Assembly (NCBI GenBank): GCA_002841295.1 | Contig: PHEU01000014.1 | Location: forward strand, 1-48,348 | Direction: 5' to 3' | Origin: Actinobacteria bacterium HGW-Actinobacteria-6 | GTDB taxonomy: Bacteria > Actinomycetota > Coriobacteriia > Anaerosomatales > Anaerosomataceae | Length of the DNA: 48,348 bases | Shown: positions 1 to 48,348 of the stretch, piece after piece | How positions within the stretch are numbered: the stretch's first letter is position 1 | Layout of the letters: the number at the start of each line of letters is the position of its first letter | Notes under the pieces: model-generated | Databases searched by the model: none | What the model saw: the letters and a program-made list of their open reading frames with translations, nothing else | What the model was told of the DNA's origin: nothing | Translations under genes and position numbers: made by a program

Positions 1-537
1 GAGCTTGCCGTCGCGCGCTGCCTGCGTGAGATTGCGACTGAATCGCTCGAGCGCCTGGAACTGCGCTTCGGGGTTCTGGTCGGTCACCTTTGCGCCGGCA
101 CGCAACTCGCCGAGCGCTTCAAGCAGCCGCGCCTCGGTCACGCCCTGCTTGCCGAGGATGCGTCCGGCTTCGCCACCGTCGCCCGCCACACCGAGCAGCA
201 GGTGCTCGGTGGAGACGTACGCGTCCTTGAGCTTCTCGGCATGCTTGAATGCCGAGGCAAGAACGGTGTTGAGCCTGGGACCGATACCTGCAGGCGCGGT
301 CGCGCCACTGCCGGTCACCCTCGGCATGGCTGCGATCGCGGTGGTCGCCTCGGCTTCAAGCAGATCGGGATCGGCGCCGACCTTCTGCACGATCGGTCGG
401 ACCACGCCTTCTGCCGCGTCGAGCAGCGCCTTGAGCAGGTGCTCGGGCTCGATAACCTGCGATTCACCGTCATCGGCGATACCCTGCGCCGCCTGTAGTG
501 CCTCTTGCGCCTTCACGGTGAGCTTGTCGAGTCTCAT
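1..537 (-). CDS. clpB: ATP-dependent disaggregase ClpB, N-terminal part (runs off the window)
   Basis: This gene encodes the protein-disaggregating AAA+ chaperone that works with DnaK/DnaJ/GrpE to rescue aggregated proteins in the cytoplasm. Only the first 179 codons are inside the window. They begin MRLDKLTVKAQEALQAAQ and contain the two Clp_N repeats, recognisable by IEPEHLLKALLD near residue 30 and STEHLLLGVAGD near residue 108. The reading frame is open to base 1, so the truncation is only the window edge. The start is chosen because AGGAGG lies six bases upstream of the ATG and the N-terminus matches the family. It is the last gene of the dnaK-grpE-dnaJ-hspR-clpB order typical of Actinobacteria, about 180 bases after hspR. 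Confidence 0.95.
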   Translation of the reverse strand, partial: MRLDKLTVKAQEALQAAQGIADDGESQVIEPEHLLKALLDAAEGVVRPIVQKVGADPDLLEAEATTAIAAMPRVTGSGATAPAGIGPRLNTVLASAFKHAEKLKDAYVSTEHLLLGVAGDGGEAGRILGKQGVTEARLLEALGELRAGAKVTDQNPEAQFQALERFSRNLTQAARDGKL

Positions 538-718
538 GTCGTACCTCCTGAAGCCTCCAGCCTCAGCGCTTCAAGCTTCAAGCCGGGGCTGTCTTGTTTG
601 GAGCGATGCGTGAGTACACCCACGCCACGAGATGTCATATTGGTCCCCCTGGGGTCGTCCCGTTGCGGACTCCCTCCAGCCAGCGCACCAGCGCTGAGCG
701 TTCGTCCTCCACCGACAT
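534..718 (-). other. hspR-clpB spacer with two tiny coupled ORFs
   Basis: Two very short frames fill the gap between hspR and clpB. The first (718 to 635, 27 residues, [13 protein letters not shown]...) starts in a TGATG overlap with the hspR stop. The second (638 to 534, 34 residues, MTSRGVGVL...) starts in an ATGA overlap with the first and ends in an ATGA overlap with the clpB start. The unbroken chain of start/stop overlaps could provide translational coupling from hspR to clpB, but the second peptide is largely made by a heptamer repeat array. I see no family match. They may be chance frames. Confidence 0.25.
553..587. repeat. degenerate 7-bp tandem repeat array
   Basis: Five consecutive heptamers read gcctcca, gcctcag, cgcttca, agcttca and agccggg, sharing the pattern n-g-c-y-t-c-a in the first four. 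It lies just upstream of the clpB ribosome binding site, in the only long gap of the heat-shock operon. Short heptameric arrays of this look occur between genes in several GC-rich bacteria. No function can be read from the sequence. Confidence 0.45.
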
Positions 719-1125
719 CACAGCCCCCGGCGGATGATACCGCCACGCGGCACGTGCACTATGTCCGCCCGCAAGCTCTGTCTGACGGCCTGAATCTCAT
801 CAGCAATGCGGCGCTCGGTGGTGGTCGCTTCCTGTTGCGCACAATCCAGATCCTCTTGCAGCCGCTCGATCTCCACCTGCAACTCGAGGATGCGCATCAC
901 GCCGGCCAGGTTGACGCCCTCTTCCTGCGTCAGACGCTGGATGAGCTGCAGCCGCTCAACGTCGGCCTCCGAGTACAGCCGCGTGTTGCCCGCCGAGCGC
1001 TTCGGCTGCACAAGCTGCTTGCGCTCGTAGATACGCAGTGTCTGCGGGTGCATGCCTGCCAACTCGGCCGCCACGCTGATCATGTACACGGGCCGATCTT
1101 TGCCTGAGGAGCGCTGGTTCTTCAT
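718..1125 (-). CDS. hspR: Heat-shock repressor HspR (MerR family)
   Basis: This is a MerR-type transcriptional repressor of the dnaK operon and clpB; in actinobacteria HspR acts with DnaK as co-repressor. The 135-residue protein has a MerR helix-turn-helix at about residues 13-80. The conserved core is [20 protein letters not shown], followed by a G-N-T-R-L-Y-S motif, and then a coiled-coil tail ([13 protein letters not shown]) for dimerisation. It lies 18 bases after dnaJ and before clpB, the classic position. HspR sites (HAIR, CTTGAGT-N7-ACTCAAG) are not visible in canonical form upstream of dnaK here, so the operator may be diverged. Identification rests on fold signature plus operon position. 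Confidence 0.93.
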
Positions 1126-1143
1126 GGTCGTCCTCCCGTGCGT

Positions 1144-2262
1144 CTACGTGATGTGCGCGCGGATATCGTCGTTGCGCGCCGAGTCGAACCGTTTCAGTAG
1201 TTCCTTCTGCTCGGCATTGAGCTTCTTCGGAACCGCGATGTGCACTTTCACCCTAAGGTCTCCTGCACCCTTGCCTTTGAGCTTCGGCGCACCCTTGCCG
1301 GGGATCTTGTAGATCTTGCCGTCCGAGGTACCCTCGGCGATCTTGAGCTTGACCTTCTGGCCGTCCGGAGTGGGAATCGTGATCTCCGCGCCGAGGACCG
1401 CCTCGGTGATCGTCACCGGCAGATCCATCTGGACATCTGCGCCATCGCGCGAGTAATAAGGATGCGGCTTCACGTGCGTCACAACGTAGAGGTCGCCGGC
1501 CGGACCGCCGCCAATCCCGGGCTCGCCCTTGCCCTTGAAACGCAGACGGCCGCCATCGGTGGCTCCGGGCGGTACGTTCACCGTGATCGGCTTCAGTTTC
1601 ACCACTGATCCCTTGCCCCTGCAGGTCTGGCACGGATTCTCGATGAACTTGCCGGTGCCACCACAGCGCTGGCATGGCCGAGAGACCCCGAACATGCCCT
1701 GCCCCTGCGTCACGTGTCCCGATCCCCTGCAGGTGGGACACGTGATCGGACTGGTGCCGGGTTTGGCGCCTGAGCCGTGACAGACCGCGCACTTTTCGCT
1801 GCGCTTGAGGTCGACTTTCGTGGACACCCCATGGAGCGCGTCGTCGAAGGAGAGTGACACGTCGTACTGCAAGTCACCGCCGCGGTGCGCACCCGTGCGC
1901 GAACCGCCGCTGCCTGTGCCACCGCCGGAGAACAGGTCGCCGAAGAGCCCACCAAGGTCGCCGAGGTCTACGTTCTGATACGAGTAGCCCCCACCGCCCC
2001 CACCGCCCGGCCAGCCGGCGCCCTGAGGCCCGGCTCCCGGCGGCACGTTCCCGCCGAAGTACTGGCCGAACTGATCGTACTGCGAGCGCTTCTCGGCATC
2101 AGAGAGCACCTCGTACGCCTCGTTGAGCTCCTTGAACTTCTCCTCGGAGCCGCCTGCGTCGGGGTGGTGCTTGCGCGCCTGCTTGCGGAACGCCTTCTTT
2201 ATCTCGTCGGCGGTAGCAGTCTTGCTCACGCCGAGCATGTCGTAGTAGTCCTTGCCGGCCAT
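1144..2262 (-). CDS. dnaJ: Chaperone DnaJ
   Basis: This is the Hsp40 co-chaperone that delivers substrates to DnaK and stimulates its ATPase. The 372-residue protein has the full type I architecture. The J domain has HPD at residues 33-35, followed by a Gly-rich linker (about residues 75-125). Next is a zinc domain with four CxxCxGxG repeats ([32 protein letters not shown]), and then the C-terminal substrate-binding domains. It starts two bases after the grpE stop, so the genes are almost certainly translated from one mRNA. Length and motifs are normal for the family. Confidence 0.97.
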
Positions 2263-2264
2263 CG

Positions 2265-2822
2265 CTACCCCTTACGAGCAGGACCGCCCGTGCTCACGAC
2301 TACCATCGCCGGGCGCACAACGCGTCCTCCCAGGCTGTAGCCCTTCTGGAACACGTCCAAGACGGTGCCGTCAGGCACTTCAAGATCTTCGCGCTGGCTG
2401 ACCGCATGGTGCAGCTGCGGGTCGAATTCGGCGCCGAAGGGGTCAATGACTTCAACGCCCTCCTTGCCGAAGACGTCGATCACCTGCTGGTGCACCATCT
2501 CGACGCCCTTGAGTAGCTGCTCTAGATCGCCGCCGGCAGTCGTATGGTCTATCGCTCGCTCGAGGTTATCGAGCACCGGAAGCAGATCCTCGACGATGCG
2601 CTGACCCGCACGCGCGACCAGGTCACCCTGGTCGCGCGTGACGCGCCTGCGGTAGTTCTCAAACTCAGCCTGGAGCCGCTGCGCGGTCTCAAGGTGTCCG
2701 GCGGCCTCAGTACGGGCGGCTTCAAGCTCACGCTCAAGGTTGTCACCGCGTAGATCGAACTCGGCACCGAGGTCTTCCACCAGCACCGGATCGATCCCGG
2801 GGTCGTCGGTCTTCTTGGTCAT
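2265..2822 (-). CDS. grpE: Nucleotide exchange factor GrpE
   Basis: GrpE releases ADP from DnaK to reset the chaperone cycle. The 185-residue protein has a long N-terminal coiled coil (about residues 25-65, containing [11 protein letters not shown], the family hallmark). The C-terminal beta domain holds [15 protein letters not shown] and the ending [21 protein letters not shown]. It starts two bases after the dnaK stop and ends two bases before dnaJ, so it sits in a tightly packed chaperone operon. Confidence 0.96.
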
Positions 2823-2824
2823 GA

Positions 2825-4723
2825 TTAGTTCTCCTCGTCGACGACCTCGTAGTCGGCGACCTCCTCGTCACCAGCCGGCGCATCTTCACCTTCGGGGGCA
2901 CCCTCGCCCTCTTCGGCAGCCGCCACATCCTGGTAGACGATCTCGGCCAGCTTGTACGAAGCCTCCTGGAGCTTCTCGGTCGCTGCCTTCATGGCATCGA
3001 TGTCGTCGCCCTCGAGAGTCTTGGCGAGCTCGGCGGAAGCCTCTTCGCATGCCGTCTTGGTCTCCTCGGGAACCTTCTCACCGAGGTCCTTGATGGTCTT
3101 CTCGGTCGTGTAAATGAGGGTGTCGGCCATGTTGCGAACCTCGGCCTCTTCCTTCTTCTTGCGATCCTCGTCAGCGTGCGCCTCGGCGTCGTTGACCATG
3201 CGGTCGACTTCCTCGTCGGAGAGCGCGGTGGTGCCGCTGATGGTGATCTTCTGCTCCTGACCGGTACCGCGATCCTTTGCCGAGACGTTCACGATGCCGT
3301 TAGCGTCGATATCGAACGTGACCTCGACCTGCGGGATGCCACGGGGCGCCGGCGGGATGTTCGCAAGCGTGAACTTGCCGAGGGTCTTGTTGTACGCAGC
3401 AATCTCGCGCTCGCCTTGCAAGACGTGGATCTCCACGCTCGTCTGGCCGTCAGCTGCAGTCGTGTAAGTCTCCATCTTGCGGGTCGGAATCGTTGTGTTG
3501 CGCTCGATCATCTTGGTCATGACACCACCGAGGGTCTCAACACCAAGGGAGAGCGGAGTGACGTCGAGGAGCAGGATGCCCTTGACGTCCCCGCCGAGCA
3601 CGCCGCCCTGGATGGCCGCGCCGATGGCGACGACTTCATCAGGATTGACGCCCTTGTGCGGGTCCTTGCCGGTGATGCCCTTGACGAGCTCCTGGACTGC
3701 GGGCATACGGCTCGAACCACCGACGAGGATGACTTCGTTGATGTCAGATGCCTTGATGCCGGCATCCTTGATGGCCTGCTCGACCGGCTTCTTGCACCGC
3801 TCAAGCAAATCGCTTGTAACCTTCTGGAACTCGGCACGTGTAAGCGTGTAGTCGAGGTGCTTCGGACCCGACGCGTCAGCCGTGATGAATGGCATGTTGA
3901 TCTGCGTGTTCTGCGTCGTCGAGAGCTCCATCTTCGCCTTCTCGGCATGCTCCTTGAGGCGCTGCAGGGCCATCTTGTCATTGCGCAAGTCGATGCCGTG
4001 ATCGGACTTGAACTTCTCGGCGAGCCAGTCGATGACCTTCTGGTCCCAGTCGTCGCCGCCAAGGTGGTTGTCGCCGTTGGTGGACTTGACCTCGAACACG
4101 CCATCGCCGATTTCAAGGACCGACACGTCGAAGGTACCGCCGCCGAGGTCGAACACGAGAATTGTCTGATCGGCGTGGCCCTTGTCCAGACCGTAGGCAA
4201 GCGCTGCCGCAGTTGGCTCGTTGATGATGCGCTTGACCTCAAGACCGGCAATCTTGCCAGCGTCCTTGGTGGCCTGGCGCTGCATATCGTTGAAGTACGC
4301 AGGCACCGTAATGACCGCCTCGGTGACAGTCTCACCAAGGTACGCCTCGGCATCGGCCTTGAGCTTCTGCAGGATCATGGCCGAGATTTCCTCAGGCGTG
4401 TAGTTCTTGCCTTCGATCTCAACGACCGCGCGACCGTCCTTGCCCTTCACTGCGTTGTACGCGATGGTGCCGCGCTCCGACTTGGTCTCTTCGAACTTGC
4501 GACCAATGAAACGCTTGATGCTCTTGATGGTGTTCTCCGGATTGGTGATCGCCTGGTTCTTGGCAGATTTGCCAACGATCCGTTCGCCATCCTTGCGGAA
4601 CGCGACTACTGAAGGCGTGGTGCGGTCTCCCTCAGAGTTCACGATGATCGTGGGTTCGCCACCCTCGAGAACCGCAACTGCGGAGTTCGTGGTGCCCAGG
4701 TCGATGCCGATGATCTTGCCCAT
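2825..4723 (-). CDS. dnaK: Chaperone DnaK (Hsp70)
   Basis: This is the Hsp70 ATPase that binds unfolded polypeptides in the cytoplasm. The 632-residue protein begins [18 protein letters not shown] (phosphate-1 motif). It carries the phosphate-2 motif [16 protein letters not shown] and the adenosine motif [16 protein letters not shown], then the substrate-binding domain and an acidic tail ending EVVDEEN, typical of actinobacterial DnaK. The start has GAAAGGAG upstream and is the first gene of the heat-shock operon. A good sigma-70-type promoter lies about 100 bases upstream. Confidence 0.98.
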
Positions 4724-4745
4724 GTTCGCGTGCTCCTTTCAATCC

Positions 4746-4760
4746 CCCGCGTAGCGCGGG
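4746..4760 (-). promoter_or_regulatory. Hairpin in the dnaK 5' untranslated region
   Basis: A perfect 6-bp GC stem (CCCGCG / CGCGGG) with a 3-base loop lies about 22 bases before the dnaK start codon, between the predicted transcription start and the ribosome binding site. It could stabilise the leader or modulate initiation. This is inference from base pairing only. Confidence 0.35.
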
Positions 4761-4818
4761 AGGCTCTGTGACGTAGTCAACGCGAGAACGGTACTTCCAA
4801 CACCGTGCCGCGTGTTCG

Positions 4819-4847
4819 AGATTAGAATCTAAGCGTACCATTGTCAA
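4819..4847 (-). promoter_or_regulatory. Predicted dnaK operon promoter with overlapping palindrome
   Basis: On the minus strand a perfect -35 TTGACA is followed after exactly 17 bases by a -10 TAATCT. The 11-base palindrome TTAGA-N-TCTAA overlaps the spacer and -10, a natural operator position. The expected transcription start is about 4811, giving a leader of about 90 bases. No canonical HAIR or CIRCE box is present here. Confidence 0.65.
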
Positions 4848-4938
4848 GTTTTCTAACCGCGAGTAGCTGATATACCCCGCAAGCGCGCAATCGAACCGGA
4901 CGCAAGGCGATGTGATTCAAAGAGTTACGAAAAGCCTA

Positions 4939-4968
4939 TTTACAGTGAGGAACCTACTCGGGTAAGGT
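4939..4968 (+). promoter_or_regulatory. Predicted ferredoxin promoter
   Basis: TTTACA and TAAGGT are separated by 18 bases, and the ferredoxin ATG follows about 65 bases after the -10. It is arranged divergently from the dnaK promoter in the 312-base gap between the two genes. Apart from the two promoters and the dnaK leader hairpin I see nothing else in that gap. Confidence 0.45.
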
Positions 4969-5035
4969 ACGTGCGAAACTGACCGCCTCGGGCGCGCTCC
5001 TCTAAGCGCATTCGGACGAACAGAAAGAGGTACTC

Positions 5036-5224
5036 ATGCCCCGACCAATCATCAATGAAGACGAGTGCTCCGGCTGCGGCATCTGCGTGGATGCATGCAC
5101 CGAGGGTGTCATCGAGCTCGTGGACGACGTGGCCAGCCCGGTCAACGAGGACAACTGCACCGCTTGTGCGGCCTGCATGGAAGAGTGTCCCATGGGCGCC
5201 ATTGAGGAAATCGAAGAGGATTAG
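5036..5224 (+). CDS. 2[4Fe-4S] ferredoxin
   Basis: This is a small cytoplasmic electron carrier of 62 residues. Two clusters are indicated by CSGCGICVDAC (Cys 11, 14, 17, 21) and CTACAACMEEC (the second CxxCxxCxxxC block), the latter followed by Pro as in clostridial-type ferredoxins. The acidic C-terminus EEIEED is typical. The start has AAGAGGT at good spacing. It stands alone with its own promoter and a UUCG hairpin behind it. Partner enzymes cannot be named from the context, but an anaerobic metabolism is suggested. Confidence 0.93.
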   Translation: MPRPIINEDECSGCGICVDACTEGVIELVDDVASPVNEDNCTACAACMEECPMGAIEEIEED

Positions 5225-5233
5225 TACGTCCTC

Positions 5234-5827
5234 TTAGAACAGACTGCTGCCATCAGGGCGCCTTCGGGTGCCCTGAGTACTTCCCGGATGATCCGCCGGC
5301 CTGGCAAGCCCCCGAAACTGCTGCCAGACCTCACGCTTGCGGTCTTCATCGCCGAGCGACGCTTCCAGGCCGTTGACCGCGAGCAACGTCACGCCCTGCA
5401 CTGCCACGGGCTCACCAAACGCGAGGGCGGACAACCTGAACGCTGCTGCCACATCGGCCGCCGCTACCACATCGAGCGCGACGACGACTGCGGGATCAAC
5501 CGCAAGTAGCTGCATTCGCAACCGGGCAGCGATGACGTCAGGCTCAAGGGCAGACGCAGGCCGCGATACGCTGCTCCACACCTCGCCGAGTGCACCGAGT
5601 GCGTCCAGCGCCTTGCGCGCGGCATCTCCGTCGGGTCCTGCGAGGGCAATGCCACCAGCCCGCTCGCCTTCCCCCGGTTCCCCCTTCACAAGCGCCACTG
5701 CGGGAAATACGCTCCCGGACCAGGCGATGCATCCGGACTCGCCAAGGAGCTCGTCCGCGGAGGCAAGCTCCGCGCGGACTTTCGCTTCCGCGAGTTCCTC
5801 AGAGCGAGCGTCTATCGCGCAAACCAT
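5234..5827 (-). CDS. Unrecognised 197-residue protein
   Basis: I do not recognise the family. The protein is rich in Ala, Val and Leu, without a signal peptide or clear membrane segments. It contains alternating hydrophobic stretches (LLAVDPAVVVALDVVAAADV) and an Arg-rich tail. It overlaps the 3' end of the epimerase gene by 16 bases and has GGAAGGA eight bases before the ATG, so it is probably the third gene of the sortase-epimerase operon. The last residues (TRRRPDGSSLF) are encoded across the hairpin that probably terminates the convergent ferredoxin gene. Confidence 0.65.
   Translation of the reverse strand: MVCAIDARSEELAEAKVRAELASADELLGESGCIAWSGSVFPAVALVKGEPGEGERAGGIALAGPDGDAARKALDALGALGEVWSSVSRPASALEPDVIAARLRMQLLAVDPAVVVALDVVAAADVAAAFRLSALAFGEPVAVQGVTLLAVNGLEASLGDEDRKREVWQQFRGLARPADHPGSTQGTRRRPDGSSLF
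5253..5276 (+). terminator. UUCG-capped hairpin after the ferredoxin gene
   Basis: A stem of about ten pairs (TCAGGGCGCC / GGTGCCCTGA, one G-T pair) closes on a TTCG tetraloop 29 bases after the ferredoxin stop. There is no long T run, so termination efficiency is uncertain. It overlaps the 3' end of the convergent gene. Confidence 0.45.
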
Positions 5828-6747
5828 GCGACGGTCCTTCCGAGCGCGTTCTCAAACGGCGCACGCGCCTCCCAACCAAGTGCGGCTTGCACCTTGGACG
5901 GGTCGAGCACGCTGCGCTCGATGTCGCCATCGCGCGCGGGCTGCTTGTCGATGCCGCCCATGTACCGGGTCGCCATCCGCAGCGCCGAGGCGAGTTCATC
6001 GACCGACATCTCTCTGCCTGTCGCGATGTTGTACGCGGGACCGTCGATGCCTTCGAGCGCGAGCGGCTCCGGCGCATCAAGTGCCGAGATAATCGCCGAG
6101 ACAATGTCGCCTACGTAGATGAAGTCCCTGGTCTGCGCTCCGGATCCGTAGATCACGGGCGTCTCTTTGGCCTGCATCTTCGACGCGAAGATGGCGACCA
6201 CACCGCCCTCACCCAGGGCGTCTTGCCTCGGCCCAAAGACATTGGCGAATCGCAGGCACGCGAAGTCGGTGCCCGAGCCGCGAAGTTCCTCGGCCAGGAC
6301 AGCCTCGGCCTCAAGCTTCGAGCGACCGTACGGATTAGCCGGTCGCTTCGCGGCCGTCTCAGGGAGCGGAAGCACCTCCGGCTCGCCATACACTGCCGCC
6401 GACGATGCCGAGAGGACCAGCTTTGCACCGGCCGCGCGGGCGGCGCGCGCCACGGCACGGGTGCCTTCAACGTTCACGAGGTGGTCGCGTTCCGGATCCG
6501 CAACAGAAACAGGGACGCTGGTCTGTGCCGCCAGATGCACGACGGCGTCAGGCGCAAACTCCGCAACTGCCAAGGCAAGGTCGGGTCCCGTGATGTCGAG
6601 CGTCCTGAACCACGCCGCTGGATGCAGGTTCTCGAAATGCCCGGTGCTGAGATCATCGAGCACGCCGACCTGATAATCGCCGGTGAGAAGCGTCCGAACG
6701 AGGTTTGACCCGATGAAACCTGCACCGCCGGTGATGAGAACCCGCAT
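5812..6747 (-). CDS. NAD-dependent epimerase/dehydratase (UDP-glucose 4-epimerase-like)
   Basis: This is an extended short-chain dehydrogenase that probably interconverts nucleotide sugars for cell-surface polysaccharide or glycoprotein. It has the Rossmann motif VLITGGAGFIGSNLV at the N-terminus, D-D-L-S-T-G near residue 33 and the catalytic SSAAVYG Ser region. YGRSK supplies the Tyr and Lys of the active site, and RFANVFGPRQ and RDFIYVGDIV are also typical of GalE-like enzymes. Two adjacent ATGs exist (6750 and 6747). The second has better spacing from AAGGAG and is used here. It follows the sortase gene by about ten bases, suggesting a surface-assembly operon. The substrate sugar cannot be fixed from sequence. 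Confidence 0.88.
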   Translation of the reverse strand: MRVLITGGAGFIGSNLVRTLLTGDYQVGVLDDLSTGHFENLHPAAWFRTLDITGPDLALAVAEFAPDAVVHLAAQTSVPVSVADPERDHLVNVEGTRAVARAARAAGAKLVLSASSAAVYGEPEVLPLPETAAKRPANPYGRSKLEAEAVLAEELRGSGTDFACLRFANVFGPRQDALGEGGVVAIFASKMQAKETPVIYGSGAQTRDFIYVGDIVSAIISALDAPEPLALEGIDGPAYNIATGREMSVDELASALRMATRYMGGIDKQPARDGDIERSVLDPSKVQAALGWEARAPFENALGRTVAWFAR

Positions 6748-6757
6748 CATTGGCTCC

Positions 6758-7423
6758 TTAGCTGCCGCCCTGATCCAGGCGACGCACCCCGGTCAGGTCG
6801 GCTTGGATTATGTATCGGTATCGCGCGCTGTACGGTGGATGACAAGCAGTCAGTGTGAGCGTGGGTTCCTCGGTGGTGTCGAAGACCTCGACTTTGTCCG
6901 GGGTCACCGTGAACGCGCGAGTAACAGTGTATCGGTAGCGACGGTATGGAGAGTACAAGTCTATGACATCCCCGACCTCAAGCTGATCGATACGCCTGAA
7001 CGGTGCGAGATATGTGGTGCGGTGACCCGAGATGCCACAGTTGCCGGTAGGTCCCGGAAGATCCGTGTACGTGACCCAACCCGGACCCTTCTTCAGGTCC
7101 GCCACCGCCACGCCCTTGACGACGACCGCATCGAGGCTCATCCGCTCGATGACCATGCGGCCGAACACGCCCCCCTCGGCAAGTCCGTCCCAGTACGCCT
7201 TATCCGTCGACTCCCAGTCTCCGAAGTCGAGTACTGGTCCGGTGCTATCGACCTGCGGCACCGTTGCTGACACCCCACCGAACCGATCCAGCTCGTGACG
7301 AAGGCGCCCTTGCTCCGCCCACGTCAGAAGGCTTGTCAGACCGTAGTAGCCGAGCAGCCCGACAGCTATGCCGAGGAACACATTCCCAAGCGCATGGGAG
7401 AGCACGTTCCCGGTATGCCGCAC
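6758..7423 (-). CDS. Class E sortase
   Basis: This is a membrane-anchored transpeptidase that cleaves sorting signals and attaches proteins to the cell wall. The 221-residue protein has one N-terminal membrane segment (NVFLGIAVGLLGYYGL), then the sortase barrel. His is in CGISGHRTTY, the catalytic Cys in TLTACHPPYSARYRYI, and an Arg follows in the same motif. These signatures fit class E. The GTG at 7423 is chosen because GGAGGT lies five bases upstream; the frame stays open further upstream but that part is not family-like. An LPFTG-bearing protein lies 1 kb away. Class E enzymes usually prefer LAxTG, so the pairing is plausible but unproven. Confidence 0.9.
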   Translation of the reverse strand: MRHTGNVLSHALGNVFLGIAVGLLGYYGLTSLLTWAEQGRLRHELDRFGGVSATVPQVDSTGPVLDFGDWESTDKAYWDGLAEGGVFGRMVIERMSLDAVVVKGVAVADLKKGPGWVTYTDLPGPTGNCGISGHRTTYLAPFRRIDQLEVGDVIDLYSPYRRYRYTVTRAFTVTPDKVEVFDTTEEPTLTLTACHPPYSARYRYIIQADLTGVRRLDQGGS

Positions 7424-7456
7424 GACGCACCTCCAAGCATGGAAGTCACTTACAAA

Positions 7457-7472
7457 TGTGACGAATGCCACA
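7457..7472. promoter_or_regulatory. Possible CRP/FNR-type operator
   Basis: TGTGA-N6-CCACA differs from the CRP-family consensus TGTGA-N6-TCACA at one base. It lies 34 bases upstream of the sortase start codon and about 95 bases before the riboswitch. An overlapping dyad GTCAC-N8-GTGAC is also present. This rests on pattern only. Confidence 0.3.
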
Positions 7473-7550
7473 TAAACAGTTAAGGCAGAATGAGTCGCTG
7501 CCGATACAACCAGTGTAAAGCGATTGACAAGCGAATACCGGAACGAACCC

Positions 7551-7642
7551 CGAAAAAGGCACTCCCGCTGAAAGGCGGGCAACGCAAAGTCACGGGTCTA
7601 ACGGGAGGCATGCCTCCCTACGACAGCCGGACTACCGAAGGT
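7551..7642 (+). ncRNA. Cyclic-di-GMP-I (GEMM) riboswitch aptamer
   Basis: The sequence has the ordered hallmarks of GEMM-I RNA. First is a P2 hairpin CCCGCT-GAAA-GGCGGG with the GAAA tetraloop, then the near-invariant ACGCAAAG. A CACGGGTCTAA segment follows, providing the tetraloop receptor side. Next come a perfect P3 hairpin (GGGAGGCAT / ATGCCTCCC region) and the closing CAGCCGGACTACCGA. A rho-independent terminator begins 19 bases downstream, then the start codon of a secreted HExxH protein. The family binds c-di-GMP and commonly controls adhesion, motility and surface genes. Whether ligand turns this one on or off needs the antiterminator fold and cannot be told by eye. Aptamer boundaries are approximate. 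Confidence 0.88.
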
Positions 7643-7660
7643 CGAGCCATCTTGAGAGAT

Positions 7661-7705
7661 ACCGGCCCGATCACCCAGCGCCTTAGGGGATCAGGGCCGG
7701 TTTTT
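7661..7705 (+). terminator. Riboswitch expression-platform terminator
   Basis: A strong 12-bp stem with one bulge (ACCGGCCCGATC pairing with GATC-A-GGGCCGGT) is followed directly by TTTTT. It stands between the c-di-GMP-I aptamer and the downstream gene, 33 bases before the ATG, so it is the expected genetic switch. Confidence 0.88.
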
Positions 7706-7737
7706 CGCACTCGAGGCTCGAAAAGGGGCGTTCCACA

Positions 7738-8271
7738 ATGAAGCATCACAACGCAAGAATCGCCGCGGCAGGGCTCGTCACAGCCTTCGCAGTCGTGGCA
7801 GCTCTCTCTGCCGGATTCACTCCCGTCAACGCCACAGCACAGGCAACCGCCGCTGTGGGCGACCTGGTTGAGGCAGCACCCACCGTCAAGATTCCCGTCA
7901 AGGTCGCGCCGACTGCTCAGACTGCAACGCGGCAGCGGACAGCAACGACCATCCGTACTGCCACCGCGAAGGCGAGCAGCAAGTCGACGCTCACAACCGC
8001 GTACAAGTCCTCGACCGGAGAGCTCGGCGATGCCAAGGCCATCCTGGCCGGACTCGTCAAGAAGTACCCGATCCTCAAGGGCACGACAGTGACGATAGGC
8101 AGCACCCCCGGTGGATATCAGGCAGTCGCGTACTACAAGTCAGGACGCATAGTCATCAGCTCGAAGCACACAGCCAGCCTGTCTCGAATCCTGAACCACG
8201 AGGTGTGGCACATCATCGACTGGCGCGACAACGGTCGTATCGACTGGGGCGAGAACGTCCCGCCCAGGTAG
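7738..8271 (+). CDS. Secreted HExxH protein, putative zinc metalloprotease under riboswitch control
   Basis: The 177-residue protein begins with a clear signal peptide (basic MKHHNAR, hydrophobic core AAAGLVTAFAVVAAL, likely cleavage after NATAQA). A Pro/Thr/Lys-rich low-complexity stretch runs to about residue 90. The compact C-terminal domain ends with HEVWH at residues 154-158, then IIDWRDNGRIDWGENVPPR. HExxH is the zinc-binding and catalytic motif of metallopeptidases. Glu172 is a candidate third ligand, as in gluzincins. The domain is small and the protein ends soon after the motif, so activity is inferred, not shown. AAGGGG precedes the ATG. The gene lies behind a c-di-GMP-I riboswitch and converges on a gene for an anchored adhesin. 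Confidence 0.8.
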   Translation: MKHHNARIAAAGLVTAFAVVAALSAGFTPVNATAQATAAVGDLVEAAPTVKIPVKVAPTAQTATRQRTATTIRTATAKASSKSTLTTAYKSSTGELGDAKAILAGLVKKYPILKGTTVTIGSTPGGYQAVAYYKSGRIVISSKHTASLSRILNHEVWHIIDWRDNGRIDWGENVPPR

Positions 8272-8290
8272 GCGCCAATTCCCGCAATCC

Positions 8291-8330
8291 AGAAGCCCCG
8301 GGTCACCCCCTCCCCCGGGGCTTCTCCTTT
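8291..8330 (+). terminator. Terminator of the HExxH gene
   Basis: A 12-bp perfect stem (AGAAGCCCCGGG / CCCGGGGCTTCT) with an 11-base loop lies 20 bases after the stop, followed by a short CCTTT tract. Confidence 0.75.
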
Positions 8331-8351
8331 GCCCACAGACAGAAGCCCGGG

Positions 8352-8381
8352 AAACAAGAGAGCCGCCCGAAGGCGGCTCTC
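8352..8381 (-). terminator. Terminator of the LPFTG surface protein gene
   Basis: A 10-bp perfect stem (GAGAGCCGCC / GGCGGCTCTC) closed by a tetraloop lies 23 bases after the adhesin stop. On the minus strand it is followed by TTGTTT. Confidence 0.75.
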
Positions 8382-8404
8382 CCGTTTAGTACACGAACCA
8401 AGCA

Positions 8405-11400
8405 TTATGCGCGGCGTTGGCGCAGGAGCAGGCCGACTCCCATGCTGACCGCAGCTGCGAGAACCAGCAGCATCCATTCACCGCCGGTGAACGGCAGGAA
8501 CGGCTCGTCGACTGTGACATCGACTCTCCAGTTGGCTCTGTCGCCACCAGGATAGATAACCGCAACGTTGTCGACATGGGTCAGACCCGTCGGCATGTTG
8601 CTGTGAACGCGCATCGTGTAGGTGATACTCCGCGACTCGCCTACTTCTAGCGGAACCAAATCGATCCACTCAAGAACGCCACCGGAGGCGGTTGCACCAG
8701 CAACATCGACCGGCGTCATGTACCGCTGATCGTAGTCGTCCAGAACGGTGACTGATGCAACGACACTGTCACCGACGTTCCTGTACGTCAGCGTGTATGT
8801 GACCAGGTCACCAGGATCGGCGACGCTCTTGTCGGCGGACTTCGTGAGTGACACATCCGTGAAGGGCTCGAATGGCTCAAGGTTACCGAAGTTCTTGTCC
8901 ACAAGTGCCGAGCCGTTCACAACCTCGAAGGTCCCTATCGGACCCACGGTCATGGTCCAGCCTTCCTGCTGGTCCTCGGCAAGATAGTACGTACCGGGGA
9001 GCACACCAGTGAAGCTGTAGGAACCGTCTACGCCGGTTACCGTGGAGGCATACTCGGCAAAGCCAAGGTCTGCATCCGGGAGGGCGCGTGGGACAATCTG
9101 GTCGTCCATCGCTTGATACAGCCCTATGGTCCAACCAGGCAGCCCAAACTCATCCGGAGCATCCCACACGCCGTTACCGTCATCGTCCGAGAACTTGTAG
9201 CCACTCACGGAAGCGGTGTACGTGAACGAGTTCGTCATGTCACCTTCCAGAGTCTCTCCGGGCGACTCGCCAAGAACGTACGTCCTGCCGTCGAGATGCG
9301 CGTACCAGGTAACAGCGCCGATCTCCCACGGATACAGGACTGGCAGCGAAGCGGCATACGGACCCGTGCCCTCAAGATCGAGGTCAGCAGGCTCTCCGTT
9401 GAGCATGAAGGAGGCGGAGAACGTGGTGCCAACCGGCGCTCCCGCATACGTCAACTCGAACGTCTTGGTGTAGATGATCTGATGGTTGCCGAAATCAGCG
9501 CCGGTGATGACTGTCTCGTTGTCGACCGGCATGTCTGCCGGCGAGGCCGTCATCGTCCAGCCCGGCTGCTCCACTTCTTCGACTCTGTACATGCCTGGAA
9601 GCAGGCCGTCGAAGCTGTAGCTGCCGTCAGGACCAGTGACCGTCTCAGCCATGTAGTCCCAACCCAGGTCAACCAGCGGTGCAATGTCGGCACCAATTAC
9701 GAACGGCGCGGCTCTGTAGAGCTTGATGGTCCAACCCTCAAGCGCGGGCTCGCCCTCATCCCAGATGCCGTTGTTATTGAGATCGCTGTACTTGTGACCG
9801 GATATCTCGCCGGGCACGTATTCGAACGGGTTGGTCATGGGGCCGGTGAGCGTCTCAGGACCCATGACGGTCGAGAGCGCCACTTCTTCGGCACCCATCA
9901 TCGCGAAGAACTGCCAACTTGCGATCGTGGTGTCGTACGGGAGCTCCACGCTCGCAGAGTACTTGCCGTTGCTCATCGTGAGCGCCAGGTCGTGCGAAGC
10001 CGCTCCGACCATGTAGCGGACGAAATAGCTGTCAGCAGCCGGCATGCGGTCGGTGACCGTGAGCTCGAAGGTCTTGGTGAGCCCCACGCCGACCTCGGCC
10101 GAAGCCTCGTCGGTTACGGTGCCCTTGTCGCCGCCGAGGGCGTCGACGCCCGTGGCCACGACGGTGTCAGCGGTCGGGGCGGTGATCGTCTCAACCCACT
10201 GATAGTCCTTATGCTCGCCCGCGCCGAGCACGAGCCCGGTGTCGAGCGTCTTATGGACAGAGCCCTCGATGTAGTCAACGACGTCGATCGTGAGCGTCGT
10301 GTGCCCTGTGTTAGTGACTGTCACGTAGTAAGTGACATCACCGGAGTCGGTCACCATCGTGGGATCGACCGACTTCGTGATATCGATGTCCGGACGCAGG
10401 ATATCTGCGTGCGCGTCGTCGGTATCCGAGACAGGACCGAACGCCGTGGTGCCTTCGGCATAGGCGGTGTTGTCCACCATGTCTGCATCAGGCGCCGGCA
10501 TGGTACGAACGATCGCCAGACTCAGGTCCGAGAGGGACTGCCCCGGCAGCAAGGCAACCGGCGCGACGAGTAGGTTCGCTCCGCCACTGAACATCGGGTC
10601 GGTCACGGTCGTGAGGAGCACCGCAACATCGCCCGTGTTCTCGACGTCGATCGTGTAGGTGAGCGTGTCGCCCACATGCGCCACCAGTGGAGAGACGCTC
10701 TTGGTGGTGGTGATCCCGATCGGCTTCTGCTGGTTCACGAAGTCGACGCCGGTGAACACCGCGCCACTCACGATCGCGAACGGACCGAGATGATCTCCGC
10801 TCGGCGTGATCTTGATGTAGTCAGACTGCTCGGCCTCTTCGACCGTGTAGCTGCCAGGGAGAAGACCGGCGAAGTGGAAAACGCCGTCTGCGCCGGTAGT
10901 CATCTGGCCGTAGAAATCGCCATCGCGGAAGAGCTTGATGAGCCAGCCCTCGCCCGGGATGTCGCCTTCGCCGTCGCCGTCCGTGTCGATGTACTTGTGA
11001 CCGGATATCTCACCGGGCACGTATCTGAACGGGTTGGTCATGGGACCGGTGAGCGTCTCAGGACCGAGAACGGTCGAGAGCGCTACTTCGTCGGCACCCA
11101 TCATCGCGAAGAACTGCCAGCTTGCGATCGTGGTGTTGTACGGGAGCTCCACGCTCGCAGAGTACTTGCCGTTGCTCATCGTGAGCGCCAGGTCGTGCGA
11201 TGCCGCACCGACCATGTAGCGGACGAAGTAGCTGTCCGCAGCCGGCATGGCGTCTGTGACCGTGAGCTCAAAGGTCTTGGTCACTGCAGGACGCTGGTTC
11301 CCGACCTTGATCGGACCGACGACCTGATCCTTCGCAATTGTAATAGCCTGCGACAGGTTCGTCGTGAGCGTGAATCCGTCCTTGGCTACCTCACTGAGCT

Positions 11401-12478
11401 TGTAGTCACCCGGCGGTAGACCAGTGAACGAGAACGTACCGTCTGCCGCCGATGTGGCGGTCAACGTGAACGAGTACGACGGGTCGAGGTACTCAAGATG
11501 GAACTCCCAACCCGACAGCGGGTTCTCGCCAGCTTCTTGGGTTCCGTTGCCATTGACGTCCTCGAACTTGAGGCCATCAAGCCTACCCGTCGGAGCCGTC
11601 TCTCTGCCCACAGGGAACGGGACAGTACGATCACCGATGTTTTCGCCATTCCATTCGACGAGCCTCGCCTGTGCGCTGGAGCCGGGATAGCCCGATGCGC
11701 CGAGATACGATGGCGACTGAGTCATCCAGTACGGCGTGAGCGCCAGGTGGCCCTCGAAGTAGATGTAACCGGTTTCTCCCGCAGGAATAACGAAGCCAGC
11801 TGCCTCGGGTAGCTGGGTCTTGAGGTACATGGGATCAGAGTCAACGTCCTGGGAGCTGGGCGAATACGCCGTCACCGACCCAGAGCCGACCTGCCAGCGC
11901 CAGCCGGCGGTCTCATCGACGGCGATTGCACCGCCGTTGATGTAGTCAACCGTGTAGGCCATGGACGGTACCTGGACTGTCACAGCACTGCCCTTGGTAT
12001 TGTCGATCGAGAGCCGGAACGGAATCCACTCTCCCTCGACGTAGCCCTTGACGTCACCGCTGGTCCACTTCACATGCGGAGCACGCGTCCAACCCTCAAG
12101 CTGAACCGCACCTACTTCCGCATACGGAACCACGGTTGCAACAGACACGGCCGTTGGCGCCGAGACAACCGGCGGAACGACTCTACGGGTCTTGACCGAT
12201 GCGGTCGGCACCGGCGCAACCGGATCTTGATCTGAAGGCGCTTCCGTGCCCCTCGTAACGGATGCCTCCACCGGAACCTCGGCTACTGTCGGTTCCTCGG
12301 CAACCGGTGCCTCAGGCTCAGGCACCGCCACCTCCTCGGTAGCCGGTACTTGCGATGGAACGGTCTCTTCAGCGTGTACCACTATGCCAGGGCTGACGAC
12401 TGCGATTGCCAGCACGAGCGCTACGTACGCCGAGAAGAAACGACCGATTCCACCTCCACTCTTTCTCCAGTGCATCAT
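8405..12478 (-). CDS. Large LPxTG-anchored SdrB/DUF11 repeat surface protein
   Basis: This is a cell-wall-anchored adhesin-like protein of 1357 residues. A signal peptide (hydrophobic VALVLAIAVVSPGIVV, cleavage near residue 36) is followed by a Pro/Val/Glu-rich linker containing VVPPVV at residues 100-105. An N-terminal domain of unknown type comes next. Four SdrD-B-like modules follow, each with a calcium-site pattern such as KFEDVNGNGTQEAGENPL and a GSYSF..LLPG..Y.VEE ending. These are interleaved with two DUF11-like domains and three copies of a KTFELT-starting module. A final DUF11-like domain leads to LPFTG (8483-8497), a hydrophobic segment and RQRRA, a complete sorting signal. ATG 12478 has AAGGGG upstream. 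A long leader with an internal terminator precedes it. Confidence 0.92.
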   Translation of the reverse strand: MMHWRKSGGGIGRFFSAYVALVLAIAVVSPGIVVHAEETVPSQVPATEEVAVPEPEAPVAEEPTVAEVPVEASVTRGTEAPSDQDPVAPVPTASVKTRRVVPPVVSAPTAVSVATVVPYAEVGAVQLEGWTRAPHVKWTSGDVKGYVEGEWIPFRLSIDNTKGSAVTVQVPSMAYTVDYINGGAIAVDETAGWRWQVGSGSVTAYSPSSQDVDSDPMYLKTQLPEAAGFVIPAGETGYIYFEGHLALTPYWMTQSPSYLGASGYPGSSAQARLVEWNGENIGDRTVPFPVGRETAPTGRLDGLKFEDVNGNGTQEAGENPLSGWEFHLEYLDPSYSFTLTATSAADGTFSFTGLPPGDYKLSEVAKDGFTLTTNLSQAITIAKDQVVGPIKVGNQRPAVTKTFELTVTDAMPAADSYFVRYMVGAASHDLALTMSNGKYSASVELPYNTTIASWQFFAMMGADEVALSTVLGPETLTGPMTNPFRYVPGEISGHKYIDTDGDGEGDIPGEGWLIKLFRDGDFYGQMTTGADGVFHFAGLLPGSYTVEEAEQSDYIKITPSGDHLGPFAIVSGAVFTGVDFVNQQKPIGITTTKSVSPLVAHVGDTLTYTIDVENTGDVAVLLTTVTDPMFSGGANLLVAPVALLPGQSLSDLSLAIVRTMPAPDADMVDNTAYAEGTTAFGPVSDTDDAHADILRPDIDITKSVDPTMVTDSGDVTYYVTVTNTGHTTLTIDVVDYIEGSVHKTLDTGLVLGAGEHKDYQWVETITAPTADTVVATGVDALGGDKGTVTDEASAEVGVGLTKTFELTVTDRMPAADSYFVRYMVGAASHDLALTMSNGKYSASVELPYDTTIASWQFFAMMGAEEVALSTVMGPETLTGPMTNPFEYVPGEISGHKYSDLNNNGIWDEGEPALEGWTIKLYRAAPFVIGADIAPLVDLGWDYMAETVTGPDGSYSFDGLLPGMYRVEEVEQPGWTMTASPADMPVDNETVITGADFGNHQIIYTKTFELTYAGAPVGTTFSASFMLNGEPADLDLEGTGPYAASLPVLYPWEIGAVTWYAHLDGRTYVLGESPGETLEGDMTNSFTYTASVSGYKFSDDDGNGVWDAPDEFGLPGWTIGLYQAMDDQIVPRALPDADLGFAEYASTVTGVDGSYSFTGVLPGTYYLAEDQQEGWTMTVGPIGTFEVVNGSALVDKNFGNLEPFEPFTDVSLTKSADKSVADPGDLVTYTLTYRNVGDSVVASVTVLDDYDQRYMTPVDVAGATASGGVLEWIDLVPLEVGESRSITYTMRVHSNMPTGLTHVDNVAVIYPGGDRANWRVDVTVDEPFLPFTGGEWMLLVLAAAVSMGVGLLLRQRRA
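9789..10079. repeat. Internal repeat copy 2 of the surface protein
   Basis: This 291-bp segment encodes the second KTFELTVTD module. It matches 10992-11282 with about 19 substitutions and no indels. Such near identity points to recent duplication or ongoing gene conversion. Confidence 0.9.
10992..11282. repeat. Internal repeat copy 1 of the surface protein
   Basis: This is the partner of 9789-10079 in direct orientation and equal length, about 93 percent identical by manual comparison. The two copies are separated by one SdrB-like and two DUF11-like modules. Confidence 0.9.
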
Positions 12479-12713
12479 TTCCAACACCCCTTTTTTAGGC
12501 ACGGGACTAGCGTCGCCGTGCGGCCTGAACATTCCAGCCGGGGTGGTCCTTGATGTGCAGAAAAGCAAAGACCGACCCCGAATGCATGGGTCGGTCTCAC
12601 CATTGACTCCGCGTCGACATCGGTGACCGGAATTTCAGTCGACGCCTCTTCGTCTCCCTCTAATCTCTATGTGCAGATATGTGAATTGATGCTTTCTTGC
12701 TCTGCACAAGTAT
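12479..12713 (-). promoter_or_regulatory. Long structured leader of the surface protein gene
   Basis: From the predicted transcription start (about 12713) to the ATG, the minus strand can form a series of stems. In order these are TGTGCAGA/TCTGCACA (12701-12708 with 12670-12677), GTCGACGC-type GCGTCGAC/GTCGACGC (12638-12645 with 12611-12618), a strong terminator (12569-12597), and a GCACGG/CCGTGC hairpin near the ribosome binding site. I recognise no known riboswitch class. An aptamer-like region before a terminator suggests attenuation control. The gap between lon and this gene (12479-12796) holds no gene. Confidence 0.5.
12560..12597 (-). terminator. Intrinsic terminator inside the surface-protein leader
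   Basis: A perfect 10-bp stem (AGACCGACCC / GGGTCGGTCT) with a 9-base loop is followed on the minus strand by TTTGCTTTT. It lies 82-120 bases upstream of the adhesin start codon with no clear promoter in between, so it probably attenuates that gene. It could alternatively end a readthrough lon transcript. Confidence 0.75.
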
Positions 12714-12719
12714 TCCACC

Positions 12720-12748
12720 ATTAGAGAACTCTAATCTTCGCTGCTCAA
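12720..12748 (-). promoter_or_regulatory. Predicted surface-protein promoter with palindromic operator
   Basis: A -35 TTGAGC and a -10 TCTAAT are separated by 17 bases. The 14-base perfect palindrome TTAGAG-N2-CTCTAA overlaps the -10. The dnaK promoter has a similar TTAGA...TCTAA palindrome at the same position. Confidence 0.45.
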
Positions 12749-12796
12749 GCCCCTGACGGACGGCATCAAGGGGCGATGGGCGGTCGATTCTTGCGC

Positions 12797-15124
<2,328 letters not shown>

Positions 15125-15247
15125 CAAGGCAACGTCCTTTCGTGTCTGCGGGGTCGGTCGTGAGATAATCGTTCCCCAGTACTTCTTCTTCGAACATCAG
15201 TAACCCTGCCTCCGCTCGCCGGAGGCGGCCAACGGGGCGGCCCTATC

Positions 15248-17233
15248 GTGCTCAGAAGACTAGAACAAACCATACTCATACTGCTGCTTTCGGCGATGCT
15301 TGTCGCATCACCGTTCGCTTCTGCTCGCGCCGTGCCTGCATCACAAGACACTACAACGGTGCCCACTGATACTCAGGAAGTCACCGTCCGGGTAGTGCAG
15401 GCGCAACCCTCAGTATCCCCTACTGGCACGCTTGAGGCAGCTGTCGTAACGAATCTCACTGCAGATGCCGAGTATTTCGAGGTTCGATTGCGCCTCAAGA
15501 GCGAAGACGGTCGTCTTCTCTACCAGAAGACCGAGGTCCGCCACAACGCCAAAGCTGGCGAGCTTACCATCAGCTTCACGCGCGAGCTCAAGGACCACTC
15601 ACTGACCGCGGGGCGCTACCCCATCGAGGTCCGCGTGCTGGCGACGGGCTCAGCTGCAACCGAAGCCACGAGCCGCCTTCTCGTCCTCGACAAGACCCCG
15701 GCAACGGTCCCTGTAGCCATTGTCGTGAGGCTCACTTGTTCGCCCAGCGTGGACCCAAATGGTCGCTTCGTCGTCGATCCTGCGCAGTACCCGGAAACCC
15801 GAGACAATGCGGAACTGCTCGCCGATCTCATCGAGAAGACTCCCGGCCTGAGACTATCCTTCTCGCTCTCCCCGCTCCTGGTTGAAGAGTGGGCGCGTGC
15901 AGCAGACGGTTACGAGACTTCCGGTGCCGAAGGCATCAAGACGTTCTCGGAGACCTCTGGTGGCGCCGTCGCAAGCCAGACCACCCTCGATCGCATGAGA
16001 GAGCTCTTCGGCGGCAACCAGGCCGAACTTCTCGACATACCGTACTCCGAGCCCGACATCGCAGGTCTCGCGTCCATTGACGCGCTCGCGGACCTGAACG
16101 GTCAGTGGGCACTCACCGACAGCATCATGAAGTCGGCTCTCGGTGCCGACGTTGCGAGTGGTGCGGCTTTCGCTGGCGATGCGCTGCCAGCCAGCGCACT
16201 TCCGCTTCTTGAGAAGCGTGGCCTCGAGTACGTGGTCTTGTCTACAGCATCTGTGCGATCCGGCAACGCCACGGCTTCAACCGGTGTATACACGCTCCGC
16301 AACGGCACAACTCGGGCCCTCGTTTACGACTCGCGCCCCGTGAAGGCCACCGCCGAGCAGGCCCCCGACGAGTTCTACGACGTACTGTTCGATCGGGCGC
16401 TCTCTGAGAACCCCGGCGAACCTGTCGTCTTGCGGTTTGAGATCGGCCCCGGCACTCGCGACAGCGTCGAGAGCCTACAGCGCGCACTCGCATGGCTCGC
16501 CGAGACTCCATGGACTCAAGTAGTCACCGCGTCCGAGGCCGCAGCGTACAAGACGCCGCGCGACGGTCGCCTCATTCAGAAACTCGCGCCACGGGGAGCA
16601 CCTGCTGGCTACTGGAGCGAAGTGGGAGCAGCACGCATGAAAGCCGATGCCGTCGGCGCAGCTCTCGGCGCGGACAACGCGGGTGCGCGCTCTGCGAAGA
16701 GTGCTGTCTACGTTGCCCAGAGCCTGTGCTGGGCCGGACCGGACAAGGAATATGCGCTCGCCGACCGGGGTCGCGCGTTCGCTGCCTCGGCCATCCGGTA
16801 TGTGGACGACCTATTCGCGACGGTCACGATCGGCGCTCAGGATGTGACTTTGTCAAACCGTACAGGCGCTGTACCTGTCTCGGTAGTGAACGGCACGGGT
16901 ATGCCACTCAAGGTGGATATCGTCACGACCGCCCGCCGCATCACCGTCAAACCGATCGTGAAGCCCGTGACGCTCGATGTTGGAGAGAATGTGGTGACCA
17001 TACCGGTCGACATGGGTTCTGAGCTCTCTGACACGCTTGATATCAGAATCGTCGCCGGCGACCTCACGATTCGTAAAGCAACAGTCAAGGTTCAGGCGTC
17101 GTACCTCGATCGCCTGGCAACACTCGGCATGGTCTTCTTGTTCCTAGCGGGTCTCTTGTGGTTCATCCGCCGTAGAGTGCGTGCAGCTGATGCTGGTACT
17201 ATGCCAGGAGAACCTGAGAGCGATCGACAGTAG
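15248..17233 (+). CDS. Membrane-anchored extracytoplasmic protein of unknown function
   Basis: The 661-residue protein has a signal peptide (ILILLLSAMLVASPFASA), a long extracytoplasmic part, one C-terminal membrane segment (LATLGMVFLFLAGLLWFI) and an Arg-rich cytoplasmic anchor. It starts with a beta-sandwich-like region (residues 40-150). A central region follows with motifs such as LLDIPYSEPDIAGLASI and LRFEIGPGTRDS, which loosely recalls families with a carbohydrate-active barrel or the actinobacterial DUF6049 layout. No catalytic pair can be assigned. The start is GTG. It is divergent from lon, with a GCCTCCG/CGGAGGC hairpin in the 123-base gap. The following PIN-TPR gene begins 28 bases after its stop. 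Confidence 0.7.
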   Translation: MLRRLEQTILILLLSAMLVASPFASARAVPASQDTTTVPTDTQEVTVRVVQAQPSVSPTGTLEAAVVTNLTADAEYFEVRLRLKSEDGRLLYQKTEVRHNAKAGELTISFTRELKDHSLTAGRYPIEVRVLATGSAATEATSRLLVLDKTPATVPVAIVVRLTCSPSVDPNGRFVVDPAQYPETRDNAELLADLIEKTPGLRLSFSLSPLLVEEWARAADGYETSGAEGIKTFSETSGGAVASQTTLDRMRELFGGNQAELLDIPYSEPDIAGLASIDALADLNGQWALTDSIMKSALGADVASGAAFAGDALPASALPLLEKRGLEYVVLSTASVRSGNATASTGVYTLRNGTTRALVYDSRPVKATAEQAPDEFYDVLFDRALSENPGEPVVLRFEIGPGTRDSVESLQRALAWLAETPWTQVVTASEAAAYKTPRDGRLIQKLAPRGAPAGYWSEVGAARMKADAVGAALGADNAGARSAKSAVYVAQSLCWAGPDKEYALADRGRAFAASAIRYVDDLFATVTIGAQDVTLSNRTGAVPVSVVNGTGMPLKVDIVTTARRITVKPIVKPVTLDVGENVVTIPVDMGSELSDTLDIRIVAGDLTIRKATVKVQASYLDRLATLGMVFLFLAGLLWFIRRRVRAADAGTMPGEPESDRQ

Positions 17234-17261
17234 CGACAGGTTTCCCGAGAAGCGAGGCAAT

Positions 17262-18407
17262 ATGCGAACGGTAGTCCTTGATACGAACGTCTTGCTCGCT
17301 GATCCCATGGCGCTCACGTCGTTCCCTGATGCCGAGATAATCATTCCCGATACCGTTCTTGGTGAGATCGACAAGCTCAAGACCCAACGAGTCGACCCCG
17401 ACCTGCGCTTCCGCGGGCGACAGGTCAGTCGAATGCTTTTCGAGTACTCCGAGACCGGCACCCTGTCCGAAGGTATCGAACTGCCGAACGGTGGCACGCT
17501 TCGTGTCGTCGCGTTGCGCTCCGACATGGAGATGCCCGAAGGGTTGTCGAACCGCAGCGCCGATGACCGCATACTCGCTGTCGCAACACAGGTATGCAGC
17601 CATGGGTGCGAGGATCTCACGCTCATCACGAACGACCTGAACATGCTGCTCAAGGCTCAGTCGCTCGGCATCAAGGTGGAGCGACGCGCAGAGGTAGAGG
17701 GCGGCTTCGCCCGGAAGTACATCATCCGGCCGTTCCAACGCTACCGTGTTCCGTTTACGATTCTTGCAATCGCACTAGCCGTCTTTGCCGGTGTGTTGGC
17801 GCTCGCGTTCTACGCGACCAACCTGAGCACGCCGACAGCAACATCCACCCAGATTCCGACTGAGTTCCGAGACCTTCTCTCAGAAGACCAGCGCAGCCTT
17901 CTCGATGGTCTCGTCACGCTGCAGACAGACCCGAAGGATATCGACACCATCAAGCAGGTAGCCAACGCGTACTACAACCTGCGCGATCAGACCGGGAACG
18001 TGGCCTTCGCACAGAAGGCAATCGAGTATTACGGGCGATATCTTGAACAGCGCCCAGAAGACTACGACGTGCGCACCGACCTCTCGGCAATGCACTTCTA
18101 TTCGGGAGCCACCGACAAGGCTATCCAGGAAGCAACCGAGGTCCTCGATGCCAGTCCCGATCACATACAGGCGAACTTCAACCTGGGTATCTTCTATTGG
18201 CGCGGCCGCGCAGACTACAAGGCTGCCGCCCTTCAGTTCAAGACACTGATCGATCTCACCAAGTCCAACGGCGACACACACGTGCAGCTCATCTATAAGG
18301 ATGCCATCACGAACCTCAGTGCCATCGTTGAGGAAGCGGAATCCGCGAAACAGCCGCTGGACCTGGATTTGCTTGGCATCCGCGACTACGTCGGAGGTAC
18401 GATCTAA
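17262..18407 (+). CDS. PIN-domain / transmembrane / TPR fusion protein
   Basis: Residues 3-138 form a PIN-type nuclease domain of the PhoH-associated kind. It begins MRTVVLDTNVLLADP, and LPNGGTLRVV and the end LITNDLNMLLKAQSLGI are family landmarks. Candidate metal-binding acids are Asp7, Glu35, Asp101/102 and Asp125. One membrane helix follows (about 163-186, FTILAIALAVFAGVLALAF), then a TPR region to the C-terminus (AYYNLRDQ, AIEYYGRYLEQRPEDY and ANFNLGIFYWRGRADYKAA repeats). PhoH-type PIN domains are normally followed by an ATPase, so this architecture is unusual. ATG 17262 is chosen on the PIN start and upstream GCGAGGC. It is followed two bases later by trxB. Confidence 0.8.
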   Translation: MRTVVLDTNVLLADPMALTSFPDAEIIIPDTVLGEIDKLKTQRVDPDLRFRGRQVSRMLFEYSETGTLSEGIELPNGGTLRVVALRSDMEMPEGLSNRSADDRILAVATQVCSHGCEDLTLITNDLNMLLKAQSLGIKVERRAEVEGGFARKYIIRPFQRYRVPFTILAIALAVFAGVLALAFYATNLSTPTATSTQIPTEFRDLLSEDQRSLLDGLVTLQTDPKDIDTIKQVANAYYNLRDQTGNVAFAQKAIEYYGRYLEQRPEDYDVRTDLSAMHFYSGATDKAIQEATEVLDASPDHIQANFNLGIFYWRGRADYKAAALQFKTLIDLTKSNGDTHVQLIYKDAITNLSAIVEEAESAKQPLDLDLLGIRDYVGGTI

Positions 18408-18408
18408 C

Positions 18409-19356
18409 ATGCCCGAGATCGAAACGATCGACATCGCTATCATCGGTGGTGGCCCTGCCGGCCTGACCGCCGCGCTCTACGCATCCCGCGCAAGAGCCAA
18501 AACCGTTGTGTTCGAGAGTGGGCTTCCCGGTGGGCAGATCGTCACAACCGACTGGGTGGAGAACTACCCCGGCTTCCCGGACGGCATCTCGGGCACGGAT
18601 ATCGCCGAACTCATGCACCGCCAGGCCGAGAAGTTCGGTGCCGAGTTCCGCTCATTTGCAGCTATCGAGAAGATCGAGCCGCATGATCTCGACTTCTTGC
18701 TCACAAACGCCGAGGACGAGCAGGTCATCGCGCACTCGGTCATTATCGCGACCGGAGCAGTACCTAAGCGGCTGAACGTTCCGGGCGAAGCGGAGTTCAC
18801 CGGCCGAGGTGTGTCCTGGTGTGCCACCTGTGACGGCGCGTTCTTCCGCGACAAGGTCGTCGCGGTCATCGGCGGCGGAGACGCAGCCGTTGAGGAAGCG
18901 TTGTTCCTCACGAAGTTCGCCAGTCGCGTACACATCGTGCACCGTCGCGACGAGCTTCGCGCAACCAAGTGCATCCAGGAGAAGTGCGTAGCCAATGAGA
19001 AGGTCCAGTTCGAACTGAGCCGGGTAGTCACCGAGGTTGTTGGTGAAGACGGCAAGGTCGCAGGCATCAGGCTGGCGTCCACCAAAGGCGAACCGGAAGT
19101 CCTGCTGCCGCTTCAGGGCGTCTTCATCTTCGTCGGCGTCGAGCCGAAAGCTGATCTCGTGAGCGATCTGTGCGAACTCGACGGTGCGGGGTACATCAAG
19201 ATAGACCACAATGGTCTCACATCGTATCCTGGCCTGTACGCAGCCGGTGACGTCACTGACTCCGAGTTGAAGCAGGTCATCACGGCGGCTGCGAAGGGTG
19301 CCTCGGCGGCATTTGAAGCACTGAGATGGATTGACGAGAGGCTCTGTTCGATCTAG
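18409..19356 (+). CDS. trxB: Thioredoxin reductase
   Basis: This FAD/NAD(P)H enzyme reduces thioredoxin in the cytoplasm. The 315-residue protein has the FAD motif IAIIGGGPAGLTAALYAS, the redox-active WCATCDGAFF, the nucleotide motif VAVIGGGDAAVEEA and the C-terminal FAD motif YAAGDVTDS. GGAGGT stands ten bases upstream of the ATG. Thioredoxin itself follows 30 bases after the stop. The second Rossmann motif is followed by HRRDELRATK, close to the usual NADPH-binding HRRDxxRA. Confidence 0.96.
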   Translation: MPEIETIDIAIIGGGPAGLTAALYASRARAKTVVFESGLPGGQIVTTDWVENYPGFPDGISGTDIAELMHRQAEKFGAEFRSFAAIEKIEPHDLDFLLTNAEDEQVIAHSVIIATGAVPKRLNVPGEAEFTGRGVSWCATCDGAFFRDKVVAVIGGGDAAVEEALFLTKFASRVHIVHRRDELRATKCIQEKCVANEKVQFELSRVVTEVVGEDGKVAGIRLASTKGEPEVLLPLQGVFIFVGVEPKADLVSDLCELDGAGYIKIDHNGLTSYPGLYAAGDVTDSELKQVITAAAKGASAAFEALRWIDERLCSI

Positions 19357-19386
19357 GACAGACAACGCACCAGAAAGGAGCCCGGC

Positions 19387-19716
19387 ATGAGCGAGAACTT
19401 GAAGCACGTGACCGACGCCAGCTTTGAGACCGATGTCGTCAAGAGCGACAAGCCCGTTGTCCTCGACTTCTGGGCGCCCTGGTGTGGCCCGTGCCGCATG
19501 ATGGAACCGGTGCTCGAGGAGATCTCGACCGAGTATGAGGCCAAGATCGTGGTCGCCAAGCTCAACGTCGACGACAACCCCGGCACCGCCACCAAGTTCG
19601 ACATCCTGTCGATTCCGACGCTGCTTGTATTCAAAGACGGCGAAGTCGTGAAGAAGCTTGTCGGCGCGATGCCGAAGAAGCGCCTGATCGAAGAGCTCTC
19701 GCTCTGGCTCGGCTAG
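19387..19716 (+). CDS. trxA: Thioredoxin
   Basis: This is a dithiol carrier reduced by the neighbouring TrxB. The 109-residue protein has the classic active site DFWAPWCGPCRMMEPV, plus the conserved cis-Pro in SIPTLLVFKDGE. AAAGGAG precedes the ATG at good spacing. Confidence 0.97.
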   Translation: MSENLKHVTDASFETDVVKSDKPVVLDFWAPWCGPCRMMEPVLEEISTEYEAKIVVAKLNVDDNPGTATKFDILSIPTLLVFKDGEVVKKLVGAMPKKRLIEELSLWLG

Positions 19717-19727
19717 AACCAGATCAC

Positions 19728-20156
19728 GTGTCCCCACTCCGCATCATGGTCGTCGACGGGATGGGTGGGCGCATCGGCCAGGAGGTCGTGAGCCGCCTTC
19801 GCGCAGCCTTCGGTGAAGGTGTCGAGGTACTTGCAGTCGGAACGAACTCGACTGCAACCGCCGCGATGCTGAAGGCCGGCGCCAACCGCGGCGCTACGGG
19901 CGAGAACGCGGTGCGGATTACCGTCCGCGAGGCCGACGTACTCATCGGTCCCCTTTCGGTGCTTATCCCGAACTCGATGATGGGCGAAGTAACACCGCTC
20001 ATGGCAGAGGAACTCGCACTGTGCTCGGCGAAGAAGGTAATGCTACCTTTGACGAACCCCAGGATCGACCTGGTAGGGATCACGAAGACCCCGCTGCCCC
20101 ATCTGCTCGAGGAGGCCATACATATCGTGGCGTCCGCACTCGATAGGGAGGTGTGA
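19728..20156 (+). CDS. DUF3842 family protein
   Basis: This is a 142-residue cytoplasmic protein of the DUF3842 type, beginning with a nucleotide-binding-like IMVVDGMGGRIGQEVVSRL. The Gly pattern and alternating strands suggest a Rossmann-like fold, and the conserved stretch NSMMGEVTPLMAEE is present. Function is unknown. It starts at a GTG 12 bases after trxA, with a weak ribosome site; an ATG at 19746 is an alternative. It is followed one base later by the CooT-like gene, so the two are likely co-translated and may both relate to nickel or redox enzyme handling. Confidence 0.75.
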   Translation: MSPLRIMVVDGMGGRIGQEVVSRLRAAFGEGVEVLAVGTNSTATAAMLKAGANRGATGENAVRITVREADVLIGPLSVLIPNSMMGEVTPLMAEELALCSAKKVMLPLTNPRIDLVGITKTPLPHLLEEAIHIVASALDREV

Positions 20157-20157
20157 G

Positions 20158-20355
20158 ATGTGCGAGGCAAGAGTGATCCTGGAAGATGCCAACGGCAACG
20201 AAGTCGAGGCTTTCGAGGACATCACGACGATCGTGCCCGAGAACGGCGCGCTCAAGCTCTTCGACCTCTATGGCGGTCACAAGCCCGTCACCGCCGAACT
20301 CAAAGAAGTCCGGCTTCTCGACCATACGGTCGTACTGGCAAAGCTCGGCAGCTAG
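20158..20355 (+). CDS. CooT family nickel-binding protein
   Basis: The 65-residue protein begins MCEARVILEDANGNEV. CooT of the CO dehydrogenase maturation system has the same size, an MC N-terminus whose Cys2 binds nickel at the dimer interface, and a similar small beta-barrel pattern. The gene is one base after DUF3842 and a few genes before an ECF nickel/cobalt transporter and hyp genes. This supports a role in nickel binding or delivery, by inference to hydrogenase or CODH. Confidence 0.8.
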   Translation: MCEARVILEDANGNEVEAFEDITTIVPENGALKLFDLYGGHKPVTAELKEVRLLDHTVVLAKLGS

Positions 20356-20385
20356 CGCTGCCATGCGCTCCTAGGAGGAACATCC

Positions 20386-20631
20386 ATGTGTGAAGGTGGC
20401 ATCAACACCGGCCAGATGAAACTGGCCGTCGCAATGGTGAACGATTCCCTTGCACTGTCCCAGCAGTGGCTGGAGCAACTGCATCACCTTGCAGACCAGG
20501 GCAAGCGGGCGGCAACGAGCGCAGAACTCGCACAGGTCACCGTGTTGCTCGGGGAATCCCGCGAGAAGCTTGAGAGTGCTGTCAAGCAGCTGCACTTGAC
20601 CGACGATGATGTGTCGGTAGAACGACTCTAG
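20386..20631 (+). CDS. Unrecognised small Cys2 protein in the nickel cluster
   Basis: The 81-residue, mostly helical protein starts MCEGGINTGQMKLA, putting a Cys at position 2 just as in the CooT-like neighbour. The rest (LALSQQWLEQLHHLADQGKR, LLGESREKLESAVKQLHL) looks like a helical hairpin with three His. It has a strong AGGAGGA site. I know no family for it. Position between CooT and CbiM suggests a metal-related role, which is inference. Confidence 0.65.
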   Translation: MCEGGINTGQMKLAVAMVNDSLALSQQWLEQLHHLADQGKRAATSAELAQVTVLLGESREKLESAVKQLHLTDDDVSVERL

Positions 20632-20726
20632 TAGTTCCGCAAGTCGATGGCCCACTGAAGGGCCGAAGCGCGCTCCCTCGAAGGGTCGCACGAAACCCGT
20701 AGGCATCGATTTTGTGGGGGGTTCTC

Positions 20727-21665
20727 GTGCACATCCCTGATGGCATGCTCGACTCAAAGACCTGGATCACCGCGTGGGCCGGCTCGGCCGGCGTCCTCGG
20801 ATTCGCTGTCCGAGAAGTCAGACGCAAACTGACAGACTCCAAACTCGTGCTTATGGCTGTTCTCGCGGCGCTCATCTTCGCGCTGCAAATGCTCAACTTC
20901 CCTGTCGCAGGCGGCACCTCCGGACATTTCGCAGGCGGCGCAGCTGCAGCGATCATCCTCGGCCCGTGGCCTGCGGTACTTGTGATGTCGTGCGTACTTA
21001 TCGTCCAGGCGCTTATGTTTGCAGACGGCGGAATCACGGCCCTCGGTGCAAACATGGTGAACATGGCGATCGTCGGCCCGTTCATTGGCTGGTGGTTGTA
21101 CACGATGCTCACGCGCGCCAGCGCATCGCGCGGTCGAAGGACAGTCGCCGCATTCGTCTCAGCATGGGCGGGCTGCTTCTTCGCAGCGCTCTCAGCCGGA
21201 CTGATGCTTTGGATCTCGGGTCGGGTGCCGCTTGGCGCTGCACTCGGAGCGATGGGATTCTGGCACGCCATCATCGGCGTGGGAGAAGGGCTTATCACTG
21301 CGGGGCTTGTATCGTATCTACTCTCAGTCCGACCGGACCTGCTTGATGCGTCTGCCGAGACCCGCAAGGTCAGCATGTGGCCGGTAACGGCCACGCTCGG
21401 TATCACCGCGCTCGTAGCAGCCGGGCTGTCGTTCCTCGCGTCATCGCATCCCGACGGCCTCGAGTTCGTCTACTTCGAGAAGGGCCTGGGCGCGAAGTTT
21501 GCCGAGAAGACCCTGGTGAACAGCCCGATGCCTGACTACGTGTTGCCTGGCATCGGCAACGAATCGCTCGCCGGAATCCTCGCGGGAGTGGTGGGGCTCG
21601 TTATCACCGGTGCGCTCTTGTACGCAGCAGTCTCGGCCGTACGCACACGTCGGGCCAACGCATAG
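20727..21665 (+). CDS. cbiM: ECF nickel/cobalt transporter substrate-binding subunit CbiM/NikM
   Basis: This integral membrane S-component captures Ni2+ or Co2+. The GTG at 20727 is chosen because it gives the N-terminus MHIPDGMLD; family members use the N-terminal Met-His as metal ligands. GGGGGG lies just upstream. The 312-residue protein has about seven helices, with HFAGGAAAAIILGPWPAV and QALMFADGGITALGANMVNMA as family landmarks. A C-terminal extension with SSHPDGLE and a last membrane helix resembles a fused CbiN/NikN-like part. No separate cbiN is present. Hydrogenase-maturation genes downstream favour nickel as the substrate. Confidence 0.9.
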   Translation: MHIPDGMLDSKTWITAWAGSAGVLGFAVREVRRKLTDSKLVLMAVLAALIFALQMLNFPVAGGTSGHFAGGAAAAIILGPWPAVLVMSCVLIVQALMFADGGITALGANMVNMAIVGPFIGWWLYTMLTRASASRGRRTVAAFVSAWAGCFFAALSAGLMLWISGRVPLGAALGAMGFWHAIIGVGEGLITAGLVSYLLSVRPDLLDASAETRKVSMWPVTATLGITALVAAGLSFLASSHPDGLEFVYFEKGLGAKFAEKTLVNSPMPDYVLPGIGNESLAGILAGVVGLVITGALLYAAVSAVRTRRANA

Positions 21666-21688
21666 GTATCGCAAGAGAGGAGCGACGG

Positions 21689-22567
21689 GTGGGCGCAGTA
21701 CATAACGAGGGGCTGCACGAGCACGAGCACCGCCATGCCGACGGCACGGTGCACGGGCACGCGCACCACCACGTTCGCGATGCCGACCCGTCGCTCCGAG
21801 CACACGAGCACGCGCATGCAACCGCATTCGAGGGGCTGTCTGCTATCGCGTCTCCCCTCTCGGCACTCGACGCGCGCGCCAAGCTGCTTGCGGGGCTCGC
21901 GCTGATTCTTGGCTTCGTGACGACCACGCCGCTCCGGCCGGCTGAGCTTGCGCTTGCAGCGATGCTCTTTCTGTCGCTAACGCTCATCGGCAATTTGCCC
22001 GTCGGCAAGGTGCTCTTGAGGAGCCTACTCGTGATTCCATTCGCCGGCACGATTGCGCTCCTTGCGCCGCTTCAGGCGTCATGGGGGTCGCTCAACGCCG
22101 GCGGGTTGCTCGGCACGCAGGCGGCAGCCGGATGGGTCGCGGCGTACGCGATCCTGTCGAAGGCATGGCTCTCAACGCTCACGGTCGTATTGGTGAGCGC
22201 GACCACGCCAGTGCCAGAGTTGCTTGACGGGCTCCGCCGTCTGAAAGTCCCCGATGTCATGGTCATGCTGCTCGCCTTCATCTACCGCTACGCGGGGGTG
22301 CTCGGCAATCAGTTGCATTCAATGCGCGTTGCCGTGGCCAGCCGCGCCCCGCGCCTCGGGCGCATCGCGCACGTTCGACTCTACGGCAACCTCGCCGGCG
22401 CGATGGTGGTGCGTGCGTACGAACGCGGTGAGCGCGTGCACGCAGCGATGCTCGCACGCGGCTTCGACGGCACGCTCCCGACCGCCCGCACAACGCGCTT
22501 TGGTGCCGCCGAGATGCTCACCATCGCCTGCGCACTCATGACCGCTGCCGCGCTGGCGCTCTACTGA
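21689..22567 (+). CDS. cbiQ: ECF transporter membrane subunit CbiQ with His-rich N-terminus
   Basis: This is the EcfT-type coupling subunit that links the CbiM S-component to the ATPase. The 292-residue protein has an unusual hydrophilic N-terminal extension of about 45 residues, rich in His (HEHEHRHADG, HGHAHHH, HEHAHA), likely a metal-binding or sensing tail. The body has five or so membrane helices. The two EcfT Ala-Arg-Gly-type coupling regions are recognisable as VASRAPRLG and MLARGFDG. It starts at a GTG with GAGGAG upstream and lies 23 bases after cbiM. Confidence 0.9.
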   Translation: MGAVHNEGLHEHEHRHADGTVHGHAHHHVRDADPSLRAHEHAHATAFEGLSAIASPLSALDARAKLLAGLALILGFVTTTPLRPAELALAAMLFLSLTLIGNLPVGKVLLRSLLVIPFAGTIALLAPLQASWGSLNAGGLLGTQAAAGWVAAYAILSKAWLSTLTVVLVSATTPVPELLDGLRRLKVPDVMVMLLAFIYRYAGVLGNQLHSMRVAVASRAPRLGRIAHVRLYGNLAGAMVVRAYERGERVHAAMLARGFDGTLPTARTTRFGAAEMLTIACALMTAAALALY

Positions 22568-22580
22568 CCGAGGAGGACCC

Positions 22581-23336
22581 GTGCACGACACGCACCGCCC
22601 GATACTCGAGTTCGCGTCAACGCGATACGCGTACCCTGACGGCACCGAGGCGCTCCTCGGCATCGACCTGCGCATCAACGCGGGTGAGCGAGTCGCACTG
22701 CTCGGCCCGAATGGCGCCGGGAAGTCCACGCTCATGCTGCACACGAACGGCATCCTGCGCGCCTCGGCAGGGAGCGTCGCCGTGAGTGGCACACCGATCA
22801 CCGATGCGACCGTACGCGAAGTCAGGACGAACGTGGGTCTTGTCTTCCAAGATCCCGATGACCAGCTCTTCATGACGACGGTCTTCGACGACGTGGCGTT
22901 TGGCCCGCTCAACATGGGACTCACGCGCGAAGAGGCGGGCGACCGCGTGCACGACGCGCTTCACGCCGTTGGCCTCGCTGCCGAGGCGAGCAAGTCCGGA
23001 CAGCACCTGAGCTTCGGACAGCGCAAGCGCGTAGCACTCGCAACCGTCATCTCGATGCGGCCGGAGCTTCTCGTGCTCGATGAGCCGACATCGAACCTCG
23101 ACCCGCGTGCCCGCACCCATATGATCGAGTTGCTCTCGGCGCTTGATTCGACAATGCTCGTGGCAACGCACGACATGGATCTCGCGTGGACGCTCTGCGA
23201 CCGCGCCATCGTGCTCGACGGCGGCGTGATCGTCGCCGACGGACCACGCGAAGACGTGCTCGCTGACGAGGCGCTGCTCGGCGAACATGGACTGGAACTT
23301 CCGTGGGCCGTACGGCTCACGGCGCAGGGAGCGTAG
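22581..23336 (+). CDS. cbiO: ECF transporter ATP-binding subunit CbiO
   Basis: This ABC ATPase powers the CbiMQO nickel/cobalt importer. The 251-residue protein has Walker A LLGPNGAGKST, a Q-loop VFQDPDDQLF typical of EcfA/CbiO, a signature HLSFGQRKRVALA (LSxGQ with Phe in place of Gly at x), Walker B LLVLDEPTSNLD and the switch His VATHDMD. It starts at a GTG with GAGGAGG, 13 bases after cbiQ. Confidence 0.95.
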   Translation: MHDTHRPILEFASTRYAYPDGTEALLGIDLRINAGERVALLGPNGAGKSTLMLHTNGILRASAGSVAVSGTPITDATVREVRTNVGLVFQDPDDQLFMTTVFDDVAFGPLNMGLTREEAGDRVHDALHAVGLAAEASKSGQHLSFGQRKRVALATVISMRPELLVLDEPTSNLDPRARTHMIELLSALDSTMLVATHDMDLAWTLCDRAIVLDGGVIVADGPREDVLADEALLGEHGLELPWAVRLTAQGA

Positions 23337-23366
23337 GGGGCGGGGACTGCTACAATCGGAGGCACT

Positions 23367-23999
23367 ATGAAGTCGATCAAGAAGCCACACAAGACGGTCT
23401 TCGCAGACACGTCGGCAGGCGCACCCACGTACTGGGAGTGCCCGGCGTGCGGGTTCCTTTCGGGCGACCCCCGCTTCCTCGACCTCGAACACGCGTGCCC
23501 CGCATGTGGCGCCTCGGGCATTGAGCGTCGGCGCTTTCCATCCGATCGCGTACGCAGACTCGACGACCGCATCCGCGCCTACCAGGAACAAGGCGACGGC
23601 GAGATCGTCGTCATCTTGGTCATGGCGCTCCTTGAGACCATCCTCGAAGACATCGTCGACCGCATGATGAGCGCGCAAGGCGCCGACCTGAAGGTGCGCC
23701 GGGTGGTCATGGATTCGCAGCGCTCCATCGGGGTCCGTATCGGCAAGCTCTTCCCGGCGCTCGCAGGCGAAGAGTTCGAAGAGGCCGCTGAAGAGCTTGG
23801 CTACCGCGACTTTCCCAAGCGTTGGCGCACGATGCGTGAAGCACGCAACGCGTTCATCCACGACTCGCCGTTCAACGGTCCCCGCGAGCGTCTTGATGCC
23901 GAGATGGGTGCCGATGCCATGGTGCTCCTCGACCAGGCATACAAGCTGTTCGTCTTGCTCAACAACAAGTTCGTGGCCGACGGCCATCACCGGAGCTGA
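23367..23999 (+). CDS. Zinc-ribbon protein with HEPN-like helical domain
   Basis: The 210-residue protein has an N-terminal zinc ribbon (CPACG...CPACG, residues 25-50). A helical domain follows, with an acidic segment (ILVMALLETILEDIVDRM) and the motif MREARNAFIHDSPFNG. Arg-x4-His (RNAFIH) in a helical bundle is the signature of HEPN domains, many of which are RNases or RNA-binding. I cannot assign a specific family. It lies between cbiO and hypF with a good GGAGG site, and its stop is three bases before the hypF start, suggesting co-expression. Confidence 0.65.
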   Translation: MKSIKKPHKTVFADTSAGAPTYWECPACGFLSGDPRFLDLEHACPACGASGIERRRFPSDRVRRLDDRIRAYQEQGDGEIVVILVMALLETILEDIVDRMMSAQGADLKVRRVVMDSQRSIGVRIGKLFPALAGEEFEEAAEELGYRDFPKRWRTMREARNAFIHDSPFNGPRERLDAEMGADAMVLLDQAYKLFVLLNNKFVADGHHRS

Positions 24000-24002
24000 C
24001 GC

Positions 24003-26477
24003 GTGACAGCCGCGATCTCGCTGCACGTCACAGGCGTCGTCCAGGGCGTCGGCTACCGTCCGTTCGTCTACAACCTCGCGCGCCGTCTCGGCGTGACTGG
24101 CTGGGTGCGCAACGCCTCCGACGGCGTGTGGTGCCTGGCCGAGGGCGACCCCGAGACGCTCGCAACATTCGAACGTGCGCTTCGCGACGAGGCGCCGCCG
24201 ATGGCGGTCGTCGAGAGCGTAGTGGCCGAGGAGGTCGACCCGGAAGGCGCCGTTGAGTTCGTGATCATCGCCTCGCACGCCGAAGAAGGCGCGATGACGC
24301 TCGTCTCCCCCGACATCGCCACGTGCGATGCGTGCCGCAGCGAGCTCCTGGACCCGACCGATCGCCGCTACCGCTACCCGTTCATCAACTGCACCAACTG
24401 CGGCCCGCGATTCACGATCATCGATGACGTCCCCTACGACCGCCCGATGACGACCATGCGCGATTTCCCGATGTGTCCCGAGTGTTCCGCCGAGTATGGC
24501 GACCCCGCCGACCGCCGCTTCCACGCACAGCCCGACGCCTGCTTCGTCTGCGGCCCGCGCCTGTACCTCAATGGCAGCGGTAACGCCCCCGCCGACTGGG
24601 AGTGGAGTGCCGAGGTCGAAACCTCCCCCCGCCCACACCGTGACCACGATGCCGAGCGTACGCGCAGCGACGCCATCCTAGAAGCCGCGACCACGCTCCT
24701 GCGCGAGGGCGGCATCCTCGCGATCAAAGGCCTCGGCGGCTTCCAACTGGCCTGCGACGCCACCAACGAAGCAGCCGTATCCCGCCTGCGCGACCGCAAA
24801 CGCCGCTGGGGCAAGCCCTTCGCGGTGATGATGTCGACCCTCGAGCTCGCGAGCGAGTACTGCGAGATCTCCCCCGACGAGTCCAAGCTCCTAACAAGCC
24901 CCGCAGCCCCCATAGTCCTCCTCCGCCTACGTGAGAGTGTGGGGGCCTATGGCGAGTACGGGTGTGAGGACGAGGGAGCAGGCAAGTCCCTGGCGAGTTC
25001 CGCAGCCGGGGAAGGCGCCGAGGATGCGAAGCATCCGCAGGCGCCGAGGGCCCCCGGCAAGGACTGTTCGAGCAAGGGACTTGCCTGCTCGCTCGCTCCC
25101 GGACTGCGCGAACTCGGCGTGATGCTCCCGTACACACCGCTCCACCACCTGTTGCTCTCGGCGGTCGGCATCCCGCTCGTGATGACGTCCGGCAACCTCA
25201 GCGAGGAGCCGATCGCGACTGGCAATGCCGAGGCGCTCGAGCGTCTGGGCCAGATCGCTGACGCCGTGCTGCTGCACGACCGCGAGATCCGTTCGCGCTA
25301 TGACGACTCGGTGGCACGCGTGATCTCCTCGGGCACGGAATTGGTGCGGCGGGCGCGCGGCTTCGCGCCATTCCCGATCAGGCTCCCGTTCCGCTCGGAT
25401 GTGGATATCCTGGCGCTCGGCCCCGAACAGAAGAACACGGTGACGCTTCTCACCGGCGAGTATGCGTTCGTGTCGCAGCATATCGGCGACATGGAGAACG
25501 CCGAGACGTTCGCCGCCTTCGAGCGCACGATCAAGCTCTACAGCCGACTCTTCCGGGTGAACCCCGGCATCATTGCCTACGATTTGCACCCGGAGTACCT
25601 TTCGAGCAAGCACGCACTTTCGCTCGGACTGCCGGCCGTCGGCGTGCAGCACCACCACGCGCACGTAGCGGGCGTGGCCGCCGAGCACGGCATCGACGGC
25701 CCGTTCATCGGCGTAGCGCTCGACGGCACCGGCTATGGCCCCGACGGCACCATCTGGGGCGGCGAGGTGTTGCTCGCAACCCTCGGCGGATTCGATCGGC
25801 TCGCGAGGCTCTCGCACATGCCGATGCCCGGCGGCGCGGCTGCCGTCAAACGTCCCGCACGCATGGCTATCGGTGCGCTTGCAGCCGCAGGGCTGCTCGG
25901 CCACCCCGGTGCGGAATCGCTGCGATCTCGCCTGACCGAGGGCGAGGAATCCACCCTGCTGCGCATGATCGAGCGCGGCGTGAATTCGCCGCTCACCTCA
26001 TCGATGGGCCGCCTCTTCGACGCGATGGCTGCGATCTGTGGTGTGCGCGACGATGCGGGCTACGAGGGTCAGGCAGCCATCGAACTCGAGGCGGTCGCGG
26101 ACTCCTCGGCCCAAGGCACATACCGCTTCAGCATCACACCGGGCGAACCCGCCATCATCGAGAGCGCACCGGTACTTGAGGCCGCACTCGACGACATCGT
26201 CCGCGGCGTACCCGCAAGCACGGTCTCGACACGCTTCCACCGTGCGGTCGCAGCCGCTATAGTTGACCAGTGCAGCATGGCTTCAGCGTCTTCCGGGACG
26301 CGCGTCGTCGCCCTTTCAGGTGGCGTGTTGATGAACCGGCTCGTCATGGACGGTGCATTTTCCGGTCTCATCGACGCAGGGCTGCAACCGATCACACACG
26401 TCCGGCTCCCGGTCAACGACGGGGGCGTATCATTTGGGCAGGCCGTTGTGGCCTGGGCCCGGCGCCACGAAGTCTAG
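24003..26477 (+). CDS. hypF: Carbamoyltransferase HypF ([NiFe]-hydrogenase maturation)
   Basis: HypF converts carbamoyl phosphate to a carbamoyl-adenylate and transfers the carbamoyl group to the HypE C-terminal Cys, the source of cyanide ligands in [NiFe] hydrogenases. The 824-residue protein has an acylphosphatase domain (GVVQGVGYRPFVYNLARR) and two zinc-finger units (CDACRSELLDP...CTNCGPRFT, CPECSAEYGDP...CFVCGPR). A YrdC-like domain (LAIKGLGGFQLACDA) and a Kae1-like domain (VGVQHHHAHVAG) complete it. It is longer than usual (about 750) because a palindromic segment of about 60 codons interrupts the YrdC-like part between LLRLRES and APGLRELGVMLPY, with the frame kept. Confidence 0.95.
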   Translation: MTAAISLHVTGVVQGVGYRPFVYNLARRLGVTGWVRNASDGVWCLAEGDPETLATFERALRDEAPPMAVVESVVAEEVDPEGAVEFVIIASHAEEGAMTLVSPDIATCDACRSELLDPTDRRYRYPFINCTNCGPRFTIIDDVPYDRPMTTMRDFPMCPECSAEYGDPADRRFHAQPDACFVCGPRLYLNGSGNAPADWEWSAEVETSPRPHRDHDAERTRSDAILEAATTLLREGGILAIKGLGGFQLACDATNEAAVSRLRDRKRRWGKPFAVMMSTLELASEYCEISPDESKLLTSPAAPIVLLRLRESVGAYGEYGCEDEGAGKSLASSAAGEGAEDAKHPQAPRAPGKDCSSKGLACSLAPGLRELGVMLPYTPLHHLLLSAVGIPLVMTSGNLSEEPIATGNAEALERLGQIADAVLLHDREIRSRYDDSVARVISSGTELVRRARGFAPFPIRLPFRSDVDILALGPEQKNTVTLLTGEYAFVSQHIGDMENAETFAAFERTIKLYSRLFRVNPGIIAYDLHPEYLSSKHALSLGLPAVGVQHHHAHVAGVAAEHGIDGPFIGVALDGTGYGPDGTIWGGEVLLATLGGFDRLARLSHMPMPGGAAAVKRPARMAIGALAAAGLLGHPGAESLRSRLTEGEESTLLRMIERGVNSPLTSSMGRLFDAMAAICGVRDDAGYEGQAAIELEAVADSSAQGTYRFSITPGEPAIIESAPVLEAALDDIVRGVPASTVSTRFHRAVAAAIVDQCSMASASSGTRVVALSGGVLMNRLVMDGAFSGLIDAGLQPITHVRLPVNDGGVSFGQAVVAWARRHEV
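24972..25094. repeat. Palindromic element inserted in frame within hypF
   Basis: GAGCAGGCAAGTCCCT (24976-24991) is perfectly inverted at 25075-25090; with one mismatch the arms extend to 20 bases. Inside are further complementary blocks (GCCGGGG, GGCGCC, GGATGC-GAA-GCATCC at the centre). The whole approx. 120-bp segment can form one long imperfect hairpin. It encodes residues absent from typical HypF. It resembles the palindromic elements known to sit in frame inside genes of Rickettsia. Confidence 0.7.
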
Positions 26478-26497
26478 CGATAACAGGAGGTCCACGC

Positions 26498-26779
26498 ATG
26501 TGTCTCGGAATCCCCGCGAAGATCGTCGATGAACCCAACGACAACGGTATGGCCGAGGTAGAGATTCTCGGCGTGCGTCGTTTTGTCGGTACCCACATGG
26601 TGCCGGACGCAAAGGTTGGCGACTTCGTGCTCGTCCACGCGGGTTTCGCGCTTGAGATCATCTCTGAGCAGTTCGCGTTGGAGACGCTCGAGCTCTTCCG
26701 CCAGATGGAGCTTCCCGGCACCGAGGATCTTGAGCCGATGGAGCTCACCCCTATCGAGCGTCCGGCTCACCTGTCATGA
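26498..26779 (+). CDS. hypC: Hydrogenase maturation chaperone HypC
   Basis: This small chaperone binds HypD and the hydrogenase large-subunit precursor to deliver the Fe(CN)2CO unit. The 93-residue protein starts MCLGIPAKIVDEP. The essential Cys2 is exposed once Met is removed. The body VGDFVLVHAGFALEII is typical. ACAGGAGG stands upstream. It overlaps hypD by four bases (ATGA), indicating translational coupling. Confidence 0.95.
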   Translation: MCLGIPAKIVDEPNDNGMAEVEILGVRRFVGTHMVPDAKVGDFVLVHAGFALEIISEQFALETLELFRQMELPGTEDLEPMELTPIERPAHLS

Positions 26780-27876
26780 GCGAGGACATCCTCAAAGGGT
26801 TCCGCGACCCGGAACACGCGGCTGCGCTCGTCGCCGCAATCAATGAACTCGCGACTGAGCCGCAAACGTTCATGGAGGTCTGCGGCACCCACACGATGGC
26901 AATCGCGAAGAACGGCCTGCGTGGGCTCATGCCCGAGAACATCAAGCTTCTTTCGGGACCAGGCTGCCCGGTCTGCGTGACCGGCAACGCTGATATCGAC
27001 ATGGCGATCGAGCTCTCGCGCCAGCCGCGCGTGATCCTGACCACCTTCGGCGACATGATGAAGGTGCCGGGCTCGTACTCCACGCTCTCACGCGAGAAGG
27101 CCGACGGTCACGACGTACGTGTCGTCTACTCCCCGCTCGATTCGCTCACCCTAGCCGAGAGCAACCCCGAGAAGCACGTGGTCTTCCTCGGCGTGGGCTT
27201 CGAGACCACGGCACCCACAGTAGCGCTCACGATCCGTGAGGCGGCACGTCGCGGCCTTACCAACTGGTCGGCACTCTCGCTCCACAAGACGGTGCCCGAG
27301 GCGCTGCGCGCGCTCACGAATGACCCTGAGGTCAAGATCACCGGCTTCATCTTGCCCGGACACGTCTCGACCGTCATCGGATCCGCTCCTTACAGCTTCC
27401 TTGCAGAGGAGTACGGCGTTGCAGGCGTGATCACCGGCTTTGAACCGGTCGACGTGCTCCATGGCATCTGGATGCTCGCCAAACAGCGCGCCGAGGGTCG
27501 TGCCGAGATCGAGATCGCGTACACGCGCGCCGTCATGCCCGAAGGCAACGAGATCGCCGTCCGCGTCATCGAGGAAGTATTCGAACCCGTCGACGCCGAG
27601 TGGCGCGGGCTTGGAGTCATCCCCGGCACGGGGCTCGCCATTCGCGAGGAGTTCTCGCAGTACAACGCGCTCGTTCGCGTGCCGGTGACACCACCGGAAC
27701 CACGCGAGATCAAGGGCTGCCAGTGCGGCGACGTCTTGCGCGGAGCAGTGCTCCCGTTCGAGTGCAGGCTCTTCGGTCGCGGTTGCACGCCTGAGCACCC
27801 GATCGGTCCGTGCATGGTTTCCTCGGAAGGCTCCTGCGCGGCCTACTATCGCTACACAGATTACGGCAAGGCATAA
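26776..27876 (+). CDS. hypD: Hydrogenase maturation Fe-S protein HypD
   Basis: HypD is the [4Fe-4S] scaffold on which the Fe(CN)2CO centre is assembled, with HypC. The 366-residue protein has the conserved MEVCGTHT (Cys36), GPGCPVCVT (Cys64 and Cys67), ITGFILPGHVSTVIG, and GFEPVDVLHGI. The C-terminal cluster cysteines are in GCQCGDVLRG, FECRLFGRGC and GPCMVSSEG. Length and motifs are complete. Confidence 0.97.
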   Translation: MSEDILKGFRDPEHAAALVAAINELATEPQTFMEVCGTHTMAIAKNGLRGLMPENIKLLSGPGCPVCVTGNADIDMAIELSRQPRVILTTFGDMMKVPGSYSTLSREKADGHDVRVVYSPLDSLTLAESNPEKHVVFLGVGFETTAPTVALTIREAARRGLTNWSALSLHKTVPEALRALTNDPEVKITGFILPGHVSTVIGSAPYSFLAEEYGVAGVITGFEPVDVLHGIWMLAKQRAEGRAEIEIAYTRAVMPEGNEIAVRVIEEVFEPVDAEWRGLGVIPGTGLAIREEFSQYNALVRVPVTPPEPREIKGCQCGDVLRGAVLPFECRLFGRGCTPEHPIGPCMVSSEGSCAAYYRYTDYGKA

Positions 27877-27909
27877 GCCTGCCGCACGCATAACGGGAGG
27901 GACACGACT

Positions 27910-28920
27910 ATGCTGCAGGACCGGATTCTGCTTGCTCATGGCAGTGGCGGCACGATGATGCGCGACTTGATCAACGACATCTTCATGGTCGGATTCGATG
28001 ACGACGTCCTCGCACGTATGGACGATGCGGCGTCTCTGGACTTTCCCGGCTCGCGCCTCGCGATGAGCACTGACACCTACGTGGTGAACCCGCTCTTCTT
28101 CCCGGGCGCCGATATCGGCCGCCTGGCTGTCTGCGGTACCGTGAACGACATCGCAACTTCCGGTGCGCGTCCGCTCTACCTCTCGGTCGGCTTCATCCTT
28201 GAGGAGGGTATGCCGGTTGAGGACCTCAAGCGCATCCTGGTCTCGATGCGCGAAGCCGCCGCCGAGGCGGGCGTACGGATCGTCACCGGCGACACCAAAG
28301 TCGTTGAGAAAGGCCACGGCGACGGCTGCTACATCAACACCGCCGGCGTTGGCGTGCTTGCCGAGGGAATCGACCTCTCCGGATCGCTCTGCAAGCCCGG
28401 CGACGTCGTGCTCGTCTCGGGCACGCTTGGCGACCATGGCATCGCTGTCATCTCGACTCGAGAGGGTCTCTCATTCTCGACGGACATCGAGAGTGACGCC
28501 GCTCCCCTGGCCGAGATGATCGCCTCCGTCCTGGCGGCCGCTCCCGACGTGCGCTGCTTCCGCGACCCCACCCGCGGAGGTCTCGCTTCAACCCTGAATG
28601 AACTCGCCGGCGCATCTGGCGTCACGATTACCGTCGATGAGACGCTCGTACCCGTGCACGAGCAGGTTCGTGGCGCGTGCGAGATGCTCGGCTATGACGT
28701 CTTCCAGGTTGCCAACGAAGGCAAGATGGTGGCCGTCGTTCCCGCCGAGCAGGCCGAGGCAGCCCTGGCAGCGATGAGGGCGGCTCCTTACGGCGCTGAC
28801 GCTGCTATCGTCGGACAGGTCTCAGACGGCTCCGCCGGCAAGGTCTACGTGAAGACCGCCTTTGGGGCCACGCGAATCATGGACATGCTCGTCGGCGAAC
28901 AGCTGCCGAGGATCTGCTAG
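27910..28920 (+). CDS. hypE: Hydrogenase maturation protein HypE
   Basis: HypE dehydrates the thiocarboxamide on its C-terminal Cys to thiocyanate and donates cyanide to the iron centre. The 336-residue PurM-like protein starts with the ILLAHGSGGTMM motif, includes TGDTKVVEKG and DPTRGGLAS, and ends exactly in PRIC, the invariant C-terminal tetrapeptide. It follows hypD by 33 bases with GGGAGGG before the ATG. Together with hypF, C and D this makes a cyanide-ligand pathway; hypA and hypB and the hydrogenase structural genes are outside the window. Confidence 0.97.
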   Translation: MLQDRILLAHGSGGTMMRDLINDIFMVGFDDDVLARMDDAASLDFPGSRLAMSTDTYVVNPLFFPGADIGRLAVCGTVNDIATSGARPLYLSVGFILEEGMPVEDLKRILVSMREAAAEAGVRIVTGDTKVVEKGHGDGCYINTAGVGVLAEGIDLSGSLCKPGDVVLVSGTLGDHGIAVISTREGLSFSTDIESDAAPLAEMIASVLAAAPDVRCFRDPTRGGLASTLNELAGASGVTITVDETLVPVHEQVRGACEMLGYDVFQVANEGKMVAVVPAEQAEAALAAMRAAPYGADAAIVGQVSDGSAGKVYVKTAFGATRIMDMLVGEQLPRIC

Positions 28921-28928
28921 TCGGCACC

Positions 28929-29864
28929 ATGCCAGCCAAACCCCGATCAGACTCGCTCAACGGGCTCCTTCGCATCGCGTTCGCCGCGACCACATGGGGT
29001 CTTATTCCGGTGTTCGTCCGACTCGTGCATACGAACGCGGTAGTCATAGTCTTCTGGCGTGTGGGATTCGCGGCGATCACGGTGTCGATCATCCTGGCAA
29101 GCCGGGGCAAGCTTGGCCGCTTCTTCGAGCTCCCCAAAAAGCGCAAATGGGCGATCATCGCCATGGGCGCGCTGCTCTCGGTCAACTGGATGCTCTATCT
29201 GGGCGCACTGCAGCTCACAAAAGTGGCGATCGCCGTGCTTATCGCATACTGCGGACCGGTCTTCGTTGCCGTGCTCACACCACTCATATCGCGTGAGCCG
29301 TTCGATCGTCGGCTGATCCTGCCGCTGGTTCTCGCGATCGCTGGCGTGGCTACGATCGTCAACCCGCAGGATCTCGCGCTCGAATCCGGGACACACCTGC
29401 TTGGCGCAGCGATGGCGCTCGGCTCGGCGGTTACGTACTCGCTTCTCATCCTGAACTCCAAGCGACTCATCCAAGACATCCCGGCGACGGTGTACACATT
29501 CGGCGAGTACCTCGGCGCGCTCACGTTGCTTCTGCCGGTCGTGCTGCTCTCCAAAGGTCCGTCGGCCCCGGTCGAATGGGGCTCTCTCATGGTGCTCGGC
29601 GTGTTCATGACCTCGGCCACCGGACTCGTGTTCCTCTCCGGGCTCCGGAAGGTGCGAGCGGATCACGCTGCAGTGCTCACGTACGCCGAGCCGGTCAGCG
29701 CTGTGGTCTTCTCTGCCATCTTCCTGAACGAGCCGATTACACTGGTGACTGGTATTGGAGCCGCACTCGTTGTGGCGGGCGGCGCAATCGTCGCTAGAAT
29801 GGAACCACAGCAAGGGATCGAAGCACCGGGTCTGGTGCCCGAAGTGATACCCGAGGAGATCTGA
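28929..29864 (+). CDS. EamA/DMT family transporter
   Basis: This integral membrane protein of 311 residues has about ten hydrophobic helices in two EamA repeats. The first begins FAATTWGLIPVFVRLVHTNAV; the second ends VFSAIFLNEPITLVTGIGAALVVAGG, a strong family signature. Substrate is unknown (the family exports amino acids, metabolites or drugs). It starts eight bases after hypE and is followed four bases later by the isomerase gene, so it is probably in the same transcript. Confidence 0.88.
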   Translation: MPAKPRSDSLNGLLRIAFAATTWGLIPVFVRLVHTNAVVIVFWRVGFAAITVSIILASRGKLGRFFELPKKRKWAIIAMGALLSVNWMLYLGALQLTKVAIAVLIAYCGPVFVAVLTPLISREPFDRRLILPLVLAIAGVATIVNPQDLALESGTHLLGAAMALGSAVTYSLLILNSKRLIQDIPATVYTFGEYLGALTLLLPVVLLSKGPSAPVEWGSLMVLGVFMTSATGLVFLSGLRKVRADHAAVLTYAEPVSAVVFSAIFLNEPITLVTGIGAALVVAGGAIVARMEPQQGIEAPGLVPEVIPEEI

Positions 29865-29867
29865 GCT

Positions 29868-31517
29868 ATGGACGCGATGAACCGGCTGCTTGAGGCTAAC
29901 GCGATCAAGCGACTCGCCGACCGTGACGCGAGCCTGTACACGGACAACATCGACGAGCGTATCCCGATCATCCAGCGAATGGGCTGGAACGACCTCGCCC
30001 AAAAGGCGCCGGGGCGTTTCATCCTGTTGAGGAACCTCGCCAACGCAATCGTTGACGAGGGCGGAACCGACATCGTACTGCTTGGCATGGGCGGCTCGTC
30101 GCTCGCACCGCTGGTGCTGTCACGCGCCCTGGACGGCGCGGAGGGTATGCCGCGTCTACATGTTCTCGACACGACATCGCCGATAGTGATCGCCGACTTG
30201 CTTGAGACGCTTGATCCGGCTGGCACCTTCGTTCTCGTCTCCAGCAAGTCCGGTTCGACCATCGAACCACTCTCGCTCTACGCGATCTTCCGGACATGGC
30301 TGGAGGAGACCCTCCCTCGTCCCACTGCCGGACGCCACTGCTTCGTCATCACCGACCCGGGTACACCCCTTGAGAAGCTTCGTCAACGCGATCTCATGCG
30401 CCTTGCCCTCAGTGCACCGCCAACCGTTGGCGGGCGCTTCTCGGCGCTCAGCATGTTCGGGCTCGCGCCTGCCGCACTCATCGGCATCGACCTTGAGACG
30501 CTCATAGCTCGCGCTGCAGCCATGGAAGACGCCTGCCGGATACCCACCGCCGAGAACCCGGCCGCGCTGTTGGCGGCATGGCTTACGGACGCCTATGAAG
30601 GCGGTCATGACAAACTCACGATCGTGACTTCGCAGCCGCTTGAGTCTTTCGGACTGTGGGCGGAACAGCTCGTGGCCGAGTCTCTTGGCAAGAACGGGCA
30701 GGGCATCGTACCGGTCATCGAGCACGAACCCACGATGCCCACCGGGTACAGCGACGATCGGGCCGTGGTTGTGCTGCGACTTGAGAGCGATGACGCTCTG
30801 GCGAACTGGTCGCGCGAGGCCGCTGCCGCACATCCCGTCTTCGAACTGACCGCGCGAGATGCTTACGACCTCGGGGCGGAGTTCGTGCGGTGGGAGCATG
30901 CGATTGCGCTCGTCGGGTTCCTCCTCGGCGTGAACCCCTTCGACCAGCCAAACGTGGCCGAGGCCAAGGCCGCCACCGATGCGATACTCTCCGGCACGAC
31001 CAAAGTGCCACCCGCGACGGCTGATTTCGACGGCACGTGGGTGACATTCGCCGGCGCGCTCGAGGCACCAGCGTCTCGGCCCCAAACCCGCTCAGAAGCG
31101 CTGCAGATGCTGGTCGACTCGGCGGGTCCCGGCGACTACGTCACTATCCTGGCATATCTCCCGGACAGGGAATCCCTCTTCGGCCCGCTCTATCGCGCCG
31201 CAAAGGAAGTGGCGGATTCGACCGGGCGCGCGGTGTGCGTTGAGGCCGGTCCGCGCTACCTGCATTCGACGGGGCAGCTTCACAAGGGCGGACCAAACAC
31301 GGGGGTGTTCTTGCTCGTGACCGCGCGCGACCGCGCTGACATCGAGATTCCGGGAGAACGCTTCAGTCTGGCCGCGTTGCATCGCGCGCAGGCCGAGGGT
31401 GATCTGGTGGCGCTGGCAGAGCACGGACGTCGCGTCCTCCGCATCGATCTGCCCTCCTCGGAGCACAGCGTCGTCGCCGCGCTTGCAGGAGAGCTCACAC
31501 ACGCCGCAGCCCAGTAG
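29868..31517 (+). CDS. pgi: Glucose-6-phosphate isomerase (SIS-type)
   Basis: This enzyme interconverts glucose 6-phosphate and fructose 6-phosphate in the cytoplasm. The 549-residue protein has the SIS substrate-binding elements LLGMGGSSLAPLVL and FVLVSSKSGSTIEPLS, and the PGI region GGRFSALSMFGLAPA. Also present are WAEQLVAESLGKNGQGIVP and the C-terminal Lys region RYLHSTGQLHKGG. It resembles the isomerase half of the transaldolase-isomerase fusions of actinobacteria and related groups, but here no transaldolase is attached. GAGGAG precedes the ATG. Confidence 0.9.
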   Translation: MDAMNRLLEANAIKRLADRDASLYTDNIDERIPIIQRMGWNDLAQKAPGRFILLRNLANAIVDEGGTDIVLLGMGGSSLAPLVLSRALDGAEGMPRLHVLDTTSPIVIADLLETLDPAGTFVLVSSKSGSTIEPLSLYAIFRTWLEETLPRPTAGRHCFVITDPGTPLEKLRQRDLMRLALSAPPTVGGRFSALSMFGLAPAALIGIDLETLIARAAAMEDACRIPTAENPAALLAAWLTDAYEGGHDKLTIVTSQPLESFGLWAEQLVAESLGKNGQGIVPVIEHEPTMPTGYSDDRAVVVLRLESDDALANWSREAAAAHPVFELTARDAYDLGAEFVRWEHAIALVGFLLGVNPFDQPNVAEAKAATDAILSGTTKVPPATADFDGTWVTFAGALEAPASRPQTRSEALQMLVDSAGPGDYVTILAYLPDRESLFGPLYRAAKEVADSTGRAVCVEAGPRYLHSTGQLHKGGPNTGVFLLVTARDRADIEIPGERFSLAALHRAQAEGDLVALAEHGRRVLRIDLPSSEHSVVAALAGELTHAAAQ

Positions 31518-31530
31518 GCGCAAACGTGAG

Positions 31531-31562
31531 CGTCGGCTCCCGGTACTCACCGGAAGCCGACG
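31531..31562. terminator. Hairpin between convergent pgi and symporter genes
   Basis: A 13-bp stem with one mismatch (CGTCGGCT-C-CCGGT / ACCGG-A-AGCCGACG) closes on a 4-base loop, 13 bases after the pgi stop and 45 bases from the symporter stop. There is no T tract on either side, so it may be a bidirectional or weak terminator. Confidence 0.55.
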
Positions 31563-31606
31563 CCGTATCTCACCCGGATCCCCTGGGGGTGGGACCCGAT
31601 GGGATC

Positions 31607-33448
31607 TTACTTGGACTTCGCGAACATGCTCCCGACCTTGTCGAGGCCATGCTGCTTCTCGTGGCGTTCATGCGCCGTCCCGTGAATGCGCATCCAGATC
31701 TCATCGACGTTCTTGGGCAGTTGCCCATCGATCTTACTGACGATGATGATGGTGAGCAGTCCAAGCGGGAAGGTGAACAACACGGGGAAGGTGAGAGCCC
31801 CGAAGAAGCCGAGGATACCCTCCTTGCCGACGATACCGAGCTGCTGGAAGATGTTGAGGAAGATGATAGCGATGGCGCTGAACAGGCCGACGGCGATACC
31901 CGCAGTAGCGCCTCGCTCGGTCGTTCCCTTCCACCAGATACCTGTCAGCAGCATCGGCACGAAAGCGCTGGCGCCGACCGAGAACGCCCAGGTGACCATC
32001 ATCGCGATGAGCGCCGGGTATGCCTGGTCCAGTCCGAACTTCGGAATCGCAAGGCCGATGCCGAGGGCGAGGGCTGCGAACGAGAGCACGGAGATCTTGC
32101 CGACGAGAACGCGCTTGGCTTCCGATGCGTTCGGGTTGATATACTTCTCGTAGACATCGTGACCGACTGCCGAGGCTGATGCGATGAGCAGGCCGCCGAC
32201 CGTCGAGAACATGGCCGCGAACGCACCTGCGGAGACGATGCCAAGGAGCCACTGGCCGCCCAGAATCTCAGCCATCATCGGCATGATCTGGTCAGGCTTG
32301 ACGAGCAGCCCGTGAACGTTGGCCGCAGTGATCGTACCGCCGCCAGCAAGGTAGTCCCTGATGATGCTGATGCCAGCGAGACCGGCGATCGGGGCGAGTA
32401 TGTAGAACGTCCCGATGAATACGAGCACCCAGAACGTGGAGCGACGTGCGGCTGCACCTGAGGGGTTCGTGTAGTAGCGGTTCAGGATGTGTGGCAGCCC
32501 TGCAGTCCCGAGTACGAGCGCGAGCACCATCGAGAACTGGTCGAACGCGTTGTAGCGGTGACCCGGCTCCGCGAACAACATATCGCGCAGCTCATGCAGC
32601 TTGTTCTTCGAAGGCAGCGCGACTGCGATCTTGACTTTCTCATCGCCTGCAGCTGCGGCAATGGCCTCATCGACGGTTGCCATCTCGGCAGTCGTCATGA
32701 TCGTCGCGGCCGAGTCGTACAGAGTCTTGCCCGTAGCTGCGTCGGGCGTCGTGAGCTCGGCAATCGTGAGTGACTTCGTGTTGACGATCGGTGTCTTGGA
32801 AGCCTCCGCGAGCGCGCTCGGGTAGTTGAATCCGCTGCCGAAGGCGAAGACGACAACCATGATCATGGCGAACATGAGCCACCAGAACTGGAAGATCTGG
32901 TTGAGCGTGGTGCCCTTCATGCCGCCGACTGCGACGTAGAAGGCGATGATGCCGGCTACCACGACCACGCCGGATGCGTACGGAGTCATACCAAAGAAGC
33001 CCTTACCCACGAGGACCTGCCACGTGGTACCGGCACCGAACATCTGCGGCGCCATGTAGAAGAGCGACGTCAGCAGAACGGCAAGCACGGTGATGAGGCG
33101 GATCCGGTTCGAGCCGAAGCGCCCGAACGCGAAGTCGGCGACCGTGTACTCACCGAAGCGCCTGAGCGCGGAGGCGATGAACAGCACGACGACCATGAAG
33201 CCGCCTGCAAAGCCTGCCGCGTACCAAACACCATCAAGACCTGATGCGTACACGGCACCCGCTACGCCAAGGAACGACGCGGCCGACAGGTAGTCTCCCG
33301 AAATCGCCGAGGCGTTCGAGAACGATCCGACCTTGCGACCGGCAAGGTAGAAGTCTGCCGTCGTACGGGTGAAGCGGCGGGAGAAGATCGACAGTGCGAT
33401 GGTGAATACGATGAGACCGATGACAAGGATGATGGCTATGGTGTTCAT
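31607..33448 (-). CDS. Sodium/solute symporter, acetate permease (ActP-like)
   Basis: This is an inner-membrane sodium-coupled symporter of the SSS family, probably for acetate or another short carboxylate. The 613-residue protein has about 13 membrane helices. The core motif AISGDYLSAASFLGVAGAVY and the GTAGLPHILNRYYTNPSG region are typical of ActP. Between two helices (about residues 200-290) there is a hydrophilic, Ala/Thr-rich loop longer than in Escherichia coli ActP. Its ATG overlaps the stop of the DUF485 gene by four bases, the familiar DUF485-ActP pairing, which supports the assignment. Confidence 0.9.
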   Translation of the reverse strand: MNTIAIILVIGLIVFTIALSIFSRRFTRTTADFYLAGRKVGSFSNASAISGDYLSAASFLGVAGAVYASGLDGVWYAAGFAGGFMVVVLFIASALRRFGEYTVADFAFGRFGSNRIRLITVLAVLLTSLFYMAPQMFGAGTTWQVLVGKGFFGMTPYASGVVVVAGIIAFYVAVGGMKGTTLNQIFQFWWLMFAMIMVVVFAFGSGFNYPSALAEASKTPIVNTKSLTIAELTTPDAATGKTLYDSAATIMTTAEMATVDEAIAAAAGDEKVKIAVALPSKNKLHELRDMLFAEPGHRYNAFDQFSMVLALVLGTAGLPHILNRYYTNPSGAAARRSTFWVLVFIGTFYILAPIAGLAGISIIRDYLAGGGTITAANVHGLLVKPDQIMPMMAEILGGQWLLGIVSAGAFAAMFSTVGGLLIASASAVGHDVYEKYINPNASEAKRVLVGKISVLSFAALALGIGLAIPKFGLDQAYPALIAMMVTWAFSVGASAFVPMLLTGIWWKGTTERGATAGIAVGLFSAIAIIFLNIFQQLGIVGKEGILGFFGALTFPVLFTFPLGLLTIIIVSKIDGQLPKNVDEIWMRIHGTAHERHEKQHGLDKVGSMFAKSK

Positions 33449-33816
33449 TCGGTCTCACTTCCCTTCGCGGCGGCAGTGGCCGTAATCACGTCGGCCATCT
33501 CGCCCAGCCGCTCGTCGAGCTTGTCGGCCTGCTTCGAGTATGTCCATGCCATGCCCCACAAGAAGACGTAGTAGAGCAGCGAGACGAACAGGTAGTTCGC
33601 CGTGAAGCCTCCCCAGATTTGCACCGCGTACCAAGACTTCCACCATACTGACAACGCGGGAATCGCGAGCGTAACAGCGAAGAAGACCGCGCCGTATGTG
33701 AACGAAAGTTTGCGTTGCGCCCTGAAGACCAGATCGACGCTCTCGATGGTATCGATGTGATCACCGTGTTGGATCTGCACGCCAGAATCGGCGGCGGTCA
33801 TCGTTGAATCTCCCAT
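33445..33816 (-). CDS. DUF485 family membrane protein
   Basis: The 123-residue protein has two membrane helices (TYGAVFFAVTLAIPALSVWW and FTANYLFVSLLYYVFLWGMAW) flanked by soluble ends. The YGAVFF...W...Y pattern matches DUF485 proteins such as YjcH that are encoded with acetate symporters and are thought to be accessory subunits. AAGGAGG precedes the ATG. It overlaps the symporter gene (ATGA) and follows the UspA gene by 45 bases. Confidence 0.85.
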   Translation of the reverse strand: MGDSTMTAADSGVQIQHGDHIDTIESVDLVFRAQRKLSFTYGAVFFAVTLAIPALSVWWKSWYAVQIWGGFTANYLFVSLLYYVFLWGMAWTYSKQADKLDERLGEMADVITATAAAKGSETE

Positions 33817-33861
33817 GTGTGCACCTCCTTCTTTGTGTTGAGGCCGAGTCTCCTCGACTGA

Positions 33862-34356
33862 CTAATCGACTTTCACGACAACAACGGGAATGGGGGAGCC
33901 TTTGACGACCGTCTCGGCAACACTGCCGAGCGCGATTCGCTTGAGTCCCGTTCTGCCCGTATCGCCAACCACGATCATGTCGGCTTTCCATGCCTGCGCA
34001 GTCGCCACGATTCGCTTTGCGACTCCGCCCTGAATAAGCTCGACCTCACACTCAACACCGTTGCGTTCACACATCGTCTTCGCGATGACGAGTCCCTTGA
34101 CCGAGGAGTGGACGCCCTCGAAGACGTCCTCATTCATGACCTCCTCGGGGTACTCAAGCGCCTCAAGACCGGTGTCTACGAAAATGGCCTTGATCTTGGC
34201 ACCGAACGTCTTCGCGAGGACGACCGCGTACTCCGTTGCAGCGACCGCCGGCTCTGAGCCGTCTGTCGGCACGAGGATCCTGTCGACCGAGTAGCAGACC
34301 TCTTTGATGTCGCCGAGCTTGAGATCATCTGCTGAGCCCTTGATGCAGACCTTCAT
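33862..34356 (-). CDS. Universal stress protein (UspA family)
   Basis: This is a cytoplasmic nucleotide-binding stress protein of 164 residues. The Usp domain starts at ILVPTDGSEPAVAATEYAV and ends with the ATP-binding loop MIVVGDTGRTGLKRIALGSV, close to G-x2-G-x9-G-S. An additional N-terminal stretch of about 25 residues (MKVCIKGSADDLKLGDIKE) precedes it. ATG 34356 is chosen for its spacing from GAGGAGG; the longer GTG start would overlap that site. It probably heads the UspA-DUF485-symporter operon. The 34366-34590 gap contains a CGCCG-CGTG-CGGCG hairpin and no gene. Confidence 0.88.
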   Translation of the reverse strand: MKVCIKGSADDLKLGDIKEVCYSVDRILVPTDGSEPAVAATEYAVVLAKTFGAKIKAIFVDTGLEALEYPEEVMNEDVFEGVHSSVKGLVIAKTMCERNGVECEVELIQGGVAKRIVATAQAWKADMIVVGDTGRTGLKRIALGSVAETVVKGSPIPVVVVKVD

Positions 34357-34590
34357 GCGGTTCACCTCCTCCTCGATGGCGGGCGCACCTACACGTCGCC
34401 CGTCCGTAAGATGACGGTACTTCCCCGGTGAATCGCCGACGAGAAACTCGCCGCGTGCGGCGAACAGCGCTCGGTAGAAGGGTGAATGCCGCCCGCGAAC
34501 GGACTCGGCTCGCTTGAGGACATGGAAGAATCGCCGCTCACGGCCTACTTAACAGCCGTTCACCGCCAATTTGAGAGGTTCTGTGCTCGC

Positions 34591-35043
34591 CTAGAGAAAG
34601 ATGTGGCGCACGCATCTCCGGTCACCGGAGATTTCGATGATCGCCACCGAAGGAGGCCTGCCATCCCTCGGCTCAAGGGCCGAGCCGGGATTCACGTACC
34701 AGATGCCGTCAGACAGGCGCGCGTCCGCAACGTGGGTGTGTCCATAGATGATGACGCCTGTGCCCTCGGGGATGCCAGCGCGCACCAACCCCGGAAGCTG
34801 GTGCCCGATGAGAAAACGGACTCCACCGTGAGCGACCGAGAGTCGCCCGGGCAACGGACGTCGCTGCCAGCCCCGGTCACAGTTGCCCTCGACGGCGAAG
34901 ACCGGCGCGATGGTCTCAAGTTCGTCGAGAACAGCCTGACTGCCGATGTCGCCAGCGTGAATGATCCGCTCGACGTCCTCGAACGCCTCGTGCACGCCCG
35001 CTGGCAGCACCCCGTGTGTGTCCGAGACGACCCCGATACGCAT
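34591..35043 (-). CDS. Metallophosphoesterase (YfcE/MJ0936 type)
   Basis: This is a small calcineurin-like phosphodiesterase of 150 residues with the complete metal-site series. In order these are GVVSDTHG, HAGDIG, VEGNCDRG, LIGHQLPG and YGHTHVA, ending in the usual VNPGSALEPRDGRPPS. The family hydrolyses phosphodiester substrates such as model compounds or cyclic nucleotides; the physiological substrate is unknown. It starts four bases after the LytTR regulator stop and is the last gene of the long minus-strand run. Confidence 0.92.
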   Translation of the reverse strand: MRIGVVSDTHGVLPAGVHEAFEDVERIIHAGDIGSQAVLDELETIAPVFAVEGNCDRGWQRRPLPGRLSVAHGGVRFLIGHQLPGLVRAGIPEGTGVIIYGHTHVADARLSDGIWYVNPGSALEPRDGRPPSVAIIEISGDRRCVRHIFL

Positions 35044-35046
35044 ACG

Positions 35047-35754
35047 CTACAGCCCGAGAGCTCGCTTCAGGGCCGGAACACGGCGCCTGGAGGCGGGGAC
35101 CTGCGTGGCTGCCTTGTCTTTGAGCGTCAGAAGCATCGTACCGCCGTACATCGGTACGATCTCTTTGACCTGCGCGAGATTCACCACGAATCGGCGATGC
35201 ACGCGGAAGAAGCCCTGGGGTTCAAGCTTGCTCTCGAGTTGTGCGAGCGACACGGTCGAAAGATATCGCTCCTCGCTCGTGTAGATGTAGGAGTAGTCGT
35301 CCTTGGCCATCACGTAGAAGATGTCGTCGACCTGAAGGAGCAGCTTGCGGCCGCCCTTCTCCACCGGGACGCGCTCGATACGCACAGGCGCATCTTCCGA
35401 GGGACGCAGGCGCTCGATGGCGGTGCGCAAACGATCGACCTCAACGGGCTTGACGAGGTAGTCAGTAGCAGCCACCTCAAATGCCTTCACGGCATGCTCA
35501 CTATGTGCGGTGACGAAAATGATCGCAGGCTGACGCTCGAGTGTGCTCAGAACCTCAGCAAGGCGCATTCCCGAAAGGCCGGGCATGTCGATGTCGAGGA
35601 ACACGACGTCGTACGGAATCGCCTTTATGAGCTGTAGGGCCTCAGAGGCATTCGAAGCCTCGCCAACGACCTCGATGCCACCGGCCTCTTCAAGGAGGAA
35701 CCGTAGCTCGGAGCGGGCGGGAGCCTCATCGTCAACGACCAGTGCCTTAAGCAT
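35047..35754 (-). CDS. LytTR-family response regulator
   Basis: This is the DNA-binding partner of the LytS-like kinase. The 235-residue protein has a receiver domain (LKALVVDDEAPARSELRFLL, phosphoacceptor Asp in DVVFLDIDMPGLSG, Lys in DYLVKPV). A LytTR domain follows (DIFYVMAKDDYSYIYTSEER and RVHRRFVVNLAQVKEI). ATG 35754 overlaps the kinase stop by eight bases and gives a normal receiver start. LytTR regulators often control envelope, adhesion or competence genes, so the surface locus would be a reasonable but untested target. Confidence 0.93.
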   Translation of the reverse strand: MLKALVVDDEAPARSELRFLLEEAGGIEVVGEASNASEALQLIKAIPYDVVFLDIDMPGLSGMRLAEVLSTLERQPAIIFVTAHSEHAVKAFEVAATDYLVKPVEVDRLRTAIERLRPSEDAPVRIERVPVEKGGRKLLLQVDDIFYVMAKDDYSYIYTSEERYLSTVSLAQLESKLEPQGFFRVHRRFVVNLAQVKEIVPMYGGTMLLTLKDKAATQVPASRRRVPALKRALGL

Positions 35755-37075
35755 CGTCACCCTCGCCGGATCGGGTGTCGGACAAAGCAAGCGTTGCGGT
35801 GACCGTGGTTCCGGTCCCCTCTTCACTCACGACAGTCAGTCCGCTTCCAGTGCTGAAGCGTCCTCGTAGCCTATCGTCCACGTTCTTGAGCGCTATGCCT
35901 AGCCCCTTGCCATATCCAGCTTCAAGGATGCGCGGCAAGACCGACTCCGGTATGCCCACGCCGTCGTCGGCAACCGAGAGCACAAGTGATTCCTGCTCCA
36001 CACGTGCGCTGATGGAGATATGGAGCGGTCCGTCCGGTCGCAGCCCATGCTGAACGCAGTTCTCGACGAGGGGCTGCACGATGAAGGCTGGAACCAGAAC
36101 CCTCATCGCGGCTGGATCGATATCCTCGGTAACCTGAATGCGCTCGCCGAAACGGGCGTGCTCGAAAACGAGGTAGCTGCGCGCGTACTCCAACTCTCGC
36201 TTGAGGGGGACGAGCTCCTCATTCTCCTCAAGCGTGCGGCGGTAGAAGCGTGCAAACTCGCGAAGCAGGTCGCGAGCGCGAGGGGGATCGGTGCGAATCA
36301 AACTCGCGATCGTGTTGATCGTGTTGAACAAGAAATGTGGGTTGATCTGCGCCTGAAGCGCCTTGAGCTCCATCCGGCACGCCAACTCGGTCTGCCGCTC
36401 CAGCTCCGAGAGCTCAAGCTGTGTCGAGAGCAGCCGGGCGAGCCCCTCAACCATCGTCACCTGCGTTTCGTTCAGCAAGCGCGGAGTGGTGTAGTAGAAC
36501 TTGAGCGTACCGACCGGCTCGTTGCGAATCTGCAGGGGCACGACAATCGCTGCCCTCAGCAGGCACCCCGTTCTCGGGCACCCGATCTCCTCGCGGGTGG
36601 AGAGGATACGGTGTTCGTTCGTCTCGATGGCCTCCCGTGTGGCACGCGTGAGAATCGGACCTCCCACCGCGTGGTGATCCTCGCCGATGCCCGCGAATCC
36701 AAGGACCTGCTCGGTGTCGGTGATCGCCACCGCCGCCGCCTCACTCTCCTCAAGCGCGAGCCGACAGACCGCCTGGGCGGTCTTCTGGTCAAGCCCGCGA
36801 CGAAGGTACACCAGGCTTTGATCGGCAATCTCCAGGATGTGATGCGAATGAAGAGCCTTCAGGTGATCCGGCCGGGTCACAAACCTGGCGACAGCCGAGC
36901 CGGTCGCAACGAACACAAGTCCAATGACAACCGACGTGAATACAAGCCTGGGGACGTCGACGACGAGCGCAGCCGCAGCCACCATGCCGATAAGAGCCGT
37001 CGTGAAGAGCAGCACCACATCGATGATCCATGTCCGCCGGCTGGAAACAGGCCTGAGACTCCCGTTGCCCGCCAT
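35747..37075 (-). CDS. LytS-like sensor histidine kinase
   Basis: The 442-residue kinase has two N-terminal membrane helices (IIDVVLLFTTALIGMVAAAAL and VFTSVVIGLVFVATG) rather than the larger 5TM-LYT module. A GAF-like domain follows (residues about 80-215; contains CPRTGCLLRAAIVVPL). The His_kinase dimerisation region has LQAQINPHFLFNTINTIASL with the phosphoacceptor His in NPHFLFN. The HATPase part has VQPLVENCVQHGL and VADDGVGIP. The start overlaps the GNAT stop (TGATG). The cytoplasmic GAF domain with Cys-Pro-Arg-Thr-Gly-Cys could sense redox or a small ligand, which is inference. Confidence 0.92.
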   Translation of the reverse strand: MAGNGSLRPVSSRRTWIIDVVLLFTTALIGMVAAAALVVDVPRLVFTSVVIGLVFVATGSAVARFVTRPDHLKALHSHHILEIADQSLVYLRRGLDQKTAQAVCRLALEESEAAAVAITDTEQVLGFAGIGEDHHAVGGPILTRATREAIETNEHRILSTREEIGCPRTGCLLRAAIVVPLQIRNEPVGTLKFYYTTPRLLNETQVTMVEGLARLLSTQLELSELERQTELACRMELKALQAQINPHFLFNTINTIASLIRTDPPRARDLLREFARFYRRTLEENEELVPLKRELEYARSYLVFEHARFGERIQVTEDIDPAAMRVLVPAFIVQPLVENCVQHGLRPDGPLHISISARVEQESLVLSVADDGVGIPESVLPRILEAGYGKGLGIALKNVDDRLRGRFSTGSGLTVVSEEGTGTTVTATLALSDTRSGEGDDA

Positions 37076-37899
37076 CAGCCCACGCCCATGGTGAGGAAGC
37101 AAGAAGCGCCTGGAAGCTCCCGGAACCCACCCCTGGCGTACAGCGCTCGTGAAGACACGTTCTCCTCCTGCGTATAGAGTGTCACAGCCCTGGCACCAGC
37201 GCGTGCCATGAACGCCACCGCATCGCCGAGCAGCAGAGCTCCGATTCCGCGACCGCGCTCTTCCGGCATGACCGCGAGTCGGCCGAGCATTCCATCGCCC
37301 CGGCTGACAGTGCAAAGAGTATAGCCGATGACCGAGCCGCCACGGATTGCAGCCGTTGCCCGCTCGGCTGCGAGGTATCTGCGAAGCGTCGGCGCGTCGA
37401 AGCGCCAGAAGTCGTCGAAACACGCGCCATCAACGCGCTCAAGCGCCTCGATATCGGCAGCACCAGCAAGACGAAGGCCGACACCCGGAACTGCAGGGGG
37501 TTCTTGGTCTCCCGGGCGGTCAAGGCGCAACGTGATCCCCCGATGGACGACCTGCATTCCCGCCGCGACGTACGGTGCCGAGAGGCCCTCGGCCACAAGC
37601 GGGCTCAAGAGACCGCTGAAGCCCTGCGAGCGTGCCAGCGAGCCGAGATCACGGAGGATCGACGCCATGTCGCGCTCGGCACACCAGAGGCCCTGTACGG
37701 CGAGCAGGCCGGAATGTGAGCGCCATACCCCAACCAGCGCCGCATCGCCCGCCTCGCTCACCTGAATGCGCCAGGGGGCGTCTCGCCATACGGCTTCGAA
37801 ATCCTCGCGGGTCTTGAACAGGTGTGCGGCCCCCACCGCCGCCCACACGGCGCCAAGCTCACGCTCGTCAGCGGCGCGCATTACGTGCGAGCGGCTCAC
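37075..37899 (-). CDS. GNAT N-acetyltransferase
   Basis: The 274-residue protein has a degenerate N-terminal GNAT-like half and a complete C-terminal one. The latter contains LGRLAVMPEERGRGIGALLL (acetyl-CoA loop R-G-x-G-I-G) and VTLYTQEENVSSRALYARGGF. Substrate is unknown. It starts at a GTG overlapping the TauE stop (GTGA) and ends overlapping the LytS start. Confidence 0.88.
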   Translation of the reverse strand: MSRSHVMRAADERELGAVWAAVGAAHLFKTREDFEAVWRDAPWRIQVSEAGDAALVGVWRSHSGLLAVQGLWCAERDMASILRDLGSLARSQGFSGLLSPLVAEGLSAPYVAAGMQVVHRGITLRLDRPGDQEPPAVPGVGLRLAGAADIEALERVDGACFDDFWRFDAPTLRRYLAAERATAAIRGGSVIGYTLCTVSRGDGMLGRLAVMPEERGRGIGALLLGDAVAFMARAGARAVTLYTQEENVSSRALYARGGFRELPGASCFLTMGVG

Positions 37900-38693
37900 A
37901 ACACGCCCGCCTGCGCCAAGGCCAGAGACAGGCCCACAAACAGAAGCAGTGCGGCAAATGCGAGCTTGACGAAGCGCTCCTTCGCGACAGACGTGATCTT
38001 CGCGCCAATGAGCGCGCCCGGTATGACACCAATCGCGAGCAACGCCGCAAGTCCGAGGTCAACATGCCCTAGCAACGTATGCGTGATGCTCCCGGGAATG
38101 GATAGAATCGTCACCACCACGAGGGACGTTCCTATCGCCCGCTTGATATCGAACCCGAACCAGCGCACCAGCGCCGGAACAACGATGAAACCCCCACCCA
38201 GGCCAAGAAAGCCCGAGTAGAGCCCCGTGATCAGTCCGAGCGCGGCAAGGCTCAGTCGACGATTTCGCACGCTCTTGTGCGGCTCGGCAGGCAGCACGAC
38301 CAGCTCGGGAGATGCTGCTGGCCGGCGAAACGCTAGGAGGACCATGTCGATGGACATGTAGCTGATGACGCCCGCCGTCACGTACATGAGAAACGGGCCG
38401 CCGACCGCCTGCGTGGCAAGCGCGCCCGCCACCGAAGCAACCGCCCCCCATGCGCCCAGCGTCACACCAGCGCGCAGGTCCATGAGTCCCCGGCGATAGT
38501 ACGAGATCGCGCCCGAAATCGCGGTTGGCAGAATCACGGGCAGAGGCGTGCCAACGGCGATGAGCTCGCTTTGCCCGAGCAACAACCGAATCGCAGGCGT
38601 GGTCACGACCCCACCACCGATTCCGAACAGCCCCGATAGCACGCTTGAGATAAACCCTATCGCAACTGCAAGTAGTGATTGTCCTGCGCTCAT
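37896..38693 (-). CDS. TauE/SafE family membrane transporter
   Basis: This is an integral membrane protein of 265 residues with about eight helices and the two family repeats. The first is SSVLSGLFGIGGGVVTTPAI near the N-terminus, the second GLYSGFLGLGGGFIVVPALV in the middle. The family exports sulfite, sulfoacetate or other organosulfur anions; the substrate here is not determined. It overlaps both neighbours by a few bases. Confidence 0.92.
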   Translation of the reverse strand: MSAGQSLLAVAIGFISSVLSGLFGIGGGVVTTPAIRLLLGQSELIAVGTPLPVILPTAISGAISYYRRGLMDLRAGVTLGAWGAVASVAGALATQAVGGPFLMYVTAGVISYMSIDMVLLAFRRPAASPELVVLPAEPHKSVRNRRLSLAALGLITGLYSGFLGLGGGFIVVPALVRWFGFDIKRAIGTSLVVVTILSIPGSITHTLLGHVDLGLAALLAIGVIPGALIGAKITSVAKERFVKLAFAALLLFVGLSLALAQAGVL

Positions 38694-39934
38694 CAGTCCG
38701 GTCGGACCACCGGGAATCGCCCGGTGATGGCGCTGCGATCAACGCGACGCTCTCCAGTGAGCAGCGGCTTAAGTGCGACGTCCTCCCACAGCCTGTCCAT
38801 GAGCATCGGCCAGCGGCGCTGGAAGACGAAGTAACGCTCACAGTTGTCGCGTGCGAACGCCGATGCAGTCGGAACGACCGTCCGCGCGATATTCAGGTAC
38901 TCGCTACGCTCCTTGCCTGCAAGCGCGCGCATGATCGCGGTGATTCGTGCCCGCCAGCCGATCGAGGAGTCCACGAAGCGTCCCGGGTACGGATTGAGCG
39001 AATCGGGCGTCACCTGTCGCAGGTCCACCTGAGACTTGGAGAACTCAAGCTTACGGTGCTCGTAGATGAACCGGAAGACGTCCTGCCGGAATGCGCGCGC
39101 CTCGCTCGGCAGCTTCGGGGGGCGATGGATTATCGACCACTCGCCGTCCAGGAAGACGTCTCCGCCGTGCATGCGGGCGTTGATGACGTAGTCGATGTCC
39201 TCACCGCGAACGACCCACGGGTCGAACGAGACGTTCATGAACATGTCGCGGTGAATACCGAGGCATCCACCGAATGCCACGGCGCTTGGGCGTATGCGCG
39301 GCGGCGCAGCGACCACGCCAAGTGCCTCGTTGTACGCGTCGTCCTGGCGCCAGAACATGTCGTACCACGGCGCCGTGCCGGCCACCTGATAGCGTCCTTC
39401 TTCATCAGTGTAGTAGCCGCTCTTGGCAAGAATGGTCTTGCCTCCTGCAGTGGTCTCCCCGATTCCCTCGGCGGCGATCTCCAGGAACCGAGGATCGCTG
39501 ATGACCTGATCGTCATCAACGAACACGACAAAATCGCAGCCGAGAATCGCAGCCACCACAAGGCCCACGTTTCGAACGGCGCCGTAGCTGGCGAGCCCCA
39601 CAGCCGGAAGCACATCCGCGAACTCAAGCTGTTCCATGCGCCGATGGAGCGAGCCCATCTCGGCAGGACCGACGATGATCGAGTCGATGCCCGGGAAGTC
39701 CGCAAGGATGCCACGAACCCGATCCTCGGCCTCGTGCTCGATCGACGAATCAGAAGCGGCTACGAGCACGACGACTCTACCGAGTCCGTTCACGATCTCA
39801 AGCGAGCGCAGGCACTCGGGAAGCGTGCCGTCGGAGTCGATGACCGTAGGATGGTCGTATACGAAGGGGCCACGGTCGCTACCGCGCATGCGCCTTCGTG
39901 TCCAGAAAGTCGGTATGACAACGCACGGTTCCAC
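38693..39934 (-). CDS. Glycosyltransferase family 2-like protein
   Basis: The 413-residue protein starts VIPTFWTRRR and has a GT-A type nucleotide-sugar region with FVVFVDDDQVISDPRFL (DxD equivalent) near residue 170. GCLGIHRDMF and RGEDIDYVINARM lie later, the latter resembling the ED acceptor motif of GT2 enzymes. It has no signal peptide or clear membrane segment. The start is GTG with AAGGAG upstream. The acceptor may be a cell-surface glycan or a compatible solute; nothing in the sequence decides this. Confidence 0.75.
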   Translation of the reverse strand: MEPCVVIPTFWTRRRMRGSDRGPFVYDHPTVIDSDGTLPECLRSLEIVNGLGRVVVLVAASDSSIEHEAEDRVRGILADFPGIDSIIVGPAEMGSLHRRMEQLEFADVLPAVGLASYGAVRNVGLVVAAILGCDFVVFVDDDQVISDPRFLEIAAEGIGETTAGGKTILAKSGYYTDEEGRYQVAGTAPWYDMFWRQDDAYNEALGVVAAPPRIRPSAVAFGGCLGIHRDMFMNVSFDPWVVRGEDIDYVINARMHGGDVFLDGEWSIIHRPPKLPSEARAFRQDVFRFIYEHRKLEFSKSQVDLRQVTPDSLNPYPGRFVDSSIGWRARITAIMRALAGKERSEYLNIARTVVPTASAFARDNCERYFVFQRRWPMLMDRLWEDVALKPLLTGERRVDRSAITGRFPVVRPD

Positions 39935-40012
39935 GGGTGGCTCCTTCTGTTCTGCAAGCAGCGGACGTGCGCGTCAACACGACGCACAGCGACCATGATA
40001 CCGCGACCGCGC

Positions 40013-40666
40013 TCACTTCGCGCTTGTCGCCTTCTCCGTGGCTGCCGAGCACTGCTTCATAACATCGACAAGTACCTTGTACGGTCGCGAACCCACCACT
40101 AGTTGCCTGCACATCAGTGCCGAGGGTGTGGTGCTCACGCCGAGCTCAATCGCGAGCTGCACGAAGGCATTCAGTCGCTCCTCGTACGTACCGTCCTGCC
40201 ACGCCTTCGTAACAGCAGCCGCATCCAATCCATGTGCTGCGGCGATCTTCAGCAGCACCTCCTGGCTGCCGATATCGAGCCCCAGGCCATAATGTGCCGA
40301 GAAGATCGCCTCGTGCACCGCCTCGTAGACATCCGGGCCCACATCTCGGGCCAGTTCAGCCATCACCATCGCGCGATGCGTCTTCGGAACAAAGTGCGGC
40401 AGAACCATCGGGTGCCCTGCCGCCTCAGCCAACCCGAGAAGATGAGCCTCGACATGCTCTGAGTGGTCGAAGTCGTTATCTGCGGCCGAGAGACCCTCCT
40501 CGGGCATGTCTGGTCGCAACTCGAACGGGACGTTCATCACGGGAACTGAGAATTCACGGGCAAGCTGCTCGTACCGGAACCGGTCGACGTAGCAGAATGG
40601 TCAAGCATAGTCGAAGAACACAAGCACCGGCTGAGTACCTGTCAGTCGTTCCTCGACGGCGCTCAC
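40013..40666 (-). CDS. Selenocysteine-containing FrnE/DsbA-family oxidoreductase
   Basis: This is a cytoplasmic thioredoxin-fold protein of 217 residues counting selenocysteine. The frame begins at GTG 40666, which overlaps the AmrS stop by four bases (GTGA), and runs through an in-frame UGA at codon 22 (40601-40603). The surrounding residues are VFFDYA-U-PFCYVDRF, where FrnE-type DsbA proteins have C-P-F-C. Downstream the protein is a complete FrnE-like domain (MNVPFELRPDMPEEG, GSQEVLLKIAAAHGLD, and cis-Pro region GVSTTPSALMC). A SECIS-like hairpin begins five bases after the UGA. The annotation from ATG 40540 alone would lack the active site. Expected chemistry is thiol/selenol-disulfide exchange; partner unknown. 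Confidence 0.85.
40565..40603 (-). promoter_or_regulatory. UGA codon and bacterial SECIS-like hairpin
   Basis: After the UGA and five spacer bases, the 31-base segment folds as CTGCT-a-CGT-cg-ACCGG-TT-CCGGT-ACG-AGCAG. That is a 13-bp stem with small bulges and an apical GGTT. The apical loop sits about 20 bases after the UGA, as in the fdhF SECIS read by SelB, which also carries an apical GGU. This strongly supports decoding as selenocysteine. Confidence 0.75.
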
Positions 40667-41670
40667 GTGCGCACCCCGAGCGGACGGCCACAGTGCGCGC
40701 AGCTTCCACCGTCAAGGCTCATGCTCAGCACAGCGTGTCCCTCTCGCTCGATTGCGGTGGCACCGCACGACGGACACCGCGTGTCCTCGCCGCCAGGCTC
40801 GTCGACATTGCCCAGAAAGACGAAGTGCAGTCCCTCCTCGGCACCGATCGCAACGGCTCTTTCAAGCGTCGGGATCGGCGTGGGCGGCAGGTGCGACAGC
40901 TCAACGTACGGGAAGAAGCGCGTGATGTGCCACGGCGTATCGGGGCCAAGTTCTCTCGCGATCCAGGCGGCGATACCATGCAGCGTGTCATCGTCGTCGT
41001 TGATCGTCGGGATGATGTTCGTGACGACCTCCACATGCATGTTCCATACCTGCCTGGCACGCACCGCCATCTCCAGCACGGGCTGCACAGAGCGAACCTT
41101 GCATAGGGTGTGGTACGTGCGATCGTCGAATGCCTTCACGTCAACACGCCAGACATCGATGACCTCGCCGATAGTGTCGAGACCCGCCTCGGTGATGTAG
41201 CCGTTGGTCACCATTACGGTGTAGAGGCCGGCAGCCCGGGCAGCCAGGGAGACGTCGAGCACGTACTCCACCCAGATCACGGGCTCGTTGTATGTGAACG
41301 CTATGCCCTCGCAACCATTCTCAAGGGCGAGACGCACGGCATCGTTCGGCGTCAACATGCTGAGTTCGCCGTCGCCGGGCTTCGAGCGGCTGATCTGCCA
41401 GTTCTGACAGTGCGCACAGTGCATAGTGCAGCCAACACTGCCAAGCGAAAACGCGCGCGTCCCCGGCCTGAAGTGAAACACGGGTTTCTTCTCGATCGGA
41501 TCGACGGCTGCGGCAGAAACGAGACCGTAGGTGAGCGGCACTAACCGACCACCGCGATTCTCGCGCACGCCGCAGACACCGGTCTTGTCGGGCGCGATCC
41601 GGCAGTCGTGCGGGCAGAGCAGGCAGTGCACCCGCTCGCCCTCAGCTTCCCAGAGAAGTGCCTCACGCAC
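40663..41670 (-). CDS. amrS: AmmeMemoRadiSam-type radical SAM protein AmrS
   Basis: This is a radical SAM enzyme of 335 residues. The cluster motif is in GCTMHCAHCQNWQIS. Additional cysteines lie at both ends: CLLCPHDCRI near the N-terminus and CPSCG...CAHCGRPLG at the C-terminus. The core YNEPVIWVEYVLDVS and TNGYITEAGL are typical of PflA-like AmrS proteins. Biological role of the family is unresolved; AmrA and AmrB partners are not in the window. It starts at GTG with GGGAGG and overlaps the selenoprotein gene by four bases, implying shared translation and perhaps shared redox function. Confidence 0.9.
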   Translation of the reverse strand: MREALLWEAEGERVHCLLCPHDCRIAPDKTGVCGVRENRGGRLVPLTYGLVSAAAVDPIEKKPVFHFRPGTRAFSLGSVGCTMHCAHCQNWQISRSKPGDGELSMLTPNDAVRLALENGCEGIAFTYNEPVIWVEYVLDVSLAARAAGLYTVMVTNGYITEAGLDTIGEVIDVWRVDVKAFDDRTYHTLCKVRSVQPVLEMAVRARQVWNMHVEVVTNIIPTINDDDDTLHGIAAWIARELGPDTPWHITRFFPYVELSHLPPTPIPTLERAVAIGAEEGLHFVFLGNVDEPGGEDTRCPSCGATAIEREGHAVLSMSLDGGSCAHCGRPLGVRT

Positions 41671-41679
41671 GGTGCCTCC

Positions 41680-43503
41680 CTAGCCGGGAGCCAGCCGCAC
41701 CTGGTCCTTCCCGGCGTGCATTGCCTCCCGGAGCGCCGCGTCCGCGGACTCCAGCAACGCCATCGGATCCGAGAGTGTCTCGGCAGCCGTTGCAACACCT
41801 GCCGAGACGCTCAGGGCGTTATCGTCTGTATACCCCTCAGCACGACCGATGTCCGCTTTGCGAATCGCCGAGCGGATCTTCTCGGTGACAGCGAATGCGG
41901 CGGTCTTGCCCACGCCCGGGAGCAGCACGGCGAACTGGTCCGCCACGTAACGCGCCGCCATGTCGGTGGACCTGAGTTGCACCGCCAACAGATTCCCAAG
42001 TGCGGCCAGTATCCGGTCACCGGCTTCTTCGCCGAGCGAGTCGTTGACCGATCCGAAGTCATCGATATCGAAGAGCACTAGTGACAGCGGCGCCTTGTAG
42101 CGAGCATGCCGGGCGACCTCAAGCTGCAACCGCTCCGCGAAGGCACGTCTGTTCCATAGCCCCGTCAGCGCATCGAGGGTCCGGGTCGCCTCAAGCGATT
42201 CCTCGGCGCTGGCAAGGCGCTGACGCTGCAGTGGGAAGCACATCGACCAGGTCGAGTCTCCACGCAAGATGGCGATTGCGTGCTCGACACAGGTGGGATA
42301 GCCACACGATCCACAGTCCAGTGCGTCCGCCCGGGTGGCGAATCCGCCAGAGACGAGCACCTCGTCTATCTGCTGCTCTTCCGGGCGCGGTATGTGCACC
42401 GGTTCCGCAATAAACGAGCGCACAAGCTCGACTGCAGGCAGGACGCCGAGCAGCGCACGGGTGCTCACACGTGTTGTGCCGGGCAACTCGCGGGCGGCCG
42501 CCTCGACATTGCGCTTCGAGAAGAGTGAGAGCCCCGGGTTGACCGCCGGACCGTCGATGCAGCCCTCGCAGTTGAGCATATCCACGATTGCAGGCGCAAT
42601 CTCACCCGAGGTCATCGCCGCGAGCAGACGATCGAGCGCTTCGATGCCGCGCACCACGTACACCTGCTGGCTGGTCATGTCACTGGCGGCAAGCGTCTTG
42701 CGCGGGAAGCCGTCAGTGAGCGAGATCTCCTTGAAGATCCCGGGCCTGCGCGGACCGGGCTCGATCGCCTTGCCTCGAACCGGATGCTGATGCTCGGACT
42801 CAGCGATCATCGACTTGAGTTCTGCGAAGTCGATCGCAGCATCGATAACACCACCAAACTGGGGATCGTGGACTTCATCCTTGCGTGCGTAGCACGGGCT
42901 GACGTAGACGATGGCGACATCGTCGGGATAGAGCGACCTGATGAGTCGTGCCTGCGCGACATATGGCGGCATCACGGGAGCGAGTGCTGGTGTCAGTGCC
43001 GGGTAGTACCGTCGCACAAAGTTCACGGCCACCGGACACGTCGAGCGCATGACGAGCAGCGAATCCTCGCGAGCGTGCACACGTTCGTACTCAGCCGCAA
43101 CCATTTCCTCGCCGAGAAGCGTGGTCTCAACCGAGTGGAAGCCGAGAATGGTGAGTGCGCGCTCAACTTGCGGCACGGTCATCGGATGCATGGCCGCGAT
43201 GAACTCCGTCGCCAGCAAAGCGATCACCGGTCGACGTCCTCTGAGCAAATCAAGAACCTGCGGGGTGTCATCCCTGACGATGTGGCCGCGTGCACCACAC
43301 TCGTTCACGCACTGTCCGCAGGCGATGCACTTCTCCTGGATAACCTCGGATCGCCCGTCGACGACGCGAATCGCCTTCACAGGGCAAGCGCGCACACAGC
43401 CCCAGCACTCACGGCACGCTTCCTTGCGATGGGTGATGAGCGGCTCCCGCAGCTTATCGGCTGTCACCTCGACACCGGCATCGTGTCCGGCTCTGTCACT
43501 CAT
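41680..43503 (-). CDS. [FeFe]-hydrogenase-like sensor fused to FeS domain and degenerate GGDEF
   Basis: The 607-residue protein has a 2[4Fe-4S] ferredoxin domain (Cys30, 33, 36, 40 and Cys59, 62, 65, 69). A hydrogenase-like domain follows with equivalents of the H-cluster motifs: L1 RSTCPVAV (Cys156), L2 SPCYARKDE (Cys204), L3 NCEGCIDGP (Cys312, Cys315). Next are a four-Cys FeS domain (Cys397, 400, 405, 422) and a C-terminal GGDEF fold (LDALTGLWNRRAF, FDIDDFGSVND). The GGDEF signature itself reads V-A-D-Q-F (520-524), so cyclase activity is doubtful. The layout resembles the sensory group C (HydS-like) hydrogenases, which sense rather than turn over H2. GGGGGATC precedes the ATG, and it lies 11 bases after QueT. 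Confidence 0.88.
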   Translation of the reverse strand: MSDRAGHDAGVEVTADKLREPLITHRKEACRECWGCVRACPVKAIRVVDGRSEVIQEKCIACGQCVNECGARGHIVRDDTPQVLDLLRGRRPVIALLATEFIAAMHPMTVPQVERALTILGFHSVETTLLGEEMVAAEYERVHAREDSLLVMRSTCPVAVNFVRRYYPALTPALAPVMPPYVAQARLIRSLYPDDVAIVYVSPCYARKDEVHDPQFGGVIDAAIDFAELKSMIAESEHQHPVRGKAIEPGPRRPGIFKEISLTDGFPRKTLAASDMTSQQVYVVRGIEALDRLLAAMTSGEIAPAIVDMLNCEGCIDGPAVNPGLSLFSKRNVEAAARELPGTTRVSTRALLGVLPAVELVRSFIAEPVHIPRPEEQQIDEVLVSGGFATRADALDCGSCGYPTCVEHAIAILRGDSTWSMCFPLQRQRLASAEESLEATRTLDALTGLWNRRAFAERLQLEVARHARYKAPLSLVLFDIDDFGSVNDSLGEEAGDRILAALGNLLAVQLRSTDMAARYVADQFAVLLPGVGKTAAFAVTEKIRSAIRKADIGRAEGYTDDNALSVSAGVATAAETLSDPMALLESADAALREAMHAGKDQVRLAPG

Positions 43504-43514
43504 TTGATCCCCCG

Positions 43515-44075
43515 TCAGTCCTCGGCCACACCGAACATCTGCTCAAAACCGAGTCTCTTCAGAGCAGCGAGCACGACTCCCCCAAGTACGTAGACCGCGA
43601 CGAACTGACCCGCCGCAACCGTCGCGACGCCGAACGCGTACATCGCCGGCCACGATGACGAAACGCTGATTCCAAAGAGTGTGAGGTCATAGAACCCCGT
43701 CGCCGCCAGAACGAACGGCAGATAGGCTGGCACAATAAGCGCGTTCGTCACTATCGGGCCGAGCAGCGCGATTCTCGGACGCTTGCGGAACCGCCACATC
43801 CACATCGCTCCGAGCAACGTGCCGAGCGATCCGAACCCGACGTCGAGTAGAGCAACAGGACCAAAGAGCGGAAGCATCGCAGCGTTCGCCACGACAGAGC
43901 CAAGCGCCAATCCCGGAATCGCTGCCGGGGTAAGACATGCGACAACAGTCAGCGCCTCGCTGAGGCGAAGCTGAACCGGCCCGTAGCCGAACGGGTTCTG
44001 AATCGTGATGAACGTCAGCACGGCGTACACGGCGGCGATAACACCGGCCTGAGCGATGTAGCGTGAAAGCTTCAC
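43515..44075 (-). CDS. queT: QueT-family ECF transporter substrate-binding subunit
   Basis: This 186-residue integral membrane protein is of the QueT type, the S-component thought to import a queuosine precursor with a shared energising module. It has about six helices. GPVQLRLSEALTVVACLTP near residue 33 is the family signature. It starts one base after the histidine kinase stop. The energising EcfA/T components are not adjacent. Confidence 0.85.
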   Translation of the reverse strand: MKLSRYIAQAGVIAAVYAVLTFITIQNPFGYGPVQLRLSEALTVVACLTPAAIPGLALGSVVANAAMLPLFGPVALLDVGFGSLGTLLGAMWMWRFRKRPRIALLGPIVTNALIVPAYLPFVLAATGFYDLTLFGISVSSSWPAMYAFGVATVAAGQFVAVYVLGGVVLAALKRLGFEQMFGVAED

Positions 44076-44076
44076 G

Positions 44077-45588
44077 TCACTCCTTGGGTTCCTTTGCGCG
44101 ATTGCGGGACAGCGAGATTGTGAAGGTGGTTCCAGAGCCTACCTTACTGCGGACCCAAATCATACCGCCGCTCGCATCGATGATGTGCTTGGCGATAGGC
44201 AGACCGAGCCCGAAACCGCCTGTCTCCTGTGAGCGCGAAGCATCACTGCGATAGAACCGCTCGAAGATACTCGACAGGTCCTTCTCCGGGATGCCGATAC
44301 CCGTGTCGCTCACTTCAACGATCACCCTGTCGCGATGCCGCCTGGTGGCAAGCTGAACTCGCCCACCCGCTTCTGTGTACTTGCATGAGTTGTCCACAAG
44401 AATCGCGAGGGCCTCTTCGATGCGATCCGGATCACCGTAGAGCCAGAGCGGTCCTTCATCAGGACCAACAAACTCGAGGTTCCTGTCGATGTAGCGGGTT
44501 GCTGCGCCGGCGAGTACTTCCCGGCTCGCTGCATTGATGTCATAACGAACGTTCCGAAAGTCGAGTACGCCCTCGCTCCGGATCATCGACAGCAGGTCAC
44601 TGCAGAGCCGCGCCATGCGTCGTGATTCGCGATCGATCGCGGCGATCGCCTCTTCACGCATGGCCGGGTCCTCCGCACCCCAGGCTCTGAGGATATTCAC
44701 ATAGCCCCGGATACCGGCGACCGGCGTCGCCAACTCGTGTGACGCATCCGCAACGAAACGCGTCTGCGCCTCGGCACGCCGGCGCAAGCGGTCGATGAGC
44801 GCGTTCAGCGACTTGGCGAGGTCGGCTATCTCGTGCTCTCCCTCTTCAGGCAGCCTCACGTCAAGCTGCCCCGCATCGACCGAGTCGGCTGCAGTTCGTA
44901 CGTTGTCGACGAGCGAAAGGACCCATCCCATGATGACTTGCATCATGAGCACGGCGATCATCATGGCGAAGACGCCGACGATGAACATCGGCGAGCGTGC
45001 GGAGTCCAGGATTCCCTCTTCGCGCGTCGGCAGATACACCACGTCGATCACGCCAGCCATGTTGTCCGGAAGATCGAGCGGTACATGAACGATGTACTTG
45101 CCGAGGTCAGCGCGGGTGAACATGCCTGTCAGCAAGTCCCGATCGACCGGCCCCGTCTGAAGAGGCTGCCTGTCGGAGAGTGTCTGCACGAGACCATCGG
45201 CGTCATCAACGACCGCCCTGTCGTCGCTGAACCATACGAGACGAAACTGGCTCTCGTCGGCGTCCTGAACGTATAACGCAAACGCGCCCTCTTCGACCGC
45301 GCCAACAGTGAACAGGTCCGGTACCGTTCGCATCAGCAGGCGAAACGCCTCTTGCTCGCGATCCTCGCCGAACAGCCCCTCTGACGCCGCCTGGAGCTTC
45401 GCTGTTGTCGTGGCCTTAGCCACGGCCTGCGATGCGAGACGCGTCAGTCGCCAGGTAGTGTTCTGCGCCGAGGAGGCCATACCGTCCGCGACAAAGAAGT
45501 ACGTTGCGAGCGTGACACTCCCGACCAGCAGCACCGCGAAGACAATCGCAAGGTACAGAACGCGAGCCCGTATCGAGAGTGGGCGCAA
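44077..45588 (-). CDS. Membrane sensor histidine kinase (HAMP-HisKA-HATPase)
   Basis: The 503-residue kinase has an N-terminal membrane helix (YLAIVFAVLLVGSVTLATYFF) and an extracytoplasmic sensing region of about 165 residues. A second helix (GVFAMMIAVLMMQVIMGWVL) and a HAMP linker come next. The HisKA has the phosphoacceptor in FVADASHELATPVAG. The HATPase part has VDNSCKYTEAGG, VSDTGIGIP and GFGLGLPIAKHI. The start is TTG directly after the response-regulator stop. The signal is unknown. Confidence 0.93.
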   Translation of the reverse strand: MRPLSIRARVLYLAIVFAVLLVGSVTLATYFFVADGMASSAQNTTWRLTRLASQAVAKATTTAKLQAASEGLFGEDREQEAFRLLMRTVPDLFTVGAVEEGAFALYVQDADESQFRLVWFSDDRAVVDDADGLVQTLSDRQPLQTGPVDRDLLTGMFTRADLGKYIVHVPLDLPDNMAGVIDVVYLPTREEGILDSARSPMFIVGVFAMMIAVLMMQVIMGWVLSLVDNVRTAADSVDAGQLDVRLPEEGEHEIADLAKSLNALIDRLRRRAEAQTRFVADASHELATPVAGIRGYVNILRAWGAEDPAMREEAIAAIDRESRRMARLCSDLLSMIRSEGVLDFRNVRYDINAASREVLAGAATRYIDRNLEFVGPDEGPLWLYGDPDRIEEALAILVDNSCKYTEAGGRVQLATRRHRDRVIVEVSDTGIGIPEKDLSSIFERFYRSDASRSQETGGFGLGLPIAKHIIDASGGMIWVRSKVGSGTTFTISLSRNRAKEPKE

Positions 45589-46269
45589 CTACGCCCTCGC
45601 AAAGAAGTAGCCGACTCCTCGGATCGTCTGAATGACCTTATTCTCCTTGTCGCCGATCTTGTTGCGGAGATGGCACACGAAGACCTCGATGACATTGCTG
45701 TCGGTCGCGTGCTGTCCGCCCCAGACCGTCTCCAGGATCTCGTCGCGGGATATGACTCTACCTGCATTCGCGACGAGGTACGCGAGCAAATCGAACTCCT
45801 TCGCCGTGAGGTCAAGAGGCGTTGCGTCAAGTGAAGCCTCACGCTTCTCGGGATCGATCCGAATCCCGGAGGCTTCGTACGGCGTCTGTGCGGCAACTCC
45901 GCGAGCGCGCTTGAGCAGCGCCCGAACGCGTGAGAGCAGCTCAGGGATCTCAAAAGGCTTGCGGAGGTAGTCATCCGCGCCGGCCTCAAAGCCCGCAACA
46001 ACGTCGTGCGTCTCGGCGCGGGCAGTCAGCATGAGAATCGGGACGGTCGAACCCTTCTTGCGCACATGCCGGGCGACGTCGATTCCGTCGATACCCGGAA
46101 GCATCAAGTCTAGGATAAGCAGCGCTACATCGTTGCTTTCAAGCAAGTCGATAGCGGTGGGCCCATCACCAGCTCGCAACACACCGAAACCGGCATGTTC
46201 GAGTTCAAGTTCCACAAATCGCGCGATTGTCGCGTCATCTTCAACGATGAGCACGGTTTCTTCGGCCAT
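45589..46269 (-). CDS. OmpR/PhoB-family response regulator
   Basis: The 226-residue regulator has a receiver domain (LIVEDDATIARFVELEL, phosphoacceptor Asp in LLILDLMLPGIDG, Lys in DYLRKPF). A winged helix DNA-binding domain follows (LTAKEFDLLAYLVANAGRVI, ends HLRNKIGDKENKVIQTIRG). It is the first gene of the long minus-strand run, 58 bases after asd, directly followed by its partner kinase. Confidence 0.95.
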   Translation of the reverse strand: MAEETVLIVEDDATIARFVELELEHAGFGVLRAGDGPTAIDLLESNDVALLILDLMLPGIDGIDVARHVRKKGSTVPILMLTARAETHDVVAGFEAGADDYLRKPFEIPELLSRVRALLKRARGVAAQTPYEASGIRIDPEKREASLDATPLDLTAKEFDLLAYLVANAGRVISRDEILETVWGGQHATDSNVIEVFVCHLRNKIGDKENKVIQTIRGVGYFFARA

Positions 46270-46327
46270 GGCTTCCTCCCAGCAACTACATCGGGTATTG
46301 CCGCGCCCCTCGTCGCGTTCCTTAATA

Positions 46328-47353
46328 TTAACGCTGAACGAGCAGTTCGGCTATCTGAACCGCGTTTAGTGCTGCACCCTTGCGCAGTTGGTCCGCCACA
46401 CACCACAGCTGAATTCCATTGGAGACAGAGTCGTCGGCGCGGAGTCTGCCCACATAGACGTCATCAGTTCCCTCAAGCAAGGCAGGCATCGGGTATGAAT
46501 TCCCTGCCATGTCGTCGATGAGCGTCACCCCGCGAGCACCGCCGAGCGCCTCGCGCGCCGACTCGACCGACACCGGAGATGCAAACTCGATGTTGATCGC
46601 CTCGGAATGGCAGCGCAGGACTGGAACACGCACGCACGTGGCCGCGACGCGTATCTCTGGCGCATGCATGATCTTCTTCGTCTCCACGACCATCTTCCAC
46701 TCCTCTTTGGTGGAACCATCGCTGAGGAAGACATCGATATGCGGGATGCAGTTGAATGCGATCCGGTGTGCAAACTGCTCGACGTGCAGCTCCTTGCCAG
46801 CCAGGAACTCGCCGCTCTGCGCATAGAGTTCATCCATCGCGGCCTGACCCGCTCCTGAGGCAGCCTGATATGTCGCGACGACCACGCGCTCGATGGGCGC
46901 AAGATCTGCCAGCGGCTTGAGTGCCACAACCATCTGGATCGTAGAGCAGTTCGGGTTCGCGATAACCCCATTGTGCAGGTACGCATCGTCAGGATTGACC
47001 TCGGGCACCACGAGCGGCACATCCTCGTCCATACGGAATGCCGAGGAGTTGTCGATCATGACGCAGCCCGCACCAATGACTGCATCCACAAACTGCTTGC
47101 TCACGCCGGCACCTGCAGAGAAGAGCGCGATGTCGACACCGTCGAAGCTCTCCGGCGTCATCTCCTCGACGACCAGTTCTCCACCTGCAAACGGTAGGCG
47201 CTTTCCGGCCGAGCGCGACGAAGCCAACGCGACGACACGCGACGCGGGGAAACCGCGCTGTTCGAGCACCTTGAGCATCTCGATGCCAACAGCGCCAGTG
47301 GCACCTGCCACCGCGACGACGGGATTCTCGGGCATGCGCTTGTTCCAGGCCAT
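46328..47353 (-). CDS. asd: Aspartate-semialdehyde dehydrogenase
   Basis: This enzyme reduces aspartyl phosphate to aspartate semialdehyde for lysine, threonine, methionine and diaminopimelate synthesis. The 341-residue protein has the NADP motif VVAVAGATGAVGIEMLKVL and the catalytic Cys in NPNCSTIQMVVALKPL. YQAASGAGQAAMDEL and the active-site His region RVPVLRCHSEAIN are also present. ATG 47353 is chosen because it lies four bases after the lysC stop with GAGAGGAAG upstream; a second ATG at 47335 is possible. Confidence 0.96.
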   Translation of the reverse strand: MAWNKRMPENPVVAVAGATGAVGIEMLKVLEQRGFPASRVVALASSRSAGKRLPFAGGELVVEEMTPESFDGVDIALFSAGAGVSKQFVDAVIGAGCVMIDNSSAFRMDEDVPLVVPEVNPDDAYLHNGVIANPNCSTIQMVVALKPLADLAPIERVVVATYQAASGAGQAAMDELYAQSGEFLAGKELHVEQFAHRIAFNCIPHIDVFLSDGSTKEEWKMVVETKKIMHAPEIRVAATCVRVPVLRCHSEAINIEFASPVSVESAREALGGARGVTLIDDMAGNSYPMPALLEGTDDVYVGRLRADDSVSNGIQLWCVADQLRKGAALNAVQIAELLVQR

Positions 47354-47357
47354 CGCT

Positions 47358-47807
47358 TTAGACTTCCTCTCCACACCCGGGCGAGAATTCGGCAACCACG
47401 GCCTCGCTATCCAGGCCGAAACTTGTATGAAGCGCGCGGACGGCGATGCCGACCTTGTCGCCCTCGATGACACACGAGATGCGGATCGACGATGTCGAGA
47501 TCATATCGATGTTAACGCCGGCCTCGGCCAGCGTGCTGAACATCTGTGCCGCCACACCGGGGTGCGTCTTCATGCCAGCACCAACCAGGGAGATCTTCGC
47601 GACCGACTCGTCCACCGACCAGGTGCGGGCCTCGAGTTCGGCTACAACCTCCTCGGCGGCCCGCTTCGCGCGCACCAGATCCGTCTTCGGCGAGGTGAAT
47701 GAGATGTCGGTGCGACCGTCCTCGGATACGTTCTGAATGATCATGTCGACGTTCACATTCGCCTCGGCCATGCGCGTGAACACGAAGGCGGCAACGCCGG
47801 GGCGGTC
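47358..47807 (-). CDS. lysC: Aspartate kinase, C-terminal ACT domains (5' part missing)
   Basis: This is the regulatory end of aspartokinase, the first enzyme of the aspartate pathway. The 149 visible residues begin at DRPGVAAFVFTRMAEANVN and hold both ACT domains, DRPGVAAF-type and KISLVGAGMKTHPGVAAQMF. The end matches the family, and asd follows four bases later. Upstream of DRPGV the sequence is abruptly foreign: family members continue with a V-x-D-x-P-G-like strand and the kinase domain, but here the DNA switches to another gene on the other strand. The frame remains open by chance to 48188. Confidence 0.93.
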   Translation of the reverse strand, partial: DRPGVAAFVFTRMAEANVNVDMIIQNVSEDGRTDISFTSPKTDLVRAKRAAEEVVAELEARTWSVDESVAKISLVGAGMKTHPGVAAQMFSTLAEAGVNIDMISTSSIRISCVIEGDKVGIAVRALHTSFGLDSEAVVAEFSPGCGEEV

Positions 47808-47808
47808 A
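47807..47808. other. Chimeric junction (probable misassembly)
   Basis: Two unrelated genes, both broken, meet here back to back: lysC loses its kinase half and an M20 dipeptidase loses its first 50 or so residues. Base composition and codon choice change at the same point. No insertion-sequence ends, target duplications or inverted repeats are visible. The boundary is placed by protein homology and is accurate to a few bases. Confidence 0.8.
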
Positions 47809-48348
47809 CAAAAGAAGCACCCTTGGGAACCGGGATTAATGAGGCCATCAATTACGTGTTGGAGTTGGGCAAAAATTTCGGCTTGACCACCAAAAACTGT
47901 GACGGGTATTGTGGTTACGTGGAATTCGGAGCAGGCCCGGAAATGGTAGCAGCGATCACTCATGTTGATACGGTGGAAGTGGGCGACGATTGGACCGTGC
48001 CGCCGTTTGACTTGACTATTGACGGCGATACGGTTTATGGTCGGGGGGTACTGGACGATAAAGGTCTCACCATCATTGCCCTGTTTGCCTTGAAAGCCCT
48101 GAAAGAGGCCCGAGTCCCGATCAATAAACGGATTCGCCTGATCATCGGCGGCGATGAAGAAGGCGGCAGCTGGGCCTGTATGAAACACTACAAAGAAACT
48201 GAAGAAACTCCGGTCTACGCCTTCTCGCCGGATTCCAGCTTCCCGGTTATTTTTGCGGAGAAGGGTATCATGAATGTGATTTTTGAAAAAAAATTGGAGG
48301 CTGGCCTACCGGTGCTAAACTTAAGCAGCGGCAAACAGATCAATTCGG
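47808..48348 (+). CDS. M20 family dipeptidase (PepV/Sapep-like), internal fragment
   Basis: The frame TKEAPLGTGINEAINYVL continues open to the window end. It contains the zinc-site order of M20 metallopeptidases: AAITHVDTVEVGDDW (first His and Asp), GRGVLDDKGL (bridging Asp) and GGDEEGGSWACMKHY (catalytic Glu and metal Glu). The wording is close to the PepV-type Xaa-His dipeptidases of Firmicutes. Neither a start codon nor a stop is present. Codons such as aaa, gaa and att are frequent, unlike the host genes. It is probably foreign DNA joined by assembly. Confidence 0.88.

Follow-up and report, generated by a model that had tools for sequence, protein, structure and literature searches.

The locus described here lies in a window of 48,348 nt (the whole stretch of DNA that was analysed) from a member of an uncultured group within the Coriobacteriia. 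Along the window it comprises the genes for a sugar epimerase (-) and a sortase (-), a class I c-di-GMP riboswitch aptamer (+), a hairpin and the gene for a small HExxH protein (+), then the gene for a large adhesin (-) with its class II c-di-GMP riboswitch aptamer (-), and finally lon (-), which was named from its sequence (Table 1). An earlier note on this DNA had described a c-di-GMP-governed surface locus built of a class I aptamer, a terminator, a secreted HExxH protein, an LPFTG adhesin and a class E sortase. Each of these parts is present in the window, and the overall idea is strongly supported, with the second, class II riboswitch adding to the case. The note had placed the start of the locus at 5812, but the gene at that position encodes the sugar epimerase and is no part of the module. 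The sortase is clearly recognisable as such, and class E is its best NCBIfam class (NF033747), but the score of 99.6 bits is below the curated cut-off of 160, so that this assignment is only partly supported. Its start is inexact, with GTG 7423 and GTG 7471 as candidates and an ORF that is open to TTG 7582. The genome also encodes 12 GGDEF domains.

Table 1. Genes, RNA elements and motifs of the locus (window coordinates).
Feature	Position	Strand	Details
Sugar epimerase gene	5812-6750	-	Outside the module
Sortase gene	6758 to about 7423	-	Divergently oriented to the HExxH gene; Pfam PF04203 (Sortase), 3.8e-30
Strand U, GCGAATACCGG	7531-7541	+	5' of the aptamer; complementary to M; U:M covaries, 20 genera
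Strand Y, GGAACGAACCCC	7540-7551	+	Overlaps 5' edge of the aptamer; complementary to the ribosome-binding site; covaries, 20 genera
c-di-GMP-I riboswitch aptamer	7548-7639	+	RF01051, 68.9 bits (gathering score 35), E 1.6e-11
Strand D, GGTCGAGCC	7640-7648	+	Directly 3' of the aptamer; pairs with X; D:X covaries
G+C-rich hairpin and U5 tract	7662-7705	+	Terminator-like (sequence, leader comparison)
Strand M, CCGGTTTTTCGC	7697-7708	+	Overlaps 3' arm of the hairpin; pairs with U
Strand X, GGCTCGA	7715-7721	+	Before the Shine-Dalgarno sequence; pairs with D
Ribosome-binding site of HExxH gene, AGGGGCGTTCC	7724-7734	+	Complementary to Y
HExxH protein gene	7738-8271	+	ORF of 177 aa
Adhesin gene	8405-12478	-	1357 residues, from ATG at 12478 to the stop at 8405; LPFTG-anchored, with SdrD_B/SpaA/DUF11 repeats
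Sorting signal EPFLPFTG	8483-8506	-	LPFTG invariant in 34 aligned adhesin C-termini
Internal EPFEPFT motif	8858-8878	-	Precedes last DUF11-like domain; candidate functional linker
Adhesin ribosome-binding site region, AAAAAAGGGGTGTT	12483-12496	-	
Intrinsic terminator	12561-12598	-	The class II aptamer uses the 5' arm, GAGACCGACCC, as its 3' strand
c-di-GMP-II-GAG riboswitch aptamer	12580-12666	-	RF03169, 65.2 bits (gathering score 40); immediately upstream of the adhesin gene
lon	12797-15127	-	Named from its sequence

The adhesin, recognised correctly in the earlier note as a convergently encoded repeat protein, is of the sortase-anchored SdrD/SpaA type, with a signal region, repeats (PF17210, 3.4e-33; PF17802, 3.9e-27) and an anchor consisting of LPxTG, a hydrophobic stretch and a basic tail. 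A PPEP-type Pro-Pro cluster near the anchor is absent, there being two PP pairs in the entire window adhesin, neither of them near LPFTG. In many relatives, the linker before the last DUF11-like domain reads EEFLPFT or EPFLPFT, a pattern (E(E/P)FLPFT(E/D)) that echoes the anchor motif EPFLPFTG. The repeated EFLPFT linker is a striking lead. It may be where the protease cuts, it may be left over from a duplication of sorting signals, or it may have a structural role.

The c-di-GMP-II-GAG riboswitch before the adhesin gene had been overlooked in the earlier note. Its loop CGGTCACC at 12622-12629 is complementary to GGTGAGACCG. A downstream GGGYCGGUCU pairs with 8-11 bases of the 3' strand GAGACCGNCCC in 28 of the 31 class II leaders, and the terminator hairpin is followed by a U-rich run in 25 of the 31. 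The 3' strand is also complementary to the aptamer loop CGGUCACC, and this pairing is the pseudoknot known for class II aptamers. As pseudoknot and terminator have the strand in common, ligand binding and termination would be mutually exclusive, which predicts a clear ON switch for the adhesin leader.

The HExxH protein is composed of a Sec-type signal region, a low-complexity linker rich in Ala, Ser and Thr, and a putative catalytic core at about residues 90-177, with the HExxH motif at residues 154-158 (8197-8211). Residues H154, E155, H158, D161, W170 and E172 are invariant in an alignment of 43 homologues, and by these features the protein is predicted to be secreted and to act as a metalloprotease. 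Neither Pfam nor NCBIfam gave a match to the window protein at E<=1, there was none among PDB sequences, and the 43 homologues likewise gave no informative Pfam family and nothing in NCBIfam or PDB sequences. Matches to ATP-synthase b in the profile search arose from the low-complexity linker and were discarded. No relative of the protein was found in the viral contigs searched. By the measure of sequence relatives in Pfam, NCBIfam and PDB, it is a new family. A riboswitch-free paralogue (L003) is encoded in the window's own genome. The AlphaFold2 model of the core is confident (pLDDT 88-98, residues 91-170), and E172, the candidate third zinc ligand, is invariant yet lies within the low-confidence C-terminus of the model. 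The best structural neighbours of the core are minigluzincins (Z 8.1, 2.9 A, 80 residues, 16% identity), followed by SprT/Wss1-like and anthrax-LF-type zincins, the catalytic part of anthrax LF scoring Z 5.6. The predicted structure speaks for a minimal metalloprotease fold without placing the protein in a named family.

Both the class I aptamer and a terminator had been proposed in the earlier note, and the aptamer, as predicted by the covariance model, is the genome's sole class I match. Most relatives have the hairpin without the U tract; by leader comparison the tract is an addition in the window's genus, which suggests that transcription may also be under control there. Three pairings recur in these leaders, U:M, D:X and Y with the Shine-Dalgarno sequence (Y:SD), and complementarity was higher within leaders than between them for each (p<=1.5e-4) in a duplex-energy swap test on 20 genera, each represented by a single leader, in which swaps were confined to within-family groups; three control pairings gave no signal in the same test. 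The significance of Y:SD comes solely from the duplex-energy test, including its repeat on a single leader from each genus, as a gapless register count gave no clear excess of Y:SD pairs (79, against 74.4 for swaps, sd 3.9). Two other designs were tested and rejected, a simple one with X paired to the stretch downstream of the Shine-Dalgarno sequence and one with U paired to D. D:X and Y:SD are compatible and together would bury the ribosome-binding site, and U:M is incompatible with both. Judged from these covarying sequences, the three-pairing expression platform is an arrangement particular to this lineage.

Of 298 genomes of the class, 50 carry the HExxH family, and every one of the 50 belongs to the window's order; where records are named they are MAGs of Coriobacteriia, including two with the label Anaerosomatales. 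Of 55 HExxH genes, 45 are preceded on their own strand by a class I aptamer at a distance of 94-426 nt, and a convergent class II aptamer occurs within 10 kb of 28 of the 55, with none nearby in any other orientation; at many of the loci lacking a nearby class II aptamer the contig stops inside the adhesin. The order epimerase, sortase, (class I) HExxH, adhesin (class II), lon recurs from genus to genus (sortases in relatives being recognised by position and a TLxxC motif alone), and protease and adhesin genes are convergent in every case of adjacency. The recurrence of this layout across the order argues that the arrangement is no chance event. In one genome (G034) the adhesin is on a separate contig and still has its class II switch, and in another (G022) a complete adhesin gene has no class II aptamer.

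The earlier note had set co-occurrence of these genes in relatives as a test beforehand, and they were found together. Adhesins were searched with a profile of the last domain and anchor (34 sequences), which gave matches in 46 genomes. Among the 69 genomes of the order (Coriobacteriia, OPB41/Anaerosomatales MAGs), 44 had both protease and adhesin, six the protease only, two the adhesin only and 17 neither (Fisher p=2.3e-9, with genomes counted singly and kinship ignored). The adhesin-less genomes are spread over at least three families, and the two adhesin-only genomes are incomplete assemblies (73% and 64%). A class I aptamer precedes the protease gene in 43 of the 44 adhesin-bearing genomes, the single exception beginning at a contig edge, and in one of the six adhesin-less genomes, one of which is at a contig edge (p=2.6e-5 with contig edges excluded and kinship ignored). 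Its absence was re-checked with permissive settings in two genomes. In the adhesin-less genome that kept the aptamer (L127), the Y:SD pairing that would seal the ribosome-binding site is lost (-4.5 kcal/mol, compared with -11.5 to -21.9 elsewhere). These proportions indicate that the protease's class I switch is retained where the adhesin is retained. As far as genome comparison can tell, the protease, its riboswitch and the adhesin are evolutionarily coupled, kept or lost together across the order, and the coupling makes the adhesin the obvious candidate substrate.

The reading preferred here, tentatively and with a confidence just short of even, is that c-di-GMP governs the locus as an attach-and-release module in which the class I switch is most likely OFF and the protease trims or releases the adhesin. 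At high c-di-GMP the class II aptamer would be stabilised, making its 3' strand unavailable as the 5' arm of the terminator, so that the adhesin would be transcribed and then anchored by the adjoining sortase. The class I leader would gate the ribosome-binding site of the HExxH gene and, in the window's genus, could also act through the terminator-like hairpin. When c-di-GMP falls, adhesin synthesis would stop and the metalloprotease would appear, trimming or releasing the adhesin.

Much depends on the sign of the class I leader. Rather unlikely, but consistent with part of the leader data, is a scheme with both switches ON, where c-di-GMP co-induces adhesin and HExxH protein, and the latter serves in processing, assembly or turnover of the adhesin layer and not in its dispersal. 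In 32 of 33 class I leaders the CCCC of the P1 5' strand is part of the anti-Shine-Dalgarno strand Y, and in some the P1 3' strand takes part in D:X, so formation of P1, or its stabilisation by the ligand, should weaken the sealed state. Taken alone, these strand overlaps would be just as compatible with ON. Thermodynamic modelling in which P1 was favoured gave a more open Shine-Dalgarno sequence in 14 leaders and a less open one in four. However, P1 changes accessibility little (mean SD open 0.26 to 0.32). In equilibrium folding the ribosome-binding site stays sealed with or without P1. Placing two riboswitch classes on separate convergent genes would also be an odd design for simple co-induction. 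Other class I leaders in the order (L199, L202, L205-L207 and L209) use the aptamer's P1 3' strand as the Shine-Dalgarno sequence, a direct OFF design, and class I riboswitches are mostly OFF in C. difficile (PMC3649979). Because of this design and the C. difficile precedent, OFF with c-di-GMP is slightly favoured over ON for the leader of the HExxH gene, and is considered somewhat probable.

It is also conceivable, if distinctly improbable, that the HExxH protein targets some other surface or cell-wall substrate and has only its regulation and an ancestral position in common with the adhesin. The locus is flanked by the conserved neighbours dnaK and lon, even where the adhesin is gone, and co-location by itself could reflect vertical inheritance. 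The six genomes with protease and without adhesin imply that the protease has or had another role, and the window's genome has the riboswitch-free paralogue. Against such an account, the class I switch tracks the adhesin, being present with it and nearly always absent without it, and the adhesin without the protease was seen in just the two incomplete assemblies. That the aptamers are functionless remnants or chance resemblances beside unrelated surface genes is highly improbable, since two aptamers at E 1e-11 have a placement conserved over the order, and their expression platforms covary when control pairings do not. Both aptamers, the overlap with the terminator, the covarying leader pairings, the sorting signal and the evolutionary coupling of protease, riboswitch and adhesin are seen in the sequences themselves; ligand binding, the sign of the class I switch, catalysis and the role of the adhesin as substrate are predictions.

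How such a module arose can be considered in the light of C. difficile, where class I (Cdi1_12) and class II (Cdi2_3) riboswitches are associated with zmp1 (CD2830, PPEP-1) and CD2831, and where this wiring of protease and adhesin has been proven (PMC4591827, PMC3649979). In the literature searched, no description of a module of this kind outside C. difficile was found, and C. difficile was the only worked-out case found with the two c-di-GMP riboswitch classes split between adhesin and protease. The differing types of protease and adhesin make an independent assembly likely, and the circuit has probably evolved independently of that of C. difficile, although a common ancient origin for the riboswitch pairing of both lineages is possible. 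The broader proposal, that an attach/release switch arose independently in Coriobacteriia with an unrecognised minimal family of secreted metalloproteases, a different adhesin type and order-wide maintenance, is a serious possibility that falls somewhat short of being probable. If true, a second unrelated lineage would have arrived at such wiring, which would point to a general solution for reversible attachment, and shedding proteases would be predictable from the riboswitch alone. The locus also brings to light a new HExxH family, predicted to be secreted and very small, with a core of about 80 residues and an obvious candidate substrate.

Among known systems, the class I and class II c-di-GMP riboswitches in general include both window aptamers, which score above the gathering score of their Rfam families. 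The minigluzincins (selecase, jannalysin, abylysin) resemble the predicted fold of residues 92-177 (Z 7.7 to 8.1, 2.5 to 2.9 A over 75-80 residues), a Z of about 8 being near the background typical of a common arrangement. They are of similarly minimal size, and the HExxH motif is present in the window protein and invariant in 43 sequences, but identity is 15-16% with no relation at the sequence level, and the window protein has a signal and a linker. It has no sequence match to PPEP-1 to -4, although PPEP structures are in PDB; the minigluzincins are closer to its predicted core (about 80 residues), and Pro-Pro specificity is not indicated. PPEP-1 was not among the structural matches, an absence that carries no evidential weight. 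By sequence and Pro-Pro-site tests the HExxH protein is no PPEP, in agreement with the earlier note, which had considered it to be of a different type from PPEP-1.

The parallel to C. difficile that the note had drawn turned out to be much closer than it claimed, through the class II riboswitch (PMC4591827, PMC3649979). The systems differ in that the window system is in a different phylum, its genes are convergent, no family shares recognisable sequence similarity with its HExxH protein, and its adhesin is of the SdrD_B/DUF11 type with LPFTG and without a PP-site cluster. The window's class I leader would act largely at the ribosome-binding site through a three-pairing platform, and its class II aptamer would govern a plain terminator, with no ribozyme seen. 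What they have in common is a pair of adjacent genes, with class I before that of a secreted HExxH protein and class II, predicted to be ON, before that of a sortase-anchored adhesin. The class II aptamer is the most informative new fact, because the combination of class I with an HExxH protein and class II with a sortase substrate matches CD2830/CD2831.

Elsewhere in the order, c-di-GMP-II-GAG (class II) riboswitches were found ahead of genes for long secreted multihaem proteins, with 11-38 CxxCH motifs each (loci L175, L177, L178, L180-L183, L187, and L190 of the survey of relatives). Because these riboswitches precede secreted multihaem protein genes, they suggest that extracellular electron transfer is also under c-di-GMP control in the order. 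At loci L199, L202, L205, L206, L207, and L209, the Shine-Dalgarno sequence is the 3' edge of a class I (c-di-GMP-I) aptamer itself, and the genes behind encode secreted, hydrolase-like proteins; judged from sequence, this double use of the aptamer edge would be a minimal translational OFF design.

Tandem arrangements were seen at adhesin genes. At L113 and L114, one adhesin gene is preceded by two class II aptamers, the distal one lacking a terminator and being followed by another structured stretch, and at L105 and L107 the adhesin genes themselves are in tandem, with one class II riboswitch per gene and a single putative protease (secreted HExxH protein) gene alongside. In most adhesins a pseudo-sorting motif (EPFEPFT/EEFLPFT) recurs one domain ahead of the true LPFTG signal, and those of L108 and L095 additionally have signals doubled at the anchor itself.

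Coordinates of sorting-like motifs and of a GGDEF domain gene in the window
Feature	Position	Strand
Pseudo-sorting motif EPFEPFT (adhesin)	8858-8878	-
True LPFTG sorting signal (adhesin)	8483-8506	-
GGDEF domain gene	41704-42177	

The window contains a GGDEF domain gene as well as the module, and the genome has 12 GGDEF domains. At L193, a gene for an HD/GGDEF-like protein, assigned by eye rather than by profile, lies downstream of a class I aptamer, a possible route of feedback on c-di-GMP levels. The window's own genome also carries a second HExxH paralogue without a riboswitch (L003, C11:2146-2382). Its neighbours are a gene for a protein resembling those with cell-wall-binding repeats and an ORF that looks like a response regulator. 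Similar second copies occur in genomes G031, G053, and G131.

Follow-up and report, generated by a model that had tools for sequence, protein, structure and literature searches.

The gene, its frame and its neighbours

The stretch of DNA analyzed here, 48,348 nucleotides in full and referred to as the window, constitutes contig 50 in a draft assembly of 2.35 Mb and 69 contigs that is 95% complete, and the genome was searched both by family and by pattern. On the minus strand of the window, a predicted frnE-like (dsbA-like) gene lies directly downstream of a gene for an AmrS-type radical SAM protein (Table 1). Its GTG start (40666-40664, minus) overlaps the AmrS stop codon (40665-40663) as GTGA, its codon 22 (40603-40601, minus) is the sole in-frame TGA before the terminal stop, and past this codon the frame stays open to the TGA stop at 40013, all of which confirms the frame given in the original prediction. 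Standard gene calling does, as had been anticipated, begin at GTG 40540, the first start codon after the TGA, and yields a 175-residue ORF (40013-40540) without the active site, so that the catalytic strand-loop-helix is lost. When the TGA is read through, residues 14-202 of the product match the Pfam DSBA domain. No signal peptide was seen in the protein. FrnE-like code had been proposed on both sides of the TGA, and both the FFDYA that precedes it and the domain that follows it are indeed conserved in orthologues. Purifying selection acts on the gene, with dN/dS values of 0.19-0.25 against same-genus genes.

Table 1. Features of the frnE-like locus in the window
Feature	Position	Strand	Details
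AmrS-type radical SAM protein, upstream neighbor	40663..41670	minus	TIGR04337 5.2e-96; beside frnE across most of the order
frnE-like/dsbA-like selenoprotein gene (predicted)	40013..40666	minus	217 residues; GTG start; PF01323 1.1e-25
U directly before the predicted Sec UGA (codon GCT)	40604	minus	Sec/Cys comparison
In-frame TGA, candidate Sec22, first residue of U-P-F-C	40601..40603	minus	orthologue column; aligns with Cys22 of D. radiodurans FrnE
Predicted SECIS hairpin, 31 nt, directly downstream of the UGA	40565..40595	minus	folding; conserved loop
TGC, resolving Cys25 of UPFC, inside the hairpin	40592..40594	minus	
Apical segment GGUUCC, presumed SelB contact	40576..40581	minus	RGUUCM in 21/21 Sec forms
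Cys186, just past the Thr-Pro of the thioredoxin fold	40109..40111	minus	invariant in 22/22 aligned orthologues (alignment position C193)
Cys206, last helix	40049..40051	minus	invariant in 22/22 aligned orthologues (alignment position C213)

The gene sits in a block that is conserved in nearly all sufficiently long loci and that encodes, in order, a [FeFe]-hydrogenase-like/GGDEF protein, AmrS, FrnE, a glycosyltransferase-like protein, and TauE; AmrS was not found in two loci of one family (L070 and L129). The first of these proteins (41680-43503, minus) carries [FeFe]-hydrogenase-like, Fe-S, and GGDEF domains in a single chain, is conserved beside amrS-frnE, and is possibly a hydrogen or redox sensor that makes c-di-GMP. 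On the other side, the 413-residue protein at 38693-39934 (minus) has no Pfam match above cut-off (weak Glyco_tranf_2_3, E 0.011), retains 59-92% identity across the order, and adjoins frnE wherever the locus is long enough.

Sec and Cys orthologues and the sequence around the UGA

A profile of 22 family members was searched against 396 genomes of the class, and matches with E < 1e-30 were taken as strong. Of the 39 strong orthologues recovered, 21 have TGA as the active-site codon and the other 18 a Cys codon, which bears out the expectation that the codon-22 column would hold Cys or Sec in an alignment of homologues. The motif is UPFC throughout the Sec forms and CPFC in the Cys forms, with a single CQFC. 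None of the 39 has a second internal stop; those reported in addition for G003, G004, and G006 are terminal stops by their coordinates. Since numerous separate assemblies have the TGA, an error in a single assembly is ruled out as its cause. The Sec/Cys state changes six times or more on a tree of 37 orthologues, and starred branches force two of these changes. Together these genes form a natural series of Sec/Cys exchanges that spans the order within a single orthologous, syntenic gene. In three genomes (G019, G008, and G001; loci L046, L047, and L053, minus, codon ~1525-1528 of the reversed locus), a further, distant DsbA-like gene has an in-frame TGA (UVWC, UAWC) and is likely another selenoprotein.

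The original prediction also described a 31-nt hairpin that starts 5 nt after the TGA and has GGUU at its tip. The hairpin is there as described (40595-40565), but its full 31-nt helix is peculiar to the genus of the window. Folding of 40600-40565 gives -13.0 kcal/mol (z -2.56). When 21 Sec and 17 Cys forms are compared, the elements common to all 21 Sec forms are a 3-bp neck (ACC/GGU) and the 6-nt apical loop RGUUCM that it closes, with the loop beginning 22 bases from the first base of the UGA. Every Sec form reads ...GAC-CRG-TTC-MGG-T after the UGA, and the Cys forms do not. The UUC of the loop (codon +8, TTC) is lost in 15 of the 17 Cys forms; the two that keep it (L051 and L060, from one lineage) are probably recent Sec-to-Cys conversions with a fossil SECIS. 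Over codons +5 to +9, synonymous identity reaches 0.83 among Sec forms vs 0.54 among Cys forms, and further downstream both fall at ~0.4-0.6. RNAalifold recovers the neck and one compensated pair from the Sec forms and no structure from the Cys forms. Pairing of the lower stem was rejected as proof of a SECIS, since the named helix is formed in 83% of cells for the Cys forms and in 87% for the Sec forms; much of this pairing is dictated by the coding sequence, so it is not Sec-specific. The lower stem also differs in the genus of the window, where the bulge is shifted to the 5′ side.

The motif TGA-N(16-20)-ACC-RGTTCM-GGT occurs once in the 48-kb window, at frnE. Rfam holds no matching SECIS model for the hairpin region, and a sub-threshold SAH riboswitch match there (E 0.46, 16.5 vs 37 bits) lies on the other strand and was rejected as chance. 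The window gene has what defines a bacterial SECIS, namely a hairpin immediately downstream of the UGA with a G in a small apical loop, and, as far as the aligned sequences allow one to judge, this hairpin is the imprint of Sec decoding. The Sec/Cys set additionally displays a SECIS constraining the protein that it encodes, as VD[QR]FR in the Sec forms, and the fate of the element after loss of Sec, as fossil loops.

The base just before the active-site codon also separates the two groups: a T stands there in 18 of 21 Sec forms of FrnE vs 2 of 17 Cys forms (Fisher 9e-6, for sequences that are not independent). By comparison, ~13% of the codons for Ala and Thr in these frnE genes end in T. GCT still precedes the active-site codon in one of L051 and L060. 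In SelD the codon before the TGA is GGT in 30 of 30 cases, with GGT accounting for 17% of Gly codons in those genes, and in FdhA, whose Sec codons were located by in-frame TGA, it is CTT in 5 of 5 (loci behind the counts outside the window are L131-L160, L161, L163, and L166-L168). A U at this position accompanies Sec UGAs in three protein families that are unrelated to one another, and most Cys orthologues lack it. SelD genes in other classes of the phylum have GGT, GGC, GGG, and a few GGA before the TGA, so the bias depends on lineage. A literature search on U before a Sec UGA found nothing, which is weak evidence of absence. Whether this U is a second cis signal for Sec decoding in this lineage, besides the hairpin, is a tentative suggestion that we consider rather unlikely to hold; if it did, the P-site codon-anticodon pair beside the UGA might weaken release factor 2 or favor SelB. 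Should the bias itself hold up, it could serve as an easy additional predictor for Sec codons in genomes of this lineage.

Probable selenocysteine insertion and the competing readings

The Sec machinery whose presence the original prediction had called for was found in the same assembly as the window. Both selA (4.1e-183) and selB (1.4e-111) were matched, with selD, selA, and selB in a row on one contig and the gene for tRNA-Sec ~4 kb further on. Rfam scores this tRNA-Sec at 53.5 bits (gathering score 47), whereas ARAGORN gives no call for it; the anticodon loop CUUCAAA contains the UCA anticodon. No UCA anticodon was seen in the other tRNA genes examined, one of which is truncated and reads as GTC. 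The selD gene (L026:9022-10050) also contains a TGA in frame, close to the N-terminal end of the protein (TKSG-U-AAK), and standard calling would therefore set its start too far downstream; the SelD TGA recurs in 34 of 34 genomes searched, with the G011 match in two pieces and the TGA in the smaller one. Because selA is found almost throughout the order (in 44 of 53 genomes), the presence of the machinery has no discriminating power among these genomes, and co-occurrence of selA with the UGA form was set aside as uninformative. In three UGA-form genomes (G013, G089, and G119), no selA was found; selB is present as fragments in G013 and G119, with none convincing in G089.

Taken together, the window gene very probably encodes a cytoplasmic FrnE-type oxidoreductase in which a UGA is read as Sec22 under the direction of the hairpin and SelB. 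The hairpin, located within the coding sequence after the UGA, would recruit SelB carrying Sec-tRNA(UCA), which would outcompete release factor 2 and place Sec at residue 22. The product would be a cytoplasmic thiol/selenol-disulfide oxidoreductase with the active site Sec22-Pro-Phe-Cys25. We infer that the Sec22 selenolate attacks the disulfide of a substrate and that Cys25 resolves the mixed selenenyl-sulfide. Cys186 and Cys206 may help to regenerate the active site.

One competitor is a Cys gene in which the TGA arose by nonsense mutation or by an error of sequencing, leaving either a decaying pseudogene or a truncated protein that starts at GTG 40540. The shortened ORF that standard gene calling yields is in line with this reading, yet a start at 40540 would drop the catalytic strand-loop-helix, and the same codon is TGA in 21 orthologues from separate assemblies with no other internal stop. 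A dN/dS of ~0.2, the conservation of FFDYA before the TGA and of the domain after it, and the freezing of synonymous sites specifically in Sec forms all run against decay as well. We consider a pseudogene or truncation very improbable and, as far as sequence can, refuted. The earlier preference for Sec insertion over a nonsense mutation is accordingly upheld by the series of TGA and Cys orthologues, the Sec machinery, the Sec-only loop with its synonymous freezing, and the dN/dS.

Reading of the UGA as Cys or another residue, whether by a suppressor tRNA for opal codons or by an altered genetic code, would suit the Cys found at this position in orthologues. However, the sole UCA anticodon seen among the tRNA genes is that of tRNA-Sec, and a suppressor would need no conserved-loop hairpin. 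Both amrS and the window frnE end in an ordinary TGA stop, so the code has not been globally reassigned, and we give this explanation very little credence. It is also conceivable that the UGA is mainly regulatory, acting as a stop under selenium shortage and allowing full-length synthesis under selenium supply, so that what matters would be the truncated product or the fate of the mRNA. In theory, every bacterial selenoprotein gene could have such a role, and the GTGA overlap couples translation of frnE to amrS, but nothing points to a function for a 21-residue peptide and the conservation lies in the downstream domain, which makes this role extremely improbable. Sec insertion remains the reading that we adopt, and it restores the catalytic site to a gene that standard annotation would cut short there. 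Annotation pipelines often miss selenoprotein genes; in one test, 195 of 298 were correctly annotated (PMC12013277).

Comparison with known FrnE proteins and selenoproteins

In terms of family, both sequence and fold searches support FrnE, which comes first among functional matches and whose structures are the best among DsbA-fold proteins. NCBIfam has no model above cut-off for the protein (best Rcas_1661 family, 29.5 vs 190 bits). The best solved relative is FrnE of Deinococcus radiodurans (DR_0659; PDB 5cnw, 5xwh), which has the same fold (Foldseek 1.4e-10, TM 0.78) and likewise is without a signal peptide. Its catalytic Cys22 aligns with U22 of the window protein, and its CP(W/F)C position with UPFC, so the predicted Sec22 stands in place of Cys22. 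D. radiodurans FrnE additionally carries a C-terminal Cys239-x4-Cys244 tail, although this CxxxxC motif, found in many FrnE proteins, is absent in some and so is not strictly required (PMC8945050). The window protein lacks the tail, ends at residue 217, and beyond its active site has the invariant Cys186 and Cys206 instead. SCO1869, a DsbA-like protein of Streptomyces coelicolor (PDB 3gl5), shares fold and family with the window protein at ~24% identity over the structural alignment and lies outside the orthologous group studied here.

The SECIS of E. coli fdhF is a hairpin just downstream of the UGA with G-U in a small apical loop, AGGUCU. The window hairpin is alike in its place after the UGA and in the G-U of its small apical loop, but differs in having the loop RGUUCM, a 3-bp neck, and a lower stem that varies by genus. 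Among selenoproteins, the Sargasso Sea set yielded DsbA-like UxxC proteins (COG2761) in 2005 (Zhang; PMC1088965). One count gives 41 organisms with such proteins (PMC5029168), and a 2026 review includes them under PF01323 (PMC13188914). The window protein has the PF01323 domain with UxxC by which this family is defined (PMC1088965, PMC13188914). With DsbA-like selenoprotein form 1 (COG2761/PF01323) it shares this domain, a UxxC with Sec first, a bacterial SECIS-type hairpin after the UGA, and widespread Cys homologues, whereas the gene, from Coriobacteriia/Anaerosomatales, has its own conserved SECIS loop and neighborhood. The type of selenoprotein is already known, and the window gene is a new, well-supported member of it.

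Follow-up and report, generated by a model that had tools for sequence, protein, structure and literature searches.

The locus and its surroundings

The window analyzed here is the whole 48,348-nucleotide stretch of contig PHEU01000014.1 from Actinobacteria bacterium HGW-Actinobacteria-6, a member of the order Anaerosomatales whose genome assembly of 2.35 Mb is rated 95% complete. On its reverse strand, at 41680..43503 (stop codon included), lies a 607-residue open reading frame free of frame problems, in which a Pfam scan recovered four regions, all with matches above their cut-offs. From the N-terminus these are two [4Fe-4S] ferredoxin motifs in residues 25-70 (C30, C33, C36 and C40; C59, C62, C65 and C69; 43294..43431; Fer4_10 match to residues 25-69, E 2.6e-8), an [FeFe]-hydrogenase-type H-domain in residues 93-319 (42547..43227; Fe_hyd_lg_C, PF02906, E 2.1e-32), an Fe-S domain with a Cx2Cx4Cx16C motif in residues 395-424 (42232..42321; FeS, PF04060, E 8.7e-7) and a GGDEF domain in residues 443-600 (41704..42177; PF00990, E 5.6e-35), all encoded on the reverse strand. 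The same scan detected no PAS domain in the protein, which is the sole carrier of a PF02906 domain in its genome. This composition is the one proposed in an earlier sequence-only reading of the DNA, as is the degenerate signature V-A-D-Q-F found at residues 520-524 of the GGDEF domain (reverse strand, 41932..41946). That reading had overlooked an intact I-site motif, R511-S-T-D514 (reverse strand, 41962..41973), and a third H-domain cysteine motif (L3) that is one residue short, with C312-E-G-C315 (reverse strand, 42559..42570), i.e. CxxC, replacing CxxxC.

An AlphaFold2 model of the protein based on 58 orthologues (mean pLDDT 88.1) matches solved [FeFe] hydrogenases over residues 1-351, with Z scores up to 33.8, and GGDEF domains over residues 421-590, with Z scores up to 26.9 for a c-di-GMP-bound GGDEF domain. 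Orthologues are present in about 62 of the 69 Anaerosomatales genomes, two of them being split across contig ends, and one further genome of the order has a broken copy of the gene. In L070 (G011), from a genome of the window's own family, the orthologue is in two pieces. This spread across the order, together with the invariance of the cysteines described below and the fold matches of the model, indicates that the domain architecture is not a chance assembly. Outside the class, the sensor module was recovered in about 35 genomes of a phylum-wide sample (E below 1e-35); the 26 looked at in detail show the same fusion to GGDEF, and in a small number of others the partner is a histidine kinase.

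Directly downstream of the sensor gene, after a gap of 9 nucleotides, is a gene for an AmmeMemoRadiSam-type radical SAM protein (reverse strand, 40663..41670; TIGR04337, 321.6 bits against a cut-off of 220), which is a probable operon partner and is present at 45 of 49 loci from the order. Directly upstream, across 11 nucleotides, lies a QueT-family transporter of the ECF S-component type (reverse strand, 43515..44075; PF06177, E 1.8e-32), present at 48 of the 49 loci; an MtrAB-like two-component system is also encoded upstream. Recurrent neighbors of the sensor gene in deep outgroups are this radical SAM gene, a TauE-type exporter gene and a LytS/LytTR-like pair. Specifically, the AmmeMemoRadiSam gene comes after the sensor gene or sits near it in deep branches of the phylum (L076, L077, L078, L090, L094 and L099), and the LytS/LytTR-like pair, whose copy in the window is at 35047-37423 on the reverse strand, is found near it in distant classes (L169, L171, L172, L173 and L178). 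Since the whole region is syntenic, we take this neighborhood as weak evidence of shared function. A literature search on AmmeMemoRadiSam returned nothing useful.

Elsewhere in the window there are two c-di-GMP riboswitches, where the sequence-only reading had rightly noticed such an element but counted only one. The first, of the c-di-GMP-I type (RF01051; forward strand, 7548-7639), precedes an open reading frame of 177 residues (forward strand, 7738-8271) that has no Pfam match. The second, of the c-di-GMP-II-GAG type (RF03169; reverse strand, 12580-12666), is directly upstream of a gene for a 1387-residue surface protein with SdrD/SpaA/DUF11-type domains (reverse strand, 8405-12568), which is followed by a sortase gene (reverse strand, 6758-7582); this arrangement suggests c-di-GMP control of adhesion. 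The genome as a whole gave ten matches to the sensor query, nine of which are presumably GGDEF-only loci. Going by these GGDEF matches and the two riboswitches, c-di-GMP appears to be in use in the source cell. The window also holds a [NiFe] hydrogenase maturation cluster (forward strand, 20712-28920), in which genes for HypF, HypD and an AIR-synthase protein resembling HypE come after those for a CbiM/CbiQ/ATPase metal transporter.

A hydrogenase-type module with altered cofactor motifs

All 16 cysteines of the protein, inclusive of the eight in the ferredoxin motifs, are invariant in the 60 aligned orthologues, and the 2, 4, 16 spacing of the C-terminal Fe-S motif is retained in 84 of 84 GGDEF-linked homologues. 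The exact Cx2Cx4Cx16C pattern is a signature of the group C and D sensory hydrogenases (PMC8163306), and by its sequence the H-domain shares a common ancestry with the sensory [FeFe]-hydrogenase (HydS) branch, bearing out the kinship that had been proposed for it. The candidate ligands within the H-domain are C156 (L1, RSTCP), C204 (L2, SPCYARKDE) and the pair C312/C315 (L3, NCEGCIDGP). The last of these motifs departs from the hydrogenase pattern. Counting residues directly between the two cysteines, which rules out an alignment artefact, gave two in 84 of 84 GGDEF-linked homologues, as against three (CxxxC) in the solved hydrogenases, which belong to group A, and in most of the sensory-type, group-C-like relatives from Clostridia. 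A second departure concerns the position of Lys358 of CpI, an L2 residue in contact with one of the cyanides on the [2Fe] unit. This position is occupied by arginine in 60 of 60 Anaerosomatales orthologues and mostly by alanine, glutamine or valine in the outgroups, while four Clostridia comparators have lysine. Two requirements of a normal H-cluster are thus altered in the sequence.

The complement of maturases was surveyed alongside, with Thermotoga maritima matched in each search as a positive control. No HydG was found in the source genome, nor were HydE or HydF matched above cut-off in it, this being the genome in which the latter two were sought. HydG was likewise found in none of the 69 Anaerosomatales genomes, including one that is a single contig rated 100% complete; a gap in the assembly is thereby ruled out as the reason for the missing maturases. 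Among the phylum-level genomes with the sensor module, HydG is missing from all but one (G269), whereas it is present in all four Clostridia genomes that encode CxxxC relatives. The AmmeMemoRadiSam neighbor was considered as a substitute H-cluster maturase because it follows the sensor gene in most of the order and at several deep outgroup loci; it is a member of the AmmeMemoRadiSam family, and we found no support for such a role.

These observations bear on whether the protein is a true group C HydS, with a full H-cluster in its H-domain through which H2 is sensed and signaled via the GGDEF domain, along the lines of the H2 or redox link suggested in the sequence-only reading. The H-domain, the paired ferredoxin motifs, the Cx2Cx4Cx16C motif in its exact form and all four candidate ligand cysteines are what such a protein would have, and cultured Anaerosomatales, which are strict anaerobes, do consume H2 (PMC9686372). 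However, this H2 use is ascribed to the [NiFe] hydrogenases that they encode (PMC9686372), in keeping with the [NiFe] maturation genes of the window, and the order-wide lack of HydG, the CxxC form of L3 and the replacement of Lys358 leave a true HydS very unlikely. In that reading, the lack of hydEFG in conjunction with poorly conserved cysteine motifs had been named as what would speak against an H2 sensor; the search it proposed did find the maturases wanting, but the cysteines proved to be perfectly conserved, and it is their spacing that is altered.

Comparison with the TmHydS and TamHydS proteins of groups C and D, based on their published description and on the Clostridia relatives recovered here, is instructive in both directions. 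Like the window protein, they combine an N-terminal two-cluster ferredoxin domain, an H-domain and a Cx2Cx4Cx16C C-terminal domain, and have lost the proton-transfer cysteine equivalent to CpI Cys299 and replaced M353, the latter by serine in both TamHydS and the window protein (PMC8163306). In contrast, the window protein has CxxC in place of CxxxC in L3 and arginine in place of Lys358, its genome lacks HydG and gives no HydE or HydF match that reaches the cut-off, and, relative to group C, a GGDEF domain takes the place of the PAS domain. Given the differences in the spacing of L3, in Lys358, in the maturases and, as regards group C, in the PAS domain, the protein is not to be classed as a group C/D hydrogenase despite the common ancestry.

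Closer in the state of L3 are CxxC sensors from Clostridia and other Actinomycetota (such as L180, L183, L162 and L163), which share with the window protein the Fer4 region, the CxxC H-domain and the four-cysteine Fe-S domain, but differ in having AAA+/HTH or histidine kinase outputs and in keeping the Lys358 equivalent. In Clostridia-class genomes, L180, L181 and L183 are proteins of about 870 residues in which a CxxC hydrogenase-like sensor module retains this lysine; read at full length, L180 continues into a PAS-like part and then sigma-54-activator (AAA+/HTH) sequence. Fe_hyd_lg_C domains have been described in sigma-54 activators of Clostridiales (PMC6615313). In the HydG-encoding actinomycetote genome G269, L162 and L163 are CxxC hydrogenase-like sensors with the lysine kept and a histidine kinase output. 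As CxxC sensors occur both in this HydG-positive genome and in the sigma-54 fusions of Clostridia, the CxxC motif by itself is no proof that the [2Fe] site has been lost. The motif states, rather than a whole-family tree, suggest a stepwise path from CxxxC with lysine and HydG, through CxxC with lysine in the sigma-54 and kinase fusions, to CxxC mostly without lysine in the GGDEF fusions of HydG-less genomes. The combination of invariant cysteines with altered spacing suggests a conserved Fe-S center devoid of the [2Fe] subsite; as a precedent for such a [4Fe-4S]-only center, we found no Fe-S protein with exactly the same pocket.

The GGDEF output and its lineage-specific change

The canonical GGDEF motif is intact in 26 of 26 outgroup sequences and in most of the Anaerosomatales, and on a tree built from just the sensor module its loss maps to two changes. 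The first falls in the window's own family, at its base; the 25 sequences of that family form one clade (SH-aLRT 100). The second, which on the sequences is independent of the first, affects one genus (g29) of another family, where L055 and L063 have the motif AGGEF and keep the RxxD of the I-site.

Six positions of the active-site region, each at least 93% conserved elsewhere, have been replaced in the window's family: K484, H492, G520, E523, Y592 and K595, naming the residues of the intact relatives at the positions of the window protein. They include the equivalents of K332, G368, E371 and K442 of PleD. The K332, E371 and K442 equivalents are lost across the family, the window protein having G, Q and M in their places, while the first glycine of GGDEF, His492 and Tyr592 are mostly changed; the two lysines are conserved in nearly all intact relatives. 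The window protein thus has neither the GG(D/E)EF motif nor the K332, E371 and K442 equivalents (PleD numbering) by which active diguanylate cyclases are recognized. A sequencing error or gene decay behind VADQF is ruled out, the degeneracy being common to the 25-genome clade and dN/dS lying well below 1. Within the family this ratio is 0.12-0.30 for the GGDEF domain against 0.04-0.12 for the sensor half, and as judged from it the domain is under constraint, somewhat relaxed, and not a pseudogene.

The retention of D479 and D522, the metal-binding equivalents, and of D496, equivalent to the guanine-contact residue, in all 25 family members could be read as a sign of a non-canonical diguanylate cyclase that has stayed active, the more so as active cyclases with AGDEF or SGDEF motifs are on record (PMC3974145). 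However, the fourth position of the motif is Q, R or T in 25 of 25 sequences; at this position an E-to-A change abolished the activity of VCA0965, and an AGDAF version is inactive (PMC3974145). Furthermore, the family has lost the K332 and K442 equivalents, and loss of K442/R446 has been read as inactivation in SgmT (PMC3509222). Together these make continued cyclase activity highly improbable.

The same three invariant aspartates imply that some nucleotide binding at the A-site may persist. The degenerate GGDEF domain of Caulobacter PdeA is known to bind GTP. By analogy, the A-site in the window's family might retain GTP, GDP or GMP as an allosteric ligand, with a guanine nucleotide and not c-di-GMP as the signal that is read, for which the conservation of D479, D496 and D522 and of N487 (22 of 25) would speak. 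On the other hand, weaker binding of a triphosphate is expected, given the loss of the phosphate-binding lysine equivalents and of the glutamate of GGDEF, and it is the I-site that is fully conserved, so we consider this alternative unlikely, if less far-fetched than continued catalysis.

The I-site residues R511, D514 and R518 and the secondary-site K542 are present in all 25 family members, and the arginine and aspartate of RxxD are invariant in these, in the 35 other sequences of the order and in the 26 outgroup sequences. The RxxD motif lies five residues upstream of VADQF, as in receptors of the PopA/SgmT type. K542, at the basic position of the secondary I-site (PleD R390), is lysine instead of arginine, as it is in the intact relatives. 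It could be argued that these residues are kept for folding alone and that the domain has become a dimerization or partner module with no ligand, as the domain has other positions just as invariant, the family total being 28 of 162. Yet all four I-site positions fall among those 28, for which a random draw gives p ~7e-4, though this null ignores the conservation of the I-site in intact relatives, and mutants of the SgmT I-site lose c-di-GMP binding (PMC3509222); hence a ligand-free module is quite unlikely. With six positions lost in a lineage-specific fashion and the I-site invariant, the sequences favor a ligand-binding over a catalytic function for the degenerate domain, which is also what the sequence-only reading had anticipated.

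A proposed redox sensor coupled to a c-di-GMP receptor

With receptors of the PopA/SgmT kind, the window protein shares a degenerate A-site, an intact RxxD I-site and a multidomain build. The sensor half of PopA consists of receiver domains. That of SgmT comprises GAF, kinase and receiver domains (PMC3509222), whereas the window protein has a hydrogenase-derived Fe-S module in this place; it further differs from both in that its sister families still hold an apparently enzymatic ancestral form. The diguanylate cyclase-linked [NiFe] hydrogenases of group 2c in HydDB (PMC5037454) resemble it in the idea of a hydrogenase-type sensor tied to c-di-GMP, but are [NiFe] enzymes of an unrelated fold with a presumably active H2 site. 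In the literature searched, of which coverage was partial, we found no description of a fusion of an [FeFe] hydrogenase to GGDEF. Judged by sequence, the protein's mode of action would come closest to that of a redox sensor attached to a PopA/SgmT-type I-site receptor.

The two halves are connected by a predicted signaling linker from Cys422 to Asp444 (reverse strand, 42172..42240), for which homologue spacing and the AlphaFold2 model are informative. The spacing is 22 residues in 81 of 84 homologues and 29, seven more, in the remaining three, and the stretch is mostly helical in the model. By analogy with other cyclases, this would fit a helical transmitter of fixed register.

We accordingly favor, with reasonable though far from full confidence, a model in which a pseudo-hydrogenase module serves as an Fe-S redox sensor and the output, ancestrally a diguanylate cyclase, has been turned into an I-site receptor for c-di-GMP, akin to PopA and SgmT. 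Under this proposal the protein would be a cytoplasmic sensor of redox state, and possibly of gas, whose H-domain no longer has the features, nor the genomic backing, that a [2Fe] subsite requires. Its clusters would most likely be of the [4Fe-4S] type only, two in the ferredoxin motifs, one in the old H-cluster pocket (C156, C204, C312 and C315), and the fourth in the C-terminal Cx2Cx4Cx16C domain. A redox change in these clusters, or their loss, would alter the helical linker of nearly fixed length and with it the pairing of GGDEF domains. The ancestral output would have been an apparently intact diguanylate cyclase with product feedback, which seems to persist in most of the order and in other classes of Actinomycetota. 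Since the active site is lost and the I-site kept, the output in the window's family most likely binds c-di-GMP made by the other cyclases of the cell, so that the protein would integrate redox state with the level of c-di-GMP and relay the result to a partner protein or location. The cluster types, the binding of c-di-GMP, the signal and the downstream partner are given here as we infer them.

What is known of sensory [FeFe] hydrogenases comes mainly from two proteins studied in purified form. The GGDEF fusions described here share that scaffold, and the intact sister versions of the window protein have an output, c-di-GMP synthesis, that is open to direct assay; the [2Fe] cofactor, which is difficult to make, is probably not required. 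The transfer of a signal from Fe-S clusters to an output domain thereby becomes testable. These fusions also serve as a warning that an [FeFe]-hydrogenase domain in a genome annotation need not mean [FeFe]-based H2 chemistry, and the window's family provides a clade-resolved case of a cyclase apparently turned into a c-di-GMP receptor. More generally, there is in our view an even chance that widespread hydrogenase-derived sensors in anaerobic Actinomycetota have lost the H-cluster and become Fe-S redox sensors controlling c-di-GMP, and that in one family the cyclase was converted to an I-site receptor, yielding a gate for redox state and c-di-GMP within a single protein.
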